From the NCBI RefSeq assembly GCF_029626025.1, contig NZ_JARUBF010000001.1, positions 6,170,001 through 6,234,000 of the forward strand: 64,000 bases of DNA. Direction: 5' to 3'. Below, piece by piece: positions 1-64,000 of this stretch (positions are counted from its first letter, which is position 1; each line of letters begins with the position of its first letter). The translations under genes were made by a program, and so were the position numbers. Below the pieces are notes generated by a model. It was not told where the DNA came from. It worked only from the letters and a program-made list of their open reading frames with translations, and did not search any database. Source of the stretch: Solwaraspora sp. WMMD406. Lineage in GTDB: Bacteria > Actinomycetota > Actinomycetes > Mycobacteriales > Micromonosporaceae.

Positions 1-37
1 ACAGGCTGTACTAGCGTCGACGCCACTCATACAGAGC

Positions 38-73
38 GGCCCTCGGCTCGCGTAGCAGCGCTTGCCGAGGGCC
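38..73 (+). promoter_or_regulatory. Leader hairpin before the first small gene
   Basis: Perfect 10-bp inverted repeat: GGCCCTCGGC (38-47) pairs with GCCGAGGGCC (64-73) across a 16-nt loop. It is followed by TTGA, a GAGG ribosome site (85-89) and a GTG start at 98. The same order (GC hairpin, CCTTGA, purine-rich RBS, start) precedes the paralogous gene at 3964, so it is probably part of a shared leader. It could instead be the terminator of a gene lying before the window; there is no U tract. Confidence 0.5.
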
Positions 74-97
74 TTGACGCGAAGCGAGGTCGCGCCC

Positions 98-397
98 GTG
101 AGCATTCTGCCCGAAACACCCCCGCCTATCAGCGATCCCAAGGCTCCACCCGCACTGCCAGCGACCAAGGGGAACGCTCCCGGCGATGGGCCTACCAGCC
201 AGAAAAGGGGGATCCTGGTCGCCGGGCCGAGAGAGTTGCCGGCGTACGGGACGGTGCGGATCTGGGTGGACGCCGGCTCAGGTGGGACCGGCGAGCGGGC
301 AGACGTCGCCGTCGACCGACTCCGGCTGGCGGAGATCGACAGCGGCGAAGGGGCCACCGCCCTCTACCGACTGGCGACGTCCCACCACCAAGGCTGA
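98..397 (+). CDS. Hypothetical small protein, paralogue of the gene at 3964
   Basis: A 99-residue protein of unknown function. A Pro-rich, low-complexity N-terminal half is followed by a conserved C-terminal segment: PRELPAYGTVRIWVDAGSGG, then VAVDRLRL, then GEGATALY. The protein encoded at 3964-4404 has the same three blocks in the same order, so the two are paralogues. The GTG at 98 was chosen over an ATG at 62 because the ATG lies inside the leader hairpin, and the GTG sits behind GAGG at the place where the paralogue starts. The last residues diverge from the paralogue (ATSHHQG against the ESYYCRS end), just before the IS607 element begins. No signal peptide or membrane segment is visible. 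Confidence 0.55.
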   Translation: MSILPETPPPISDPKAPPALPATKGNAPGDGPTSQKRGILVAGPRELPAYGTVRIWVDAGSGGTGERADVAVDRLRLAEIDSGEGATALYRLATSHHQG

Positions 398-466
398 CCG
401 GACGTCGGCACCCCGCTACGTCATCGAGGTGAGGCCCGTCCACGTCACCTGGCGATCGTAGGGTGG

Positions 467-1015
467 ATGAGCCTCACCTCGATTCGGCGACAGTACGCAG
501 CCGGGACGCTGCCTGTTCCCACCTACCGGATCGGTCGACTGATCATGGTCGGTGAGCCGGTCACCGGCACGTCGGCCGAGACGGGGCAGACCGTGGTGTA
601 CGCCCGGGTGTCCTCAGCCGATCAGAAACCCGACCTGGACCGGCAAGTCGCCCGGGTCACCGTGTGGGCCACCGGGCAGAAACTCGGCGTCGACCGGGTG
701 GTGACCGAGGTTGGATCCGCGTTGAACGGGCACCGCAAGAAGTTCCTCGCGCTGCTGCGCGACCCGAAGGTGGCAACGATCGTGGTTGAGCATCGGGACC
801 GGTTCGCCCGGTTCGGGGCCGAGTACGTTGAGGCGGCGCTGGCCGCGCAGGGCCGCCGACTGCTGGTGGTCGACCCGGCTGAGGTCGACGATGATCTGGT
901 CCGCGACGTGACGGAGATCCTGACGTCGTTGTGCGCCCGCCTGTACGGGCGTCGCGCTGCCGCGAACCGTGCCCGCCGGGCGGTCGAAGCCGCCACCGAG
1001 AGTGGCCCGGCGTGA
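467..1015 (+). CDS. tnpA: IS607-family serine recombinase (TnpA), short N-terminus
   Basis: A 182-residue small serine recombinase that would cut and join DNA through a covalent Ser-DNA link. YARVSSADQKPDLDRQ carries the nucleophilic serine block, and VVEHRDRFARFG is the usual IS607 EHRDRLARFG motif. IS607 TnpA proteins normally start with a MerR-like helix-turn-helix reading roughly W-A...G-V...YRWF..G.LPVPA..VGRLI. Here only RRQYAAGTLPVPTYRIGRLIMV remains, so about a dozen residues of the first helix are missing or changed. The frame is open upstream without a better start, so the DNA-binding head may be damaged and the recombinase inactive. Its stop overlaps the GTG of TnpB (GTGA). Confidence 0.85.
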   Translation: MSLTSIRRQYAAGTLPVPTYRIGRLIMVGEPVTGTSAETGQTVVYARVSSADQKPDLDRQVARVTVWATGQKLGVDRVVTEVGSALNGHRKKFLALLRDPKVATIVVEHRDRFARFGAEYVEAALAAQGRRLLVVDPAEVDDDLVRDVTEILTSLCARLYGRRAAANRARRAVEAATESGPA

Positions 1016-2385
1016 AAACGATCCAGGCGTACCGGTTCGCCCTCGACCTCACCTCGCGCCAGGAACGCGACGTCCTTGCACACGCTGGGGCCGCCCGGCT
1101 CGCCCACAACTGGGCGCTCGCGAAGGTCAAGGCGGTCATGGACCAGCGCATCGCCGAACGCTCCTACGGCGTACCAGACGAGTTGCTAACGCCATCACTG
1201 TCCTGGTCGCTGGCCGGTCTTCGGAAGGCCTGGAACGCCGCGAAGCCCGACGTCGCGCCGTGGTGGGGTGAGGTGTCGAAGGAGGCGTTCAACACCGGCC
1301 TCGACGCGCTCGCTCGCGGGTTGAAGAACTGGACTGACTCCCGCAGCGGGAAACGCGCCGGTCGGCCGTCGGGTTTCCCCCGGTTCAAGTCCCGCCGCCG
1401 TACCACGCCCAGCGTGCGGTTCACCACCGGGGCGATCCGGGTCGAACCGGACAAGATGCACGTGGTGCTACCCCGGCTGGGCCGGTTGAAGTTGCACGAG
1501 TCCGCCCGCAAGCTCGCCCGCCGTATTGAAGCCGGCACCGCCCGGATCATGTCCGCGACAGTGCGTCGTGATGGCGGACGGTGGCATGTGTCGTTCACCG
1601 TCGAGGTCGAACGCGCCGAACGCAGCCCGGCCCGACCCGGCTCGGTGGTTGGTGTGGACGTCGGTATCCGGCATCTCGCGGTGCTGTCCACCGGCGAGTT
1701 GGTCGACAACCCGCGCCACCTCGTGGCCGCGCGGCAACGGATGCATGCGCTCGGCCGGACGCTGTCGCGCAAGCAGGGCCCGGACCGGCGTACCGGACGA
1801 CGTCCCTCGAAGCGGTGGGAACGGGCCGCGAGCCGGCTCGGTCGCGCTCACGCCCGGGTCGCTCATCTGCGCCGTGACGGGCTGCACAAGCTCACCACCC
1901 GACTCGCCACGACGTACGGCACCGTTGTGGTGGAAGACCTCAACGTCACCGGCATGCTGCGCAACCGGCGGTTGGCTCGGCACGTCGCCGACGCCGGATT
2001 CTCGGAGATCCGCCGCCAGTTGGCGTACAAGACCGGATGGAACGGCGGCCGGCTTGTGGTGGCCGACCGCTGGTACCCGTCCAGCAAGACCTGCTCGGGC
2101 TGTGGCACGGTGAAAACCAAGCTGGCCCTGTCCGAGCGTGAATACCGGTGTGAGGCGTGCGGTCTAGTCATCGACCGTGACCGCAACGCCGCTGTGAACC
2201 TGGCCGCCCTTGCGGCGGCAACCGCCGGGAGTGGCCCGGTGGCAGCACGTGGAGCCGACCAGAAGACCCGCACACGCGGGCAGGTGGCCGTGAAGCGTGA
2301 ACCCGGCACCGCTCAAGCGGATCAGACCGGGACCGTCCTACCGCAAGGCAGGACTACCAACCGTGCGCTCACTAAAGCCCACTGA
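1012..2385 (+). CDS. tnpB: TnpB-type RNA-guided endonuclease, IS607-associated
   Basis: A 457-residue OrfB/TnpB protein. This family is known to be an RNA-guided DNA nuclease ancestral to Cas12. The start is the GTG at 1012, overlapping the tnpA stop, and gives MKTIQAYRFALDL, a normal TnpB opening. An N-terminal helical domain (about 1-200) precedes the split RuvC nuclease: D216 in GVDVGIRHLAVLS, E308 in VVEDLNVTGM, and D388/D390 in IDRDRNAAVNLAA. A four-cysteine zinc ribbon (CSGCG...CEACG) lies before the last motif. All catalytic positions are present, so the nuclease looks intact even though TnpA appears shortened. The tail after the last RuvC motif (about residues 400-457) is basic and low in complexity, as expected where the coding region overlaps the guide-RNA scaffold. 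Confidence 0.93.
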   Translation: MKTIQAYRFALDLTSRQERDVLAHAGAARLAHNWALAKVKAVMDQRIAERSYGVPDELLTPSLSWSLAGLRKAWNAAKPDVAPWWGEVSKEAFNTGLDALARGLKNWTDSRSGKRAGRPSGFPRFKSRRRTTPSVRFTTGAIRVEPDKMHVVLPRLGRLKLHESARKLARRIEAGTARIMSATVRRDGGRWHVSFTVEVERAERSPARPGSVVGVDVGIRHLAVLSTGELVDNPRHLVAARQRMHALGRTLSRKQGPDRRTGRRPSKRWERAASRLGRAHARVAHLRRDGLHKLTTRLATTYGTVVVEDLNVTGMLRNRRLARHVADAGFSEIRRQLAYKTGWNGGRLVVADRWYPSSKTCSGCGTVKTKLALSEREYRCEACGLVIDRDRNAAVNLAALAAATAGSGPVAARGADQKTRTRGQVAVKREPGTAQADQTGTVLPQGRTTNRALTKAH

Positions 2386-2400
2386 GAGGTAACGGTACGG
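2240..2400 (+). ncRNA. Putative omega/reRNA scaffold of TnpB
   Basis: TnpB nucleases use an RNA derived from the 3' end of their own gene and the right end of the element, with the guide being the flanking DNA. Here the final 150 nt of tnpB code for a low-complexity, basic tail, and the gene is followed by GAGAGGTAACGG. Placement is by analogy only; no structure was computed. If the boundary is right, the guide would start near 2400 and match the DNA leading into the Uma2 gene. Confidence 0.3.
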
Positions 2401-2419
2401 TGAAGAACATTGACTGCGG

Positions 2420-2995
2420 GTGCCCGAATGGATGCGCCCGCCCCGCCCGGAGGGGTGGTACGCCGACGACTTGGACCACCTGCCCGAGGCACCGCGTCAC
2501 ACCGAACTAATCGACGGAGCACTCGTCTTCAGGCTGGTTCCCCAGCGAGCTTGGCACAGCCGGCTCGTCACCAACCTGGTGGTCGCCCTCGGTGAGCAGG
2601 CATCTCCAGGCGTCGAGGTCGAGCGGGAGATGACGATTCGGCTCGACGAACGGAACCGCCCCGAACCCGATCTCCTCGCCACGAGGGCGCCTTACTACGA
2701 CCCGGACCGCACCTTCTACACGCCCGAGGAGATCCTCCTAGTCGTGGAGGTGGTGTCGCCGGAGTCGGCTCACCGCGACCGGACGGTCAAACTGCGCAAG
2801 TACGCGGAAGCCGGCATCCCGCACTACTGGCGCGTCGAGGACGAGGACCGATCACCAGTGGTCCACGCCTACGAACTCGACGAACCCACCCGGGCGTACG
2901 TGGCGACCGGGATTCACCGTCACGAGCTGCGGATCACGACGCCTTTCGAGCTCACGCTGGATCTGGACAGGCTGGTACCTGGTCGTAAGACCTGA
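2420..2995 (+). CDS. Uma2-family (DUF820) putative endonuclease
   Basis: A 191-residue Uma2-family protein, a PD-(D/E)XK nuclease fold common in actinomycetes and cyanobacteria whose biological role is not settled. The nuclease signature is visible: RPEPDLL (Pro-Asp) about residue 76, then ILLVVEVVSPESAHRDRTVKL with the Glu and the basic K, and the family's KLRKYAEAGIPHYWRV block. Length is normal. The GTG start at 2420 follows the right end of the IS607 element by about 20 nt, so its own promoter may have been displaced. It converges on the gene ending at 3019. Confidence 0.85.
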   Translation: MPEWMRPPRPEGWYADDLDHLPEAPRHTELIDGALVFRLVPQRAWHSRLVTNLVVALGEQASPGVEVEREMTIRLDERNRPEPDLLATRAPYYDPDRTFYTPEEILLVVEVVSPESAHRDRTVKLRKYAEAGIPHYWRVEDEDRSPVVHAYELDEPTRAYVATGIHRHELRITTPFELTLDLDRLVPGRKT

Positions 2996-3018
2996 ACCGG
3001 GTACGAGTGAATTGAGGC

Positions 3019-3459
3019 TCACACCGAGCGATCCGTCTCGTCGGTCCCGTGCAGGAGCACCCGAGCCTCGGTCATCTCCTCGTCGGTGAACGTTCCATAT
3101 TCAGCTTGATAGCGGTCCAGCTCCTCTCGGAGGAGCCTGCGCCGCTCGGCCCGCTCTGCCTCGGCCCGCTCTGCCTCGGCCAGGTAGCCGGAGTCGGTGC
3201 TTTCCTCGGCGAACACCTCGTCAAAGACGAGGCGAGCCCGATGACGCGCCTGCTCGGAGACCGGACCTTGTCGGCTCTCGTAGTCCGCCAGGTACTCGTC
3301 AAGTAACTGCCCGCGTAGTTCCCGCTCCATTGCCCCGGCGGACGCGGAGAACTGGCGCTCGCCGACCCTCGCCCGGATCGCCTCGGTGGTCTCCTCCGGC
3401 AGCGAGCGGCTCACCCGCGCCGCCGTCTCTTTCCCGATGTCGAAGGCCTTCTCACCCAT
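3019..3459 (-). CDS. Ribbon-helix-helix (CopG-like) antitoxin-type protein
   Basis: A 146-residue protein starting at ATG 3459. The N-terminal part (ARVSRSLPEETTEAIRARVG, then FSAS and ELRGQLLDEYLADYESRQGP) has the pattern of actinobacterial CopG/ParD-like antitoxins that bind DNA through a ribbon-helix-helix. The rest is a long charged helix rich in Glu/Arg (AEAERAEAERAERR). No PIN, MazF or ParE toxin is adjacent, so if it is an antitoxin it is orphaned. It lies 13 bp downstream of the GntR gene on the same strand and is probably co-transcribed with it. A longer in-frame extension to 3633 was rejected because it overlaps GntR coding sequence. Confidence 0.6.
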   Translation of the reverse strand: MGEKAFDIGKETAARVSRSLPEETTEAIRARVGERQFSASAGAMERELRGQLLDEYLADYESRQGPVSEQARHRARLVFDEVFAEESTDSGYLAEAERAEAERAERRRLLREELDRYQAEYGTFTDEEMTEARVLLHGTDETDRSV

Positions 3460-3472
3460 GACCCCTAGTGTG

Positions 3473-3748
3473 TCAACGCTGGGCGACGTAAGTCCCTCGT
3501 TGTGGAACCACGAACACGACACCTTCGTCCACCAGGAGCGCGATCGATCGGCGGACCGTCGAGCGGGCCACCCCGTACTCCTGGACCAATCGGGACTCCG
3601 CCGGGACAGCCCGTCCGGGTGCCCAGTCTCCACGCCCGATCCGGGCCTTGAGGATGGCCGCGAGCTGGCGATACGGCGGAACCGGCCCCTTATGGTCGAT
3701 CACCGCGTCCGGGTCCGCGCTCCCGCCGTTGGCTCCGCCCACGTCCAT
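3473..3748 (-). CDS. Single-domain GntR-type winged-helix regulator
   Basis: A 91-residue protein consisting almost entirely of a GntR winged helix-turn-helix: PPYRQLAAILKARIGRGDW, then PGRAVPAESRLVQEYGVARS, then TVRRSIALLVDEGVV and a FVVPQRGTYV wing. There is no room for an effector-binding domain, as in the small KorSA/YtrA-like regulators of actinomycete mobile DNA. The start is ATG 3748. A perfect palindrome lies 39 bp upstream, between this gene and the divergent gene at 3964, and is the obvious operator, so autoregulation and control of the 3964 gene are inferred. The RHH-like gene follows immediately. Confidence 0.85.
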   Translation of the reverse strand: MDVGGANGGSADPDAVIDHKGPVPPYRQLAAILKARIGRGDWAPGRAVPAESRLVQEYGVARSTVRRSIALLVDEGVVFVVPQRGTYVAQR

Positions 3749-3786
3749 GGTGCGGACGTTAGACGTGCCATCACGAGCCGCAGCAA

Positions 3787-3812
3787 CTTCATACGTATCT
3801 AGACGTATGAAG
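3787..3812. promoter_or_regulatory. Palindromic operator, probably for the GntR regulator
   Basis: Perfect inverted repeat: CTTCATACGT (3787-3796), spacer ATCTAG, ACGTATGAAG (3803-3812). The core TACGTATCTAGACGTA is of the kind bound by GntR dimers. It sits in the divergent space between the GntR gene (start 3748) and the + strand gene at 3964. A second CTAG-centred half site (TTCTAGAC) follows at about 3820-3828. Confidence 0.7.
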
Positions 3813-3903
3813 ACTAGGACTTCTAGACTCGTGGTGTCCCCGGGGCGCGTCGCTGACCGGCCACGGATCACTCGGACCGCCCAGGGATGCGCCCGTACGA
3901 AAC

Positions 3904-3938
3904 GGCCCCGAGCGGCGCGGACACGCCAACCCGGGGCC
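3904..3938 (+). promoter_or_regulatory. Leader hairpin before the second small paralogue
   Basis: GGCCCCG (3904-3910) pairs with CGGGGCC (3932-3938). It is followed by TTGATCGCC, a strong GAGGAGG ribosome site and ATG 3964. Arrangement and flanking sequence match the leader at 38-100, which suggests a shared translational or attenuation control. Confidence 0.45.
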
Positions 3939-3963
3939 TTGATCGCCTACGAGGAGGCGACCC

Positions 3964-4404
3964 ATGAACAGTTTCCCCGACCCGGCCCAACCGGCCGAAC
4001 CCCCACCGACCCGACTGTTGGCGCGCTACGCGCCCGGAGAGAGTCCTGTCACCGACCGGGCGGAGAACGCTTTGGTTGTTCGAGGCCACCGACCGGGACA
4101 GCGCGCAACGTCCGCTGTCCCGGTCGTACCACCGCCCCGAGTTGTCCCGCCGGGATCGAGCCGCCGTACCGACCCGGTTCGATCTCACCGGTCCGGGCGA
4201 AGGGCGTCCGCCGTGACGATCCTGGCGATCTGCCCACGTGAACTGCCGACGACGGACATGGTCGAGGTGTGGTGTGACGCGGGTTCCGGCGCAACGGGAC
4301 AGCTGGTCAAGGTGGCTGTCGACCGTCTGACCCTCTCCGAGCGCGACCGGGGGGAGGGTCGGACGGTGCTGTACGAGTACGAGTCGTACTACTGCCGGAG
4401 CTGA
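3964..4404 (+). CDS. Hypothetical small protein, paralogue of the gene at 98
   Basis: A 146-residue protein of unknown function with a strong GAGGAGG ribosome site. A disordered Pro/Arg-rich N-terminal two-thirds is followed by the domain shared with the protein encoded at 98-397: PRELPTTDMVEVWCDAGSG, VAVDRLTLSERDRGEG, then TVLYEYESYY. The conserved part is about 55 residues. The gene is divergent from the GntR regulator across a palindromic operator and is therefore its likely target. A strong terminator follows 18 bp after the stop. The function of the domain was not recognised. Confidence 0.65.
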   Translation: MNSFPDPAQPAEPPPTRLLARYAPGESPVTDRAENALVVRGHRPGQRATSAVPVVPPPRVVPPGSSRRTDPVRSHRSGRRASAVTILAICPRELPTTDMVEVWCDAGSGATGQLVKVAVDRLTLSERDRGEGRTVLYEYESYYCRS

Positions 4405-4422
4405 GCCGAACGCACTCGACGC

Positions 4423-4453
4423 ACGGAGTCCCGGCCGATGGCCGGGACTCCGT
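4423..4453. terminator. Strong bidirectional hairpin terminator
   Basis: Perfect 14-bp stem: ACGGAGTCCCGGCC (4423-4436) and GGCCGGGACTCCGT (4440-4453), with a 3-nt loop. It lies between the convergent 3964 gene and ychF, so it can serve both. No clear U tract, as is usual in actinomycetes. Confidence 0.8.
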
Positions 4454-4530
4454 CGTCCGTATGGGTCAGGTGGCCCGAGCAGGCTCGACCGCGCCGCACA
4501 GAGGAGCCGCCCGACCGCTCACTTGTCGCG

Positions 4531-5616
<1,086 letters not shown>

Positions 5617-5746
5617 GTCGGACGAGTCTACGCAGCGTCCGGTCGGGTGCCGCATACCGCACCGGCGGCACCGGGCAGCGCCCGCCCGAGGGCTGGCCGG
5701 AGCGGACCGGAGCCGACCAGAGCAGACAGGAGCCGGGCCGCCAGGA

Positions 5747-6241
5747 TCAGGCGCAGGCCGCCTTGATGTCGGCGGCGAGCTTCTGTACGCCGGCGATCGC
5801 CTCGTCCGTCGGCACGGCACCGTCCGGGTCGTTGATCTGGTCGACGAAGGCGGAGCCGTCGATCAGCACCTGCTTGAGGTCTTCCTCCAGCGGACCCGTG
5901 GCGAGCACGCTGAGCATCTGCGACCAGCCGCCGAGCTTGCCCCGGACGTTGGCTTCGATGGTCTCGGCGGCTTCACCGCCCTCGGCCGCCGCTTCGGCAA
6001 GGCCGGTCAGGTCCTGCTCGATGGTGGCCGCCCGCTCCTCGCTGAGCGGGATCGCCGACTCGCACGCGGCCCTGGTCGCCGACTCCACGTGCACGGCGTC
6101 GGACTTGGCGGTGTCCGCCGATCCGGCGGTGACACTCGGCAGGGCCGTGGGATAGCCCGTCGGCGGCGGTTGCGTGCCGCAGCCGGCCATCGCCAGCGAC
6201 AGCAACGAGACGATGGCCGTGGTGATCATGAAACGTCGCAT
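5747..6241 (-). CDS. Lipoprotein of unknown function, copy A
   Basis: A 164-residue lipoprotein: signal peptide MRRFMITTAIVSLLSLAMAG and a lipobox LAMAGC, so Cys20 is probably acylated and the protein sits on the outer face of the membrane. The mature part is all-helical, with one Cys near the start (AACESA) and one at the C-terminus (IKAACA), probably disulphide-bonded. It shares the blocks RxGWSxMLSxLATGP and the two Cys positions with the product of the next gene upstream, so the pair arose by tandem duplication. ATG 6241 was chosen because it opens the signal peptide. Confidence 0.75.
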   Translation of the reverse strand: MRRFMITTAIVSLLSLAMAGCGTQPPPTGYPTALPSVTAGSADTAKSDAVHVESATRAACESAIPLSEERAATIEQDLTGLAEAAAEGGEAAETIEANVRGKLGGWSQMLSVLATGPLEEDLKQVLIDGSAFVDQINDPDGAVPTDEAIAGVQKLAADIKAACA

Positions 6242-6299
6242 GGGGTTCCGTTCCGGGCTCAAGGACCGTACGAGATGGAGGACGAAGGCGGCACAGTCG

Positions 6300-6794
6300 C
6301 TACTCACAGACCGCCCGGAGCTTCTCCGGCACCTCCGAAACGGCGGCGATCTGCTCCTCGGTCAGCGGAGCCTCAGCGGCCCCGGCGGCCGCCTCGATCG
6401 CGGCGGCACTCTCGGTCAACGCGGTACGCAGTTCGGGGTCGACGGGGCCGGTGGCGAGCGAGGAGAGCGTCGCCGACCAGCCGCGCATCTGGGCTTCGAA
6501 GTTGTCGATGCCCGCCTGGTCCACCTCCAGCCCGTTGGCGGCGGCTTCGCCGAAGCGAGTGATGTCCCGGTTGAACCCGGCCGCGTTGTCGGAGCTCATC
6601 GAAACGGCTTGATTGCACGCCGCGTTGGTAGCGGCGAGGATGTCGGCTGCGGTGGCCGTGCTGGTCCCACCCGCAGGATCGCCGGAGGACGGGGTGGAGT
6701 CGAATCCACAACCGGCGGCGAGCGCGAAGACGGAGCCGACCGCGACGGTGATCAGCGAGCGGAGCAGGGTCGAGCTGCGGGTGAAGCGGCGCAT
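6300..6794 (-). CDS. Lipoprotein of unknown function, copy B
   Basis: A 164-residue lipoprotein paralogous to the one at 5747. The signal peptide runs MRRFTRSSTLLRSLITVAVG to the lipobox ALAAGC. The mature helical domain has AACNQAVSMSSDNAAGFNRD, then MRGWSATLSSLATGPVDPEL, and a terminal CE. The 58-bp gap to the next gene and the common orientation suggest one transcript. No family name was recognised. Confidence 0.75.
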   Translation of the reverse strand: MRRFTRSSTLLRSLITVAVGSVFALAAGCGFDSTPSSGDPAGGTSTATAADILAATNAACNQAVSMSSDNAAGFNRDITRFGEAAANGLEVDQAGIDNFEAQMRGWSATLSSLATGPVDPELRTALTESAAAIEAAAGAAEAPLTEEQIAAVSEVPEKLRAVCE

Positions 6795-6894
6795 GGTATC
6801 GAAGATCTCCTTTATCGAGGTTTACCAAACTGAGCCACTCTATCCGCTATCGCGCGGGCTGGCAGCCGACGGACGTCACCGACCGGCAGCTGTC

Positions 6895-6942
6895 TCACCG
6901 GGTGAATCGGGCCACGGCATCACCGGGTGAATCGGGCCACGG
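6895..6942. repeat. 23-bp direct repeat over the permease stop codon
   Basis: TCACCGGGTGAATCGGGCCA plus CGG occurs at 6895-6917 and 6920-6942, period 25. The second copy includes the last codons and stop of the permease gene, so the end of the gene has been duplicated downstream. Confidence 0.7.
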
Positions 6943-8647
6943 CCCGGCGGGCCAGCCCGGCGCCGACGACCACCGTGGCCACGGCGCCGACCGCAACGGC
7001 CGCCGCCGCGAGACCCGGCTCCCCCGACTCCACCGCCAGCTGGGCAAGGCTGACCGCGATCGGCGGCACGGCCGCCAACAGCGGCCACTCGACCAGCGGC
7101 GTCGGCAATGGGAACCATGGCACCGCCGCCGCCACCATCACCACCCCACCGAGGAGTTTGAGAATCGCCAACCCGTGCACCTTGTTGGCGGCGAACGCCG
7201 CCACGAGCAGCAGGATCAGCACCGCCTGACCGGCGGCGAGCAGCAGCACCGGAGTCAGCCGCCACAGCGCAGCCGTGGCCAGCCCGCTGATCGGCACCGC
7301 GCCGAGCAGACCCACCAGGGTCAGCAACCAGACCCCACCGGCCCGATAGCCGAGATAGCGCTCCAGGGTGACCGGGGTGACCCGCAGCAGCAACAGCCGT
7401 CGCTCGTCGACGTCGTCGAGCAACAGCAACGAGCCGACCATCCCGCCGATGATCGGTACGTGCGCCAGCACCAGCAGCGCCAGCAGCAGGCCGGCCTGGC
7501 CGCTGGCGTCCACCCCGTACCGGTCGTCAACGAGCCGTACGGCCGGCGGGTATCCGATCCGGATCGCCACCGCGAGCAGCAGTGGAGCCGCCAGTAGCAC
7601 CAGCAGCAGCCGACTCGCCCCGAGGACCCGCAGATCCAGCCGGGCGAACGCGACCAGCCAGCCGAACGGACCACGTCGTGCCGGTCCGCCGTCCGCCCGG
7701 ACATCACGCGCGGCCCCGCCGTCCGGCCCGCTACCGGGTCGCCGACGCGAACGGCCCGACGGATCCCCACCCGACGATTCCCCACCCGACGGATCCCCAC
7801 CCGACGGATCCCCACCCGACGGATCCCCACCCGACGGATCCCCACCCGCCGGATCCCCACCCGCCGGCGGCCTGCCGACATCGAAGAAGACCCGCTGGTA
7901 GCGCCGCCGGGCCAGGGCCAGCACGCCGGCCGTCCACGCCCCGGCATACGCGAGCAGCAGCACCGGACGCCACCAGCCGCCGGGTGGCCATCCGCCGGAT
8001 TCGATCCCGCTCTGGATCAGCTCGGCCATCCCGGTGGTCGGGATCAGATAGGCGGACGGATGGTCGACGAGCCCGGCCAGCCACGCCAGCGGGACCGCCA
8101 GGCCCGGCAGCAACACCAGCGGCGCGGCCGTCAGGTATCCGGTCACCGAACGGTGCGACAGGACCAACAGGTACGACACGCTGAGGATCACCAGCGCGGC
8201 CAGCCCCACGCCGAGCAGTGTCGGCAGTGGCGCACCGGGCCGCCCGGCGGCCACCACGATCGGTACGGCGCTGGCCACCGAGAGCACGGTCAGCGTCATC
8301 AGCTTCACCGCCAGGTACTCGCCGAACCGCAGTGGAGTGACCCGCAGCGCCGCGAACGCTCCTTCGCCACGCTCGTAGAGCACGAGCAGGGCGATGAAGA
8401 ACGCACCGAAAGAGGCGGTGTCCACCAGCAGGACGAACGGCCCGATCGTCCGAGCCGCCGAGGCCGGTACGGCCAGCAGCAGCCCGCTCCACCCCACGGC
8501 CAGGATCGCGGCCACCGCCACCACCCGGTAGCGCCACTCGACGTGGAACTCCAGTCGCAGCGCACCGGCCACCCGTTTGCCCCGCCGGACCACCCGGACC
8601 ACCCGGACCACCCGGGTCATCCGGGTCATCCGGGTCATCCTGGTCAT
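6920..8647 (-). CDS. ABC exporter permease, fused two-half membrane protein
   Basis: A 575-residue integral membrane protein made of two similar halves of about six helices each, resembling fused versions of the actinobacterial Rv2686c/Rv2687c-type (fluoroquinolone export) permeases. The halves share an LYERGEGAFAALRVTPL / LDDVDERRLLLLRVTPV block. Between them (about residues 245-320) is a hydrophilic linker of DPSGG-type repeats. The N-terminus MTRMTRMTRMTRVVRVVRVV is also repetitive and encoded by 9-bp repeats. The start codon overlaps the ATPase stop (ATGA), so the two subunits are coupled. The substrate is not known; export of a drug or lipid is inferred. Confidence 0.85.
   Translation of the reverse strand: MTRMTRMTRMTRVVRVVRVVRRGKRVAGALRLEFHVEWRYRVVAVAAILAVGWSGLLLAVPASAARTIGPFVLLVDTASFGAFFIALLVLYERGEGAFAALRVTPLRFGEYLAVKLMTLTVLSVASAVPIVVAAGRPGAPLPTLLGVGLAALVILSVSYLLVLSHRSVTGYLTAAPLVLLPGLAVPLAWLAGLVDHPSAYLIPTTGMAELIQSGIESGGWPPGGWWRPVLLLAYAGAWTAGVLALARRRYQRVFFDVGRPPAGGDPAGGDPSGGDPSGGDPSGGDPSGGESSGGDPSGRSRRRPGSGPDGGAARDVRADGGPARRGPFGWLVAFARLDLRVLGASRLLLVLLAAPLLLAVAIRIGYPPAVRLVDDRYGVDASGQAGLLLALLVLAHVPIIGGMVGSLLLLDDVDERRLLLLRVTPVTLERYLGYRAGGVWLLTLVGLLGAVPISGLATAALWRLTPVLLLAAGQAVLILLLVAAFAANKVHGLAILKLLGGVVMVAAAVPWFPLPTPLVEWPLLAAVPPIAVSLAQLAVESGEPGLAAAAVAVGAVATVVVGAGLARRAVARFTR
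7757..7870. repeat. 15-bp tandem repeats coding the permease linker
   Basis: About seven copies of the 15-bp unit CCCACCCGACGGATC, with occasional A/T or C/A variants, encoding on the minus strand PAGGD/PSGGD pentapeptides between the two permease halves. Copy number is expected to vary between strains. Confidence 0.85.
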
Positions 8648-8650
8648 CCG
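8582..8650. repeat. 9-bp tandem repeats at the permease start
   Basis: Four units of CGGACCACC followed by four to five units of CGGGTCATC/CTGGTCATC. They encode (VVR)n and (MTR)n, so every MTR unit supplies an in-frame ATG and the true start is ambiguous among them. Confidence 0.8.
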
Positions 8651-9561
8651 GGCGGCGGCTGTCGGCCGCTGGTCACCGCGACGAACACCTCTTCGAAGCT
8701 GGCTTCCCGGGTGTGCATGGTCTCGACCCGACCACCGCGCAGCAACGCCAGGAACGCCGGATCGGAGCCGACCGTGGCGAGGTCGAACTCGCGCCGCCCG
8801 ACGGTCGCCCCGTCGCGGTACTCGACCACGACCGTGGGCCGGCCGTGCCGCAGCCGGAATCCCCGCGGCGTGTCCACGGCGGCCAGCCGACCCTCGACGA
8901 CGAACGCCACCCGGTCACAGAGTCGTTCCGCAGTTGCCATGTCGTGCGTGGTGAGGAAGACCGTACGGCCACCTGCGGCCTGCCTCCGGATCAACTCCCG
9001 TACGGCGGCGGCGTGCACCGGGTCCAGGCCTGAGGTCGGCTCATCGAGGAAGACCACCTCCGGACGGTTGAGCAACGCGCGGGCCAGGTTGAGCCGCAAC
9101 TGCATGCCTTTGGAGAACTCCGCCACCGGCCGGTCGGCGGCGGCGGAGAGCCCGACCTGGTCGAGCAGGACGTCGGCAGGCTCGGTCGCGGTGCGGTACA
9201 GCGCGGCGATCGCCCGCAGGTTCTGCCGCGCGGTCAGCCGGGCGAAGTGCGCCGGCAACTCGAAACCGACACCGATCCGCTCGTACAGGTCCGAACCCCA
9301 GCGATCCAGTGGCCGGCCGAGCAGCTCGGCGTGTCCCTGGTAGCCGCGTAGCAGCCGGGTCAGCACCTTTTGGGTGGTGGACTTGCCGGCACCACTCGGC
9401 CCCAGCAGGCCGAAGATCTCACCGGCCCGCACGCTGAACGAGACATCGTCGACGGCGTGCCGCGACGAATCGCGGTAACGCACCCGGAGCCGTCGTACCA
9501 CGATCGGGTCCGGTCCCGGCACTGCGACGACCCTTCGCGCGACGATGGTGAGCATCGTCAT
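8644..9561 (-). CDS. ABC exporter ATP-binding protein
   Basis: A 305-residue single nucleotide-binding domain. Walker A is GLLGPSGAGKST, the signature is EFSKGMQLRLNLAR (a KGMQ variant of LSGGQ common in drug-export ABC-2 ATPases), Walker B is VVFLDEPTSGLDP, and the H-loop is TTHDM. It powers the permease encoded immediately downstream with overlapping stop and start. ATG 9561 (MTMLTIVARR) was chosen; the long upstream extension overlaps the divergent MFS gene. The intergenic space to that gene is only 73 bp. Confidence 0.93.
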   Translation of the reverse strand: MTMLTIVARRVVAVPGPDPIVVRRLRVRYRDSSRHAVDDVSFSVRAGEIFGLLGPSGAGKSTTQKVLTRLLRGYQGHAELLGRPLDRWGSDLYERIGVGFELPAHFARLTARQNLRAIAALYRTATEPADVLLDQVGLSAAADRPVAEFSKGMQLRLNLARALLNRPEVVFLDEPTSGLDPVHAAAVRELIRRQAAGGRTVFLTTHDMATAERLCDRVAFVVEGRLAAVDTPRGFRLRHGRPTVVVEYRDGATVGRREFDLATVGSDPAFLALLRGGRVETMHTREASFEEVFVAVTSGRQPPPG

Positions 9562-9634
9562 GCTAGCGGGACGGGTCGACTGATCTACCGTCTGCGCAGG
9601 TGGCAGCCGGCAAACGGAAAGCGGGGCGACGGCG

Positions 9635-10954
9635 ATGTCGGGGAAAGCGGACCAGTCGGCGGCGGCGGAGGCGGAGGCGGTGGCGGTGGCGCGTCCGGTC
9701 GTGGAACGGGCGCGGATCGCGGTCGGGATCGCCTTCGGAGTCAGCGGTCTCGCCTTCGCGTCCTGGATATCCCGGACACCGGCGATCCGCGACGGCCTGG
9801 AACTGTCCAACGCCCAGTTCGGTCTGCTGCTGCTCTGTCTGTCGATCGGCGCGGTCAGCGCGCTGCCGCTGTCCGGGCCGCTGGTCCACGCGATCGGCCC
9901 GCGCCGCACCGTGCTGGCCGGAGCGAGCGCGGTGACCGTCGGGATGCTGGCCGTCGCGGCCGGGGTGCTGCTGGGCGTCGCCCCGCTCGCCGGGGCGGGC
10001 CTGCTGCTCACCGGGACCGGAGTGAGCAGCTGGGACGTGGCGATGAACGTCGAGGGCGCCGACGTCGAGCGCCGACTCGACCGGCCGCTGATGCCCCGTT
10101 TCCACGCCGGGTTCAGCCTGGGTACGGTCACCGGCGCACTGGCCGGTGCCGGCTGCGCGTGGCTCGGCGTACCGGTCGATTGGCAGCTCGCCGCGACGGC
10201 GCTGCTGGTGATCGGCGTGATCGCCGGGTCGGTCCGCTGGTTCCTGCCGGTCCCGGCCCGGGAGGAGGGGACGCCGGCGAGCCGCTCCGGGGTGCTGCGG
10301 GCCTGGCGGGAACCGCGCACATTGCTGATCGGCCTGCTGGTGTTGGCGTTCGCGTTCACCGAAGGGGTCGCCAACGACTGGCTCACCCTGGCCGTGGTAG
10401 ACGGCTACGGCACCAACGACGCGGTCGGCGCGGTGGTGTTCGGATTGTTCGTCACGGCGATGACCGGTGCCCGGATGGTCGGCGGATCGGCCCTGCAACG
10501 CTGGGGACGGGTGCTGGTGCTGCGATGCACGGCCCTGCTTGCCCTGGTCGGCCTGCTCCTGGTGGTCTTCGGGCCGGCGCTGCCGTGGGCGCTGGTCGGC
10601 GCGCTGCTGTGGGGTGCTGGCGCGTCGCTGGGCTTCCCGGTCGGGATGAGCGCCGCCGCCGACGTCGCCGACCGGGCAGCGGTACGGGTCTCCGTGGTCA
10701 GCTCGATCGGCTACACGGCGTTCCTGGCCGGCCCGCCGCTGGTGGGTTTCCTGGCCGAGCGGGACGGAATCCTGCGGGCGTTGCTGGTCGTCCTCGGGGC
10801 GTTGGTGATCGGTCTGCTGGTCGCCGGCGCCACCGCACCGCCACGTCCGAATCCCACCGCACCGCCACGTCCGAATCCCGCCAGCCGTTCGCCGCATGAA
10901 CAGTCAGGATCAGACCCATGGAGCTCGACTTCGACCGCTGCTACCGAGCGGTAG
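9635..10954 (+). CDS. MFS transporter
   Basis: A 439-residue major facilitator superfamily protein with about 12 hydrophobic helices. The cytoplasmic loop motif appears as GPLVHAIGPRRTVLAG, and FHAGFSLGTVTGA is typical of the FucP/YbjJ-like branch of inner-membrane transporters. The C-terminal tail is hydrophilic and contains a short duplication (TAPPRPNP twice). The last 37 nt overlap the start of the Ada/AlkA gene, so it may be the first gene of a repair operon or be only incidentally linked. Its substrate cannot be told from the sequence. Confidence 0.88.
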   Translation: MSGKADQSAAAEAEAVAVARPVVERARIAVGIAFGVSGLAFASWISRTPAIRDGLELSNAQFGLLLLCLSIGAVSALPLSGPLVHAIGPRRTVLAGASAVTVGMLAVAAGVLLGVAPLAGAGLLLTGTGVSSWDVAMNVEGADVERRLDRPLMPRFHAGFSLGTVTGALAGAGCAWLGVPVDWQLAATALLVIGVIAGSVRWFLPVPAREEGTPASRSGVLRAWREPRTLLIGLLVLAFAFTEGVANDWLTLAVVDGYGTNDAVGAVVFGLFVTAMTGARMVGGSALQRWGRVLVLRCTALLALVGLLLVVFGPALPWALVGALLWGAGASLGFPVGMSAAADVADRAAVRVSVVSSIGYTAFLAGPPLVGFLAERDGILRALLVVLGALVIGLLVAGATAPPRPNPTAPPRPNPASRSPHEQSGSDPWSSTSTAATER

Positions 10955-12498
10955 ACAGCCGCGACCCGCGCTTCGACGGCTGGTTCTACACCGGGGTCAC
11001 CTCGACGGGCATCTACTGCCGTCCGTCCTGCCCGGCGACCACGCCCAAGCCGGCCAACGTGGCGTTCTACCCGTCGGCGGCGGCCGCGCAACGCGCCGGC
11101 TTCCGGGCCTGCCGGCGGTGCCGGCCGGACGCCACTCCGGGGTCGCCGGACTGGGACCTGCGGGCCGATCTGGTCGGCCGGGCGATGCGGTTGATCGGCG
11201 ACGGGGTGGTGGACCGGGACGGGGTGCCGGGCCTGGCCCGTCGGCTGGGCTACACCGAGCGGCAGGTGCATCGGGTGCTCACCGATCAGCTCGGTGCCGG
11301 GCCGGTGGCGCTGGCCCGCGCGCAGCGGGCGCAGACCGCCCGGATCCTGATCGAGACCACCGACCTGCGGCTGGCCGACATCGCGTTCGCCGCCGGGTTC
11401 GGCAGTGTCCGGCAGTTCAACGACACCCTTCGGCAGGTCTACGGGATCGCCCCGCATCTGCTGCGCGCCGCTGGCCGGCCGGGTGGCCGGCCGGGTGGCC
11501 GGCCGGGTGGCCGATCCGACTCCGGGCCGCTGCCGGCCGGCACGATCCGGGTACGGCTGCCGTTTCGCCGGCCGCTGCACGCCGCCGGGCTGCTGGAGTT
11601 CTTCGCCGTCCGGGCGGTGCCCGGGGTGGAGTCGGTCGACGACGGCACGTACCGCCGGGTGCTGCGGCTGCCGCACGGCACCGGCACGGTCGCCCTGACC
11701 CCGGGTGACGACCACGTCGGTGCCGCCCTGCGCCTGACTGATCTGCGCGACCTGGCGCCGGCGGTGGCCCGGTGCCGACAGCTGTTCGATCTCGACGCCG
11801 ACCCGGCCGCCGTGGACGACGTCCTCGGCGCAGACCCGCGGTTCACCGCCGTGGTCCGCCGTGAACCGGGCGTACGGGTGCCGGGCGCGGTGGACGGCTT
11901 CGAGTTGGCGGTCCGGGCGGTCGTCGGGCAGCAGGTCTCCGTGGTGGCGGCCCGGGGCGTCCTGGCCCGGATCTGCGCGGCTGCCCAGCCCGGCGACCCG
12001 GCCGACCGGCTCTGCGCGGCGGCTGCCCAGCCCGCCGACCCCGTACCGACGCCACCGGACGACCCGGCGCTGGTGTCGTTTCCCGACCCGGCGCGACTGC
12101 TCGACCTGCCGGACACCGCGTTCGCGATGCCGGCGGCCCGCCGCGCCACCCTGCGTGCCCTGGCCGCCGCCGTCGCCGACGGGACCATCGTGCTCGGCCC
12201 CGGTGGTGACCGTGTCGAACTCGTCCACCGGTTGCTGGCGCTACCCGGCATCGGCGCCTGGACCGCCGGTTATGTGGCGATGCGCGCCCTCGGCGACCCC
12301 GACGTCCTGCTCGCCGGCGACGTGGGCGTGCGACGCGGCGCCGACCTGACCGGTCTGCCGTCGGGCGGGTCCGCGTTGACCGCGCACGCCGACGCCTGGC
12401 GGCCCTGGCGCTCGTACGGCACCGTCCGGTTGTGGCGGGTCGCCGGTCAGCTCCAGGCAGACACCCGGCAGCCCTCGACGAACAGGAAGAACCAATGA
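10918..12498 (+). CDS. Ada-AraC/AlkA fusion: alkylation-responsive regulator and DNA glycosylase
   Basis: A 526-residue three-part protein. Residues 1-75 are the Ada metal-binding domain with four zinc cysteines, C34, C38, C65 and C68 (TGIYCRPSCPA, FRACRRCRP); in Ada proteins the first is the methyl acceptor. Residues about 85-180 are an AraC helix-turn-helix pair (LADIAFAAGFGSVRQFND). After a GRPGGRPGGRPGG linker, the C-terminal half is an AlkA-type 3-methyladenine glycosylase with the helix-hairpin-helix LPGIGAWTAGYVAMRAL and the catalytic Asp in LAGDVGVRRG. An unusual Ala/Pro-rich insert lies at about residues 360-385. It is coupled to ogt by an ATGA overlap: an adaptive-response operon. 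Confidence 0.93.
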   Translation: MELDFDRCYRAVDSRDPRFDGWFYTGVTSTGIYCRPSCPATTPKPANVAFYPSAAAAQRAGFRACRRCRPDATPGSPDWDLRADLVGRAMRLIGDGVVDRDGVPGLARRLGYTERQVHRVLTDQLGAGPVALARAQRAQTARILIETTDLRLADIAFAAGFGSVRQFNDTLRQVYGIAPHLLRAAGRPGGRPGGRPGGRSDSGPLPAGTIRVRLPFRRPLHAAGLLEFFAVRAVPGVESVDDGTYRRVLRLPHGTGTVALTPGDDHVGAALRLTDLRDLAPAVARCRQLFDLDADPAAVDDVLGADPRFTAVVRREPGVRVPGAVDGFELAVRAVVGQQVSVVAARGVLARICAAAQPGDPADRLCAAAAQPADPVPTPPDDPALVSFPDPARLLDLPDTAFAMPAARRATLRALAAAVADGTIVLGPGGDRVELVHRLLALPGIGAWTAGYVAMRALGDPDVLLAGDVGVRRGADLTGLPSGGSALTAHADAWRPWRSYGTVRLWRVAGQLQADTRQPSTNRKNQ

Positions 12499-13022
12499 TC
12501 CATAGCAGACTGGACGCTGCCACTGTGCCCACCCCGGTCGGTCCGTTGACCGTACTGGTCGACGCCGACGGGAAGGTCCGGGCCGCCGGGTTCACGCACG
12601 ACCACCGCGAGCTGTCCCCGCTGATCCATCCTGAGCTGCGTCTGCCGGTCCGTGCGCGCGAGGAACTGGGCGTCGTCACCGCCGCGGTCCGGGCCTACCT
12701 CGCCGGCGAGCTCACCGCCCTCGACGACCTGCCGGTACGTCAGCACAGTGGACCGTGGCGGGGGCGCGCCTGGTCGGTGCTGCGCGACGTCAAGCCGGGC
12801 GACCCGATCACCTACACCGCGTTCGCCGCGCTCGCCGGCCGGCCATCGGCGGTACGGGCGGCGGCCAGCGCCTGCGCCCGCAACGCGGTCGCGCTGATCG
12901 TGCCGTGCCACCGGGTACTGCGCCTGGACGGCACACTCGGCGGTTACCGGTGGGGGCTGCGGGTAAAGAGCTGGCTGCTCGACCACGAACGTCAGGCGGC
13001 CGGCCTCGGCGTTCGGAGCTGA
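12495..13022 (+). CDS. ogt: Methylated-DNA-protein cysteine methyltransferase
   Basis: A 175-residue O6-methylguanine-DNA methyltransferase, which removes alkyl groups from guanine onto its own cysteine in a suicidal reaction. The acceptor is C138 in IVPCHRVL. The DNA-binding helix region is DPITYTAFAALAGRPSAVRAAASACARN, where the Arg finger follows AVR. The start ATG at 12495 overlaps the stop of the upstream Ada/AlkA gene, so both are made from one transcript and both would be induced by alkylation. Confidence 0.95.
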   Translation: MIHSRLDAATVPTPVGPLTVLVDADGKVRAAGFTHDHRELSPLIHPELRLPVRAREELGVVTAAVRAYLAGELTALDDLPVRQHSGPWRGRAWSVLRDVKPGDPITYTAFAALAGRPSAVRAAASACARNAVALIVPCHRVLRLDGTLGGYRWGLRVKSWLLDHERQAAGLGVRS

Positions 13023-13169
13023 CCGGTCACGGCCTGGCCGGATCGTCGGTGACCTACGGCCATAGGCGGGCAGACCGAATCAGGGTACGCCAGGACCGGC
13101 CGATCCACGGTACGAAAGCTGACCGATCCGGGGCAGTTACGCAACGCCGACACCGGCTACCGTCGTTGT

Positions 13170-14957
13170 GTGGCCGCCGCATCCGATCGATCGTTGCCTG
13201 ATCGGCGCGCGGTCCACCACCTCTGGCGGCTACGCAGATATCTCCGGCCCTATCTCCACCAACTCGGCTGGCTGCTGGTGGCGGCCGCCGCCGCCACCGC
13301 CGCCGGCATCGCCATCCCGTTGGTCATCGCGGCCGTCGTCGACGGCCCGCTGACCGACGGCGACCCGGTCGGGCTGGTAGTCCTCGGTGGACTCGCGCTG
13401 CTCCTCGGCTCGATCGAGGCGTTTCTCATCTTCATCCGGCGGTGGACGCAGAGCGCGTCCTCGATCGGCATGGAAAGCACGATCCGCGACGACATCTACG
13501 CTCATCTGCAACGACTGCCGGTCACGTTCCACGACCAGTGGCAGTCGGGCCAGCTGCTGTCCCGGGCGACCAGCGATCTGTCGGTGATCCGCCGGTTCCT
13601 CTCCTTCGGGCTGCTGTTCCTGATCCTCAACTCGGCGACCTATCTGACCGTCGTCGCGCTGCTGCTGCACATGCACTGGCCCCTCGGTCTCGTGGTGGCC
13701 GCCAGCGCGGTGCCGCTCTACCTGTTCAGCCGTCGCTTCACCCGCGCGTACCTGCGGGTCTCCCGGCAGGTGCAGGACCAGCAGGGCGACCTCGCCACGC
13801 TGGTGGAGGAATCCGCGCAGGGTCTGCGGACCATCACCTCGTTCGGGCGCGGACCGTTCCTCGCCGAGCGTTTCGCGCGCCGGGCCGGTGCCCTGCACGA
13901 CACGGCGGTTGGCAAGGGACGGCTGCTGGCGGGTGCCTCGGCCCGCTACGACCTGGTGCCGAACGCGACGCTGGCGGTGGTGCTGGTGGTCGGCGCGGTC
14001 GCGGTCGCCGACGACCAGCTCACCATCGGCCAGCTCGTCGCCTTCGTCACCCTGCAACTGATGCTGATCTGGCCGATCAAGTCACTCGGCTGGATCATCG
14101 CTCAGGCGCAGGAGGCGATGACCGCGGCCGACCGGATCTACGAGGTGCTCGACACGCCACCGGCGATCACCGACCGGCCGGACGCGGCCCGGATCCAGGT
14201 CACCGAGATCCGCGGCGAGTTGCGATTCGACGACGTCACGTTCGGCTACCCCGGATCGGCGTCGCCGGTGCTGTGCGGCGTCGATCTCACCGTACGGGCG
14301 GGTGAGACCCTGGCCATCGCAGGACTCACCGGCAGCGGCAAGACCAGCCTGGTGTCGCTGGTGCCACGCCTGTACGACGTCGACGGCGGCCGGATCACCC
14401 TGGACGGGCACGATCTGCGGGACCTGCGGCTGGACGAGTTGCGCCGCTGCGTCGGGATGGCCTTCGAGGACCCGACCCTGTTCTCCATGTCGGTCCGGGA
14501 GAACCTCACCCTGGGTCGGCCGGACGCCACCGACGCCGACGTGCACGCCGCGATCCAGCTGGCCCAGGCCGACTTCGTCCACGACCTGCCGTGGGGGCTG
14601 ATGACCCGGATCGGCGAGCAGGGACTCTCCTTGTCCGGTGGGCAGCGCCAGCGACTGGCGTTGGCCCGCGCGGTGCTCGGCCGGCCCCGGGTGCTGGTGC
14701 TGGACGATCCGCTGTCGGCGCTCGACGTCCACACCGAGGCGCTGGTGGAACAGGCGCTGCGTCGGGTCCTGGCCGGCACCACCGCGCTACTCGTCGTACA
14801 CCGGGCGTCCACGGTGGCGCTGGCCGACCGGGTGGCGCTGCTCGACGGCGGGCGGATCACCGCGATCGGTACGCACACCGAACTGCTCGCGACCGTACCC
14901 GCCTATCGGGCGGTGCTCTCCGCCGACGGACACGGCCTGGTCAGGTCGTCCGGATGA
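13170..14957 (+). CDS. Type I ABC exporter half-transporter, degenerate-site subunit
   Basis: A 595-residue half-transporter: six membrane helices (about 20-320) and an ATPase domain. Walker A is GLTGSGKTSL, the signature is LSLSGGQRQRLALARA, and the Walker B end reads VLVLDDPLSALD with Asp where the catalytic Glu normally stands; the H-loop is VVHRAST. The next gene encodes a partner with a normal Glu, so the pair is probably a heterodimer with one degenerate site, like TM287/288 or BmrCD. The start is GTG 13170. The stop overlaps the partner's ATG (ATGA). The substrate is unknown; lipid or drug export is usual. Confidence 0.93.
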   Translation: MAAASDRSLPDRRAVHHLWRLRRYLRPYLHQLGWLLVAAAAATAAGIAIPLVIAAVVDGPLTDGDPVGLVVLGGLALLLGSIEAFLIFIRRWTQSASSIGMESTIRDDIYAHLQRLPVTFHDQWQSGQLLSRATSDLSVIRRFLSFGLLFLILNSATYLTVVALLLHMHWPLGLVVAASAVPLYLFSRRFTRAYLRVSRQVQDQQGDLATLVEESAQGLRTITSFGRGPFLAERFARRAGALHDTAVGKGRLLAGASARYDLVPNATLAVVLVVGAVAVADDQLTIGQLVAFVTLQLMLIWPIKSLGWIIAQAQEAMTAADRIYEVLDTPPAITDRPDAARIQVTEIRGELRFDDVTFGYPGSASPVLCGVDLTVRAGETLAIAGLTGSGKTSLVSLVPRLYDVDGGRITLDGHDLRDLRLDELRRCVGMAFEDPTLFSMSVRENLTLGRPDATDADVHAAIQLAQADFVHDLPWGLMTRIGEQGLSLSGGQRQRLALARAVLGRPRVLVLDDPLSALDVHTEALVEQALRRVLAGTTALLVVHRASTVALADRVALLDGGRITAIGTHTELLATVPAYRAVLSADGHGLVRSSG

Positions 14958-16942
14958 CCGCGAGCCGCGAGCGGCGTGCCGACCACGGACACCCCGACCA
15001 CGGTCCGCGCCACGCGACTCGTCAGCCGTCGCAGCAGCCGCAGCAGCCGCAGCAGGCTGATCCACCGGCATGGACGCCGGCGCAGCCGCCGGACTGGCGC
15101 GGGATCGCCGACGCGGCGGCGGACGATCCGCTGGGGGGACCTGACGCGGTGGCCCCGGCCGCCGGACGGCTGCGGGCGCGCAGCCGGGCGCTGCTCGGTT
15201 CGCTGACCCGGCCGCACCGTCGGACTATCGCGGTCGCGGTCGTGCTGCTGCTGGTGCAGAACGCCGCCGCGATGGCCGGCCCGTACCTGGTCATGCTCGG
15301 CATCGACCGGGCCATCCCGCCGCTGCGCGACGAGGGCGACCCGGGCCTGCTGATCGCGATCGGCGTGGCGTTCGCCGTCACCACGGTCGCCGAGTACGTC
15401 GGCAAGCGCAGCTTCCTCGTGCTGTCCGCCCGGATCGGCCAGTCGATCCTGCTCGACCTGCGACAACGGGTCTACCGTCATTTCCTGCGGCTCTCGGTGG
15501 GTTTCCACGAGCGGTACACCTCGGGTCGGGTGGTGGCCCGGCTGACCAGCGACATGGACTCGATCGCCGACCTGGTCGACGGCGGCATCGACGACCTGGT
15601 GCTGGCCGGGCTGTCGGTGATCTCGGTCGCCGGCATCCTGCTCTGGCTGGACCCGCCGCTGGCCGTGGTGACTCTACTGGCCTTCCCGTTCCTGCTGTGG
15701 ATGTCGGTGTGGTTCGCCCGGTCCTCCACGGTGGCCTACCGGCACACGCGGGAAGCGGTCTCGTTGCTGATCGTGCACTTCGTGGAATCGCTCGGCGGGG
15801 TACGGGCGGTGCACGCGTTCCGCCGGGAGCCCCGCAACCAGGAGATCTTCGCCGAGGTCAACGGCGGCTTCCAGCAGGCAAACCTGCGGGCGTTCCGGTT
15901 GATCGCGATCTACTCGCCGGGGTTGAAAGGCATCGGCAACGTGGCGATCGCGGTGGTGCTGACCTTCGGCGGCTGGCAGGTGCTGCAGGGCGACACGGAG
16001 ATCGGCGTACTCGCCGCGTTCCTGCTGTACCTGCGCCGGTTCTTCGAACCGATGCAGGAGCTGAGCCAGTTCTACAACTCGCTGCAGTCGGCCACCGCCG
16101 CTCTGGAGAAGCTGTCCGGGGTGCTCGACGAGCGACCCGAGGTGCCGGATCCGGCCGACCCCCGCCCGCTGCCGGTGCCCGTACGCGGATCGGTCGAACT
16201 CCGGGCGGTGTCATTCGGCTACCGCCCGGACCGGGTGGTGCTGCCGGAGCTGACGCTGCGGATCCCGGCGGGGCAGACCGTCGCGCTGGTCGGCGCGACC
16301 GGAGCCGGCAAGTCGACGATCGCGAAGCTGGTCGCCCGGCTCTACGATCCGGTCAGCGGATCGGTCACCCTCGACGGGGTCGACCTACGCGACGTCCGGG
16401 ACGCGGACCTGCGGCGGCACGTCATCATGGTCACCCAGGAAAACCATCTCTTCGCCGGCAGCGTCGCGGAGAACATCAGGTTCGGCCGGCCGGACGCCAG
16501 CGACGCGGAGGTGCAGGCGGCGGCGCGGGCGATCGGCGCGCACGACTTCATCGCCGGGCTGCCCGACGGGTACGCCACCGACGTGCACCGCCGGGGCGGG
16601 CGGCTCTCCGCCGGGCAGCGGCAGCTCGTCGCGTTCGCACGGGCGGTGCTCGCCGATCCGGCCGTACTCATCCTGGACGAAGCCACCTCGTCGCTGGACG
16701 TACCGACCGAACGTCTGGTCCAGCGGGCGTTGCACACCATGCTGCGGGGTCCGGCCGCCGGTAGCGGACGCGGACGGACCGCGCTGGTCATCGCGCACCG
16801 GCTGTCCACCGTGCAGATCGCCGACCGGGTGCTGGTGCTCGACGGTGGTCGGGTGGTGGAGGACGGCACGCCGGACGAGTTGATCGCCGGTGGGGGGCAC
16901 TACGCGGCGCTGCACCAGCAGTGGCGGGACAGCCTCAGCTGA
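14954..16942 (+). CDS. Type I ABC exporter half-transporter, canonical-site subunit
   Basis: A 662-residue partner subunit. A hydrophilic Gln/Pro-rich N-terminal extension of about 80 residues (RQPSQQPQQPQQADPPA) comes before six helices and the ATPase domain. Walker A is GATGAGKSTI, the signature is RLSAGQRQLVAFARA (one Gly replaced by Ala), Walker B is VLILDEATSSLD with the catalytic Glu, and the H-loop is IAHRLST. ATG 14954 was chosen because it overlaps the stop of the first subunit; the longer reading frame to 14591 lies inside that subunit. Its last 8 bases overlap the convergent methyltransferase gene. Confidence 0.93.
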   Translation: MTASRERRADHGHPDHGPRHATRQPSQQPQQPQQADPPAWTPAQPPDWRGIADAAADDPLGGPDAVAPAAGRLRARSRALLGSLTRPHRRTIAVAVVLLLVQNAAAMAGPYLVMLGIDRAIPPLRDEGDPGLLIAIGVAFAVTTVAEYVGKRSFLVLSARIGQSILLDLRQRVYRHFLRLSVGFHERYTSGRVVARLTSDMDSIADLVDGGIDDLVLAGLSVISVAGILLWLDPPLAVVTLLAFPFLLWMSVWFARSSTVAYRHTREAVSLLIVHFVESLGGVRAVHAFRREPRNQEIFAEVNGGFQQANLRAFRLIAIYSPGLKGIGNVAIAVVLTFGGWQVLQGDTEIGVLAAFLLYLRRFFEPMQELSQFYNSLQSATAALEKLSGVLDERPEVPDPADPRPLPVPVRGSVELRAVSFGYRPDRVVLPELTLRIPAGQTVALVGATGAGKSTIAKLVARLYDPVSGSVTLDGVDLRDVRDADLRRHVIMVTQENHLFAGSVAENIRFGRPDASDAEVQAAARAIGAHDFIAGLPDGYATDVHRRGGRLSAGQRQLVAFARAVLADPAVLILDEATSSLDVPTERLVQRALHTMLRGPAAGSGRGRTALVIAHRLSTVQIADRVLVLDGGRVVEDGTPDELIAGGGHYAALHQQWRDSLS

Positions 16943-17765
16943 CCTTGACCGCCTGCAGCGTGTAGCTGAGCGGCAGCCGCGCGGGACGTTCGGTGAGCCG
17001 CCACTCACCGTCGTCGCCCTTGGTCATCCGGCCGGGCAGCGCGTTCCACGGCACGCTGTCGTGCTCGATCAGCATGGTGACCCGCAGACCAGCGGCCGTG
17101 AGCGCGGTGAAGATCTCCCCCAGGCCGTGGTTCCAGGAGTGGGTGACGTTGTGGGTGAAGTTGGCGTCGGTGCTGACGTAGGTGCCGTTCTCGTTCCAGA
17201 CCAGCGGTTCGGCGGTCTCGAAGTACGGCAGGTCGAGCACGAGCAGCCCGTCGGGCCGGGTCTCGTCGATGGCCCACAGCGCCGGATGGCCTTCGCGCAG
17301 GAACAGCCGCCCGCCGGGACGCAGCAGGTCGGCGACCACGCCGGCCCAGCGGTCGACGCCGGGCAGCCAGCAGAGTGCGCCGATGCCGGTGAAGACCAGG
17401 TCGAAGCCACCGGCGCCGAGCACCTCGGCCGCCCGGTAGACGTCGGATTCGACGTACTCGACCGGCGTGCCGGCGGCTTCGGCGATCCGGCGGGCCTCGA
17501 CCAGCGACGCGCCGGACAGATCCACCCCGGTCATCCGGGCACCGAGCCGGGCCAGGGACAGCGTGTCGGTGCCGATGTGGCACTGCAGATGAACCCCGCG
17601 TACGCCGGTGAGGTCACCGAGTCGGGGCAGGTCGAAGCGCACCACCTCACTGAGCCGGGTCGGGTCGGCGAGCAACTGGCTCACCTGGTAGTCCGGGGAG
17701 GCGGCGTGCGCCGGAGCCCGCTCGTCCCAACTGGCCCGGTTGATCGCAAGGTAGTCAGCGGTCAT
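16935..17765 (-). CDS. Class I SAM-dependent methyltransferase
   Basis: A 276-residue methyltransferase of the UbiE/SmtA-like type. VRGVHLQCHIGTDTLSLARLGARMTGVDLS supplies motif I (here HLQCHIGTDT instead of a Gly-rich loop, a recognised variant) and the acidic Asp after strand 2. FDLVFTGIGALCWL is motif II and LLRPGGRLFLREGHP is motif III. Nothing nearby identifies the substrate. It converges on the ABC exporter with an 8-bp overlap of the two stops. Confidence 0.88.
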   Translation of the reverse strand: MTADYLAINRASWDERAPAHAASPDYQVSQLLADPTRLSEVVRFDLPRLGDLTGVRGVHLQCHIGTDTLSLARLGARMTGVDLSGASLVEARRIAEAAGTPVEYVESDVYRAAEVLGAGGFDLVFTGIGALCWLPGVDRWAGVVADLLRPGGRLFLREGHPALWAIDETRPDGLLVLDLPYFETAEPLVWNENGTYVSTDANFTHNVTHSWNHGLGEIFTALTAAGLRVTMLIEHDSVPWNALPGRMTKGDDGEWRLTERPARLPLSYTLQAVKVS

Positions 17766-17837
17766 CCGGCAGACGATGCCATCGTTTCCCGGTCACGGCA
17801 TCCCGTTATCCATACAGCCCGGCAGACAGCACGCGGC

Positions 17838-17870
17838 GGGTGGCCCGGAGTAGTTCACCCCGGACCACCC
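17838..17870 (-). terminator. Hairpin terminator after the TIG-repeat gene
   Basis: GGGTGGCCCGG (17838-17848) pairs with CCGGACCACCC (17860-17870) with one wobble position. It lies 22 bp beyond the stop of the wall-protein gene on the minus strand. No U tract. Confidence 0.5.
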
Positions 17871-17892
17871 AATCCGTCTCTGCCGCTCGCGG

Positions 17893-20800
17893 CTACGCCA
17901 GGTTCGCGCGCCTACGGGCGAGGAGAAGCAGTGCGATGCCCAGGACCACGAGGGCACCACCACTGGTGATCAGGTTCGTAGTCGCACTACCGGTGACCGG
18001 CAGTCCGACGTACCGGAAGGCGACCTCGTTCGAAGTCCCGTTCGGCGTGGTCACCCTGACGGTCGTGTGCTTGACGTCGCAGGGTGGAGTGACGAACGTC
18101 AGCGACGTTCCGGCGCTGTTGACCGTCACCGAACTCGCCGGAATGGTACGACCACAGATCGTGACCGTGGTCTGGCCGGGAACGAATCCGCTCCCGCCCA
18201 CCGTCACCGTCGTGCCGCCGCCAGCCGGTCCTTGGTTCGGATCGATCGAATCGATCACCGGCGCCGGACCAGAGGTGTAGGTGAACCCGTCCGGAGCGAC
18301 CGCGTCGTCACCCGGCAACACCACCACCACATCAACCGGACCCACCGGCCCCGGCGGCGTCACCACCGTCAACGACGTACCCGACGGATCCACCACCAGA
18401 CCAGTCCCCGGCACACCACCGAACGTCACATCAGTCGCCCCGGAAAACCCGGAACCCGTGATCGTCACCGACGTGCCACCCGTGTTCGGACCCGAATCCG
18501 GCACCACCGAAACAATCGTCGGCGGCACATACGTGAAGATGCCCGCGTCCGCCGTACCCGCCGGGAACACCAACACCACATCAGCCGGACCAGCAGCACC
18601 CGGCGGAGTCACCACCGTGATCTCCGTACCCGCCGGATTCACCGAGAACCCCGTACCCGCCACACCATCGAACGTGACCCCGGACGCCCCCGTGAAACCC
18701 GAACCCGTGATCGTCACCGTGGTACCACCAGACGTCGGCCCGAAATCAGGATCCAACCCGGTCACCACCGCATCCGAACCATCAGCCAGATACGTGTACG
18801 CCAACGGATCCGTCGAACCACCACCAGTGGTCACCACCACATCGACCACACCAGGCGCGTGCGCCGGAGTCACCGCCGTCAACGACGTACCCGACGGATC
18901 CACCACCACATCAGTAGCCGGCAACCCGTCAAACGCCACCGCAGTGTCACCAGGCACAAACCCCGAACCCACGATCGTCACCGTCTGACCACCAGACTGC
19001 GGACCAGAATCCGGATCAATCGACGACGCCGTCGGCGGCGCGACAACATACGTGAACCCGTCCGGAGCGACCGCGTCGTCACCCGGCAACACCACCACCA
19101 CATCAACCGGACCCACCGGCCCCGGCGGCGTCACCACCGTCAACGACGTACCCGACGGATCCACCACCAGACCAGTCCCCGGCACACCACCGAACGTCAC
19201 ATCAGTCGCCCCGGAAAACCCGGAACCCGTGATCGTCACCGACGTGCCACCCGTGTTCGGACCCGAATCCGGCACCACCGAAACAATCGTCGGCGGCACA
19301 TACGTGAAGATGCCCGCGTCCGCCGTACCCGCCGGGAACACCAACACCACATCAGCCGGACCAGCAGCACCCGGCGGAGTCACCACCGTGATCTCCGTAC
19401 CCGCCGGATTCACCGAGAACCCCGTACCCGCCACACCATCGAACGTGACCCCGGACGCCCCCGTGAAACCCGAACCCGTGATCGTCACCGTGGTACCACC
19501 AGACGTCGGCCCGAAATCAGGATCCAACCCGGTCACCACCGCATCCGAACCATCAGCCAGATACGTGTACGCCAACGGATCCGTCGAACCACCACCAGTG
19601 GTCACCACCACATCGACCACACCAGGCGCGTGCGCCGGAGTCACCGCCGTCAACGACGTACCCGACGGATCCACCACCACATCAGTAGCCGGCAACCCGT
19701 CAAACGCCACCGCAGTGTCACCAGGCACAAACCCCGAACCCACGATCGTCACCGTCTGACCACCAGACTGCGGACCAGAATCCGGATCAATCGACGACGC
19801 CGTCGGCGGCGCGACAACATACGTGAACCCGTCCGGAGCGACCGCGTCGTCACCCGGCAACACCACCACCACATCAACCGGACCCACCGGCCCCGGCGGC
19901 GTCACCACCGTCAACGACGTACCCGACGGATCCACCACCAGACCAGTCCCCGGCACACCACCGAACGTCACATCAGTCGCCCCGGAAAACCCGGAACCCG
20001 TGATCGTCACCGACGTGCCACCCGTGTTCGGACCCGAATCCGGCACCACCGAAACAATCGTCGGCGGCACATACGTGAAGATGCCCGCGTCCGCCGTACC
20101 CGCCGGGAACACCAACACCACATCAGCCGGACCAGCAGCACCCGGCGGAGTCACCACCGTGATCTCCGTACCCGCCGGATTCACCGAGAACCCCGTACCC
20201 GCCACACCATCGAACGTGACCCCGGACGCCCCCGTGAAACCCGAACCCGTGATCGTCACCGTGGTACCACCAGACGTCGGCCCGAAATCAGGATCCAACC
20301 CGGTCACCACCGCATCCGAACCATCAGCCAGATACGTGTACGCCAACGGATCCGTCGAACCACCACCAGTGGTCACCACCACATCGACCACACCAGGCGC
20401 GTGCGCCGGAGTCACCGCCGTCAACGACGTACCCGACGGATCCACCACCACATCAGTAGCCGGCAACCCGTCAAACGCCACCGCAGTGTCACCAGGCACA
20501 AACCCCGAACCCACGATCGTCACCGTCTGACCACCAGACTGCGGACCAGAATCCGGATCAATCGACGACGCCGTCGGCGGCGCCGGCGCGGCCGGACGTT
20601 CACAGGTGGCCTCCGCGATGATGACCTCGCCGACCGGAATGACCACCGGAAGCCCGAGGAGCAGGCCCGAGAGTTCCGCGGTGAGCACGATGGTCGCCGC
20701 CGCCGCACTGTCGGCGGTGACAGTCTCGATACGCGACAACGACACGTCGAGCATTGCTCCGACCAGACCCGGAACCGTCACCGCGGCGCTCGCGTCGACG

Positions 20801-21300
20801 CTCGGCCCGTTGGGGAGCAGGACTTCCGCCAAGCCGAACACGGTCAGCCCGGTCAGCGTCGTGTCGGCGGTCTGCGGGCCGACGAACGGGCAGCTGACCG
20901 CGGCCTCGACCGCCGAGGCGGTCAGCACGTTCACACCGAGGATATCCAACGACACGTCGGCGACCGACGACGACGCGAACGACGAGATCGGGCCTCTGGT
21001 CGCGCTGACCTCGAGGACGGTGCCGTCGGCAGCGACCCCGATGGCACCGGGCAGGGTGATGTCGATCAGGGCCTCGGTATCGGTGCCGCCAGCGGGTGGG
21101 GCGGTCACCGAACCGATCACCGCGCTGGCCTCGATCACCGGAATTCCGAGCACCTCCGCCGAGAGGTCGACGATCAACCCCCTCGCCTGCGCATCACCGG
21201 GAGCGGCGTGGGCTGGCGCGGCTGTCACCGCCAATCCGCCAGCGGTGCCAAGTAGCGCGGCCAGCGAGAGGCCGGCCACCCGTTTCAACGTTGACTGCAC
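17893..21300 (-). CDS. Sortase-anchored wall protein with ten IPT/TIG domains
   Basis: A 1135-residue secreted surface protein. The signal peptide runs from GTG 21300 (MQSTLKRVAGLSLAALLGTA to APAHA). A domain of about 200 residues rich in Val/Ala/Asp resembles choice-of-anchor P proteins. Then come ten immunoglobulin-like IPT/TIG domains: nine form three repeats of a 257-residue, three-domain unit and one is a divergent final copy containing a Cys pair (TICGRTI, PPCDVK). The C-terminus is a sorting signal: LPVTG, a hydrophobic helix and RRRANLA, so it is probably linked to peptidoglycan by a sortase. No sortase gene is in the window. The role is probably adhesion or cell-surface structure. 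A GGGGG ribosome site precedes the GTG. Confidence 0.88.
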   Translation of the reverse strand: MQSTLKRVAGLSLAALLGTAGGLAVTAAPAHAAPGDAQARGLIVDLSAEVLGIPVIEASAVIGSVTAPPAGGTDTEALIDITLPGAIGVAADGTVLEVSATRGPISSFASSSVADVSLDILGVNVLTASAVEAAVSCPFVGPQTADTTLTGLTVFGLAEVLLPNGPSVDASAAVTVPGLVGAMLDVSLSRIETVTADSAAAATIVLTAELSGLLLGLPVVIPVGEVIIAEATCERPAAPAPPTASSIDPDSGPQSGGQTVTIVGSGFVPGDTAVAFDGLPATDVVVDPSGTSLTAVTPAHAPGVVDVVVTTGGGSTDPLAYTYLADGSDAVVTGLDPDFGPTSGGTTVTITGSGFTGASGVTFDGVAGTGFSVNPAGTEITVVTPPGAAGPADVVLVFPAGTADAGIFTYVPPTIVSVVPDSGPNTGGTSVTITGSGFSGATDVTFGGVPGTGLVVDPSGTSLTVVTPPGPVGPVDVVVVLPGDDAVAPDGFTYVVAPPTASSIDPDSGPQSGGQTVTIVGSGFVPGDTAVAFDGLPATDVVVDPSGTSLTAVTPAHAPGVVDVVVTTGGGSTDPLAYTYLADGSDAVVTGLDPDFGPTSGGTTVTITGSGFTGASGVTFDGVAGTGFSVNPAGTEITVVTPPGAAGPADVVLVFPAGTADAGIFTYVPPTIVSVVPDSGPNTGGTSVTITGSGFSGATDVTFGGVPGTGLVVDPSGTSLTVVTPPGPVGPVDVVVVLPGDDAVAPDGFTYVVAPPTASSIDPDSGPQSGGQTVTIVGSGFVPGDTAVAFDGLPATDVVVDPSGTSLTAVTPAHAPGVVDVVVTTGGGSTDPLAYTYLADGSDAVVTGLDPDFGPTSGGTTVTITGSGFTGASGVTFDGVAGTGFSVNPAGTEITVVTPPGAAGPADVVLVFPAGTADAGIFTYVPPTIVSVVPDSGPNTGGTSVTITGSGFSGATDVTFGGVPGTGLVVDPSGTSLTVVTPPGPVGPVDVVVVLPGDDAVAPDGFTYTSGPAPVIDSIDPNQGPAGGGTTVTVGGSGFVPGQTTVTICGRTIPASSVTVNSAGTSLTFVTPPCDVKHTTVRVTTPNGTSNEVAFRYVGLPVTGSATTNLITSGGALVVLGIALLLLARRRANLA
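18284..20582. repeat. Three 771-bp direct repeats in the TIG gene
   Basis: Unit length 771 bp (257 codons), three near-complete copies in tandem starting at about 18284, 19055 and 19826. The copies look identical base for base: each gives the same 235-residue translation in an antisense frame (18281-18988, 19052-19759, 19823-20530). Such identity, including silent sites, points to very recent expansion or ongoing gene conversion. Confidence 0.95.
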
Positions 21301-21659
21301 CTTTTCCCCCGTCTCGTCTTCTGCGTGAGCCGGACAGGCCGGTGTGCCCATCCGTCACAAACGAGAACGATGACAAATAGGGCAAGTTTCGCAAATCCTC
21401 GATGGGTCGAACCAGTCGACACGCATGTCCGTCGCGGCGTAGCTGGCCAGACTGGACGGCGTCCACTGAACGGATCCACTTCCGCCGTTCGCCGGACGTG
21501 CCCGCAGGTTGATCCCTAAGCTCGCTCAGCTGGCCCGGACGGACTGCCCGATCAGGAGCACCGAGCCGCCAACCGGCAGAGCGGGATCCGCGTCACAGCA
21601 CCTACCGGTATCGGAAGGTAACTTGGTGCCGCTGGTTTCGCGGGACGGGGAGGTCTCGG
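21301..21659. other. Divergent intergenic region
   Basis: 359 bp between the wall-protein gene (minus) and the SGNH hydrolase gene (plus). It must hold both promoters. A somewhat AT-richer stretch lies at 21352-21400. No promoter hexamers good enough to annotate and no coding sequence were recognised. Confidence 0.5.
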
Positions 21660-22412
21660 GTGCGGTACGTGGCGATCGGGGACAGCTTCACCGAAGGGCT
21701 CGGCGACGAGTTGCCGGACGGGACGGTACGTGGCTGGGCGGATCTCGTCGCCGCCGGACTCGCCGCCGCCAGCGACAGCCCCGTGCGGTACGCCAACCTG
21801 GCGGTCCGGGGACGGTTGCTGGAGCCGATCGTCACCGAACAGCTCGACCGGGCGCTGTCGCTGTCCCCCACGCCGACGATGATCACGCTCAACGGCGGCG
21901 GCAACGACATGATGCGACCCGGCACGGACCTGTCCCGGCTGGTGGCGCTCACCGAAGGCGCGGTACGCCGATGCGCCGCCGCCGGCGTACGGCTGGTGCT
22001 GCTCAGCGGTGGCGACCCGTCGGCGCGGCTGCCGTTCGGCTCGGTGATGCGGCGGCGGGGGGTCGCGTTGACCGCCGCCACCGCCGAGTTGGCGGCCCGG
22101 CACGGCCTCGACTTCATCGACGTGTTCAGCGACGCCGAGATCCGCCGCGAGCAGTACTGGTCGACCGACCGATTGCATCTCAACTCGGCCGGGCACCGTC
22201 GGGTGGCCAGCCTGGTGCTGGACGGGCTGGGCTACGCCACCGAGGCGCACGTGGTCGAACCGACACCGGTCGGCCAGCGGAGTCTGCTTGTCGAGGCCCG
22301 GTACTACCGGAAGTTCGTGCTGCCCTGGATCGGGCGCCGGCTGGGCGGCCGGTCGTCGGGCGATGGTCGCAGCGCGAAGTACCTGGACTGGACCCCGGTC
22401 CACGCCGGCTGA
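21660..22412 (+). CDS. SGNH/GDSL-family hydrolase
   Basis: A 250-residue esterase-type hydrolase of the SGNH fold. Block I is AIGDSFTEG with the nucleophile S9; the Asn block is NGGGNDMM; the catalytic Asp and His are D170 and H173 in STDRLHLNSAGH. There is no signal peptide, so it probably acts in the cytoplasm, on an unknown ester. The GTG start at 21660 follows a GGGGAGG site. It converges closely (25 bp) on the membrane-protein gene at 22438. Confidence 0.92.
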   Translation: MRYVAIGDSFTEGLGDELPDGTVRGWADLVAAGLAAASDSPVRYANLAVRGRLLEPIVTEQLDRALSLSPTPTMITLNGGGNDMMRPGTDLSRLVALTEGAVRRCAAAGVRLVLLSGGDPSARLPFGSVMRRRGVALTAATAELAARHGLDFIDVFSDAEIRREQYWSTDRLHLNSAGHRRVASLVLDGLGYATEAHVVEPTPVGQRSLLVEARYYRKFVLPWIGRRLGGRSSGDGRSAKYLDWTPVHAG

Positions 22413-22437
22413 GTGGAATCCGCTCGGACCGTCCGGT

Positions 22438-23139
22438 TCACCAGCCGCGCAGGAAACGCAGGCCGAGCAGGAAGGTCACGATCGACGGCCCGGCCAGCAG
22501 GGTGATCGCCTGCAGCCGGTACGGCATCCGGTGCTGGGTCAGTTCGAGGGCGTTGGCGAGGACCGCGACTCCGGCGAACATCATGAACGCCCCCCACCAG
22601 CCGAGCCCGCCGAAGTCGACCCGGTCCGTGTTGATCAGCAGGAAGGTCACGCCGAGCCCGGCACCGGTGAGGCCGAGCAGCGCGATGGTGCGGTGCAGGC
22701 CACGGGCGAGCGGGTGCTCCGGCCGCCACCGGTAGGTGCCGGCGACCGCGAGGCACGGCAGGACGATCATCATCGGCCAGCCGACGATCATCACACCGAG
22801 CATCAGCAGGGTACCGACGGTGAAGACCAGGACACCGACGCAGGTGATCACGTACCCGCCGAAGGCCCGCCCACCGCCCCGGACGAGCAGCGGCCCGCCG
22901 GAGGCGGCGATCAGCGCGCCGGGCACCAGGATGAACCCGGCCCACCAGTGGAACCGTCCGGTCGACTGGGCGGCGGCGGTGACCAGGCCGACGGCCAGGG
23001 CGGCGGCGCCGAGCCCGGCGAGCCAGCCGACCCGGGTCGGTTCGCCACCGGGTGTACGGGTGGCCGGGCCGGCGGCGACGTGCGTCGGTTGCTGCGTGTC
23101 CACGGGTCGACTCTGCCTGGCGGCGGCCGCCCGCGCCAT
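22438..23139 (-). CDS. Hypothetical multi-pass membrane protein
   Basis: A 233-residue protein with a hydrophilic N-terminal tail of about 40 residues and about six hydrophobic segments (for example WLAGLGAAALAVGLVTAAA, WWAGFILVPGALIAASGG, VGTLLMLGVMIVGWPMM). No family was recognised. The gene downstream on the same strand is the SGNH-convergent junction, and upstream is the Gly-rich membrane protein. Start codon ATG 23139 is tentative. Confidence 0.6.
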   Translation of the reverse strand: MARAAAARQSRPVDTQQPTHVAAGPATRTPGGEPTRVGWLAGLGAAALAVGLVTAAAQSTGRFHWWAGFILVPGALIAASGGPLLVRGGGRAFGGYVITCVGVLVFTVGTLLMLGVMIVGWPMMIVLPCLAVAGTYRWRPEHPLARGLHRTIALLGLTGAGLGVTFLLINTDRVDFGGLGWWGAFMMFAGVAVLANALELTQHRMPYRLQAITLLAGPSIVTFLLGLRFLRGW

Positions 23140-23184
23140 CAGGTCAGCACTACCTACCTGTCGTCAGGTCAGCCCTACCTCCGG

Positions 23185-23937
23185 TCAGAAGTCGCCGAAG
23201 TCACCGCCGCCGAAGTCACCACCGAAATCGCCGCCGAAATCGCCACCGCCACCGAAGTCCTCGCCGCCACCGAAGTCCTCGCCACCGGCGTCGTCCATGC
23301 CGGCGTCGTCCATGCCGGCGTCGTATCCGGGGTCGCCGAAGGACGGCGACAGCAGAGCACTGAAGATCAACATGCCGCCGATCGCGCCGGCCGCGCCGGC
23401 CAGGGCGGGCTTCCACAGCGGCTGCGAGTACCAGCCGGCGGGCACCGGCCGGCCCTGGTAGTAGCCGCCGGGATAGTAGTGCGGGGTCTGCGGGCCGGGA
23501 TTCGGTCCGGCACGGAAGGTCTGCCCTTGGACGGCGACCTCGCGTTCCTTGGTGAGCTGACCGGCACCCCGGGCGGCGGCCAGCGGCGGCAGCTCCGGGC
23601 CGGGATCCAGGCCGAGGGCCACCCGGGCCGCCCGGACGTAGGCGAGTCCTTCGAGCGCGGTCTCCCGGGCCAGCTCGTACTGCTTCGGGCTTCTCGCCTG
23701 CTCCAGCTGCGAACCGGCCGCGTTGTACCGCTCGCCGGCGTCCAGCAAGGCCTGCCGTACGGCGGGCTCGTCACCGTGCAGGTTCATCACCTGGCCGCCG
23801 AGCCGCTCGTACCACCGCTGTGCCTCGGCGCGGGCGTCGGCCAGGGCGCGCTCCTTGCGGGCGGAACTCTCCCGCCGCCACCACAGCGCCGCACCGCCGA
23901 GCAGCGCGACCAACACCAGGAGCAAGAGGAATTCCAT
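23185..23937 (-). CDS. Membrane-anchored protein with Gly/Asp/Phe-rich tail
   Basis: A 250-residue protein. An N-terminal anchor (MEFLLLLVLVALLGGAALWW) leads to a charged helical region (RKERALADARAEAQRWYERL) of about 100 residues, a Pro/Tyr-rich stretch (HYYPGGYYQGRPVP), a second hydrophobic helix (ALAGAAGAIGGMLIFSALL), and a low-complexity acidic tail built from DAGMDDAG and GGDFGG repeats. The tail resembles those of small TPM/YgcG-like secreted proteins, but no enzyme motif is present. The true start is ATG 23937. The function is unknown. Confidence 0.65.
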   Translation of the reverse strand: MEFLLLLVLVALLGGAALWWRRESSARKERALADARAEAQRWYERLGGQVMNLHGDEPAVRQALLDAGERYNAAGSQLEQARSPKQYELARETALEGLAYVRAARVALGLDPGPELPPLAAARGAGQLTKEREVAVQGQTFRAGPNPGPQTPHYYPGGYYQGRPVPAGWYSQPLWKPALAGAAGAIGGMLIFSALLSPSFGDPGYDAGMDDAGMDDAGGEDFGGGEDFGGGGDFGGDFGGDFGGGDFGDF

Positions 23938-24023
23938 GGCTACGACGGTAGCCGTCCTGATCCACCAGCTGCCAGCACCCGCCCCGCGACGACCAGCACA
24001 CACTCGGGTCGTACCCGTTTGAC

Positions 24024-25220
24024 ATGCTTTCCCCCGTGGATGTCGCGACGGTGGCGGTGGTTATCGTCTGTCTGGGCTGCGGCGGTGCGCTCGGCTGGTT
24101 CGCCGCCCGGTCCCGGTCGACGACCGAGATCGCCCGTCTGGAGGCCACGTTGCGGGCCACCCGTGACGGCGAGGGCCGGCTCGAGCAGTCGATGCGGGCC
24201 CTGTCGTACGAGGCGACCGCCCAGTCGCAGGAGGCGGTGGCGCGGGCGGTGGCGCCGCTGCACGACGCGCTGCGGCGCTACGAGCAGCGAATCGCCGAAC
24301 TGGAACACGACCGGGTCGATTCGTACGCGCAACTGCGCGAACAGGTCCGGGCGATGAACGCCGTTTCCGGGGAATTGCGGACCGAAACCAAACAGTTGGT
24401 CGCCGCGTTGCGCGCGCCGCAGGTCCGGGGCCGGTGGGGCGAGCACCAGCTGCGGCGGATCGTCGAGGCGGCCGGCCTGCTGGAGCACTGCGACTTCGCC
24501 GAGCAGGTCACCGCGACCACCGAGCATCAGGGGGTACGCCCGGACCTGGTGGTCCGGTTGCACGGTGGCCGGTCGGTGGTGGTCGACGCAAAGGCACCGT
24601 TCGACGCCTACCTGTCGGCGATGGAGGCGCGCGACGAGCGTTCCCGCGATCAGCAACTGGACAATCACGCTCGGCACCTGCGGGCGCATGTGGACGCGTT
24701 GGCGGCCAAGGAATACTGGTCCGCCTTTGATCAGACGCCGGAGTTCGTCGTGTTGTTCGTGCCGGCCGACCCGTTCCTCGACGCGGCGTTGCAGCGCGAC
24801 GCGACCCTGATGGAGCACGCGTTCCGCCGCGACGTCGTGTTGGCCACCCCGGCGACCCTGGTGGCGTTGCTGCGCACCGTCGCGTACTCCTGGCGGCAGG
24901 AGGCGTTGGCCCGCAACGCGGTCGCGGTGCACACGCTGGCCCGTGAGCTGTACGGGCGGCTGGCCACGTTGGGCGATCACGTGTCGAAGCTGGGTAACGC
25001 CCTCGGTGGCGCGGTGACGGCGTACAACCGGGCGGTGGGCTCGCTGGAGGCGCGGGTCCTGGTCAGCGCGCGCAAGTTGGCCGATCTCGGGGTATCCGAC
25101 ACTGAGTTGGTCACGCCAGCGCAGGTCGAGGTGGCTCCCCGGCAGGCGCAGGCACCGGAGTTGGTGGAGCCGGCCGACGCCGGCGCCGCGCGTCCGGCAC
25201 GTCCGGAGTGGACCGGTTGA
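24024..25220 (+). CDS. rmuC: DNA recombination protein RmuC homologue
   Basis: A 398-residue RmuC-family protein. The N-terminal membrane helix (VATVAVVIVCLGCGGALGWF) is followed by a coiled coil (about 35-130) and the conserved nuclease-like core: VRGRWGEHQLRRIVEAAGL, then RPDLVVRLHGGRSVVVDAKAP, then FVLFVPAD-type and WRQEALARNA blocks. The family has a PD-(D/E)XK-like fold and in E. coli limits recombination at inverted repeats. It is divergent from the Gly-rich membrane protein and ends 192 bp before the subtilisin gene. Confidence 0.92.
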   Translation: MLSPVDVATVAVVIVCLGCGGALGWFAARSRSTTEIARLEATLRATRDGEGRLEQSMRALSYEATAQSQEAVARAVAPLHDALRRYEQRIAELEHDRVDSYAQLREQVRAMNAVSGELRTETKQLVAALRAPQVRGRWGEHQLRRIVEAAGLLEHCDFAEQVTATTEHQGVRPDLVVRLHGGRSVVVDAKAPFDAYLSAMEARDERSRDQQLDNHARHLRAHVDALAAKEYWSAFDQTPEFVVLFVPADPFLDAALQRDATLMEHAFRRDVVLATPATLVALLRTVAYSWRQEALARNAVAVHTLARELYGRLATLGDHVSKLGNALGGAVTAYNRAVGSLEARVLVSARKLADLGVSDTELVTPAQVEVAPRQAQAPELVEPADAGAARPARPEWTG

Positions 25221-25412
25221 ACGGTTAAACCGCCGAATTGACATTACTCATTGCAGGCAAACCACTACACTATAGTCACCCATTCAGGTCAATATATGTC
25301 ACGGGCTGGTCACAACGCGGTGCGAAGTAGTGACAGCGATCGTCCGTAGCGCCAAGGATGCGGTCACACGTGCCTTGCACCCCAGGGCCCAGTTCTTCCG
25401 GAGGAAGAGAAC

Positions 25413-28400
25413 GTGAGTAAACCCCGCATCTGGAGACGGCGAACCTCGGCCGCGCTCCTGGCATCCGTCATGGTGGCCGGTGCCGTGACGCTGGTGGGTG
25501 GCGCCTCCACCGCGAGCGCCAACCCGTCGACCGAAGCCGACGTCTTGAAGGACACCCCTACCGATACGTTGGGGTCACATGATCTCGACCTGCTCGCCGA
25601 AGCCGAGGCCAAGAGTGAGCAGACCGTCACGCTGATCGTCGCGACCGACAAGGGTCAGGCCCCCAAGGTCGCGGCCGGGTTGAAGGAACTCGGCGGCACC
25701 ATCGGCAACCAGGTCGACGAGGTCGGTTACGTGCGGGCCCGCGTGCCGACCAGCAACGTCATCAAGGCTTCGAAGATCCCCGGCGTGTCCGCGATCGACC
25801 TCAACGAGGAGATCGCGCTGCCCGACCCGACCCCGGAGAGCCGGGCAGCCGCTTCCTCCGTCTCGACCGAGGCCGCCGGCCCCGGACCGGACACCCCGGC
25901 GGTCAACCCCTACATGCCGACCAACGAGACCGGCGCGGTCTCGTTCAAGAAGAGCCACCCGCGGTGGGACGGCCGCAACGTCGTCGTCGGCATCATGGAC
26001 TCCGGTATCGACCTGGACCACCCGGCGCTGCAGACCACCACCACCGGCGAGCGGAAAATCGTCGACTGGGTCACCCCGATCGACCCGGTGTTCGAAAACG
26101 ACGGCACCTGGCGGCCGATGCTGACCGACGCCACCGGCCCCAGCTTCAGCTACGCCGGGGTCACCTGGACCGCCCCGGCCGGCACATACAAGATCAACCT
26201 GTTCGCGGAGAACATCACCGTCGGCGGAGCCGCCAACGGCGACGTCAACCGCGACGGTGACACCACCGACCGGTTCGGGGTGCTCTACGACCCGGCCACC
26301 GGCGACGTCCGCGTCGACACCGACCAGGACTTCGACTTCACCGACGAGCCGTTGATGCGCCCGTACAACGAGAGCTTCGACATCGGCCACTTCGGCACGG
26401 ACGACCCGGCCACCCCGATCGCCGAGCAGGTGCCGTTCGTCGTCGAGTACCGCACCGACGTCGACACCACCCCGGTCGGCGGCCCCGGTCTGGTCGACTA
26501 CGTCAACATCGGCATGATCTCCTCGTCGCACGGCACGCACGTCGCCGGCATCGTGGCCGCCAACGACATGCTGGGCAACGAGGACTTCGACGGTGCGGCA
26601 CCCGGCGCCAAGCTGGTCTCCTCGCGGGCCTGCACGTTCGCCGGTGGCTGCACCGCCGCGGCGCTGACCGACGGCATGATCGACCTGGTGCTCGTCCGGG
26701 GCGTCGACATCATCAACATGTCGATCGGTGGTCTGCCCGCGCTCAACGACGGCAACAACGCCCGCGCGCAGCTCTACGACATCCTGATCGACGAGTACGG
26801 CGTGCAGATGTTCATCTCGGCCGGCAACTCGGGCCCGGGCGCCAACACGATCGGTGACCCGTCGGTGGCCGCCAGCGTGGTCAGCGTCGGCGCCAGCATC
26901 AGCCGGGACACCTGGGCGGCCAACTACGGCTCCGAGGTACGCACCCGCAACGCGATGTTCAACTTCTCCTCCCGCGGTCCCCGCGAGGACGGCGGATTCA
27001 AGCCGAACATCAGCGCCCCCGGCTCGGCCATCTCCACTGTCGCCGGTTGGGAGGCAGGCAGCCCGGTCCCCGAGGCCGGCTACCCGCTGCCGCCCGGCTA
27101 CGCCATGTACAACGGCACCTCGATGGCCGCTCCGCAGGCCACCGGCGCCGTCGCCCTGCTGCTCTCCGGCGCCGCGGCCAACGACCTCGAGGTGACCCCG
27201 CAGCAGCTGCGGCGGGCGCTCTACACCGGGGCGCGGTGGATCAACGGCGTACCGGCGTACGCCCAGGGCAACGGCATGCTGCACGTCGCCGACACCTGGA
27301 AGCTGCTGCGCGAAGGCGTGGAAGCCCCCAGCTACACCGTCGACGCTCCGGTCTGCACCCCGATCTCGGAGTTCCTGGCCACCCCCAACCGGGGCACCGG
27401 CGTCTACAACCGGTGCGCAGCCGACGCGGGCGGACACCGGCCGGGTCAGTTCAAGTCCTACCCGGTGACCATCACCCGGACCACCGGACCGGACTCGGAC
27501 GTGCTGCACAAGCTCAAGTGGGTCGGCAACGACGGCACCTTCGCCGCCCCCGGCCAGGTGGTGCTGCCGCTGAACGAGCCGGTCACCATCACCGTGCGGG
27601 CCACTCCGGAGAGCGGGATCCGCAGCGCGATCCTGCGGGTCGACAACCCGTTCACCTCGACGGTCGACTTCGAGATCATGAACGCGGTCGTGGCATCGAA
27701 CCCGCTGCCCGGACCCGAGTTCGGGTTCAGCACCTCGGGCAAGGTGGACCGCAACGGCTTCACCTCGTACTTCGTGACGGTGCCGGAAGGCGCGTCGGCC
27801 CTGCAGGTCAACCTCTCCGGGCTGGCCGACGGGTCGCAGACCCGGTTCATCGCCATCAATCCGTGGGGCGTGCCGGTAGAGAGCACCAGCAGCCTGGTCT
27901 GCTTCAGCAACTTCTCCGACCCGGCCGGCTGCAAGCCGGACGAGCGCGACTACCAGAACCCGATGCCGGGTGTCTGGGAAATCGAGGTCGAGTCCCGGCG
28001 GACCTCGCCGCTGCTGCAGAACCCGTTCACGCTGACCGCACGGGTACAGGGCGTGACCGTGGACCCGGCCACCACGGTGCTGGAGAACGTCACCGCTGGT
28101 GAGCCCAGCCCGCTGAGCTGGACCGTCACCAACACCTTCGGCCCGGTCAACGTGTCCGGGCAGGGTGGTTCGCTGGGTTCGGCCAGCAGCGAGCGGCCGA
28201 CCATCGCCGACCTCGAGGTGCAGACCTTCCAGGTCACGGTGCCGGCCGGGGCGACCCGGTTGTACGTGGCGATCGGCAACACCAGTGACCTCGGCGCCGA
28301 CCTCGATCTGTTCGTCTACCGTGGCGGATCGTTGATCGCGTACAACGCCGACGGTGACTCGGAGGAGACGGTCACCATCAACAACCCGCCGGCCGGCGTC

Positions 28401-28670
28401 TACGACATCGAGGTCGACGGATACGCGGTGCCGGCCGGCACGACCGAGTACGACTACCTCGACGTGTTCTACTCGACAGGCCTGGGCACCATCGCGGTCG
28501 AGGCCGGAGAGGTCGAGTTGGCCAACGGGGCCAGCGCGACCCTCACCGGCAGCGTCACGGTTGACTCCGTACCGGCCGCTGGTCGGGAACTCTTCGGTGA
28601 GATGCTCGTCGTCACCGAGGAGGGCGCCGTCGTCGGCCGTGGCGCGGTCTCGGTCGAATCGGTCAGCTGA
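25413..28670 (+). CDS. Large secreted subtilisin-like (S8) serine protease
   Basis: A 1085-residue exported protease. The signal peptide is residues 1-36 (ending TASA), followed by an inhibitor-I9-like propeptide (about 60-135). The catalytic Asp is D196 (VGIMDSGIDLDHPAL), His is H373 (SSHGTHVAG), the oxyanion Asn is N472 (SAGNSGPG) and the nucleophile is S570 (YNGTSMAAPQATG). A roughly 150-residue insert lies between Asp and His. After the catalytic domain come about 450 residues of beta-rich modules resembling fibronectin-III and pre-peptidase C-terminal (PPC) domains. The start is GTG 25413 behind GGAGGAAGAG. A strong terminator follows. It is probably used in extracellular protein degradation. 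Confidence 0.93.
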   Translation: MSKPRIWRRRTSAALLASVMVAGAVTLVGGASTASANPSTEADVLKDTPTDTLGSHDLDLLAEAEAKSEQTVTLIVATDKGQAPKVAAGLKELGGTIGNQVDEVGYVRARVPTSNVIKASKIPGVSAIDLNEEIALPDPTPESRAAASSVSTEAAGPGPDTPAVNPYMPTNETGAVSFKKSHPRWDGRNVVVGIMDSGIDLDHPALQTTTTGERKIVDWVTPIDPVFENDGTWRPMLTDATGPSFSYAGVTWTAPAGTYKINLFAENITVGGAANGDVNRDGDTTDRFGVLYDPATGDVRVDTDQDFDFTDEPLMRPYNESFDIGHFGTDDPATPIAEQVPFVVEYRTDVDTTPVGGPGLVDYVNIGMISSSHGTHVAGIVAANDMLGNEDFDGAAPGAKLVSSRACTFAGGCTAAALTDGMIDLVLVRGVDIINMSIGGLPALNDGNNARAQLYDILIDEYGVQMFISAGNSGPGANTIGDPSVAASVVSVGASISRDTWAANYGSEVRTRNAMFNFSSRGPREDGGFKPNISAPGSAISTVAGWEAGSPVPEAGYPLPPGYAMYNGTSMAAPQATGAVALLLSGAAANDLEVTPQQLRRALYTGARWINGVPAYAQGNGMLHVADTWKLLREGVEAPSYTVDAPVCTPISEFLATPNRGTGVYNRCAADAGGHRPGQFKSYPVTITRTTGPDSDVLHKLKWVGNDGTFAAPGQVVLPLNEPVTITVRATPESGIRSAILRVDNPFTSTVDFEIMNAVVASNPLPGPEFGFSTSGKVDRNGFTSYFVTVPEGASALQVNLSGLADGSQTRFIAINPWGVPVESTSSLVCFSNFSDPAGCKPDERDYQNPMPGVWEIEVESRRTSPLLQNPFTLTARVQGVTVDPATTVLENVTAGEPSPLSWTVTNTFGPVNVSGQGGSLGSASSERPTIADLEVQTFQVTVPAGATRLYVAIGNTSDLGADLDLFVYRGGSLIAYNADGDSEETVTINNPPAGVYDIEVDGYAVPAGTTEYDYLDVFYSTGLGTIAVEAGEVELANGASATLTGSVTVDSVPAAGRELFGEMLVVTEEGAVVGRGAVSVESVS

Positions 28671-28787
28671 GCAGGACCGGTGGGGTCGGGGCGGGCTCGC
28701 CCCGGCCCCACCGGAACCGGCACCACCGGGGGCCGACTGACTGAGCCGACTGATCGGTCCGAGTAACCGCACCGACAGGTACGACCC

Positions 28788-28821
28788 GAAGGGCCGACCC
28801 CGATCGCGGGGTCGGCCCTTC
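28788..28821. terminator. Strong hairpin terminator after the S8 protease gene
   Basis: Perfect 14-bp stem GAAGGGCCGACCCC (28788-28801) / GGGGTCGGCCCTTC (28808-28821) with a 6-nt loop. It separates the protease gene from the convergent lipoprotein/ispH operon and can work in both directions. Confidence 0.85.
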
Positions 28822-28863
28822 TCACGTGGGTCGGCCGGTCAGGCCATCAGGTAGGTCGACCGG

Positions 28864-29334
28864 TCAGGCGGGCTCGATCCGCTGGACCACGAACGGGATG
28901 CCCTGCTGGCAGGTGGTCATCAGATCCGGCTGCACATGGCCGGTGACGCTGACCCTGGTGCCGGCCTGGATCAGCTCCGAGGTCCCGCCGACCAGCAGAT
29001 AGCCGTCGAGCAGGAAGCAGTTGTGCTCGACGCCGGGCACGATGGTGCCGGTCAGCGTCATCGGCCGGCTCGTGCCGCTGGACTTGCCCGGACCGGGCGT
29101 ACGGCCCGGTGAGACGGTCGGCAGGTCTTCGGGAGGGCCCGGGGTACGCCCCGGCGGTGCTGTGGTCACGGCTGGACCTCCAGAGGGGGTCGGGGTGGCC
29201 GGTGGCGACGCCGGTGCCGACGCCGTCGGCACCGGGTCGGACGGGTCTGGCTCAGTCGTGGGTTCGGTGGTGCCGCAGGCCGGCAACGCCAGAAACACCA
29301 GAAGCAGAGGTACGCCGATCCGAGTCGCTTTCAT
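28864..29334 (-). CDS. Hypothetical lipoprotein, ispH-linked
   Basis: A 156-residue lipoprotein: signal peptide MKATRIGVPLLLVFLALPA and lipobox ALPAC. A Pro/Thr/Ser-rich stalk of about 65 residues, with PPGRTPGP and SPGRTPGP copies, leads to a small beta-rich domain (TGTIVPGVEHNCFLLDGYLL to VTGHVQPDL and a second Cys), of the OB-fold size range. Its start lies 4 bp after the ispH stop, so the two form an operon although no functional link is evident. Confidence 0.7.
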   Translation of the reverse strand: MKATRIGVPLLLVFLALPACGTTEPTTEPDPSDPVPTASAPASPPATPTPSGGPAVTTAPPGRTPGPPEDLPTVSPGRTPGPGKSSGTSRPMTLTGTIVPGVEHNCFLLDGYLLVGGTSELIQAGTRVSVTGHVQPDLMTTCQQGIPFVVQRIEPA

Positions 29335-29338
29335 ACGG

Positions 29339-30391
29339 TTATGACGCGGCGGAGCGAAGATCCGTTCCCGCCGCCGCGGCGCGCATGTCCCGCCGCAGCT
29401 CGGACGGCAGAGAGAAGGTGATCGTCTCCTCCACCGTGGTGACCTGCTCCACGTCGGCGAACCCGCGCTCGGCCAGATGGTCGACGACCTCGTGCACCAA
29501 GTCGTCGGGCACGCTGGCACCGGAGGTCAACCCGATCGTGGTGGCACCGGCCAGCCAGGCGTCGTCGATCTCGCTGGCGAAGTCGATCAGGTAGCCGGCG
29601 CGGGCCCCCGCGCCGAGCGCCACCTCGACGAGCCGAACCGAGTTGGACGAGTTGCGGGAGCCGACCACCAGCATCACGTCGCACTCGGGGGCGATCTGCT
29701 TCACCACCTGCTGACGGTTGGACGTGGCGTAGCAGATGTCGTCCGAGGGAGGCGACTGCAGCATCGGCAGCCGCCGCTTGAGCCGGGCCACCGTCTCCAT
29801 GGTCTCGTCCACCGACAGCGTGGTCTGGGACAGCCAGACCACCTTTTCCGGGTCGCGTACGGTGATCGTGTCGGCGTCGTCGGGGCCGTCGACCAGCTGG
29901 ATGTGCGCCGGGGCCTCACCGGACGTGCCGATCACCTCTTCGTGGCCCTCGTGACCGATCAGCAGGATGTCGTAGTCCTGGGCGGCGAACCGGCGGGCCT
30001 CCTGGTGGACCTTGGTGACCAGCGGGCAGGTGGCGTCGATCGCCTTCAGCGCGCGGGCCTTGGCCTGCTCGTGCACCTCGGGGGCGACCCCGTGGGCGGA
30101 AAAGACCACCGTCGCGCCGTGCGGCACCTCTTCGTTCTCCTCGACGAAGATCGCTCCCTTGGCTTCCAGGGTCGAGACCACGTGCTTGTTGTGCACGATC
30201 TGCTTGCGTACGTAGACCGGCGCGCCGTAGAGCTTCAGCGCCTCTTCGACGGTCTGCACCGCGCGGTCCACGCCGGCGCAGTAGCCACGGGGGTTCGCCA
30301 GTAGCACCCGCTTGCGTGCAGTGGTGCTCACCTGCGCCGGGTGCGCCTGCGCGGGGTACGTCGCTGCCGTCTTCGCCTCTGCCTCGCTCAC
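29339..30391 (-). CDS. ispH: 4-hydroxy-3-methylbut-2-enyl diphosphate reductase
   Basis: A 350-residue IspH (LytB), the last enzyme of the MEP pathway; it makes IPP and DMAPP using an oxygen-sensitive iron-sulphur cluster. The three cluster cysteines are present: C38 in NPRGYCAGV, one in [12 protein letters not shown] and one in [10 protein letters not shown]. The substrate-binding [10 protein letters not shown] motif and the TSGAS loop are intact. GTG 30391 was chosen; a second GTG at 30331 (MSTTARKR) would give a protein starting nearer the conserved core. It is divergent from xseA across a repeat-rich 190-bp region. Confidence 0.97.
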
Positions 30392-30473
30392 CCGTGCGAG
30401 TCTACGTGCCGGCGGCCCGGCCGGCAGCGCTGGACAGCCAGCGGCCCGTGCGGGGCCAGGCAGCCAACGGCCC

Positions 30474-30527
30474 GTGCGAACGGCGGAGTGCGAACGCGGG
30501 CGGAGTGCGAACGCGGGCGGAGTGCGG
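30474..30527. repeat. 17-bp tandem repeats in the ispH-xseA divergent region
   Basis: Unit GTGCGAACGCGGGCGGA at 30488-30504 and 30505-30521, with partial copies on either side. They lie within the shared upstream region of ispH and xseA, so copy-number change could alter promoter spacing. Confidence 0.75.
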
Positions 30528-30581
30528 CGACGCGGCGGGGCGCACGCCGACGGCGCGCCGGCCCGCCCGTACCCTGACCGG

Positions 30582-31841
30582 ATGACCGCAGCCGAGACGC
30601 CCCGCAGCAGCGCGGAGGAGCCGTGGCCGGTCCGGGTGGTCAGCCAGAAGATCAGCGCCTGGATCGGCCGGCTCGGCTGGGTCTGGGTCGACGGCCAGGT
30701 AGCCCAGATCAGTCGGCGGCCCGGCGCGACCACCGTGTTCCTGACGCTGCGGGATCCGTCGGCCGACCTGAGCCTGACCGTCACCACCAACCGGGACGTA
30801 CTGGACAGCGGTGCTCCTGAGTTGTCCGACGGCGCGCGAGTGGTGCTACGCGCCAAGCCGGAGTTCTATCCGGCACGCGGCACCCTCAGCCTGCGGGCCG
30901 ACGAGATTCGTCAGGTCGGGCTCGGTGAACTGCTGGCCCGGCTGGAGAAGCTCAAACGGCTGTTGGCGGCGGAAGGGCTGTTCGACCGGGCCCGCAAGCG
31001 GCGTCCCCCGTTCCTGCCGCAGCGGATCGGGTTGATCACCGGCCGGGCGTCGGCGGCCGAACGGGACGTGCTGACCAACGCCCGACGCCGCTGGCCGGCG
31101 GTGGAGTTTCGGGTGGTCAACGTCGCGGTGCAGGGCTCCGGAGCGGTCCCGCAACTGCTGGACGCGCTCGCCGTGCTCGACGCCGACCCGTCGGTCGACG
31201 TGATCGTCATCGCCCGGGGTGGTGGCAGCGTGGAGGATCTGCTGCCCTTCTCCGACGAGGCGCTGTGCCGGGCGGTGTTCGGCTGCCGCACCCCGGTGGT
31301 CAGCGCGATCGGGCACGAGACCGACGCCCCCCTGTTGGACTACGTCGCCGACGTCCGGGCCTCCACGCCGACCGACGCCGCCAAGCGGCTGGTGCCGGAT
31401 CTGGCAGAGGAGTCACGGCTGATCGCCGTGGCCCGACAGCGGCTGGACCGGGCGGTGCTCGGAATGCTCGACCGGGAGGCGCACCGGCTGGAGATGGTCC
31501 GGTCCCGCCCGGTGCTGGCCCGGCCCCAAGTGCTGCTCGACGGGCGGGCCGGCGAGGTCACCGGCCTGCGGGACCGCGCCGCCCGGTGCCTGGCGCACCG
31601 GCTCACCGCCGGCACCGCCGAACTGGGCCACACGCTCGCCCGACTGCGGGCGCTCTCGCCGGCCGCGACCCTCGACCGGGGGTACGCCATCGTGCAGGAC
31701 GCGGCCGGCCAGGTGGTCCGCTCCCCCGGCCAGGTGTCCGCCGGTGACCGGCTACGACTGCGGCTGGCCGGCGGCGATCTCGGTGCGGTGGCCAAACCGG
31801 ATTCAACGGGCGAACAGGGACAGGGACAGGAACCGAGATGA
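30582..31841 (+). CDS. xseA: Exodeoxyribonuclease VII large subunit
   Basis: A 419-residue XseA. The N-terminal OB-fold ([31 protein letters not shown]) binds single-stranded DNA, and the catalytic region contains the conserved [30 protein letters not shown] and [20 protein letters not shown] blocks. With XseB it degrades single-stranded DNA from both ends. ATG 30582 is the first start that gives the OB-fold; the longer frame reads through low-complexity repeats. The stop overlaps the xseB start (ATGA). Confidence 0.97.
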
Positions 31842-32095
31842 GCAGCACGAAGAAGGCAGCGGCCGGCGACGACCCGGCGGCGGACTCCACCACCGCCGAG
31901 ACGATGAGCTACGAACAGGCCCGCGCCGAACTGGCCTCGGTCGTCGAACGGCTGGAATCGGGCGGCACCTCGCTGGAGGAGTCGTTGGCCTTGTGGGAAC
32001 GCGGGGAGCGCCTCGCCGGCATCTGCCAACGGTGGCTCGACGGTGCCCGCGAACGGCTGGAGATTGCCCGCGCGGCGCGTTCCACCGACACCTGA
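31838..32095 (+). CDS. xseB: Exodeoxyribonuclease VII small subunit
   Basis: An 85-residue XseB with the typical core [20 protein letters not shown] and [18 protein letters not shown], forming a long coiled helix pair that binds the C-terminal part of XseA. An N-terminal extension of about 22 residues is disordered. It is translationally coupled to xseA. Confidence 0.96.
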
Positions 32096-32271
32096 CCGCT
32101 CCACCGACACCTGACCACCCACCGAGATCCCCGACCGCTCCACCGAGTCCGTTGTCGGATTCGACAGTCGCTGTTTTCCGACAGTATCCACAACGGATCC
32201 AGACTGCCGGCCGGCCGGGAACATGACTACGGTGATAGGTAATTCCCGTGACCGGACGTGAGGAGCCCGTC

Positions 32272-32688
32272 ATGTCCAAGCCGATCAAGGTCAGACTGCC
32301 CAGTGGCGAGGTGGTGTGGACCTTGGCCGACGTTCCCGGCCGGCCGACCGACGTGGGTTTCCTCGACGACCGGATCCACGACGTGGAAGGTCTGACGGAG
32401 ACGATCCGGGGGATCGGCGCCAGCGTTCGTCAAGGGCTCGCCGACCTGGCACCGGACACGGTCACCGTCCAGTTCGGTCTGACGCTGACCGCCCGTACCG
32501 GTCGGGTGATCAGTGTGCTGGCCGAGGCTGGCGGGCAGGCCAACCTGACGGTCACCCTCGGTTGGGGTCCGGGCGGCGAGACCGGGGTCGCGGTCGAGCC
32601 GGCCGCCTCCGGCGGCCCGGGTGATGCCGAACAGCCGGGCAGCCCCGGCGGATCGGTGGAGCCGACCGTCGGTGGCGAACTCGGCTGA
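32272..32688 (+). CDS. Trypco1 (CU044_2847-type) protein of the VMAP cassette
   Basis: A 138-residue protein matching the Trypsin-co-occurring domain 1: IKVRLPSGEVVWTLADVPG, then the ETIRGIGASVRQGLADLAPD helix, then VTVQFGLTLTARTGRVISVL and LTVTLGWGPGG. Family members are found beside trypsin-like proteases in actinobacterial conflict cassettes; their biochemical role is unproven, and a part in holding or recognising the protease/effector is suggested by neighbourhood only. ATG 32272 was chosen for its GAGGAG site 6 nt upstream; an in-frame GTG lies at 32248. It is the first gene of the cassette that runs to 42810, and ends 16 bp before the protease gene. Confidence 0.85.
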   Translation: MSKPIKVRLPSGEVVWTLADVPGRPTDVGFLDDRIHDVEGLTETIRGIGASVRQGLADLAPDTVTVQFGLTLTARTGRVISVLAEAGGQANLTVTLGWGPGGETGVAVEPAASGGPGDAEQPGSPGGSVEPTVGGELG

Positions 32689-32704
32689 CCGCGACGGTCC
32701 GGCA

Positions 32705-34795
32705 GTGAACATCATGACGGTCCCGAACCACACCGAATGGCTGCGCCGAGCGGTGCGGTCCTGCGTCGTGCACATTCCCGCCGCGCCGGGTGTCCCCGGC
32801 GGCACCGGCTTCTTCGTGGCTCCCGGAGTCGTGCTGACCTGCGCCCACGTGGTGAGCTCCGGGAACGGGGCGGACCCAGGCGACCTGACGGTCCGCTGGG
32901 ACGGGCAGGACCTGCCGGTCCGGGCCGTACATCCGGAACCCGGCCGGCACGACGCGGACACCATCTGGCCGCTGCCGGATCTCGCTGTGGTCGAACTGGC
33001 CTCGGCACCGCGACACCCCTGCGGGTGGCTGGGTGACGCGCACATCGACGACGACACCCCGCTGTACGCCTACGGGTACGGTGCCGTGTACGCCGACGCC
33101 GGTGCCACCACCGCGCAGCTGCGCGCGGCCGGGCCGCAGGCGGTGCCGGGCGGAGTCGCGGTACGGGTCAGCGGCGACGAACTGCCCGCCGGGATGTCCG
33201 GCAGCCCGGTGCTCAACCTGCTCACCGGCGAGATCTGCGCGGTCGTCAAGACCGCGCGCACCCCCGACCAACCGTACGGCGGGGTGGTAGTCCCGCTGGT
33301 CCAGTTGCGCGGGTTGCCGAATGATCCGCTACTGCGGGACCTCTGGCGCGGGCACGATCGATATCACGCCGAGGAGGGCGACTGGGCCGGGCGGATCGAC
33401 CGGCTCCGGGACGATCGACATCAGCTGGGCGCCTTGCCGTGGAATCCGTGGGATGCGCTGAACCCGGACATCCCGCTGCCGGTGCTGCGGGCCGGCGAGG
33501 AGGCCAGTCTGCAGGCCGTCCTGTCGTCGATGCCGCCGACGGTCGATCCCATGACGATCTATCACGATCTCACCGACCCGTTCCGGCCGAGAGCGGCCCA
33601 GCCGTTGACCCATCCACGGGATCTGATCCGGGCGCTCGACGACGCGCGCGGCACCTGGCGCGGAGAGCTGCACCATCTCGTCCGGTTCGCGCTCCTACTC
33701 GCCGAACGGGTTCCCGAAGCCCAGGCCGGGACGCTGCGGCGGTGGGCCTGGGAGGTGGCCGGCCGGATCCAGCAACGTAAGGAGTTGCGCCGGTTCCTCG
33801 ACCAGCGACAGCGGACGTCCGCTCGGGCGGCCGGGGACCAGCGTGACCCGGCGGCCGGGGACCAGCGTGACCCGGCGGCCGGGGACCATCGTGACCCGGC
33901 GGCCGGGGACCATCGTGACGCGATCCCGAGGCAGCGCAGCGGCGATCCCGCGTCGGTCCAGGTCCGCATCACCAGCAGCGGGCACGACAGCGGGCTCTAC
34001 ACCATGAGCGTGTCGATCTACTCCGCCCGCGACGACGTCCGGGCGTTCCGGCCGACCGACCCGGAGGCGTTGGAACGCATCGACCGGCCCGCTCCGCTGC
34101 ACAAGGTCTGGCGGGAGCTGCGGGATCTGGTGCCGGCGGCCTGGCGGGAGGCGGGCGCCCACGAGTCGGTGCTGATCGAACTCGTCCTGCCCGAGGAACT
34201 GCTCGACGAGCCGGTCGACCAGTGGCCGATCTCGGTCGACCGCCCGTACGCCAAGCTCGGCCACCGGGTGCCGGTGGTGGTCCGGGTCGCGGACCACGAC
34301 GACGAGCCGGAGCGGCTCGACTCGACGCGGCGATGGTGGCGGGAGCTCCAGACCGCCGGCACCGAGTGGCGGATGCGCGACTTCGACTGCGGCGGGGCGG
34401 TCGATCCGGCGCGGTTGCACGCGGACCTGCAGCGTCCGGAACCGGTCGTGTTCGGCCTGCCGGGGCCGGCGTGGAGCGTGCCGGAGCATCGGACGATCGT
34501 CGATGTCGGCACCTATGCGGGACTACCGGTGGCGGTCTGGCGGCGGCCGCCGTGCCCTCGACATCACGACCGCCGATCCGAGGCGTGCGCGGGGCAGCCG
34601 TTCCTGGCGGGCGTCGCCGCCGAGCTGCGGGACACCACGGTCGATGATCTCCCGCAGCGGGTCCGGCAGATCCGGATCGCGGCCGACCGCGACGGCGACG
34701 CCTGCCACTGTGGACACGATGTGGTGTTGATGTGGGACAATCCATCGCGCCGTCTATCTGCTCCGTCGTTGACCTTGGACACCTGGCAGCAGTGA
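32705..34795 (+). CDS. Trypsin-like protease fused to a VMAP-C domain
   Basis: A 696-residue protein central to the cassette. Residues 1-220 are a chymotrypsin-fold protease with an intact triad: H48 (VLTCAHVV), D92 (LPDLAVVEL) and S165 (PAGMSGSPVL); no signal peptide, so it works in the cytoplasm. A helical middle region (about 225-370) is followed by a repeat linker (GDQRDPAA units) and a C-terminal domain of the VMAP-C type (vWA-MoxR-associated protein): LIELVLPEELLDEPVDQW, GHRVPVVVRVAD, RRWWRELQTAG, and a final VVLMWDNPSRRL. In published models this protein is held inactive and released by the ATPase-vWA pair. ATG 32714 is an alternative start. Confidence 0.88.
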   Translation: MNIMTVPNHTEWLRRAVRSCVVHIPAAPGVPGGTGFFVAPGVVLTCAHVVSSGNGADPGDLTVRWDGQDLPVRAVHPEPGRHDADTIWPLPDLAVVELASAPRHPCGWLGDAHIDDDTPLYAYGYGAVYADAGATTAQLRAAGPQAVPGGVAVRVSGDELPAGMSGSPVLNLLTGEICAVVKTARTPDQPYGGVVVPLVQLRGLPNDPLLRDLWRGHDRYHAEEGDWAGRIDRLRDDRHQLGALPWNPWDALNPDIPLPVLRAGEEASLQAVLSSMPPTVDPMTIYHDLTDPFRPRAAQPLTHPRDLIRALDDARGTWRGELHHLVRFALLLAERVPEAQAGTLRRWAWEVAGRIQQRKELRRFLDQRQRTSARAAGDQRDPAAGDQRDPAAGDHRDPAAGDHRDAIPRQRSGDPASVQVRITSSGHDSGLYTMSVSIYSARDDVRAFRPTDPEALERIDRPAPLHKVWRELRDLVPAAWREAGAHESVLIELVLPEELLDEPVDQWPISVDRPYAKLGHRVPVVVRVADHDDEPERLDSTRRWWRELQTAGTEWRMRDFDCGGAVDPARLHADLQRPEPVVFGLPGPAWSVPEHRTIVDVGTYAGLPVAVWRRPPCPRHHDRRSEACAGQPFLAGVAAELRDTTVDDLPQRVRQIRIAADRDGDACHCGHDVVLMWDNPSRRLSAPSLTLDTWQQ
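33826..33920. repeat. 24-bp tandem repeats in the protease-VMAP linker
   Basis: About four copies of GCGGCCGGGGACCAGCGTGA plus CCCG, the last two with a CATCG variant. They encode AAGDQRDP/AAGDHRDP between the helical region and the VMAP-C domain, so the linker length is probably variable. Confidence 0.85.
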
Positions 34796-34821
34796 ATCCG
34801 GCTCAGAAGGGAACGTGACCG

Positions 34822-35889
34822 GTGATGGACTGGTGGATCTATCAAGGAGTGCCAGAGCCCCACACCGGTATTCGGCGGTTGCCGCCACCACCACCGTGGC
34901 GGGAGTTCGACGGTGGACCACCGGTGCCGCTGCCGCCCGGCGAGGACCAGGCATCGCAGCGCCGCCTCGGCGACCTGCACCGGGCCGTCGCCTACCGGCC
35001 CGACCCGACCGACCTCGACCTGATCAACGCGGCGTTGTATCTGCGCCGGCCGCTGCTGGTCACCGGACGGCCGGGGATCGGCAAGTCCACGCTCGCCGCC
35101 TCCATCGCCCACGAACTGGCGCTCGGGCCGGTGCTGCGCTGGCCGATCAGCAGCAGATCGACCCTGGCCCAGGGGCTCTACAGCTACGACGCGGTCGGCC
35201 GGCTGCACGACGCCGGTCTCGCCCACCGGGGCCACGACGGCGGCGGGCGCCGGGGCCACGACGCCGACCAGGGCGGTGAGTACGGCGGCGAGGCCACGCC
35301 GAGCGCCGACATCGGCCGCTACCTGCGGCTCGGCCCGCTCGGGACCGCGCTGCTGCCGTACGAGCAGCCTCGGGTGCTGCTGATCGACGAAATCGACAAG
35401 GGCGACATCGACCTGCCGAACGATCTACTCAACGTCTTCGAGGAAGGCGAGTACGCCATTCCCGAGCTTCGTCGGGTGGCCGTCGACCAACCACGGATCC
35501 GGGTGCAGATCGACGGCAGCGACGAACTCGTCACCATCGAAGAAGGCCGGGTCCGCTGCCGGTCGTTCCCGATCGTGATCATGACGAGCAATGGTGAACG
35601 GGACTTCCCACCCGCGTTTCTCCGTCGCTGTCTCCAGCTCAAGTTGCGGGAACCGAGTCGGGAACACCTGGCCTCGATCGTCGCCGCGCATTTCGGTGCC
35701 GATCTGCTCCGGGAAAGCGACCAACTGGTCGACCAGTTCCTCGCCCGCCGCGATCGCGGCACCTTGGCGACCGACCAACTGCTCAACGCGATCTATCTGA
35801 CCAGCAACATCGCCGCCGAGGACGGCCGCAGCCGCGAGCAACTGGCCGAGCTGCTCTTCGTCAACCAACGCACCAATCCCGACTACTGA
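34822..35889 (+). CDS. MoxR-type AAA+ ATPase of the VMAP cassette
   Basis: A 355-residue AAA+ ATPase. Walker A is VTGRPGIGKSTLAAS (K88), Walker B is VLLIDEIDKGDIDLPNDLLN (D189-E190), sensor 1 is IVIMTSNGERDFPPAF, and the arginine finger lies in FLRRCLQLKL. A Gly/His-rich loop sits between Walker A and B (about 130-165). The segment ADIGRYLRLGPLGTALLPY and the FEEGEYAIPEL block are typical of the MoxR subfamily that works with vWA proteins. It would remodel the protease-VMAP-C partner at the expense of ATP. The start is GTG 34822 (next codon ATG); its stop shares one base with the next start. Confidence 0.93.
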   Translation: MMDWWIYQGVPEPHTGIRRLPPPPPWREFDGGPPVPLPPGEDQASQRRLGDLHRAVAYRPDPTDLDLINAALYLRRPLLVTGRPGIGKSTLAASIAHELALGPVLRWPISSRSTLAQGLYSYDAVGRLHDAGLAHRGHDGGGRRGHDADQGGEYGGEATPSADIGRYLRLGPLGTALLPYEQPRVLLIDEIDKGDIDLPNDLLNVFEEGEYAIPELRRVAVDQPRIRVQIDGSDELVTIEEGRVRCRSFPIVIMTSNGERDFPPAFLRRCLQLKLREPSREHLASIVAAHFGADLLRESDQLVDQFLARRDRGTLATDQLLNAIYLTSNIAAEDGRSREQLAELLFVNQRTNPDY

Positions 35890-38800
35890 TGACCATCTCC
35901 CGGCTGCTGCGTCTGCTGCGGGACGCCGATGTCGACCCGCAGCCGACCGCCGTCGCCGACGCGCTCTGGCTGGCGCGCTACCTGCCCGACCCGGCCGGCG
36001 GGGACGCCCCCGGACCGACCGGGCAGGACGTCGGACCCGGGCCAGGCTCACCGGACGCACCACGGCGCGGTCCGGACGCCGATCCGGTTCCGGGTACGGT
36101 CGCGGCCGCCGGCACCGTCTCCGCCGACGAGCGTGACCTCGCCGTGTACGCGGTGGAGTCGGCGGCGGATCCGGGCCGGGAGCACCTGCTCGAACTGCGG
36201 GCACCGGCCGCGTCGGCGCTCCCCGGTGCGCTGGCGATCAGTCGGGCCCTACGGCCGCTACGCCGTACGGTCGCCGACCCGCACCGCATGGAGATCGACG
36301 AGGAACGGACCATCGAGGCCATCGCCGAGACCGAGCTGTGGCTGCCGCTGTGGCGGCACGGGCAGCGTCGCTGGCTCGACCTCCGCTTGGTAACCGATCT
36401 ACACACATCGATGGCTGTCTGGCACACGCTGGTCGACGAGCTCATCACCCTGGTCCAGGGACTGGGCGTGTTCCGCGACGTCCGGACCGGTGAGTTGTCC
36501 GCCGGGACCGACGGCCGGCTCAGAGTCACCGGCGCCGCCGGGCACGACTCGGCCCGCCAGCCGCCGCCGGCCGGCGGCGGCAGCCTGGTCCTGCTGGTCA
36601 GCGACTGTGTGGCGCCTTACTGGCACGACGGTTCGGCGTACCAGCTGATGCAGCGGTGGGGTCGGCGAGCGGCGGTGGCGGTGCTGCAGCCCCTGCCACA
36701 GCGGCTCTGGCCCCGAACCGGTCTGGTGCCCGAACGGGGCAGGCTGGCCAGCCGGGGTGCGCCGACCGGGCCGGTGACGAACGCCGATCTGCGCTTCACC
36801 CCGTACCGCTGGCGGCCGGACCGGCGACTCGGCAGCGAGTTGCCGATCCCGGTGCTGGAAATCGAACCCGACTGGTTGATCGGCTGGACGCGGCTGCTGG
36901 CCGGCAGCGGCCGGACGGACGCGATGATCACGCTGCCACCCCGGCCGGGCGACGGCGACCGCCCGCCGACGGCCGCCGATCCGACCCGCACCCCGATCGA
37001 CCGGGTACGGACGTTTCAGGCCACCGCCAGTCCGCAGGCGTTCCGGCTCGCCACCTATCTGTCGGCGGCACCGACCACCCTGTCGGTGATGCGGCTGGTG
37101 CAGCAGTCGGTGATCCCGGTGTCGCGCCCCTGCCACCTGGCCGAGGTGCTGCTCGGTGGCCTACTGGCCCGTGTTCCCTCCACCGACACCGAGCTGCGGT
37201 TCCGGTTCATGCCCGGGGTACAGGCACTACTCAGCCGGTCGTTGCTGGTCAGCGACCTGCAACGCATCCGCTACCAGATCTCCGGATTCCTCGCCGACCA
37301 ACTCGGCATCAGCATGCGGGAGTTCACCGCCGCCGTGTCGGCGCCGTCCGGCACCAACGGCGCACTCGGCGTGGAGTCCGCTGGTCGGCCCTTCGCCGCC
37401 CTGCCGGCGCCCGTGGTGGCCCGGCTCGGCGACCGGTTCCGGGACCTGGTCGAGCCGATCCCGGACTCGCCCATCGACTCCGGCGACCGTTCGCCGGACA
37501 ACGCGGGCCCGCCCGCCGGCGATCAAGACACCGACACCGACACCGACGCACTGGCCGACCGACGGCGACAACTGGCGGATCTCCTCGACCGGATCCACCG
37601 GTGGGACGCCGAGGTCATGGACCGCGTCGGCGCCGCGCCGGCCGGACCGACGAACCGGCCGGCCGGTGAGCTCGGGCCGGTGCTGGACGAAGCGGTCTAT
37701 CTGCTCCGGGACCTGATCCGTCGACGGCGGCCGCCACCGGGAGCGACCCGGGAGCTGGCGGCCCTGTTGCGCATCCGCTACGAGATGGCCGGCGAACCCG
37801 CCGACCTCACCGAGGCGCTGAGCCTGATCCAGGATGCCCTGGACCGCCGGTCGCCGCCGGCCCAGGTCCCGCCGCAGACCCAGGTCCCGCCGGACGATCA
37901 GGTCCCGCCGTACGATCAGGTTTCGTCCCGGCCGGCGGCGGAGACCGACGTCGTCGCCGAGGCGGCGCTGATCAGGATGGCGCTTTTCCGCCGCGACGGT
38001 CGGGCGTCCGATCTGACCGAGGGAATCCGGCTGGCCCGAGTCGCGGTCGCCGCGACCGCCGAGGACGGCCCGATTCTGATCCGCCGCCGGATCGCCCTGG
38101 CGGAGGCACTGCTGACCCGGTTCGCGGCGCTGGCCGCGCCGGCCGACCTCGACGAGGCGTTGGCGATCTACACGGCCGAGCGGGACCGCGCGCCGGACAC
38201 CTCCCGGGTGGAGCTGCTGGCCCGGATCGCCGACCTGCACCGGGTGCGCTACCGACGGGGTAACGGCCGACGTGATCTCGACGCGGCGATCGCCGCCACG
38301 CGGGCGGTGGTCGCGGCGCGCGGCAAGGCACCCGGCTCCGCCGCCGACACGACCAGCCTCGCGGAGCTGCTGCACGAGCGGTTCGCCGTCACCGGTGACG
38401 AAGCGGACCTACGAAAGGCGGCCGACCTGTACGCCAGCGCCGCCAGCCTGGCCCCCGACGCCACCGACCGGGTCCGCGCGGTACGCGGCCGGGTCCGCGC
38501 GGTGGCGCAACTGCTGCGCCGCGACCCCGACCCGGACCGGCACGACCCCGACCCGGATCTGCTCGACGCCGACCCGGATCTGCTCGACGCCGTGATCGCG
38601 GCCGGCATGTCCGTGGTGGAGCCGGCCACAGCCGACGATCGGCAGACCGTGTCGCATCTCGACACGATGGCCGGCCTGCTGGCGCTGCGGGCAGGTCGAC
38701 GTCGAGAGCGACACCGCGACGACCGGTCCGTGGAGATCCGGCTGCTGCGTCACCTGCTCGATCTGGTGCCGGTCTACCATCCGAAACGGCCCGACTACCT

Positions 38801-39413
38801 CTACCGGCTCGGCGTCGCGCTGCAGCACCGCTACCGCGACGGCGGTGAACTGAACGACCTGTGGGAAGCCGGTGAACGGTTCCGCACCGCTGTCGAGTTC
38901 ACCCCCGCCAACCAGCAACCGACGGCCCGCTATCTGGCCGCGTACGCAGAGGCACTGGCCATGACGGGTGAACAGTCCGGCAACCGGTCCGATCTGGAGC
39001 GGGCGCGCCGGGTGATGCAGCAGGCGATCCACGCCACCCCGAGCCTGGACGCGGCGCTACCTCAGCGATCATGGCGGTTGGCCGAGATCCTGCTGGCCCT
39101 CGGCCAACCCGGTCCCGCCGCCGACCGGATGCGGCTGGTGGTCCAGGAGTTCGCCCGCAGCCGGGGTCCGGACGACGAGGAGACCCTGCGGGCGCGTACA
39201 GCGTTCGGCCGGCTGCTGGGCGACCTCGGCCGGTACGGCGAAGCCGCCGACGAACTCACCTCGGTGGTCGACGTCCTGGTGCAACGGCACGGGCCGGACC
39301 ATCCGGCGGTGCTGGCGATCCGGCGCGACGCCATCCGCGCCGGCCAGCGACGCGACGATGGTCAGGACGACGTCCAGCACGATCCACGCCAGGCGGGAGG
39401 GAACGATCCTTGA
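35889..39413 (+). CDS. SAV_2336-type vWA-like protein with TPR-like array
   Basis: An 1174-residue protein. Residues 1-80 hold the MTISRLLRLLRDADVDPQPT-type opening of SAV_2336 N-terminal proteins and a Pro/Gly-rich linker. Residues about 150-290 form a divergent von Willebrand A domain: LDLRLVTDLHTSMAVW replaces DxSxS with DLHTS, and LVLLVSDCVAPYW supplies the later Asp. Residues about 340-520 are a helical domain (SPQAFRLATYLSAAPTTL to FLADQLGIS). From about 560 to the end lie helical repeats of TPR type (for example DLTEGIRLARVAVAATAEDG, DLDEALAIYTAERDRAP, RMRLVVQEFARSRG). It is the vWA partner of the MoxR ATPase in a ternary system. A QVPP repeat lies at about 658-680. Confidence 0.85.
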   Translation: MTISRLLRLLRDADVDPQPTAVADALWLARYLPDPAGGDAPGPTGQDVGPGPGSPDAPRRGPDADPVPGTVAAAGTVSADERDLAVYAVESAADPGREHLLELRAPAASALPGALAISRALRPLRRTVADPHRMEIDEERTIEAIAETELWLPLWRHGQRRWLDLRLVTDLHTSMAVWHTLVDELITLVQGLGVFRDVRTGELSAGTDGRLRVTGAAGHDSARQPPPAGGGSLVLLVSDCVAPYWHDGSAYQLMQRWGRRAAVAVLQPLPQRLWPRTGLVPERGRLASRGAPTGPVTNADLRFTPYRWRPDRRLGSELPIPVLEIEPDWLIGWTRLLAGSGRTDAMITLPPRPGDGDRPPTAADPTRTPIDRVRTFQATASPQAFRLATYLSAAPTTLSVMRLVQQSVIPVSRPCHLAEVLLGGLLARVPSTDTELRFRFMPGVQALLSRSLLVSDLQRIRYQISGFLADQLGISMREFTAAVSAPSGTNGALGVESAGRPFAALPAPVVARLGDRFRDLVEPIPDSPIDSGDRSPDNAGPPAGDQDTDTDTDALADRRRQLADLLDRIHRWDAEVMDRVGAAPAGPTNRPAGELGPVLDEAVYLLRDLIRRRRPPPGATRELAALLRIRYEMAGEPADLTEALSLIQDALDRRSPPAQVPPQTQVPPDDQVPPYDQVSSRPAAETDVVAEAALIRMALFRRDGRASDLTEGIRLARVAVAATAEDGPILIRRRIALAEALLTRFAALAAPADLDEALAIYTAERDRAPDTSRVELLARIADLHRVRYRRGNGRRDLDAAIAATRAVVAARGKAPGSAADTTSLAELLHERFAVTGDEADLRKAADLYASAASLAPDATDRVRAVRGRVRAVAQLLRRDPDPDRHDPDPDLLDADPDLLDAVIAAGMSVVEPATADDRQTVSHLDTMAGLLALRAGRRRERHRDDRSVEIRLLRHLLDLVPVYHPKRPDYLYRLGVALQHRYRDGGELNDLWEAGERFRTAVEFTPANQQPTARYLAAYAEALAMTGEQSGNRSDLERARRVMQQAIHATPSLDAALPQRSWRLAEILLALGQPGPAADRMRLVVQEFARSRGPDDEETLRARTAFGRLLGDLGRYGEAADELTSVVDVLVQRHGPDHPAVLAIRRDAIRAGQRRDDGQDDVQHDPRQAGGNDP

Positions 39414-39703
39414 GCGACACCGGTCCGCCGTCGACCGGACGCCCTGACCCGGCGTTGCACACGATGTTCGAGGCGGGTGACGACGGACTCCGGTCAGCCG
39501 TCCGCCTGCTGCTGGCGGACGCCCGGTCGGCGCGACATCCGGCGGTACGCCATCGTGCGGCGGATCCGCAACCGTTCTCCCCGTTCGACAACAGCCTGAC
39601 GGTGCCGCCGGGGCGACCCGCCGCGTGGCACCACGGGAACGGTCCGGATGCCGACCGCGCTCCCGGAACCGACGACGCACCCGAAAGCGGATACTCGACG
39701 TAG
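39410..39703 (+). CDS. Small unknown protein coupled to the vWA gene
   Basis: A 97-residue protein that starts at TTG 39410, overlapping the stop of the vWA gene (TTGA), behind GGGAGGG. It has a short helical segment (MFEAGDDGLRSAVRLLLADA), a PQPFSPFDNSL motif, and a Pro/Gly/Asp-rich tail ending ESGYST. No database family was recognised. Size and place are those of a modified-peptide precursor, but the C-terminus is not the FxSxx of the FxSxx-COOH class and no radical-SAM maturase is adjacent. It could be an adaptor or substrate of the protease. Confidence 0.55.
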   Translation: MSDTGPPSTGRPDPALHTMFEAGDDGLRSAVRLLLADARSARHPAVRHRAADPQPFSPFDNSLTVPPGRPAAWHHGNGPDADRAPGTDDAPESGYST

Positions 39704-39819
39704 CCGCGATTGCGCGCGGCGGTGACAATTACGTAGGGCGAACCCCGATTACCACCAAAGCGACCTGATCCGTTGTCCGTCAGAAAGTCCATACCGCCCG
39801 TGGAAAGCGAGCCGCTCCG

Positions 39820-41247
39820 ATGACCGTTCCCGCCGAGGCCCGTACCGGTGCCGATTCGTCCGCGCCGGTCGTGGTGCTGCACGCCGGCACCGATCGCGCC
39901 TGGGCGGAATGGATCTCCGAACAGCTCGGCTGGGCCGGCCTGACCACCGGGTTGACGATGCTCGGCACACCGATCGCGGATACTCTGGCCGACTACCTGC
40001 CCGGCGTCGCCAAGGGCGACGCCACGCTGCTGGTCGTGCTCACCGAGGCGCTGGTCCAGCTGAGTGGCAAACCGACGGCGGATTGGTCCGAGCAGCTGCT
40101 GGCGCTGCGGGCCGCCCGCCCGGGCCGGGTGCTGACCGTTTCCGGTGGCGGGCCCGGCGTACCGCTGGTCACGCCCCGCTCGGCGCTGCTCGGCGTACCG
40201 GAGGAGGATCCGGCCCGCCGGCTGCTGCTGGCCTTGTTCGACCTGCCCGCCGACCAGATCGGTCCACCCGCCCCGATGCTGGGCGCGGCCCGCTATCCGC
40301 TGCGTCGCCCCCGCTACTGGAGCCCGCACATCCCGGCGCGCAACCCGCACTTCTCCGGGCGCGACGACATTCTCGTCGATCTACGGGAACGGCTCAGCGG
40401 CTACGTGACAGCGGTCGTGCCGAGCGCGGTGCACGGCACGGCCGGGGTGGGCAAGACCCAACTGGCCATCGAGTACGCTCACCGCTTCGCCTGCGACTAC
40501 GACCTGGTGTGGCTGGTGCGCTGCGAGCAGTTGGCCACCGCCCGCTCCGACCTCGCCGCGCTGGCCGCCTATCTCGACATCCGTACCAGTGACGATCTCG
40601 GAGTGACCGCCGACGCGGTCCTCGATGCGCTGCGACGCGGCGAACCGATCCGCGACTGGCTGCTCATCTTCGACAACGCCGGGTCGCCCCAGCAGCTGCG
40701 CCGGTTGCTGCCCAGCGGTGGCGGCCACGTGCTGGTGACCTCCCGCGACCAGCGGTGGCAGGCCAGCGTCGACGCCGTGACGCTGGAGGGATACCGGCGT
40801 CCGGAGAGCCTGCACTTCCTGCGCCGCCGGGTGCCGGGCATCTCGGCCGAGCAGGCGGTGGCTCTCGCCGACGAGCTCGGCGACTTCCCGCTCTATCTCG
40901 ACGGGGCGGCGGCGCTGCTCAGCACCACCAAGATGCAGGTGAAGGTACTGCTGGAGCAGATCCGCCGGTACCCATCGAAGGTCCTCGGTCGGGCGCCGGT
41001 GCCGTCGTACGAGCATCAGCCGGTGACGATCTGGACGATCGCCGTCAACCGACTTCGGGAGGAGCGGCCGGCCGCCGCCCAGCTGCTGCGGCTGTGCGCC
41101 TTCGTCGGACCTGAACCGATCTCGCTCCGCCTGCTCGCCGGTCAGGCCCTCGGCGGAGACCCGTCCGAGCATCTGCCGCCCCCGCTGCGCGGCGAGATCG
41201 GCGACCCGATGAACCGCAGCGAACTCCTCGCCGAGATCGGCCGGTAG
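39820..41247 (+). CDS. N-terminal fragment: TIR-like + NB-ARC domains
   Basis: The 475-residue product if translation stops at the TAG. It keeps the TIR-like module (about 1-140), a linker with HIPARNPHFSGRDD (the usual entry to NB-ARC), and the ATPase core, but lacks the end of the winged helix and all repeats, so sensing would be lost. The ATG at 39820 follows a GAAAGCGAG site. It lies 116 bp after the small gene at 39410. Confidence 0.6.
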   Translation: MTVPAEARTGADSSAPVVVLHAGTDRAWAEWISEQLGWAGLTTGLTMLGTPIADTLADYLPGVAKGDATLLVVLTEALVQLSGKPTADWSEQLLALRAARPGRVLTVSGGGPGVPLVTPRSALLGVPEEDPARRLLLALFDLPADQIGPPAPMLGAARYPLRRPRYWSPHIPARNPHFSGRDDILVDLRERLSGYVTAVVPSAVHGTAGVGKTQLAIEYAHRFACDYDLVWLVRCEQLATARSDLAALAAYLDIRTSDDLGVTADAVLDALRRGEPIRDWLLIFDNAGSPQQLRRLLPSGGGHVLVTSRDQRWQASVDAVTLEGYRRPESLHFLRRRVPGISAEQAVALADELGDFPLYLDGAAALLSTTKMQVKVLLEQIRRYPSKVLGRAPVPSYEHQPVTIWTIAVNRLREERPAAAQLLRLCAFVGPEPISLRLLAGQALGGDPSEHLPPPLRGEIGDPMNRSELLAEIGR

Positions 41248-41292
41248 GGGCTGGCGAAGCTGGGGCAGGGCGAGAGCGGCGAAACCCTGCAG

Positions 41293-42810
41293 ATGCATCG
41301 GCTGATCCAGTCGTTCCTGCGCGACCAGCTCTCCCCCGCGCAGGACGCCGAATACCGCGCCATCGTGCACCAACTGCTCGCCGCAGCCGACCCCGGCGAT
41401 CCCGACCAGCCGGGTAACCGGGCCCGCTACGCGGAGATCCTGCCGCATCTCGGGCCGGCCCAGGTGTCGACATCGACCGACCCACGAATCCGCCAACTGG
41501 TCCGACACATGGTCGGCTACCTGGACGGACGCGGCGAATACACCGCCACGGTGGAACTGGCACGGGCCGCCCTGCCCGGCTGGACCGACCATCTCGGTCC
41601 GGACGCCGACGACGTGATCGCGCTGCGGGTGATGCTGGCCAACTCGCTGCGCAGCCTCGGCCGCTACGCCGAGGCCAAAGAGCTCGACGACGGCAGCCTG
41701 GACCAGGCCCGGCGCAGTCTCGGTGCCGGCCACCCGACCACACTGGCCGTCGCCAACGGCCTCGCCGCCAGCCTGCGCCGGCTCGGCGACTGGCACGCCG
41801 GTCTGGCCCTCGACGAGGACGTGTTGGTGTTGAGTCGGCAGCTGCCCGAGGGGCACCGACGCCGGCAACTCGCCACCCACAACTACGCGGTCTCGATGCG
41901 GATGATGGGCCGGTTCACCGAGGCGTTGGCGGTCGACGAGCAGACGCAGGCCGAGCTGCGACAGCGGTCCGGCGGGGTCGACAACGCCCACCTGCTGTTC
42001 TCCGCCAACAACCTGGCGCGAGACCTGCGGGAATGCGGTCGCTACCAAGAGTCGGTCGAACTGCAGGAGGACGTCTACCGCCGCTACCGCGAACTGCTCG
42101 GCGAGGACCATCCCAGCTCGTTGCGGGCGATGAAGAACTTGGCCGTCACCCTTCGCAAAGTCGGACGGTACGCCGACGCCCGCGACCTGGCGCAGGCCAG
42201 TTACGAGCTGCACCGGCGTCGACTCGGGCCGAAGCATCAGGAGACACTGGCCGCCTCCACCAACCTGGCTAACGACCTGCGGATGACCGGCGAGCTGTTC
42301 GGCGCGCGGGCCCGGGCCCAGGACGCCTACGAGGTCCTCGACCGTACGGCGGGCGAACGGCACCCGTACACGCTGGCGGCGGCGACGAACCTGGCGATCG
42401 CGCTGCGCCGTACCGACCAGCTGGAAAAGGCCAGGGAGATCACCGAGCGCACCTATCGCCTCTTCGGCGAGGTGCTCGACCCGGCGCATCCGTACACGCT
42501 GGCGTGCGGGACCAACCTGGCCAGTGACCGGCAGGCGACCGGTGACCGGGACGGGGCCTGTGAGCTGGGCACGGAGCTGCTGGCGATGTCGCGTAGGGTT
42601 CGCGGCGACGCCCACCCGTACACCTTGGCGTGTGCGATCAACCTGGCCGCCGATCTGCGGCTGGCCGGCGATCACGCCACCGCCCGTACGTTGCAGGCCG
42701 AGACGGTGCAACGCTACGTCGAGGTGCTCGGACCGGAACATCCGGAGACGCTGGCGGTCAGCACCACCCGGGAGCGGATCGACTGCGACATCGAGCCACC
42801 GCCGACCTGA
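41293..42810 (+). CDS. C-terminal fragment: TPR array
   Basis: If the downstream half is translated alone, it could start at ATG 41293 (MHRLIQSFLRDQL) and give 505 residues: the last part of the STAND module and nine TPRs of the form ...NLA.DLR..G....A..L...., each followed by LG/DHP..L. No ribosome site is evident before this ATG (the sequence is AACCCTGCAG), so separate translation is doubtful. It ends 69 bp before the convergent ClC gene. Confidence 0.5.
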   Translation: MHRLIQSFLRDQLSPAQDAEYRAIVHQLLAAADPGDPDQPGNRARYAEILPHLGPAQVSTSTDPRIRQLVRHMVGYLDGRGEYTATVELARAALPGWTDHLGPDADDVIALRVMLANSLRSLGRYAEAKELDDGSLDQARRSLGAGHPTTLAVANGLAASLRRLGDWHAGLALDEDVLVLSRQLPEGHRRRQLATHNYAVSMRMMGRFTEALAVDEQTQAELRQRSGGVDNAHLLFSANNLARDLRECGRYQESVELQEDVYRRYRELLGEDHPSSLRAMKNLAVTLRKVGRYADARDLAQASYELHRRRLGPKHQETLAASTNLANDLRMTGELFGARARAQDAYEVLDRTAGERHPYTLAAATNLAIALRRTDQLEKAREITERTYRLFGEVLDPAHPYTLACGTNLASDRQATGDRDGACELGTELLAMSRRVRGDAHPYTLACAINLAADLRLAGDHATARTLQAETVQRYVEVLGPEHPETLAVSTTRERIDCDIEPPPT

Positions 42811-42878
42811 TCACCGCCGACCCGCCCCCGCCTGGTCTGGTCTGGTCTGTGAGTGAGCGGCATGGCCGGGCCGGTCGG

Positions 42879-44441
42879 TCAGGTGGCGCGGTCGGTCTCG
42901 GGCCATTCGGCCGGGGTGCGGGCGGGCGGCACCGATCCAGCGGTACGGATCTCGTCGCTCCGCCCGGCCACGACGTGCCCGTCAACCGGCTGGCCCTCCA
43001 GCGGCCGGCCGTCGATCACCCGTATCGCCAAGGGCTTGTCCGGTGTGGACTCGGTCGATGCCGGCCCGACCGACGTCGGCTCCGGAAGGCCGGATTCGGA
43101 TCGGTCCCGCAGTTGGCTGCGGTAGAGCGTGCTGTCCCCGACGATCAGGGCGGCGAGGGCGGTGGCCGCCATCGCCGGCAGCAGTACGGCGGTGCTGCCG
43201 GTGGTTTCGGCGACCATCACCGTCAGCGCCAGCGGCGCGTGGATGATCGAGCCGAGACAGGCGGCCATCCCGACGAGTACGAACGGCACCGGTGACTCGG
43301 TCGCCAGGCCGTACGGCTCCAGCAGCCGCCACAGTGCGGCACCGGCGGTTCCGCCGATGACGAGGCCGGGACCGAAGATGCCGCCGGAACCACCGGACGC
43401 CACCGACAGGGAGGTGGTCAGGATCTTGACCAGCGGGATGGCCAGCACCAGCCACAGTGACATGCCGAGAAGTGCCCGACCGTCCAACATGTGCTGGGCG
43501 GTGCCGTAGCTGGTGCCGAGGATGTCCGGGATCGCCAGCCCGATCACGCCGACCAGCAGGCCGCCGATCGCCGGGCGCAGCAGCCGGGGTATCCGTAGCG
43601 TCCGGGTGACCAGCCGGGAGGCGAAGACGGCGGCGGTGCCGTAGAACACGACGGCGTAGAGCCGGGCGAGTAGTCCGGCGAGGACTCCGATCAGCGGCAG
43701 TGCCAGCCACAGCAGCGGATCGGCGCCGGTGACGCCGTCGACCATGCCGAACAGTGGGTCGAAGCCGTGGAACAGGCCGAACACCCCGAACGCCACCGCC
43801 GACGAGATCAACGCCGGGACGATGACGGCGGCCGCGATGTCGGCACGGTAGAGCAGTTCGGCGCCGAGCAGCGCGCCGGCGAGCGGGCTACGGAAGATCG
43901 CGCCGACGCCGGAGGCGAGTCCGACAGAGACGGTGATACGGGCCTGTTCCGGTTTCAGCCGGCTGACCCGGGCCACGATCGAGCCGAGCGCGGCGGTGAT
44001 CTGGGCGATCGGTCCTTCGCTGCCGGCGGATCCGCCGGATCCAATCAGGATGGCCGAGGCAAGCATCTTCACCGCCGGGACCCGCGCCCGCATCCCGGTG
44101 GGGTCGTGGTGTGCGGCGTGAATGGCGGCGTCGGTGCCGTGGCCACTGGTTTCCGGCGCGACCCGCAGGACCAGCACGGTCGCCACCAGGGCACCGGCGG
44201 CGACCAGCAGTGGCAGCACAAGCCAGTGTGGACTGCCGATCGCGGGTGCGCCGCCGTCGCTGGCGAGCTCGGCCGGGTGGTAGCCGGTCAGCTCGACCAG
44301 CAGATAGCGGGTGGCGACGGTCAACAACCAGAAGAACGCGGCCGCGGCCAGCCCGGACAACAGCCCGGTCACCAGCGCGACCGGAATCCACAGGCGCAGC
44401 GACCGCCCGATGCTGAGTTCCGCCACGGCTCTCCTCGCCAT
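42879..44441 (-). CDS. ClC-type chloride channel or H+/Cl- exchanger
   Basis: A 520-residue ClC-family protein with the usual membrane core (about 15-430). Selectivity motifs: GSGGSAGSEGPIAQ, combining the Ser-containing GSGxP-like region and the gating Glu in GSEGP; GGSGGIFGPGLVIGG for the GxFxP element; and a late TGSTAVLLPAMAATALA helix. The C-terminal 80 residues are hydrophilic and do not form CBS domains. The gating Glu favours exchange, though the class cannot be fixed by eye. Its relation to the neighbouring conflict cassette is only that of convergence. Confidence 0.93.
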   Translation of the reverse strand: MARRAVAELSIGRSLRLWIPVALVTGLLSGLAAAAFFWLLTVATRYLLVELTGYHPAELASDGGAPAIGSPHWLVLPLLVAAGALVATVLVLRVAPETSGHGTDAAIHAAHHDPTGMRARVPAVKMLASAILIGSGGSAGSEGPIAQITAALGSIVARVSRLKPEQARITVSVGLASGVGAIFRSPLAGALLGAELLYRADIAAAVIVPALISSAVAFGVFGLFHGFDPLFGMVDGVTGADPLLWLALPLIGVLAGLLARLYAVVFYGTAAVFASRLVTRTLRIPRLLRPAIGGLLVGVIGLAIPDILGTSYGTAQHMLDGRALLGMSLWLVLAIPLVKILTTSLSVASGGSGGIFGPGLVIGGTAGAALWRLLEPYGLATESPVPFVLVGMAACLGSIIHAPLALTVMVAETTGSTAVLLPAMAATALAALIVGDSTLYRSQLRDRSESGLPEPTSVGPASTESTPDKPLAIRVIDGRPLEGQPVDGHVVAGRSDEIRTAGSVPPARTPAEWPETDRAT

Positions 44442-44662
44442 GTCGATCCGGACCCGTACCCCCCGGCCCGGCCGACCCGCTGCTCCCCGCCGGTCCGCGC
44501 GGCCGGGAGTTCGCGCCCGCCGGTGACGCGTCGCCGTTGGCGCACAGTGATGCTATCGGTTCGCAACGTATCTTGGGGCAACCCGCCGTTGACCAGCGAC
44601 GACAGTTGTCACGCCCACGGCCACCCTGCCCGGACGGCGGGACGAGACACTTCTTCGATTCG

Positions 44663-45151
44663 TCAGCCGTTCGTGCCGTTGGCGGAGCCGACCACCAGGA
44701 AGGTGTTGTCGGGCCACACGTACGAATCGGCGTCGTCCGGCTCGGCCGGCCGTACGAAGACGATCCGCACCAGCCGGGGCCACCAGCGGGTCGGCTCCGA
44801 CCAGGAACACTGGACCCGCCGCTCCCCCGTGTCGGCGCAGTCCCCGACCTGCTCCCATCCGTCGAGCTGACCGGCGACCCCGGACCGGACCTGGTCCCAG
44901 GTGGCGGCGGGCGGCAGGGCATAGGTGTCCACCCGGGGAACGCCGCGTGCGGTGCGCAGATCGGTGAATATCTCAGCTGCCCGATTGTCGACGACCATTG
45001 TGTATTCGCCCTCGGGCAGCACCGTCGACGCCCCGACCGGTGCCACGACGGGCACCGGCTCACCGGCGGCGGTCCAGCGCACCCCGGCCGCCACCGCCGC
45101 CGCGCCCAGGACGACGAGGATCACCCCGGCTATCGCATGGGAACGTCGCAT
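44663..45151 (-). CDS. Membrane-anchored hypothetical protein
   Basis: A 162-residue protein with one N-terminal membrane helix (HAIAGVILVVLGAAAVAAGV) and a domain of about 130 residues facing outward, containing a Cys pair (VGDCADTGERRVQCSWSEP) likely to form a disulphide, and several Trp (WDQVRSG, WEQVG, RWWPRL). ATG 45151 opens the anchor. No family was recognised. About 220 bp separate it from the ClC gene. Confidence 0.65.
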   Translation of the reverse strand: MRRSHAIAGVILVVLGAAAVAAGVRWTAAGEPVPVVAPVGASTVLPEGEYTMVVDNRAAEIFTDLRTARGVPRVDTYALPPAATWDQVRSGVAGQLDGWEQVGDCADTGERRVQCSWSEPTRWWPRLVRIVFVRPAEPDDADSYVWPDNTFLVVGSANGTNG

Positions 45152-45281
45152 GGCCGGGAGTCTACGAAACCGGGGCCAGCTGGCATGGCCCGTCGGTCGA
45201 GTCACATCAGCGCCTGCTGTTGCCGGGCAGCCGACAGCCGGCAGTAAGCCGGTCAGGGCAGCAACCAGCGATCACCCTGGT

Positions 45282-45896
45282 TCAGCCGACGCGGAGTGCG
45301 GCGGCCATGGGTGGTGGTGGGCCGCCTCGACGCATCGACCACAGCGGCGGGCCGCCGGCCGGCAGGTTGGCCTTGCGTACGAGGTGGTAGCCGTGGCGGG
45401 TGTAGAACGCCTGGAACCGTGGGCTGCTCGCGTCGACCACCGCCGGCATGGCGATCCGGTCGAGCCGGATGTGGTGCGCGGCGAGCAGCGCCGCCCCGAT
45501 CCCCCGGCCGCGAAACCAGGGTGCCGCCGCCAGGAACGCCAAATGGTGGTGCCGGCCGACCGGCTCTAGCTGCGCGGCGGTGGACGCGTAATGCGTGTAC
45601 GGGCCGTGCCGGTCACCACACGCCCGCAACCGACGCCGCAGATGCTCCGCGCCGACGAGCCGATCGGCCGGATGCGGATACCAGATCGCCACCCCGTCCC
45701 GGTCGCCCGCGACGTCAACGATCCCGTGCCGTACCCCGAACTCCAGCTCGGCGGTGAAGAACTGGTGCATCGTCAGATAGCGGATCGCGTAGTCCCGCAT
45801 CGACCAGGCCACCACCGGGTCCAGCACGCACGACTGCGCCAACAACTCGGCCAGGGGTTCGACATCGGCGGCGGTCGCCGCCCGTACGGTCAGCAC
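45282..45896 (-). CDS. GNAT-family N-acetyltransferase
   Basis: A 204-residue GCN5-type acetyltransferase that would move an acetyl group from acetyl-CoA to an unknown amine. The acetyl-CoA site is LAFLAAAPWFRGRGIGAALL (motif A, R-G-x-G-I-G), preceded by a substrate-side half (LTVRAATAADVEPLAELLAQ) and followed by AFYTRHGYHLV. GTG 45896 was chosen because it overlaps the upstream stop (GTGCTGA), giving translational coupling; a GTG at 45911 is possible. Confidence 0.85.
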   Translation of the reverse strand: MLTVRAATAADVEPLAELLAQSCVLDPVVAWSMRDYAIRYLTMHQFFTAELEFGVRHGIVDVAGDRDGVAIWYPHPADRLVGAEHLRRRLRACGDRHGPYTHYASTAAQLEPVGRHHHLAFLAAAPWFRGRGIGAALLAAHHIRLDRIAMPAVVDASSPRFQAFYTRHGYHLVRKANLPAGGPPLWSMRRGGPPPPMAAALRVG

Positions 45897-46252
45897 GGCC
45901 GCCACGTCCACACCAGGAACCGGTCGAACAGCTCCGCCGCCGTCACGTCGGGCAGGTCGAACGCCGCTTCGGTCATCCGCTCCACCGCGTACGTCGCCAA
46001 CCCGACCGGCCCCAACACGGCCGCCAACTCCGACCTCGCCACCGGACACGGCCACAACCCGCCGCAGCCAGCGCACGACCAGGACGGCCGCACCGCCACA
46101 TGACCACCACCGCCGCTGTCGGCCGCCGGCTCCGCGCCGGTCACATCGCGGTACGCCGTAGCGCCGACCGCGCCGACCACAAGCTCCCCGTCATGGCGTA
46201 CGACCAGCACCCCACCACCACACTCGGCCAGGTCCCGCAGCATCCGTTTCAC
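45890..46252 (-). CDS. Hypothetical protein with a CxxC...C motif
   Basis: A 120-residue protein of unknown role. SWSCAGCGGLWPCPVARSEL resembles the short Cys-rich motif found at the end of many actinobacterial regulators (C-x2-C-x5-C), which may bind a metal. Flanking regions are ordinary. It sits between a small membrane protein and the GNAT gene, with both junctions overlapping, so three genes form one transcript. Confidence 0.6.
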   Translation of the reverse strand: MKRMLRDLAECGGGVLVVRHDGELVVGAVGATAYRDVTGAEPAADSGGGGHVAVRPSWSCAGCGGLWPCPVARSELAAVLGPVGLATYAVERMTEAAFDLPDVTAAELFDRFLVWTWRPC

Positions 46253-46485
46253 CGCGCCGACCGCCCCCGGTAGACCCCGCCACCGGCCGACGACGGACCC
46301 GACCGACCCGCGTCACCGGGCCGGCCGGTCGGGCTGAACCGCATCGAATGCCGAGGCGCGCACTCCGGACACCGCAACGTCGCCCCACACCCCGGACACC
46401 ACCGCTGCTTCAACTTGAAGGTGAAGAAGCCAAGCATGAATCCAGCAACTATGCCCATCGTCGTGAACACCAGCAGTCTTGCCAC
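46249..46485 (-). CDS. Small membrane protein with Cys-rich tail
   Basis: A 78-residue protein: one membrane helix (LLVFTTMGIVAGFMLGFFTF) followed by a basic, zinc-ribbon-like segment (RWCPGCGATLRCPEC, four Cys in CxxC pairs). GTG 46485 has a GGGAGA ribosome site; a longer frame to 46686 has none. It is first of the three-gene minus-strand set; its stop overlaps the next ATG. Confidence 0.6.
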   Translation of the reverse strand: MARLLVFTTMGIVAGFMLGFFTFKLKQRWCPGCGATLRCPECAPRHSMRFSPTGRPGDAGRSGPSSAGGGVYRGRSAR

Positions 46486-46641
46486 AGTCGTCTCCCGCAA
46501 GGTCGAACGGACACGGATCACGTGCCCACTGAGCGAACTCGCCCGATCTCCTTGTCGGCTACGGCGTCGCGGCGACGGCAGCAATCGGCTGACACTCGGG
46601 GCACCGCCGCTGTAGATCCACTGGTGCGCCATGATGAGGAA

Positions 46642-47682
46642 ATGCGGCTGCTGATCCTGGGCGGAACCTGGTTCCTCGGACGCCACCTGGCCGAGAGGGC
46701 GCTGGCCGCCGGCTGGGCGGTCACGACCTTCAACCGGGGTACGTCATCGGCCGATGTACCAGGGGTCTCCGCTGTTCACGGCGACCGAGAGAACCCCGAC
46801 GACCTCTACCGGCTAGCCGAGCGCGGGCCGTGGGATGCCGTCATCGACACCATCGGCTACGTACCGAACCAGGTCCTAGCCGCCGCGTCGGCGCTCGCCC
46901 CGGTGGTCGGGCACTATGTCTACCTCTCTACTGTCAACGTCTACACCGATTGGCCCGACCAGCCGCTCGACGAAGACTCACCGGTCTTCGACTGTCCACC
47001 TGACGCCGACGCCAACTTCGGTGCAGACCTCGGCTACGCTGGCCAGTACGGCGCGCTCAAAGCCGGCTGCGAGCAGGCGGTGACAGCGGCGGTCGGCGTC
47101 GACAAGGTAACGATCCTGCGCCCCGGCGTGATCCTCGGCCGCTACGAGTACGTCGGCCGGCTGACCTGGTGGCTCGCCCGCGCCGCCCGCAGCGGCCAAC
47201 TACTCGCACCCGCGCCGGCGACGCGACCGATCCAGCCAATCGACGTACGCGACGTCGCCGACTTCGCCCTACGCTGTGCCCACCTCGGCACATCGGGCGT
47301 CTTCAACGTCACCGCCCCGCCAGGCCATGCCACGTTCGCGGATCTGGTCACCGGCTGCATCGTCGCGACCGGGTCGGACGCCGACCCGATCTGGGCTGAC
47401 CCCGCCTGGCTGATCGCCCAGGGTGTTGAGCAGTGGACCGGGCTGCCGTTGTGGCGGACACATGCAGGAGTCTGGGCGGTGGACAGCACACGCGCGCAGG
47501 CTGCCGGGCTGCGCTGCGCACCGCTCACGGAGACGATCGACGACACCTGGGCCTGGCTGACCGAGGGTGGCAGCTGGGTCGTCGGCGAAGGCGAAGCGGC
47601 CCGCGCCGCCGACCACGGCCTGCCACAGGATCGCGAACGCGAACTGCTGGCCGAGTGGCGGCGCAGCTCAGACGCCAGGTAG
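46642..47682 (+). CDS. NAD-dependent epimerase/dehydratase (extended SDR)
   Basis: A 346-residue extended short-chain dehydrogenase. The nucleotide-binding motif is LILGGTWFLGRHLAERAL (GGTxFLGR variant of GxxGxxG), and the usual Tyr-x3-Lys is YGALKAGCE. STVNVYTDW supplies the active-site Ser/Thr region and ILRPGVILGR the strand before the sugar site. The substrate is not predictable; plant and actinobacterial relatives include isoflavone-reductase-like and RNA-binding cp31-type SDRs. ATG 46642 has a GATGAGGA site. It converges on the XRE regulator gene with a 15-bp overlap. Confidence 0.88.
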   Translation: MRLLILGGTWFLGRHLAERALAAGWAVTTFNRGTSSADVPGVSAVHGDRENPDDLYRLAERGPWDAVIDTIGYVPNQVLAAASALAPVVGHYVYLSTVNVYTDWPDQPLDEDSPVFDCPPDADANFGADLGYAGQYGALKAGCEQAVTAAVGVDKVTILRPGVILGRYEYVGRLTWWLARAARSGQLLAPAPATRPIQPIDVRDVADFALRCAHLGTSGVFNVTAPPGHATFADLVTGCIVATGSDADPIWADPAWLIAQGVEQWTGLPLWRTHAGVWAVDSTRAQAAGLRCAPLTETIDDTWAWLTEGGSWVVGEGEAARAADHGLPQDRERELLAEWRRSSDAR

Positions 47683-49050
47683 CGCCGGAAGTGCCGGCCG
47701 TGCGGCCACGAACGCTTCGGCCCGGTCGACGGTGGATCGGGCGATCGAGCTGTCACGCCACCTACGGTCGTTGAGTGAGCCTCGGAGACTGTCGATCCGG
47801 CCGATCAGCCCGGCGCGACGCCACTGCGGCGGCATCGCCCACACAGGCGTGAGCGTCGGCTCCACCGCGTCGAGTTGCCCACCGAGCAGCAGACAGACCG
47901 CCAAGTCGACGCGGGCCTCCGCCACGACCGTAGGCCACTGCGCCTGGGTCGCCGCCGCCAGATCGACCGCACGTCGCGCCGCGTCGGTGGCCTGCGCGAC
48001 CTGGCCAACCTGCAGCAGCGCCGTACCATCACAACGGGCCTGCTGCTCGACGGTGAACCCGAACTCACCGCCAACGAGGTCATGCAGTTCGTCACGACCG
48101 GCCTGGCTGCGGGCGTCCGCAGCGGTGGCGATCGCCGTCATGACCGCGTCAGCATTTCCCCGGTAGGCCAAGGCACGAGCAAGGACGCTGTACGCACGGA
48201 CCCGCGCGACACCGGCCGGGGCGAGGTCGGCGGCGGCCTGTGCGTACTGAACGGCATCGTCGACTTGACCGGTCCAGTAGGCGATGGTCGCCTGCATCCC
48301 TCGGGCGTAGGCACATGCACCAGCGTGGCCAATGATCTCGCCGTAGGCGTAGGCCGCTCGGGCGTACTGCATCGCCGGTGACCACAGACCGAGATCAACA
48401 CTTTCGCTGGCCAGCAACGCCGCCGCCTGGGCGACGATCAGGTACAACTCGGTCTGCTGCGCCGGCCGGCGGGTGTGCTCCAGCAGACGCACCGCGAGAT
48501 CACGGATCCGAAGGGTCTCGCCGACGATCTGCTGCAGCTCCAACTCCGGGAAGCGCCGCGCCAGCCGGCTGGCATCGTCGCGCAACTGCTCGATAGCAAC
48601 ATCTGACACTGCCAATGCACCTGCGTTCAAAGCATGTTCACGGGTCTCGTGCGCGGCCTGCACGATCGATCGGACGGCTCCGCCCTGACCAGGCTCCGGC
48701 GGTGTCTCCGGAATCACCTCGGCCGGGAACCGGCTGGCCATCTGATCAACCTTACGCCGGCGGTGCCGCGACTCGACACGGTCAAACGCCGCCAGCAAGT
48801 CACCACCGGCGTCCAGCAGCTTGTCCGCACGCTGCCAGAAGTCGCGTGGCGCCCGCTGACGACCGGTCTCCACGTTCGCCACACTGCTGCGGTGGTAGTG
48901 GATCACCGCCGACAACTGATGCTGCGTGTAGCCGGCCGCCTGCCGCAACACCGCCAACCGATGACCCAGCGCACGTCGCACCCGCAAAAGATCATCGACC
49001 GCTGACTCTTGATCAACCCGACCCTCGGACATACCTAAATAATCTCGCAT
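47668..49050 (-). CDS. XRE-family regulator with TPR-like domain
   Basis: A 460-residue protein. The helix-turn-helix is at about 30-80: RLAVLRQAAGYTQHQLSAVI, then SSVANVETGRQRAPRDFW. The rest is helical repeats of TPR type (ELYLIVAQAAALLASESVDL, GMQATIAYWTGQVDDAVQYA, TDAARRAVDLAAATQA), as in the many Streptomyces XRE-TPR regulators that control adjacent genes. ATG 49050 was preferred because GGGCGG lies upstream; ATG 49032 is possible. It is divergent from the glycosylase-radical SAM-kinase operon and is the probable regulator of it. Confidence 0.85.
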   Translation of the reverse strand: MRDYLGMSEGRVDQESAVDDLLRVRRALGHRLAVLRQAAGYTQHQLSAVIHYHRSSVANVETGRQRAPRDFWQRADKLLDAGGDLLAAFDRVESRHRRRKVDQMASRFPAEVIPETPPEPGQGGAVRSIVQAAHETREHALNAGALAVSDVAIEQLRDDASRLARRFPELELQQIVGETLRIRDLAVRLLEHTRRPAQQTELYLIVAQAAALLASESVDLGLWSPAMQYARAAYAYGEIIGHAGACAYARGMQATIAYWTGQVDDAVQYAQAAADLAPAGVARVRAYSVLARALAYRGNADAVMTAIATAADARSQAGRDELHDLVGGEFGFTVEQQARCDGTALLQVGQVAQATDAARRAVDLAAATQAQWPTVVAEARVDLAVCLLLGGQLDAVEPTLTPVWAMPPQWRRAGLIGRIDSLRGSLNDRRWRDSSIARSTVDRAEAFVAARPALPALPGV

Positions 49051-49259
49051 CCGCCGCCCTACGTAGAGACGCCGGTTGTCAACATTTTGTCGGAGGGCTC
49101 CGAAGATCACCTACACAGACCTTGGACCTATATGGTTTCCCCAAAGCTTCGTGACCAAGCCAGGCGCCCACACAGGTTCGCCCTGATCGAGTCATCCCGG
49201 ATTCGAGAATTTGCGATACCAGGGAGAACGCTTGGGCGCGATCCCGGCCAAGATATTCC

Positions 49260-49281
49260 AGGAGGTAGGAATATGAGATAA
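49260..49281 (+). promoter_or_regulatory. Minimal upstream ORF (ATG-AGA-TAA) with strong ribosome site
   Basis: AGGAGGT (about 49260-49266) is followed at a normal distance by ATG AGA TAA (49273-49281), a two-codon ORF. The real start of the glycosylase gene is 45 bp further on at 49327. A perfect ribosome site on a start-stop unit suggests leader control of the operon, though chance is possible. Confidence 0.4.
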
Positions 49282-49326
49282 TTTAGCACCCTGAGCCTTG
49301 ATCAACCGTTCGGAGACTTCACCGCC

Positions 49327-50133
49327 ATGCGCAACACGTTTGACTTTGTGATGACCGAGCACGCCGCCTGGCAACCGGCGAACGGCACCGTACAGCGAGT
49401 CCTCGTCCTTGACAACGGCGGCCGATGGTTGGCCTCACTCCAGAACGGCAAGCTGACTCTCGACCGTTTGACCGGCACTGGGGCTGGGCCGATTCACGAT
49501 GTCTTCACACTGCCGAACACGTTCGACGACGCTCCCGAGCTGGCAGACTCGCTACGCTCTCTGGGCTCGGTCATACGGCTTCGGAACCCGAGCCTATGGG
49601 ACGCGATCAGCACTGCGGTCATCCGGCAAGTCATCCGCGCCGGACAGTCGAAGAAGCTGTATCGGGCCTTCTGCGATGCGCATGGCGAGAAGATCCCCCT
49701 ACCGGACGGCAACTTGTACGCCCTATTCCCGGCACCAGAGATCGTGCTTGAGTTGAGCGATCACCAGTTCGGTTCCCTCGGGATGGCTTTCAAGCGTCGC
49801 CCCTTGCGGGCTGCCGCCGAGGCCTACCTGGAGCGTGGCTTCAAATGGCGTGAGCTTGTGCCCGATGTGCTCGTCGCCGAACTCCAGACCGTGCCGCGCA
49901 TCGGCCCATGGACCGCGCAGGCCGCCGTGGCTGACTGGTGCAACGACTGGTCGTTCTATCCCTACGCCGATCTGGCAGTGCGCACCTGGGCCAAGCGAGC
50001 TGCACCCTCACACGACTGGCCGGCCGACGAATCGGCTTTCGGTCGCACCTGGCGCGCGCTCGCTGGCGAACATCTCTGCTCGCTCACGCTGCTGACGCTC
50101 GCTTGGGGTTCCCGACATGGAGATATCGGCTGA
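49327..50133 (+). CDS. OGG-fold/HhH-GPD DNA glycosylase-like protein
   Basis: A 268-residue protein of the helix-hairpin-helix-GPD superfamily, the base-excision glycosylases. The C-terminal half has the hairpin LQTVPRIGPWTAQAAVADW and the downstream acidic position in YPYADLAVRTWA (candidate catalytic Asp). The N-terminal half (about 1-110) is a beta-rich region as in AlkA/OGG. A catalytic Lys of the bifunctional OGG1 type is not obvious in the hairpin (WTAQ), so it may be monofunctional. It overlaps the radical-SAM gene by 17 bp. The target base is unknown. Confidence 0.8.
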   Translation: MRNTFDFVMTEHAAWQPANGTVQRVLVLDNGGRWLASLQNGKLTLDRLTGTGAGPIHDVFTLPNTFDDAPELADSLRSLGSVIRLRNPSLWDAISTAVIRQVIRAGQSKKLYRAFCDAHGEKIPLPDGNLYALFPAPEIVLELSDHQFGSLGMAFKRRPLRAAAEAYLERGFKWRELVPDVLVAELQTVPRIGPWTAQAAVADWCNDWSFYPYADLAVRTWAKRAAPSHDWPADESAFGRTWRALAGEHLCSLTLLTLAWGSRHGDIG

Positions 50134-51586
50134 CCGTGCCGTGGCAGGCGCGGACATCACTCGCCCTCTTGACGCCCTGTTCATCAACGCGCCGCTACGC
50201 GACTACAGTCTCCGTCCCCGCGTGAACGACTTCACGCTGCCCGTGCTCGGCATGGGCTACATCGCCACCTACGCCAAACATCAGGGTTTCAACGTCGGCA
50301 TCATCGACGCCGAAGCCCTCGGGCTCGGCCTCAGCCAGACCGCGCAACTCGTCAACCGCCTGTCGCCACGCTGGGCAGGCTTCAACCTGCTCGCCCCGAC
50401 CTACGAGATCAGCGCCCGGATGGCGTCGCAGCTCGACCCGTCGATCAGCCTCATGCTCGGCGGCCATCAGGCCAAAGCCATGCCGACTGAGGCGCTAACC
50501 GACCCACGGTTCGCCCGCTGCGAGGCGTTGGTGCTGGGCGAAGGCGAAACACGAGTGGCCCAACTGCTTCAGGACCACCGCTTCCGCACCGAACTTCCGG
50601 GCGTGATGTGGCTCGACCCCATCCTGCGCACCCCGGTCACCGGCGGCAGCGTCGGTGCCGGGTACCACCTCGCGCCCGACATCAACCGTCTGCCGTTCGT
50701 GGATCGCGCGTTTCTGGCTGACGACCCGTACATCGCCGCTGACGGACGGCTGGAGGCGAACATGGTCGGGGCTCGGGGCCGCCCCTACGACTGCTCGTTC
50801 TGCGGAGCAGCCGTGTCAGCCAACCCTGACATCACCATCCGCACCCGCACGCCGGAGAACATCATCGAGGAAATGATGGACCTGCAGACAAGCTACGGGG
50901 TGACGGCCTTTCGTTTCGTCGACGATTTGTTCCTGGGGTACGAGCGCTTCATCCAACCCTGCATGGCCGCGTTCGCGGCAGCCGGCATCGGCGACCGCTT
51001 CGTCTGGGATGCGACCGGCCGCATCAACATCCTGCACCGCATGAGCGACGACATGCTGCAGACGTTGAAGCTCAACGGCTGCCGGGAGGTCGCACTCGGC
51101 ATCGAGTCCGGCAGCGAGCGACTGCTGAAACACATGGGCAAGCGCATCACCTCGGACATGACGCGCACTGTTGTCCGGCGCCTGACCGAACGCGGCATCT
51201 CGGTCAAGGGCTACTTCATCCTCGGGTTCCCGACGGAGACCCGGCAGGAGTTAGCGGAGACCGTGCGGCTCATCCACGACCTGTGGAAGACAACCGCCGA
51301 CCAGCCCGGACGCTTCCGGGCCAGCGTCTTCGAGTTCCGGCCCTACCCAGGCACACCTGAGTGGAAGCGACTCATCACGACAGGGAAGTACAGCCCGCAG
51401 CAGCTCCTGGACTACACCGCCGTGGACCTCACCGCCGGTGGCGTCGATGAGGCGATGCGCGGACGAGACGAGTTCAACTTCTCGGTCAACATCCAGTTCG
51501 GCGAGGCTCCCGTGCACGAGGTGCGAGCCCGACTGACGGAACTGTCCCGCGAACAGTTCCAGCGTTCGTTGGCGGTCTCCGCATGA
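50117..51586 (+). CDS. B12-binding-type radical SAM protein with altered cluster motif
   Basis: A 489-residue protein. Residues 15-150 form a cobalamin-binding Rossmann-like domain (LFINAPL...GYIATYAKHQGFNVGIIDA, LMLGGHQA, VLGEGETRV). The radical-SAM barrel follows: the expected CxxxCxxC reads R222-P-Y-D-C226-S-F-C229, so the first cluster ligand is Arg (CGC rather than TGC). The rest is conserved: FRFVDDLFL, EVALGIESGSERLLKHMGKR, and KGYFILGFPTET. The C-terminal region (about 400-489) is helical. It overlaps the kinase start (ATGA). Enzymes of this type methylate or rearrange unactivated carbons. Confidence 0.88.
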   Translation: MEISADRAVAGADITRPLDALFINAPLRDYSLRPRVNDFTLPVLGMGYIATYAKHQGFNVGIIDAEALGLGLSQTAQLVNRLSPRWAGFNLLAPTYEISARMASQLDPSISLMLGGHQAKAMPTEALTDPRFARCEALVLGEGETRVAQLLQDHRFRTELPGVMWLDPILRTPVTGGSVGAGYHLAPDINRLPFVDRAFLADDPYIAADGRLEANMVGARGRPYDCSFCGAAVSANPDITIRTRTPENIIEEMMDLQTSYGVTAFRFVDDLFLGYERFIQPCMAAFAAAGIGDRFVWDATGRINILHRMSDDMLQTLKLNGCREVALGIESGSERLLKHMGKRITSDMTRTVVRRLTERGISVKGYFILGFPTETRQELAETVRLIHDLWKTTADQPGRFRASVFEFRPYPGTPEWKRLITTGKYSPQQLLDYTAVDLTAGGVDEAMRGRDEFNFSVNIQFGEAPVHEVRARLTELSREQFQRSLAVSA

Positions 51587-52209
51587 ACCTGGAGCCTGGT
51601 CTCTTCGTCGTCGTCGAAGGGCCGAGCGGCGTAGGCAAAAGCACGGTGGTCGAACACCTACACGCCGACCTGACCACCCGTGACATCCCGGTCGTCGCCA
51701 CCAAGGAGCCGTCGGACTCAACGCTCGGCAAGCTGGCACGCCAGTGCACCGACGAATACCGCGGTTTGGTGCTCGCCTGCCTCGTCACCGCCGACCGGTA
51801 TCACCACCTGGAACACATCATCCGGCCTGCCCTCCGGACAGGCACCATCGTCGTCTGCGACCGGTATGTGCCGACATCTCTCGTGCTGCAGCGGCTCGAC
51901 GGCGTCGATCCAGAGTTCTTGACCCAGCTCAACCAGTACGCGGCCAAGCCCGACCTGACGGTCGTGTTGACCGGAGAACCGGAGCGCTCAGCCCAACGCG
52001 CGTCAGACCGTGGCATCTACAGCCGGTTCCACCATGGCGGAGCAGCAGCTCGGGTCGTCGAAGACCAGCTCTACCGAGACCTTGTACGCCAGCTTCGCGA
52101 GACCGATTCGGACGTGCTGCACCACGAGGTCACGGACGAACCGGCCGAGGCCGTGGCAGCCGTCGTGCTCGGTGCCGTACTGCAACGGTGGGAACAGCGA
52201 TCAGGCTGA
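51583..52209 (+). CDS. Thymidylate kinase-like nucleotide kinase
   Basis: A 208-residue dTMP kinase family protein. The P-loop is VVVEGPSGVGKSTVVEHL (K19), the substrate-site DRY motif is VVCDRYVPTSLVLQ, and a short LID with Arg residues is RASDRGIYSRF. Housekeeping Tmk proteins have the same plan; this one lies in an accessory operon, so it may phosphorylate a modified thymidylate or be a spare copy. Its start overlaps the radical-SAM stop. The last 9 bases overlap the convergent CYTH gene. Confidence 0.88.
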   Translation: MNLEPGLFVVVEGPSGVGKSTVVEHLHADLTTRDIPVVATKEPSDSTLGKLARQCTDEYRGLVLACLVTADRYHHLEHIIRPALRTGTIVVCDRYVPTSLVLQRLDGVDPEFLTQLNQYAAKPDLTVVLTGEPERSAQRASDRGIYSRFHHGGAAARVVEDQLYRDLVRQLRETDSDVLHHEVTDEPAEAVAAVVLGAVLQRWEQRSG

Positions 52210-52743
52210 GGCGAGGGCCGCGCGGACGAGGGAATCGTACGTTTCATCGGTACGGGACGCCGCGATCCCGAGCGAAGCAACGAACGCCGCCAACTCGGCC
52301 TGCACCGCCTCACCCGACACGCCGTCGGCCACCACGCGCTCCAACTCCAGGAACGTGCCCAGACTCGCGACCTCGTCCACGCACAGCTCACCAGCGGACA
52401 TCCTGGCGGTACGGCGTACTTTGGCGATCCGCACCGTTGCGCGGAAACCCATCGCCAGGATGGCGCTGTGCATCTGCTGGCGGTCGGTGACCTCCGCCTC
52501 GTACTCGTCACACGACAGGGCGTTCTCGGCGGGACGCTTGAGGGTGAAGGTGTGCCGCCCGTCGACGGTCCGCAGCCGCACGAAAGGGACGCCGAGCTTG
52601 CTGTCGCCGTACGACCAGTCCCCAGGCGCGTACGCCTGATCGTCCTGCACGACGGGCGCACCCAGCTCGATGCCGCATGCTGCAAGGGCGGCGAGCAGCG
52701 CCTCAGTGTCCTGGACGCGGTACTTGACCTCGACCTCGCGCAC
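52201..52743 (-). CDS. CYTH-domain protein (class IV adenylate cyclase/triphosphatase type)
   Basis: A 180-residue CYTH (triphosphate tunnel metalloenzyme) protein. The defining ExExK motif is the N-terminal REVEVKYRV; charged tunnel residues follow in FVRLRTVDGRHTFTLKRPAE, EYEAEV, VRIAKVRRTA and CVDEVASLGTFLELE. The family includes CyaB-type adenylate cyclases and inorganic or nucleoside triphosphatases. No CHAD domain is present. The GTG/ATG start region is close to 52743. It converges on the thymidylate-kinase-like gene. Confidence 0.88.
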   Translation of the reverse strand: MREVEVKYRVQDTEALLAALAACGIELGAPVVQDDQAYAPGDWSYGDSKLGVPFVRLRTVDGRHTFTLKRPAENALSCDEYEAEVTDRQQMHSAILAMGFRATVRIAKVRRTARMSAGELCVDEVASLGTFLELERVVADGVSGEAVQAELAAFVASLGIAASRTDETYDSLVRAALASA

Positions 52744-52982
52744 TGTGCCTCCGTCCCGCCATGCTGACGGCGCAGCTTCGCACGATCAGCACGGCAGAGC
52801 AAAGCAACGCGCCAAGGCGGGGCTGACGGCTCAAACCCGGGCGGCAGCTTACTCGGCCTACACCGGCCGCTGGCCGCAGACCCGTCCCGGCTCAGTCGAC
52901 GCGTATCGTGGTGGCCACCGGCAACTGCCGGGCGCCAAGACCGAAGTCAGCCCGTACGACGGCAACAGGTGGTGGTCGGTGC

Positions 52983-53363
52983 TCAGGCGGGTTCGGAGAC
53001 GTGGGCACTGACGATCCGCCAGCCGTCGTCAACCCGTACCCAGGTCTGTGACTGCCGGCCGGAGACGGTGCCGCCGGGATAGTCGAACCGGCAGGTGACC
53101 ACCGCGAAGTCGGTGCCAAATGTGGTCACCACGACGTCGTGCAGCCGCCGGCCGGGCGGCAACGGCGGCTGCGCCGCCCGCCAGCGGCGCTGCTCGTCGA
53201 TACCGTACTGATGATCGGCGATGCCGAACCGTACGGTGTGCTCAGACGACCAGAAGTAGTCGACGATCGCCGGCACATCGTTGTCGACCAAGGCCTTCTC
53301 GTAGCCGTCGAACGCCGCCCGGACCTCGGCGAGCACCCCCGGACGGTTGATCTCGGTGATCAC
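52983..53363 (-). CDS. hpxZ: HpxZ-type NTF2-like protein (oxalurate/ureide catabolism)
   Basis: A 126-residue NTF2-like (DUF3225) protein: [48 protein letters not shown], and [23 protein letters not shown]. HpxZ is linked to oxalurate breakdown in purine catabolism; its exact biochemical role is not firmly known. It is the last gene of the four-gene set and its start overlaps the stop of the second cysteine hydrolase (ATGA), supporting a shared pathway. Confidence 0.85.
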
Positions 53364-54070
53364 GCGACGGTGGCCGGGCCGAGAGCGGCGAGCAGGTCAG
53401 GCGACTCGGCGACCCAGCCGAAGATGCCGCCCTGCGCGGCGATCATCTCCAGCCCGACCTCGTGGAACCGCGGAAAATAGGAACCCACGCAGTCGGCGAG
53501 CACCAGACACTCGTAGCCTCGGTCGTTGGCTTCCCGGACCGTGGTGTGCACGCAGACCTCGGTGGTGACGCCGGTGACGATCAGGCTGGTGATCAACCGC
53601 TCGGCGAGCAGCCCGTCCAGGTCGGTGGCGTAGAAGGCCCCCTTGCCCGGCTTGTCGATCACCGGCTCGCCGGGTGCCGGAGCGAGTTCGTCGATGATGT
53701 CGTGGCCGTACTCGCCCCGGATCAGGATCCGGCCGTACGGGCCGGGGTCGCCGATCCGCTTGCTGGGCGCACCGCGCTGCAGCTTCGCCGGCGGACAGTC
53801 CGACAGGTCCGGCAGGTGCCCCTCGCGGGTGTGCACGATCGTCAACGCGGCCGCGCGGGCGGTCGCCAGGAGTCGGCGCAGCGGTGCGATGGTGCGCCGC
53901 AGTTCGCCGACGTCGTTGCCGAGGCTCTCGCCGAACCCGCCCGGCTCCAGGAAGTCGCGCTGCATGTCGATGACGAGCAGCGCGGTGGTCGCCGGCTCGA
54001 AGGTGTACGGACCCGGCCGGGCCGGTACCCGTACCAGTGGGGGTTGGTCTGTCGTCACGGCAGCAATCAT
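53360..54070 (-). CDS. Isochorismatase-like cysteine hydrolase
   Basis: A 236-residue cysteine hydrolase with the conserved Asp in [15 protein letters not shown], the Lys in [15 protein letters not shown], and the nucleophile in [20 protein letters not shown]. It is a paralogue of the next gene upstream, about half identical by eye, and close in layout to biuret/ureidoacrylate amidohydrolases. The pair may act on different ureido amides. ATG 54070 opens the family domain after a 24-residue leader. Confidence 0.88.
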
Positions 54071-54756
54071 CGCTCGGTCGCGGCGATCACGTCATCGGCC
54101 GTGGCGACCGCGCCGAACACGCCGCCCTGCATGGTCACCATGTGCAACGCCGCCGCGTGGTTGCCCGGGTCGGTGGCGCCGGTGCAGTCCGACAGGATCA
54201 GGCACTCGTAGCCCCGGTCGTTGGCCTCGCGCATCGTCGTGTGCACGCAGACGTCGGTGGTGATCCCGGTCAGGATCAGGTGCGTGATCCCATGGGTACG
54301 CAGGACCAGGTCCAGGTTGGTGGCGTAGAACGCGCCTTTGCCGGGCTTGTCGACGATCACTTCGCCGTCGACCGGGACGACCTCGGGCACGATCTCCCAG
54401 CCCGGCTCGCCTTTGATCAGGATCCGGCCGCACGGGCCGGCGCCGCCGATCTCCGCGCCGATGCGCGCCGAGCGCCACCGCTTGTTGGCCGGCAGGTCGG
54501 ACAGGTCCGGGGCGTGGCCTTCGCGGGTGTGGACCACCAGCATGCCGAGCGACCGGGCGTGCTCCAGCAGCCGGGCGGTGTGCGGCAGGCCGGCGCGGGT
54601 CAGGCTGATGTCGTAGCCCATGGCATCGACGTAGCCGCCGGGTCCGCAGAAGTCGGTCTGCCAGTCGATGCAGAGCAGCGCGGTCCGTTCGACCGGGGCG
54701 GCCCCGTCGTACGGCCAGAGGTAGGGGTCGGCCTTGACTGGTCCGATGCGGGCCAT
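54067..54756 (-). CDS. Biuret amidohydrolase-like cysteine hydrolase
   Basis: A 229-residue cysteine hydrolase close to the biuret hydrolase of rhizobia as remembered: [11 protein letters not shown]31 in [40 protein letters not shown], and the nucleophile in [20 protein letters not shown]. The usual product would be allophanate and ammonia. No allophanate hydrolase gene is in the window. The start overlaps nothing; GntR lies 105 bp upstream on the same strand. The next gene overlaps it by 4 bp. Confidence 0.85.
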
Positions 54757-54861
54757 CGCGCCTCCTTCGTCAGTACAGTCGATTGTCGACCGTACTGTTT
54801 CCGGAAGCGCCTCCCCTGGTAACGAGCGTGTGACGTGATCACCGAAACGTCCGGTACGGGC

Positions 54862-55527
54862 TCAGCCGAGATAGGTACGCGCTCCGTGCGCGGCCAGCTC
54901 GTGCAGCACCACCGCCGGATCCCCGGCGACGATCGCCGCCAGCAGCCGCTCGTGCCGCAGCACCCCGTCGGTCGGCTGCGCCACCTCGGCCTCCCGCCGC
55001 AGATTGATCGCCATATACAGCTGGAGTTTGACCAGCACGGATTCGTAGACCGCGCAGAGCTGCTGGTTGCCGGCCAGGCTGACCAACTCGACGTGGAACC
55101 GGCGGTGTGCCTCAGCCACCCGCAACCGGTCGTCGACCGCCGTCGCCGCCCGCATCTGGTCGATCGCGGCGCGCAGCCCGCCGAGGGCGCTGTCCCGGCG
55201 CACCGGCAGCGCGGCCTCCACGGCGTACCGCTCCAGCACGTCGCGGACCGCGTACAGCTCCCGCACGTCGCGGTCCGACAGCGTCGCGACCCGTACCCCC
55301 CGCCTGGGTACGTGCTCGACCAGACCTTGCTGGGCCAACAGCCGCAACGCTTCCCGCAGCGGAGCCCGACTGATCCCGAGCCGGCGGGTCAGATGCTCCT
55401 CGACCAGCCGCTCGCCCGGGTCGGTCTGGCCGCTGAGGATCTCCCGACGTAGTCGCCGCACAGCCAGTTCCACGAGGCTGAGGCTTTCCAGCTCACCATC
55501 CACCGACGATGCGGCAACGTCGCTCAC
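54862..55527 (-). CDS. FadR-type GntR regulator
   Basis: A 221-residue GntR regulator of the FadR/FCD subfamily. DNA-binding part: LVELAVRRLRREILSGQTDP, ERLVEEHLTRRLGISRAPL, REALRLLAQQGLVEHVPRRG. The all-helical FCD effector domain has DVRELYAVRDVLERYAVEAA, EAHRRFHVELVSLAGNQQL and a late EHxR-like ...RHERLLAAI with metal-binding His. It precedes the two hydrolase genes and hpxZ and is probably their repressor, induced by a pathway acid. GTG 55527 was chosen over long in-frame extensions. Confidence 0.88.
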   Translation of the reverse strand: MSDVAASSVDGELESLSLVELAVRRLRREILSGQTDPGERLVEEHLTRRLGISRAPLREALRLLAQQGLVEHVPRRGVRVATLSDRDVRELYAVRDVLERYAVEAALPVRRDSALGGLRAAIDQMRAATAVDDRLRVAEAHRRFHVELVSLAGNQQLCAVYESVLVKLQLYMAINLRREAEVAQPTDGVLRHERLLAAIVAGDPAVVLHELAAHGARTYLG

Positions 55528-55607
55528 CCCGATGAGTCTGCCACTGTCCCGGCCAGGGGCCGCAACGAGATCAGCCAGGCCGGCTCGAGGTGGCGACGAC
55601 GACCGGA

Positions 55608-56207
55608 TCAGCCCGGGGGGCTCAACGCGGTCGCCAAGGCACGCAACTCGTCGTCCGGGGCTCTGCCGAGCACCAGCACACTGTGCTGCGGTGCCAGCCG
55701 GACCAGGGCGCGTTCGCCCGGCCGGGCGGCGTACCACTGCCAGCTCTGCCCGGCGATCTCCTCGCCGCCCTGCGGGCTGGCGGTGCGGGACAGCTCCGCG
55801 ACCAGCAGCTCCGGCGCGGGCCGGCCGCTCTGCACGATCTGCACGGCACCACCGGACGGCGTGATGTAGCCGACCCGCAGGGTCGGCCCGTCGGCGTCGT
55901 CGGCCGGCCGGAACGTGGCGCTCACCGGACGCCAGTCCGGCCCCAGCCCGGTCGGCTCGGCGACCGGGAATCCGCCGCCGGCCCGCGCCTGCGCGAAGGC
56001 CGGCGCCGGGTCGATCACCACCGGCTGGTCGGCCCCGAGGGAGATCCGGTACGCGCCGAAGACCAGCAGGATCGGCACCAGCAGGACGAGCAGCGACAGC
56101 GTCATGTCCTTGGGCGAACGCACGGAACGACTGCCGGCCGACGGCTCGGCGGCCGGGCCGGAGCCGGTGCCGGAGCCGGTGCCGGGCGGGGTCTGGGCGG
56201 CGTCCAT
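55608..56207 (-). CDS. DUF4245 membrane protein
   Basis: A 199-residue protein of the DUF4245 family, usually found next to glpX in actinobacteria. A Gly/Pro/Ser-rich N-terminal tail, one membrane helix (MTLSLLVLLVPILLVFGAY), and an extracytoplasmic domain: GFPVAEPTGLGPDWRPVSATF, LRVGYITPSGGAVQIVQS, WQWYAARPGERALVRL. The role is unknown. It is divergent from glpX (165 bp apart). Confidence 0.85.
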   Translation of the reverse strand: MDAAQTPPGTGSGTGSGPAAEPSAGSRSVRSPKDMTLSLLVLLVPILLVFGAYRISLGADQPVVIDPAPAFAQARAGGGFPVAEPTGLGPDWRPVSATFRPADDADGPTLRVGYITPSGGAVQIVQSGRPAPELLVAELSRTASPQGGEEIAGQSWQWYAARPGERALVRLAPQHSVLVLGRAPDDELRALATALSPPG

Positions 56208-56372
56208 CGTCCCATCTTCGCAGCACCGGTCATCCCACCCGCCGGGCCCACCACCGCCCGCCAGTACGGATACCTACCGTGACGTGCCAGGATCAGCGGT
56301 AACGCTGGAGTCGGCCACCACGACGGCCCGACTCCGGCGTGCGCCCCGCACCGTAGCGAGGAGGAGCAGCCG

Positions 56373-57407
56373 ATGTCCGGTCCACAGACCCGTAAGCCGC
56401 AGAATCTCGACCGTAACCTGGCCCTGGACCTGGTCCGGGTCACCGAAGCCGCCGCGATGGCCGCCGGCCGTTGGGTGGGCCGGGGTGACAAGGAAGGCGG
56501 CGACGGCGCGGCCGTCGACGCGATGCGCAAGCTGATCAACTCGATCCAGATGCGCGGGGTGGTGGTCATCGGCGAGGGCGAGAAGGACAACGCCCCGATG
56601 CTCTACAACGGCGAGCGGGTCGGCGACGGCTCCGGACCGGAGGTCGACGTGGCGGTCGACCCGATCGACGGTACGACGCTGATGAGCAAGGGCATGCCGA
56701 ACGCGCTGGCCGTGCTGGCGGTGGCCGAACGTGGTGCGATGTTCGACCCGAGCGCCGTGTTCTACATGGAGAAGTTGGCGGTCGGCCCGGACTGCGCCGA
56801 CGTGATCGACATCGACGCCGGCGTACGCGAGAACCTGCGCCGGATCGCCAAGGTCAAAAAGTCCAGTGTCTCCGACGTCACGGTCAGCATCCTTGACCGG
56901 GCCCGTCACACCGAACTGGTCGACGAGATCCGCGACGCCGGGGCTCGGATCCAGTTCCTGTCCGACGGTGACATCGCCAGCGCCATCTACGCGGCCCGCG
57001 ATGACTCCGACGTCGACGTGATGATGGGCATCGGCGGTACGCCGGAAGGGATCATCGCCGCGTGTGCGCTCAAGTGCATGGGCGGGGCGATGCAGGCCAA
57101 ACTCTGGCCACGCGACGACACCGAACGGGAAAAGGCCCTGGCCGCCGGGCACGACCTGGACCGGGTGCTGGGCACCGACGATCTGGTCACCGGCGACAAC
57201 TGCTTCTTCGTCGCCACCGGCGTGACCTCCGGTGACCTGCTCCGGGGTGTCCGTTACCGCTCAGGTGGGGCGTACACGCAGTCGATCGTGATGCGGTCCA
57301 AGAGCGGCACCATCCGGGTCATCGACTCCTACCACCGGTTGGAGAAGCTGGCGCTCTACTCGGCGGTGGACTTCGACGGCCGGCCGATCGCCGAGATCGA
57401 CGCCTGA
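56373..57407 (+). CDS. glpX: Class II fructose-1,6-bisphosphatase
   Basis: A 344-residue GlpX that removes the 1-phosphate from fructose-1,6-bisphosphate in gluconeogenesis. Metal and substrate motifs are present: [58 protein letters not shown]. It is the only FBPase type in most actinobacteria and is normally essential for growth on gluconeogenic substrates. A GAGGAGGAG ribosome site precedes ATG 56373. Confidence 0.97.
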
Positions 57408-57534
57408 CAGGCCGGGGCGGGGCGGTTCAGGCCGGGGCGTTGGAGGAGTGGCCGGGGACCAGGTGGGCCGCCGGGTCGATGGTCACGGCCGCGTTGTTGA
57501 CCGCGGTGGCCGCAAGGCGTTCGCGTCGAACGGC

Positions 57535-57845
57535 ACCGCCGGTGATTCGCGCGTACAGGGACGCGGCTGGTTCGACACGGTGGAATGGCCGAGGACCGTG
57601 ACGGCTGCCGCTGGAACCCGGCACCCGACTCCGGCCAGACCCGCGTCCACCTGCAAGGTATCGGGCACGTTCGGGTCTACGCCCATCGGAAGGTCGAAGG
57701 CCGGGTGAAAACGGTCGCCGTGAAGCGGGAGGGCCGCCGCTGGTTCGTGGTGCTCGCCTGCGACCAGGTGCCCGCCCACGCCCTGCGGGAATCAGGCCGG
57801 GCGGTCGCCCAGAAGTCCGGGCTGAACCGGAGCACCGTGCTGTCC
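57535..57845 (+). pseudogene. TnpB (OrfB) relic
   Basis: A frameshifted and internally deleted piece of a TnpB gene. GWFDTVEWPR is read in one frame (57560-57593); then DRDGCRWNPAPDSGQTRV, LQGIGHVRVYAHRKVEGR and VKTVAVKREGRRWFVVLACD continue in another (57594-57760). The last stretch, VAQKSGLNRS, belongs far downstream in intact proteins, so the RuvC-I region is lost. No TnpA or ends are nearby. It is unlike the TnpB at 1012, so it came from a different element. Confidence 0.75.
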
Positions 57846-57881
57846 ACCCCGATGTGGATGGGCGACGATCGCCGGCGCCGG

Positions 57882-58520
57882 TCAGGGCATGGTCAACGAA
57901 TCCGAGTCGTACGGGTCGTAGTCGCGTCGCCGACGGAACAGGATCGCGGCGAGCACCCCACCGACGAAACCGAACAGGTGACCCTGCCAGCTGATCAGCG
58001 CGTCGGTCGGCAGGATCCCGACCAGTTGCCAGCCGTAGAGCAGCCCGACCAGCAGCACCACGCCCAGGTTCCACCAGGTGCGCTCCACGATCCCGCGCAT
58101 CAGGACCAAGCCGAGGTAGCCGAAGACGACTCCGCTGGCGCCGACGACGACCGTACTCGGGGAACCGGTCAGCCACACGCCGAAGCCGCTGACCAGGATA
58201 ATCACCAGGGTGGAGTAGAGGAAGCGGCGGACGCCTGCGGCGAGCACGAAGGTGCCGAGCAGGATCAGCGGCACGCTGTTGCTGTAGAGGTGGTCGAAGC
58301 CGTGGTGCAGGAATGGGGCGAAGAAGACGCCGTCCAGCCCGTCGATACGGCGCGGGATGATCCCGGCGGCGAAGTCGAAGCCCGCGTTCAGCCAGACGTC
58401 GAGTGCCTCGATCACGAACAGCACCGGGACGACGGCGCACATCGCGACGAACGCCCGGCCCAGGGAGGCGTAGAACGCCTCGGTGCCGAACCGGTTCGGG
58501 TCGCCACCTGAGGTGGACAT
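57882..58520 (-). CDS. Rhomboid-family intramembrane serine protease
   Basis: A 212-residue rhomboid with about six membrane helices. Catalytic Ser lies in VVVGASGVVFGYLGLVLMRG (GxSG), catalytic His in WQGHLFGFVGGVLAA, and the conserved HxxxxH region is FLHHGFDHLYSNS. It would cut membrane-spanning substrates within the bilayer. ATG 58520 was preferred because AGGGG lies at a suitable distance; ATG 58532 is an alternative. The C-terminal tail is short and charged. Confidence 0.92.
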   Translation of the reverse strand: MSTSGGDPNRFGTEAFYASLGRAFVAMCAVVPVLFVIEALDVWLNAGFDFAAGIIPRRIDGLDGVFFAPFLHHGFDHLYSNSVPLILLGTFVLAAGVRRFLYSTLVIILVSGFGVWLTGSPSTVVVGASGVVFGYLGLVLMRGIVERTWWNLGVVLLVGLLYGWQLVGILPTDALISWQGHLFGFVGGVLAAILFRRRRDYDPYDSDSLTMP

Positions 58521-58702
58521 GCCGTACGCCATCCCCTAGTAGCTATCAGGTCGGCGCAACCAGTGCCACCCGTGCGCCCGGAAGAGGGGCACGAACCACA
58601 GACGCGGCACCAACCACGACGGCGGTACGGTCCCGTACCGGGTCCGTACCGCCGCGCGGTGATCAGTCGGCGGGATGCCGCCGCGGATCGGTGGGCCGGT
58701 CG

Positions 58703-59389
58703 TCAGTACCAGCCGACGTTCTGCGAGTGCTGCCAGGCACCACAGGGGTTGCCGTACCGGCCGCTGATGTATCCGAGACCCCATTTGATCTGGGTCGCCG
58801 GGTTGTTCTCCCAGTCGGAGCCGGCCGACGACATCTTGTTGCCCGGCAGAGACTGTGGGATGCCGTACGCCCCGGAGGACGGGTTGCGTGCCTTGTGGTT
58901 CCAGCCGCTCTCCTTGTTCCAGAGCTTGTTGAGGCAGGCGAACTGGTCGAGCCCCCAACCCCGGTCCAGGGTCAGGGCACAGCCGATCGCCCGGTTGCCG
59001 CTGAACTCGTCACACGAGGCGGGGATCGGGCCGTTGAACGGCACGGTCGCACCCGACGACGACGACTGGCTGGTCTGCTGCTGTTGCTTCTGTTCGGTGA
59101 CCTTCTCAGCCCGCTTGGCCTTGGCCGCCTCGGCCTTCGCGATGGCGACCGCCTTCTCGGCCGCTTCCCGCTCGGCGGTACGCCGTTGCACGGTCAACCG
59201 CTGGTGCTCGGCGCGGCGCTGGCGGAGCACTTCGAGTTCCACCTGCTCGGCTTCGGCGGCCAGTCGGGCGTCGGTGATGCGTTGCTGGGTTTCGCGGTCG
59301 CTGTCCAGGTAGAGCCCGCCAGCGACGCCCAACACGAGCAGGCCGACAGCGAGCGCCCGGATTCCGAACCGGCTCCACAGCCGACTCAC
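58703..59389 (-). CDS. Secreted transglycosylase-like (SLT) protein
   Basis: A 228-residue exported protein. An N-terminal helix (ALAVGLLVLGVAGGLYL) is followed by a long charged coiled coil (AEAEQVELEVLRQRRAEHQR to KRAEKVTEQKQQQQ), a Ser-rich linker, and a lysozyme-like domain: CLNKLWNKESGWNHKARNPS with the catalytic Glu in KESGW, SSGAYGIPQSLPGNKM, and IKWGLGYISGRYGNPCGAWQ. It would cut peptidoglycan glycan strands during growth. GTG 59389 was chosen; upstream frames run over the repeats below. Confidence 0.9.
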   Translation of the reverse strand: MSRLWSRFGIRALAVGLLVLGVAGGLYLDSDRETQQRITDARLAAEAEQVELEVLRQRRAEHQRLTVQRRTAEREAAEKAVAIAKAEAAKAKRAEKVTEQKQQQQTSQSSSSGATVPFNGPIPASCDEFSGNRAIGCALTLDRGWGLDQFACLNKLWNKESGWNHKARNPSSGAYGIPQSLPGNKMSSAGSDWENNPATQIKWGLGYISGRYGNPCGAWQHSQNVGWY

Positions 59390-59435
59390 GAAGTGGTCCC
59401 TTCGTCGGGGGCAAGGGCACGACGGGTCCGTACCG

Positions 59436-59485
59436 GTGGGTCCCCTCGACACGCCGTGAGTGGGTCCCCCTGGACACGCCGTGAG
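59436..59485. repeat. 25/26-bp direct repeat in the transglycosylase leader
   Basis: GTGGGTCCCCTCGACACGCC plus GTGAG at 59436-59460, and GTGGGTCCCCCTGGACACGC plus CGTGAG at 59460-59485, overlapping by one G. It lies 46-96 nt upstream of the transglycosylase start within a 308-bp untranslated region. The rest of that region (59486-59697) shows no recognised riboswitch. Confidence 0.7.
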
Positions 59486-59697
59486 CGCCCGACCAGGTGG
59501 GTCGTGCGCCGGACGGCCGCGATCGGTGGCCGACTGACGCACCACCACCGACGTCTCGATTGTCTGACGTCGCTGGCGCGCGCTCGCCGACCACCATCGC
59601 TCACGGTGAGGCGGATGGGAAACGCGCGGCCGCGTTTGTGATATTGACCACGCCGTTTTTCACCTGAAAGTGGGGCATAAACCCCCGGGTACCCGAG

Positions 59698-61143
59698 TCA
59701 GCGGGGGATGTCCTCCAACAGGTCGGTAACCATTTCGGCGATCGGAGATCGCTCCGAACGGGTCAACGTGACGTGGGCGAACAGCGGATGTCCCTTGAGT
59801 GCCTCGATCACCGCGGTCACCCCGTCGTGCCGGCCGACCCGCAGGTTGTCCCGCTGCGCGACGTCGTGGGTGAGCACCACCCGGGAACCCTGTCCGATCC
59901 GGGACAGCACGGTCAGCAGTACGTTGCGTTCCAGCGACTGCGCCTCGTCGACGATGACGAAGGCGTCGTGCAGGCTCCGGCCCCGGATGTGGGTCAGTGG
60001 CAGCACCTCCAGCATCCCCCGGGCCAGTACCTCCTCCATCACGTTCTCGTGCACCACCGCGCCGAGGGTGTCGAAGACCGCCTGCGCCCAGGGCGACATC
60101 TTCTCCGACTCCGAGCCCGGCAGGTAGCCCAACTCCTGGCCACCGACGGCATACAACGGGCGGAACACGATGACCTTCTTGTGCCGGCGGCGTTCCATCA
60201 CCGCCTCCAGCCCCGCGCACAGTGCCAGCGCGGACTTACCGGTGCCGGCCCGGCCACCCAGCGACACGATTCCGATCGACTCGTCCAGCAGCAGGTCGAG
60301 GGCGATCCGCTGTTCCGCCGAGCGGCCCCGCAGCCCGAACGCCTCCCGGTCGCCGCGCACCAGCCGTACCGTCTTGTCGGCCATCACCCGGCCGAGCGCC
60401 GATCCCCCGGTGCCGTGCAACACCAGTCCGGTGTGGCAGGGCAGCCCGGCGGCGCTGTCGAGGTCGACCGCCTCGCCGGCGTAGAGCTGTTTGACCTGCT
60501 CGTCGGTCAGCTCCTGCTCGGCCATGCCGGTCCAGGTCGGGTCGCTGGCCTGACCGTGCCGGTATTCGTCGGCGGTCAGACCGACCGACGCGGCCTTGAC
60601 CCGCAGCGGCATGTCCTTGCTGACCAGCACGACGTCGCGGCCTTCGGCACCCATGCTGAGCGCGACCGACAGGATCCGGGTGTCGTTGGACTCGTTGCGG
60701 AAGCCTGGCGGCAGGACGTCGGTGTCGGCGTGGTTGAGCTCGACCCGCAGGGTGCCGCCGAGTTCGTTGGCGGGCACCGGCTCGTCGAGCCGCCCGTGAC
60801 GGACCCGCAGTTCGTCAAGCATCCGCAGGGACTGCCGGGCGAACCAGCCGAGTTCCGGGTGGTGCCGCTTGCCCTCCAACTCCGAGATGACCACCAGCGG
60901 GATCACCACTTCGTGCTCGGCGAACCGGTGGAACGCGCCGGGGTCGGACAGCAGGACCGAGGTGTCCAGCACGTACGCGCGGGTGGTGGGGATGGGCTGC
61001 CGCTGCTCGGCGCCGGCGGGCTCGCTGGCCGGTCCGGATGCGCTGGCGGCATCCGGGGCGCGGCGACGGGTCCGGCTACGGCTGGACGGGACAGTGGCGG
61101 TCGGGTCCTGATCGGCCCGGGGGGTGGTACGTCGACTCGTCAC
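59698..61143 (-). CDS. PIN-PhoH fusion ATPase
   Basis: A 481-residue PhoH2-type protein: an N-terminal PIN ribonuclease domain ([53 protein letters not shown] with acidic residues) joined to a PhoH ATPase/helicase domain: [45 protein letters not shown] (Walker B), [19 protein letters not shown]. Such proteins are sequence-specific RNA helicase-nucleases. A disordered N-terminal tail of about 55 residues is present; GTG 61143 was chosen. Confidence 0.93.
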
Positions 61144-61815
61144 AGGCCTGCTCCGTCGGGCGTGCACCCGGTCCGCCCGCGTTCCGGCTCCACCGGGGCC
61201 CGGAGGCACGGGTCGGATGCGGAACCCGTGCGTACCTAGCAGGTCCGGGCCGTCCGGCTGACCCGGGATGACCCCAGGCCATGTCTAGACGCTAGCCGCC
61301 GGATCCGACCTCGGCTAGGCATCTTCGGCGATGATCGGCCGGTGGCCGGCACCGACCGGCCGAATACCGGCCGCCGTACCCATGCCGGACATCCGCCGGT
61401 CACAGTCCGGACACATCCGCTGCCAACGCGCTCCGCGCCGGGCGGTACGCCGCCGGCGGCGCCGGGCGGTGATCCCGGCGGCGACCCCCGGCGGCGACCC
61501 CCGGCTCAAGCCATCAGCGCAGGTAGCGGCCCAGGTGTGGGCTCCGTGGTGGCGGGCCCGCCGTGGCCGCCGGACGGGGCCGGGCCGGCCGTCGGACGGC
61601 GGCCGGCCGGGATGCGCACCCCCTGCACGCATCCCGGCCGGAGGGAACGCCGGCGCGGTGACGCCGGGTTCCCGCACGGCGTCGCGTCCGCCTCAACGCC
61701 GACGCCGTGTTCAACAAAGCACTTCGGAACATCGCACTGCTCGACAAACCGACCGGCCGGCGGATGTCGACCGGCCGGCGGATGTCGACCGACCGGAGGT
61801 CGACCGACCGGAGGG
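61144..61815. other. Long GC-rich intergenic region with hairpin and repeats
   Basis: 672 bp without a credible gene. It contains the hairpin at 61603-61641, direct repeats near 61474-61502 (CGGCGGCGACCCC twice) and near 61746-61815 (CGACCGGCCGGCGGATGT twice, CGACCGACCGGAGGT twice). A minus-strand frame (61315-61677) with one CPDC motif was judged too weak to call. Confidence 0.6.
61603..61641. terminator. Perfect 14-bp hairpin, likely terminator
   Basis: CCGGCCGGGATGCG (61603-61616) and CGCATCCCGGCCGG (61628-61641), loop 11 nt. It lies about 175 bp past the stop of the minus-strand gene at 61816 and could end that transcript. Confidence 0.6.
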
Positions 61816-62265
61816 TCAGGTGTGCCAGCCAGCCAGGATCTCCTTCGAATGCCGGCCACCACCCGAATCGGTGAACGCCGCACCGGTGTAGGTGGTCCCC
61901 TGCCGGACGGCGACGTCGGTGCGGGCCGATCGGGTCACCGCCGCCGAGCCGACCGGGGTCTGGCCGACCATCGCCGAGCCGACCGGTGTCTGGCCGACCA
62001 TCGCCGGTCCGACCGGACTCGAGCCGACCGGGGTCGGCCGGGCCGAGGTCGGGCCCATCGGATTCGGGGTGGGAAGTACGGAGGCGATCGCCGCCTGGGC
62101 GTCGCGTCGACGGCGGCTCCAGGCTCCGCGATCGCCGTCGAAGTAGCCCTGGCGGTAGCCGAACCGGTAGCCGATCCGATAACTGAGCTGGCCGTGCAGG
62201 CGGCCGGCGGCATAGCTGGACGAGGCGAGCAACAGCACCAGGAAGACGGCGAAGAACGGGCTCAT
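61816..62265 (-). CDS. Small membrane protein with PVGSAMVGQT repeats
   Basis: A 149-residue protein of unknown function. An N-terminal membrane helix (PFFAVFLVLLLASSSYAAG) is followed by a Tyr/Gly-rich basic segment (LSYRIGYRFGYRQGYFDGDR) and a repeat-rich tail (VGPAMVGQTPVGSAMVGQTP). ATG 62265 opens the helix. It lies 22 bp after the next gene on the same strand and is probably co-transcribed with it. Confidence 0.6.
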   Translation of the reverse strand: MSPFFAVFLVLLLASSSYAAGRLHGQLSYRIGYRFGYRQGYFDGDRGAWSRRRRDAQAAIASVLPTPNPMGPTSARPTPVGSSPVGPAMVGQTPVGSAMVGQTPVGSAAVTRSARTDVAVRQGTTYTGAAFTDSGGGRHSKEILAGWHT

Positions 62266-62287
62266 CCGGTGGCCTCGATCCGTATGA

Positions 62288-62689
62288 TCATGTTTCCTCC
62301 GACTCGAACGACGTCGGGTCGTCGGTGAGGAGCCGATCGATGTCGTCGGTCCGCACCTCTTCGACCAGTTCCACGCTGATCCGGCAACCACCCAGCACGA
62401 CCTCCGCCACGGACGCGCGCCGGATCTCCCCGTCCGCGTCGTAGACCCGCACGCTCAACTCGGGGCAGCCCAGGTGCGCCCGCCACGCGTTCCACTCGGC
62501 ACGGTCCCCGACGTTGAAGCACAGGTAGCGGCACCCTCGGGCGAGGTAGAGCCGCCAAGGAGCGCTGAGGCCCGTGGCGACCCCGGCGGCGATCAGACCG
62601 AACGCCTGTGCGCGGGTCGCTACTTCAGTCACCGTACCGTCTCCGTCACGTGCAAGCGACAACTCCACGTCACTCAGCGTCTCAGGCAC
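62288..62689 (-). CDS. Hypothetical protein, no recognised domain
   Basis: A 133-residue soluble protein. Blocks such as TRAQAFGLIAAGVATGLSAP, WRLYLARGCRYLCFNVGD and RVYDADGEIRRASVAEVVL suggest an alpha/beta domain. A homologue was not recognised. GTG 62689 lies next to a cluster of GTCAC/GTGAC motifs and is divergent from a DNA-binding protein gene, which may regulate it. Confidence 0.6.
   Translation of the reverse strand: MPETLSDVELSLARDGDGTVTEVATRAQAFGLIAAGVATGLSAPWRLYLARGCRYLCFNVGDRAEWNAWRAHLGCPELSVRVYDADGEIRRASVAEVVLGGCRISVELVEEVRTDDIDRLLTDDPTSFESEET
62645..62660. promoter_or_regulatory. GTCAC-N6-GCGAC site, imperfect operator copy
   Basis: GTCACGTGCAAGCGAC, one mismatch from the perfect inverted repeat at 62707-62722 and 62 bp away. 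It lies within the first codons of the gene starting at 62689, so binding here would block its transcription. Confidence 0.4.
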
Positions 62690-62706
62690 GTGACGTAGAG
62701 TAAAGC

Positions 62707-62722
62707 GTCACGCGCAAGTGAC
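62707..62722. promoter_or_regulatory. GTCAC-N6-GTGAC inverted repeat, candidate operator
   Basis: GTCAC (62707-62711), GCGCAA, GTGAC (62718-62722). It stands between the gene at 62689 and the divergent helix-turn-helix gene at 62778, upstream of that gene's -35 box. The near-copy at 62645 supports a real site. Confidence 0.5.
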
Positions 62723-62742
62723 AGCATCGTCTTTTCGGGTGA

Positions 62743-62771
62743 TTAGCGCGGCCTCACTCAACTCCTAGACT
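62743..62771 (+). promoter_or_regulatory. Probable promoter of a leaderless transcript
   Basis: -35 TTAGCG (62743-62748), a 17-bp spacer, -10 TAGACT (62766-62771), then six bases to the GTG at 62778. Transcription would begin at or next to the start codon, which fits the common leaderless mRNAs of actinobacteria and explains the lack of a ribosome site. Confidence 0.5.
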
Positions 62772-62777
62772 GCCCCC

Positions 62778-63338
62778 GTGACACCCCTCTTTACAAGGGA
62801 TGATTTCCCGACAGAGATTCACAAAGCTCTGTCACATACGCAGTACGGCAGACTTCCCGGCCCTCGGAAAAGCAGGGAATCGCCGTACCGTCGGCCGGTG
62901 CCGGACTCCTCCGCCGGGCGAAAGATCGCCTTCGCCGCCTTCGTTCGCAAGGCACTCGCCGACGCGCGAGCGACCCGCGCGTGGACCGGCTCGGAGGTCT
63001 CCCGACGGACCGGCGTCTCCCGACAGACCATCAACCGATGGGTACGGGGCGAATGGTCCAGCGACCCCGAGGCCGAGCGGGTGGTCGCCTTCTGCGAGGG
63101 CCTGGGGATCAATCCGATCGCGGCGTTCGGCGTACTCGGCTGGGACCGGGGTGCCGCCACCCGGCCGGCGCCGGCCGCCCCGCCGATGGACCCCGACGTC
63201 GAGGCGCTGCTGCGCCGGCTGGTCGACCCCAACGTCTCCGAAGCGGAGAAGTTTCACATCCGGGAAACCATCCGATACCTTGCCTACCGGCCGCCGTTAC
63301 CGGGCGAACCACGCAAAGGCCCCAAGCGGGCAGGGTAG
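62778..63338 (+). CDS. Helix-turn-helix DNA-binding protein
   Basis: A 186-residue protein if it starts at the leaderless GTG 62778, or 146 residues from GTG 62898 (PDSSAGRKIAFAAF), where homology to similar regulators seems to begin. The HTH reads WTGSEVSRRTGVSRQTINRW, then VRGEWSSDPEAERVVAFCEG, as in XRE-type proteins that use a YdaS/MerR-like contact helix. The C-terminal part has a short helical region (DVEALLRRLVDPNVSEAEKF) typical of phage- or plasmid-like small regulators. It is the likely binder of the GTCAC-N6-GTGAC sites. Confidence 0.8.
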   Translation: MTPLFTRDDFPTEIHKALSHTQYGRLPGPRKSRESPYRRPVPDSSAGRKIAFAAFVRKALADARATRAWTGSEVSRRTGVSRQTINRWVRGEWSSDPEAERVVAFCEGLGINPIAAFGVLGWDRGAATRPAPAAPPMDPDVEALLRRLVDPNVSEAEKFHIRETIRYLAYRPPLPGEPRKGPKRAG

Positions 63339-63500
63339 TTCTCAGATGGCGAAAGAAAGCCGATCAAGCAGCCCGATTCCGTCCCACTTGCACTCTGAGT
63401 CACGATAACGTCTCTCTCCGTACTGCTTGGGCTCGTCGTCGGCGGGGGACGGGACAAGGCCGGACTCAGCCCTGCGGGACAGAAGGGGGGGTCGAAACCA

Positions 63501-63875
63501 ATGACCCTCAAATGGTCGGCAGTGGTGATCGCGGCCGTCGCGATCACACTTTGCGCCACCACGAATATCGTTGTCGCGGTTCTCCGTACCGGTGAGGTGC
63601 CGGCGGTGGTGAACATGTTCGCGATCGCCGGCGCGGCGGTCGCCACCCTGGTCGCGGTCATCGCGCACCTCAACGACCGACAGCAGGGACGGATGACCGC
63701 GCTCACCGAATTCCTCGTCGCCAGACTCAATGAGGTCGACTCGCACGTCGGCGATCGCAACGCCGGTTTCGTCGAAGGCTATTTGCTCCGACAGGGGCAG
63801 CAACACGACGCCGCCGTCGTGCACATCGCACCCCGGATGCAGAGTCGACGACTGATGACGGGCGGTGACGACTGA
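63501..63875 (+). CDS. Small two-helix membrane protein
   Basis: A 124-residue protein with two membrane helices (WSAVVIAAVAITLCATTNIV and VVNMFAIAGAAVATLVAVIA) and a charged C-terminal tail (DRQQGRMTALTEFLVARLNE). An AGAAGGGGGGG ribosome site precedes ATG 63501. It lies 162 bp after the HTH gene. The function is unknown. Confidence 0.65.
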   Translation: MTLKWSAVVIAAVAITLCATTNIVVAVLRTGEVPAVVNMFAIAGAAVATLVAVIAHLNDRQQGRMTALTEFLVARLNEVDSHVGDRNAGFVEGYLLRQGQQHDAAVVHIAPRMQSRRLMTGGDD

Positions 63876-63979
63876 CCCGGCCGGCAGGTGGCGAAGCGTA
63901 GTCACCGGGTGGGGCGTACCCGAACGTTCATCCACCGAGAGGTCTGGCACCAGCGATTCCAGCAGGTACGCTGACGCCC

Positions 63980-64000
63980 GTGCGGCCGTTCGATGTAGGT
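63980..64000 (+). CDS. Possible start of a gene cut by the window edge
   Basis: GTG CGG CCG TTC GAT GTA GGT is open to the last base. TACGCT (63967-63972) seven bases upstream could be a -10 box for a leaderless transcript. Only seven codons are visible, so this is weak. Confidence 0.25.

Follow-up and report, generated by a model that had tools for sequence, protein, structure and literature searches.

A VMAP ternary system with an interrupted FxsT gene and an adjoining CLC gene on a genomic island of Solwaraspora sp. WMMD406

Results

Gene content of the cassette

Six genes lie on the plus strand of the window (the whole 64,000-nucleotide stretch of the Solwaraspora sp. WMMD406 genome analysed here) in the order Trypco1, trypsin–VMAP-C, MoxR, vWA/TPR (SAV_2336), a 97-codon ORF and TIR-like/NB-ARC/TPR. 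A preliminary description of this DNA had placed the six genes at the same positions, all on one strand and separated by short gaps or overlaps, and had called the cassette complete. It is not, because an in-frame TAG at 41245–41247 (+), overlooked in that description, interrupts the last gene, fxsT.

The Trypco1 gene (32272–32688, +) matches PF19493 with 55.5 bits (cut-off 24.6) and NF041216 with 56 bits. About 90 bp upstream of its start lies an imperfect palindrome, TGTCGGA-N17-TCCGACA (32153–32183), a possible operator. The second gene (32714–34795, +; alternative start GTG at 32705) was assigned by profiles as VMAP, with an HtrA-like trypsin-fold protease (PF13365, 51.5 bits, cut-off 27.6), a VMAP-M0-like middle part (24.8 bits, slightly below the cut-off of 25.9) and a VMAP-C domain. 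The VMAP-C assignment, initially made from the sequence alone, passes profile comparison (PF20028, 129.2 bits, cut-off 27), and the profile search found this to be the sole such match in the genome. The catalytic triad proposed earlier as H48/D92/S165, counted from the GTG at 32705, is the same as H45/D89/S162 counted from the ATG at 32714, and is invariant in all 21 aligned VMAPs. An AlphaFold2 model of VMAP was obtained with pLDDT 79.8 and pTM 0.55. The best 50 of its 1049 PDB matches are S1-type and HtrA-type proteases, with no fold relative of VMAP-C among these 50.

The third gene (34825–35889, +) encodes a MoxR-type AAA+ ATPase (AAA_5, 33.9 bits, cut-off 22) with MoxR-clade motifs and both VMAP-specific N-terminal motifs, WWIYQG standing for WxhapG and PPWREF for PsWRxa. 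The fourth (35889–39413, +) encodes a vWA-like SAV_2336 protein (NF041121, 401 bits, cut-off 200). The helical repeats already noticed in it proved to be C-terminal TPR-like repeats, with weak TPR_12 matches and, at 39078–39356, a match to the TPR section of the FxsT profile (E 4.5e-10). Two aspartates of the vWA domain, on strands 1 and 4, are nearly invariant (D170) and invariant (D239) among 17 aligned SAV proteins. For the vWA part of this protein, an AlphaFold2 model (mean pLDDT 73.4, pTM 0.66) matches a single PDB entry at E<=0.001, one chain from the NorQD complex; because the TM-scores of this match are low (0.16/0.30), the vWA fold itself is weakly supported.

According to the relevant sections of Kaur et al. 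2020 (PMC7159879), VMAP ternary systems are marked by the gene order VMAP–MoxR–vWA, the WxhapG and PsWRxa motifs of MoxR, the two vWA aspartates and Trypco1 together with a trypsin. The locus carries all the defining features that were testable here: VMAP, MoxR and vWA follow each other on one strand (32714–39413) in the published order, the MoxR motifs, the vWA aspartates and VMAP-C are present, and a trypsin-type peptidase has a Trypco neighbour, with both PF13365 and PF19493 above cut-off. The reading frames of VMAP, MoxR and vWA are unbroken and their motifs preserved. A comparison of the core genes with PADLOC-DB gave only weak protease and AAA matches.

FxsT and its in-frame stop

The last gene, spanning 39820–42810, encodes FxsT, the "FxSxx-COOH system tetratricopeptide repeat protein" (NF040586, cut-off 300). 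Its first part (39820–41247, +; 344 bits) contains the TIR-like region and the NB-ARC P-loop, intact as GTAGVGKTQ, and ends at the TAG. In the second part (41248–42810, +; 517 bits) the same frame remains open and unharmed, matches the rest of NF040586 and encodes the remaining ATPase module and the TPRs, with nine TPR_12 stretches. Both halves thus exceed the family cut-off, and the gene earlier read as TIR-like/NB-ARC/TPR is an FxsT, although its frame is interrupted and the TIR call is weak (TIR_2, 18.9 bits against a cut-off of 28). TIR_2 was scanned in three relatives, of which two pass (36.2 and 65.3 bits) and one, from locus L099, has no TIR match. In all nine related loci that combine VMAP with FxsT, fxsT is uninterrupted and 997–1111 codons long. 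Since the stop cuts FxsT inside the ATPase module, the FxsT of WMMD406 is truncated and its function is probably lost in the present copy. An FxsT-like sequence elsewhere in the genome (C1:931489), considered as a second broken copy with stops, was not treated as such: its open frame is 879 aa.

The 97-codon ORF and the FxSxx components

Between the vWA gene and fxsT lies the 97-codon ORF (39410–39703, +), at the place where relatives encode an FxSxx-type peptide. The frame is open, as the preliminary description had it, but it looks less gene-like than its neighbours, with a codon GC of 0.74/0.62/0.79 compared with 0.71–0.79/0.47–0.56/0.82–0.88, and it matched no family. Neither TIGR04268 (the FxSxx-COOH precursor) nor, across the loci compared, tblastn (E<=1e-4 or 1e-5) gave a match. 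In our own profile of 17 related peptides the ORF scored 3.7 bits, 10th best of the 707 window ORFs searched, and in a profile of 8 seeds it scored 4.7 bits and ranked 7th. Its position and an internal FDNSL had suggested an FxSxx peptide (FxsA); the profiles give this assignment no support. Three of the six peptides or tails scanned from related loci pass the TIGR04268 cut-off of 28 (L226, L228 and L229), L224 and L225 give weak matches and the L099 tail has no match; the L087 peptide, outside these six, scores 19.7 bits.

An FxSxx subtype of VMAP systems is described in the sections of PMC7159879 devoted to it as combining a TPR-only vWA protein and a separate TIR–AP-ATPase–TPR gene with an FxSxx peptide and two enzymes, one zincin-like and the other of the radical SAM–SPASM kind. 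We equate the HExxH enzyme of the loci studied here with that zincin-like protein; FxsB is the radical SAM–SPASM enzyme. The TPR-only vWA protein and the separate TIR–AP-ATPase–TPR gene are found in the window (with TIR_2 below its cut-off). FxsT is not intact, and neither the peptide-processing genes nor a recognisable FxSxx-COOH precursor was found. In the WMMD406 genome, 7.16 Mb in 3 contigs, nothing matches the HExxH enzyme (TIGR04267) and no radical SAM protein exceeds the FxsB cut-off, the best reaching 92.9 of 370 bits. By tblastn, neither FxsB nor the HExxH enzyme was found at 24001–60000 of the window, and candidate remnants of the two in the gap between the vWA gene and fxsT matched at chance level only.

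The CLC gene beside the cassette

Beyond the stretch covered by the preliminary description, a gene for a CLC chloride channel/transporter (42879–44441, −; PF00654, 265.5 bits) faces fxsT convergently with 68 bp between the two ends; we propose it as a member of the system. It lies on the same island as the cassette, on the opposite strand and outside the operon, so that it is not co-transcribed with the cassette genes. In two related loci from distant actinobacteria, L087 and L099, the CLC and vWA (SAV) genes share a strand and overlap by 4 nt.

In a tree of 21 CLCs, drawn from 35 aligned rows after a duplicate of L087 and near-copies were left out, the CLCs of the window, L087 and L099 form one clade (support 95/92); the tree of all 35 rows, with the L087 duplicate, gives the same grouping (94/92). 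Within the 21-row tree the pairing of the window with L087 has support of 83/59 only, and the L099 branch is very long (3.07); without L099 the window and L087 group at 100/99, and without L087 the window and L099 group at 98/94. The comparators had been picked as matches to the window CLC, and by plain identity this protein is closer to a non-VMAP CLC from genome G285 (54%) than to the CLC of L087 (51%). The filter motif is GSEGP or GTEGP (G[S/T]EGP) in all three VMAP-locus CLCs and in none of the 31 others, which have GREGP (27) or GAEGP (4).

CLC genes are rare in the family of the host, with 8 of 200 genomes matching at E<=1e-20 and none of the six other members of the genus. The CLC as an old neighbour of xseB was considered and set aside: these six relatives carry no CLC at that threshold, and tblastn finds none at their xseB site. 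In the family of the genome that carries L087 (G395), a close CLC occurs in 2 of 35 genomes, and that of G395 sits in the VMAP locus itself. CLC genes occur in 2 of the 56 loci compared (L087 and L099), a set in which one locus appears twice (L042 is L119) and several end at contig ends. Together, the clade and the G[S/T]EGP motif of these three examples lead us to propose that the CLCs of VMAP–FxsT systems form a group of their own. The CLC seems to be part of the VMAP machine and, if confirmed, would be a new part of it.

A genomic island after xseB

Compared with six other genomes of the genus, the window contains an insertion of about 20.9 kb (32097–52985), which carries other genes besides the cassette and the CLC gene. 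Homology to the relatives ends after xseB, at about 32096, and returns within an AtzH-like gene, at about 52986. In two relatives (L116 and L117) the AtzH-like and biuret-hydrolase-like genes stand almost immediately behind xseB, and in three (L113, L114 and L118) about 2–2.6 kb lie in between; in L115 these genes were not matched. None of the six genomes has a VMAP match. We read the cassette as acquired with the island. Direct repeats were sought at the island ends: a 13-bp word is shared at 32202 and 53050, neither copy lies at a junction, and we take it as chance. Other short open frames occupy the xseB site in L113, L114, L115 and L118, which makes this site a possible insertion hotspot.

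Towards its distal end the island is lower in GC (0.64–0.65). At 50117–52209 (+) a B12-binding radical SAM gene overlaps a dTMP-kinase-like gene (TIGR00041, 106.3 bits, cut-off 83.25), and their PADLOC candidates, PDC-M51A (weak, E 8.2e-4) and PDC-M51B (E 1.8e-11), suggest a possible second defence pair. Around this pair, at 48615–50133 (+) and 52201–52743 (−), lie a 179-aa frame of no known kind, a protein with a weak DNA-glycosylase match (E 2.2e-6) and one of CYTH/class IV adenylate-cyclase-like type, which passes the CYTH cut-off (59 bits) and stays slightly below that of cyaB (55.6 against 57.95). Elsewhere in the window, a 1152-aa frame at 17893–21351 (−) contains ten choice-of-anchor Z repeating-domain stretches in a strongly skewed region.

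Related loci

A family-level search matched 19 of 200 genomes, and 14 regions from 12 of these were compared; a class-wide search for FxsT matched 76 of 394 genomes, and 33 rows were compared, 20 of them high-scoring (not strictly the top 20) and 13 mostly chosen by frame length. Searches of 200–400 genomes scored 3–7 candidates per genome, and several loci of the FxsT set end at contig ends. VMAP, MoxR and SAV occur together in all 14 family-level loci and Trypco1 in eight of them, and none of the 14 shows FxsT or CLC. The 33 FxsT loci include nine with VMAP and a separate FxsT (L087, L099, L224–L229 and L231; the VMAP of L099 was identified by profile), seven of which also have Trypco1. Thus the expectation that the six families would be found together in other genomes holds for five of them, which co-occur in 7 of the 33 loci; no relative of the 97-codon ORF was found.

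When the window is counted with these nine, FxsB is present in five of ten VMAP–FxsT loci (L226–L229 and L231), CLC in three (the window, L087 and L099), and neither in L224 and L225. That CLC and FxsB exclude each other was considered and dropped, as the absence of overlap has a chance probability of about 0.08 and is not significant. An HExxH enzyme accompanies eight of the ten, its presence in L099 resting on the L087 query; L227 and the window are the two in which it was not seen. No CLC showed up in the remaining 24 FxsT loci, those lacking a VMAP system. SAV, an FxsT-like sequence and the HExxH enzyme are likewise grouped in another five loci, taken from named genomes (L135, L140, L141, L145 and L146). 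The CLC of L099 ends in a C-terminal tail (L099:6357–6506, −) with an LPDL-type stretch that resembles an FxSxx leader by eye. It was not accepted as an FxsA-like leader: the tail had been used as a seed of our own profile, which makes that match circular, and NCBIfam gives none.

In a plasmid collection, FxsT was found in 21 records, MoxR in 39 and CLC in one, which is outside the 21. According to PLSDB, 19 of the 39 records with MoxR relatives are predicted to be mobilizable or conjugative.

Discussion

Interpretation of the locus

Our interpretation starts from what the sequence shows: which genes are present and in what order, that catalytic and nucleotide-binding residues are conserved, that the cassette lies on an island, that a stop interrupts fxsT, and that this CLC is linked by evolution to the CLCs of two other VMAP–FxsT loci. 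The reading that we prefer, at roughly even chances, is that the island brought in a VMAP ternary system of the type with a separate FxsT, and that this variant lacks FxsB and the HExxH enzyme and has a dedicated CLC anion channel.

Another account of the same genes, to which we give a distinctly lower probability, is that an FxSxx-type VMAP system is decaying here: it has lost FxsB, the HExxH enzyme and the true peptide, its FxsT has acquired a stop, and the neighbouring CLC gene is an unrelated passenger of the island. It would explain a genome with no FxsB above the cut-off and no HExxH match, the in-frame stop, the CLC gene on the opposite strand and the weakly coding look of the 97-codon ORF. 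However, the frames and motifs of VMAP, MoxR and vWA are unharmed, the gap between the vWA gene and fxsT holds no remnants of FxsB or the HExxH enzyme, and the window CLC groups with the CLCs of VMAP loci. Nor is the absence of FxsB a sign of decay by itself, because L087, L099, L224 and L225 have an intact FxsT without FxsB. A further alternative concerns the stop only and is compatible with the preferred reading: the TAG may be a sequencing error or may be read through, leaving FxsT whole and working. We regard this as unlikely. The stop is single, the frame is otherwise unharmed and the second half of FxsT still scores 517 bits; yet TAG terminates other local frames, the 97-codon ORF among them, and fxsT has no stop in any of the nine relatives. 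Errors in long-read sequencing are more commonly indels, which also counts against an erroneous TAG.

Instead of defence, the cassette might serve as a switch in the development or stress response of a multicellular actinomycete; we consider this the least probable of these alternatives. The passages of PMC7159879 on their distribution describe VMAP systems as widespread in multicellular actinobacteria and link them to the multicellular habit, and no functional test of VMAP systems was among the titles and opening lines of abstracts listed by our literature searches. Against a developmental role, the cassette is absent from the six other genomes of the genus and from their xseB site, and the island also carries the second candidate defence pair. 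The preliminary description had supposed that the MoxR ATPase and the vWA protein might restrain the protease and that the STAND protein might recognise phage or cell damage. On which component senses, the literature offers two models, each taken here from part of its source: in one, VMAP senses and its peptidase frees effectors linked to the vWA protein (PMC7159879); in the other, sensing falls to the vWA protein, with the VMAP peptidase as effector (PMC10907252). In the part of PMC10910872 that deals with these genes, vWA–MoxR–VMAP genes are reported near type III CRISPR loci.

Within the preferred reading, we tentatively suggest a VMAP–MoxR–vWA/FxsT lineage without the FxSxx peptide-crosslinking enzyme, in which a CLC with G[S/T]EGP would be the executioner of a protease-gated, apoptosome-like switch leading to chloride-driven depolarisation; we infer defence as its purpose, the CLC as its output and every causal step. 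At rest, VMAP (the HtrA-like protease with VMAP-C), the MoxR ATPase and the vWA/TPR protein would keep each other inactive. When an invader or damage to the cell provides a cue, MoxR would remodel the complex and free the protease. The CLC would then open as a result of cleavage or release combined with the assembly of FxsT into an AP-ATPase platform, and the loss of the anion gradient and membrane potential would arrest or kill the infected compartment. The output of the switch would thus include FxsT assembly and, in the variant of the window, the CLC; the FxsT step has probably been lost in WMMD406.

If the CLC travels with the switch, it would give VMAP systems a concrete, measurable output (membrane potential and anion flux), and which component senses and which executes would become directly testable. 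The truncated FxsT of WMMD406 provides a natural contrast to its intact relatives.

Comparison with known systems

Among proteins of known structure, the window CLC is closest to those of the E. coli ClcA type, with 1kpl_A as the best PDB sequence match (E 6.6e-24) and the family shared over most of its length. All three VMAP-locus CLCs retain the Glu of GxEGP and have G[S/T]EGP in place of GREGP. At the TLY motif, the CLCs of the window and L087 retain Tyr and that of L099 has Phe. The second Glu of IEEM in ClcA, the internal proton glutamate, is Leu in the window CLC. Leu or Ile stands there in all 34 CLC rows, so this residue is not special to VMAP-locus CLCs and channel-like behaviour of the window CLC is a guess. 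The words "chloride" and "CLC" do not occur in the main text of PMC7159879, and no link between CLC and VMAP systems appeared among the titles and opening lines of abstracts returned by our literature searches.

One close counterpart of the window, L087, comes from the same class and another family (genome G395) and has the order Trypco1–VMAP–MoxR–SAV–CLC–peptide–HExxH–FxsT, FxsB being absent as in the window. Unlike in the window, the CLC gene lies inside the operon, the HExxH enzyme is present, a weak FxSxx-like peptide is encoded and FxsT is uninterrupted. The VMAP-C part of L087 has no Pfam match at E<=0.001, and its VMAP aligns with the others over its length. L099, from the same order and another family (genome G305), has the order VMAP–MoxR–SAV–CLC–HExxH–FxsT and likewise lacks FxsB; it differs from the window in that no Trypco1 was seen, the CLC gene is in the operon and its product strongly diverged, and FxsT is uninterrupted.

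The preliminary description had supposed that the association with a TIR-like STAND protein might make this cassette a variant form. The association is not new, because the FxSxx subtype, in the portions of PMC7159879 that set out its layout, already has a separate gene of this kind; the cassette departs from that layout instead in the absent FxsB and HExxH enzyme, the lack of a recognisable FxSxx peptide, the broken FxsT and the adjoining, linked CLC. In its remaining parts the cassette resembles the published subtype: it has Trypco1 with a trypsin, VMAP-C, a MoxR with both motifs, a TPR-containing vWA protein and, downstream, a separate TIR–AP-ATPase–TPR gene.
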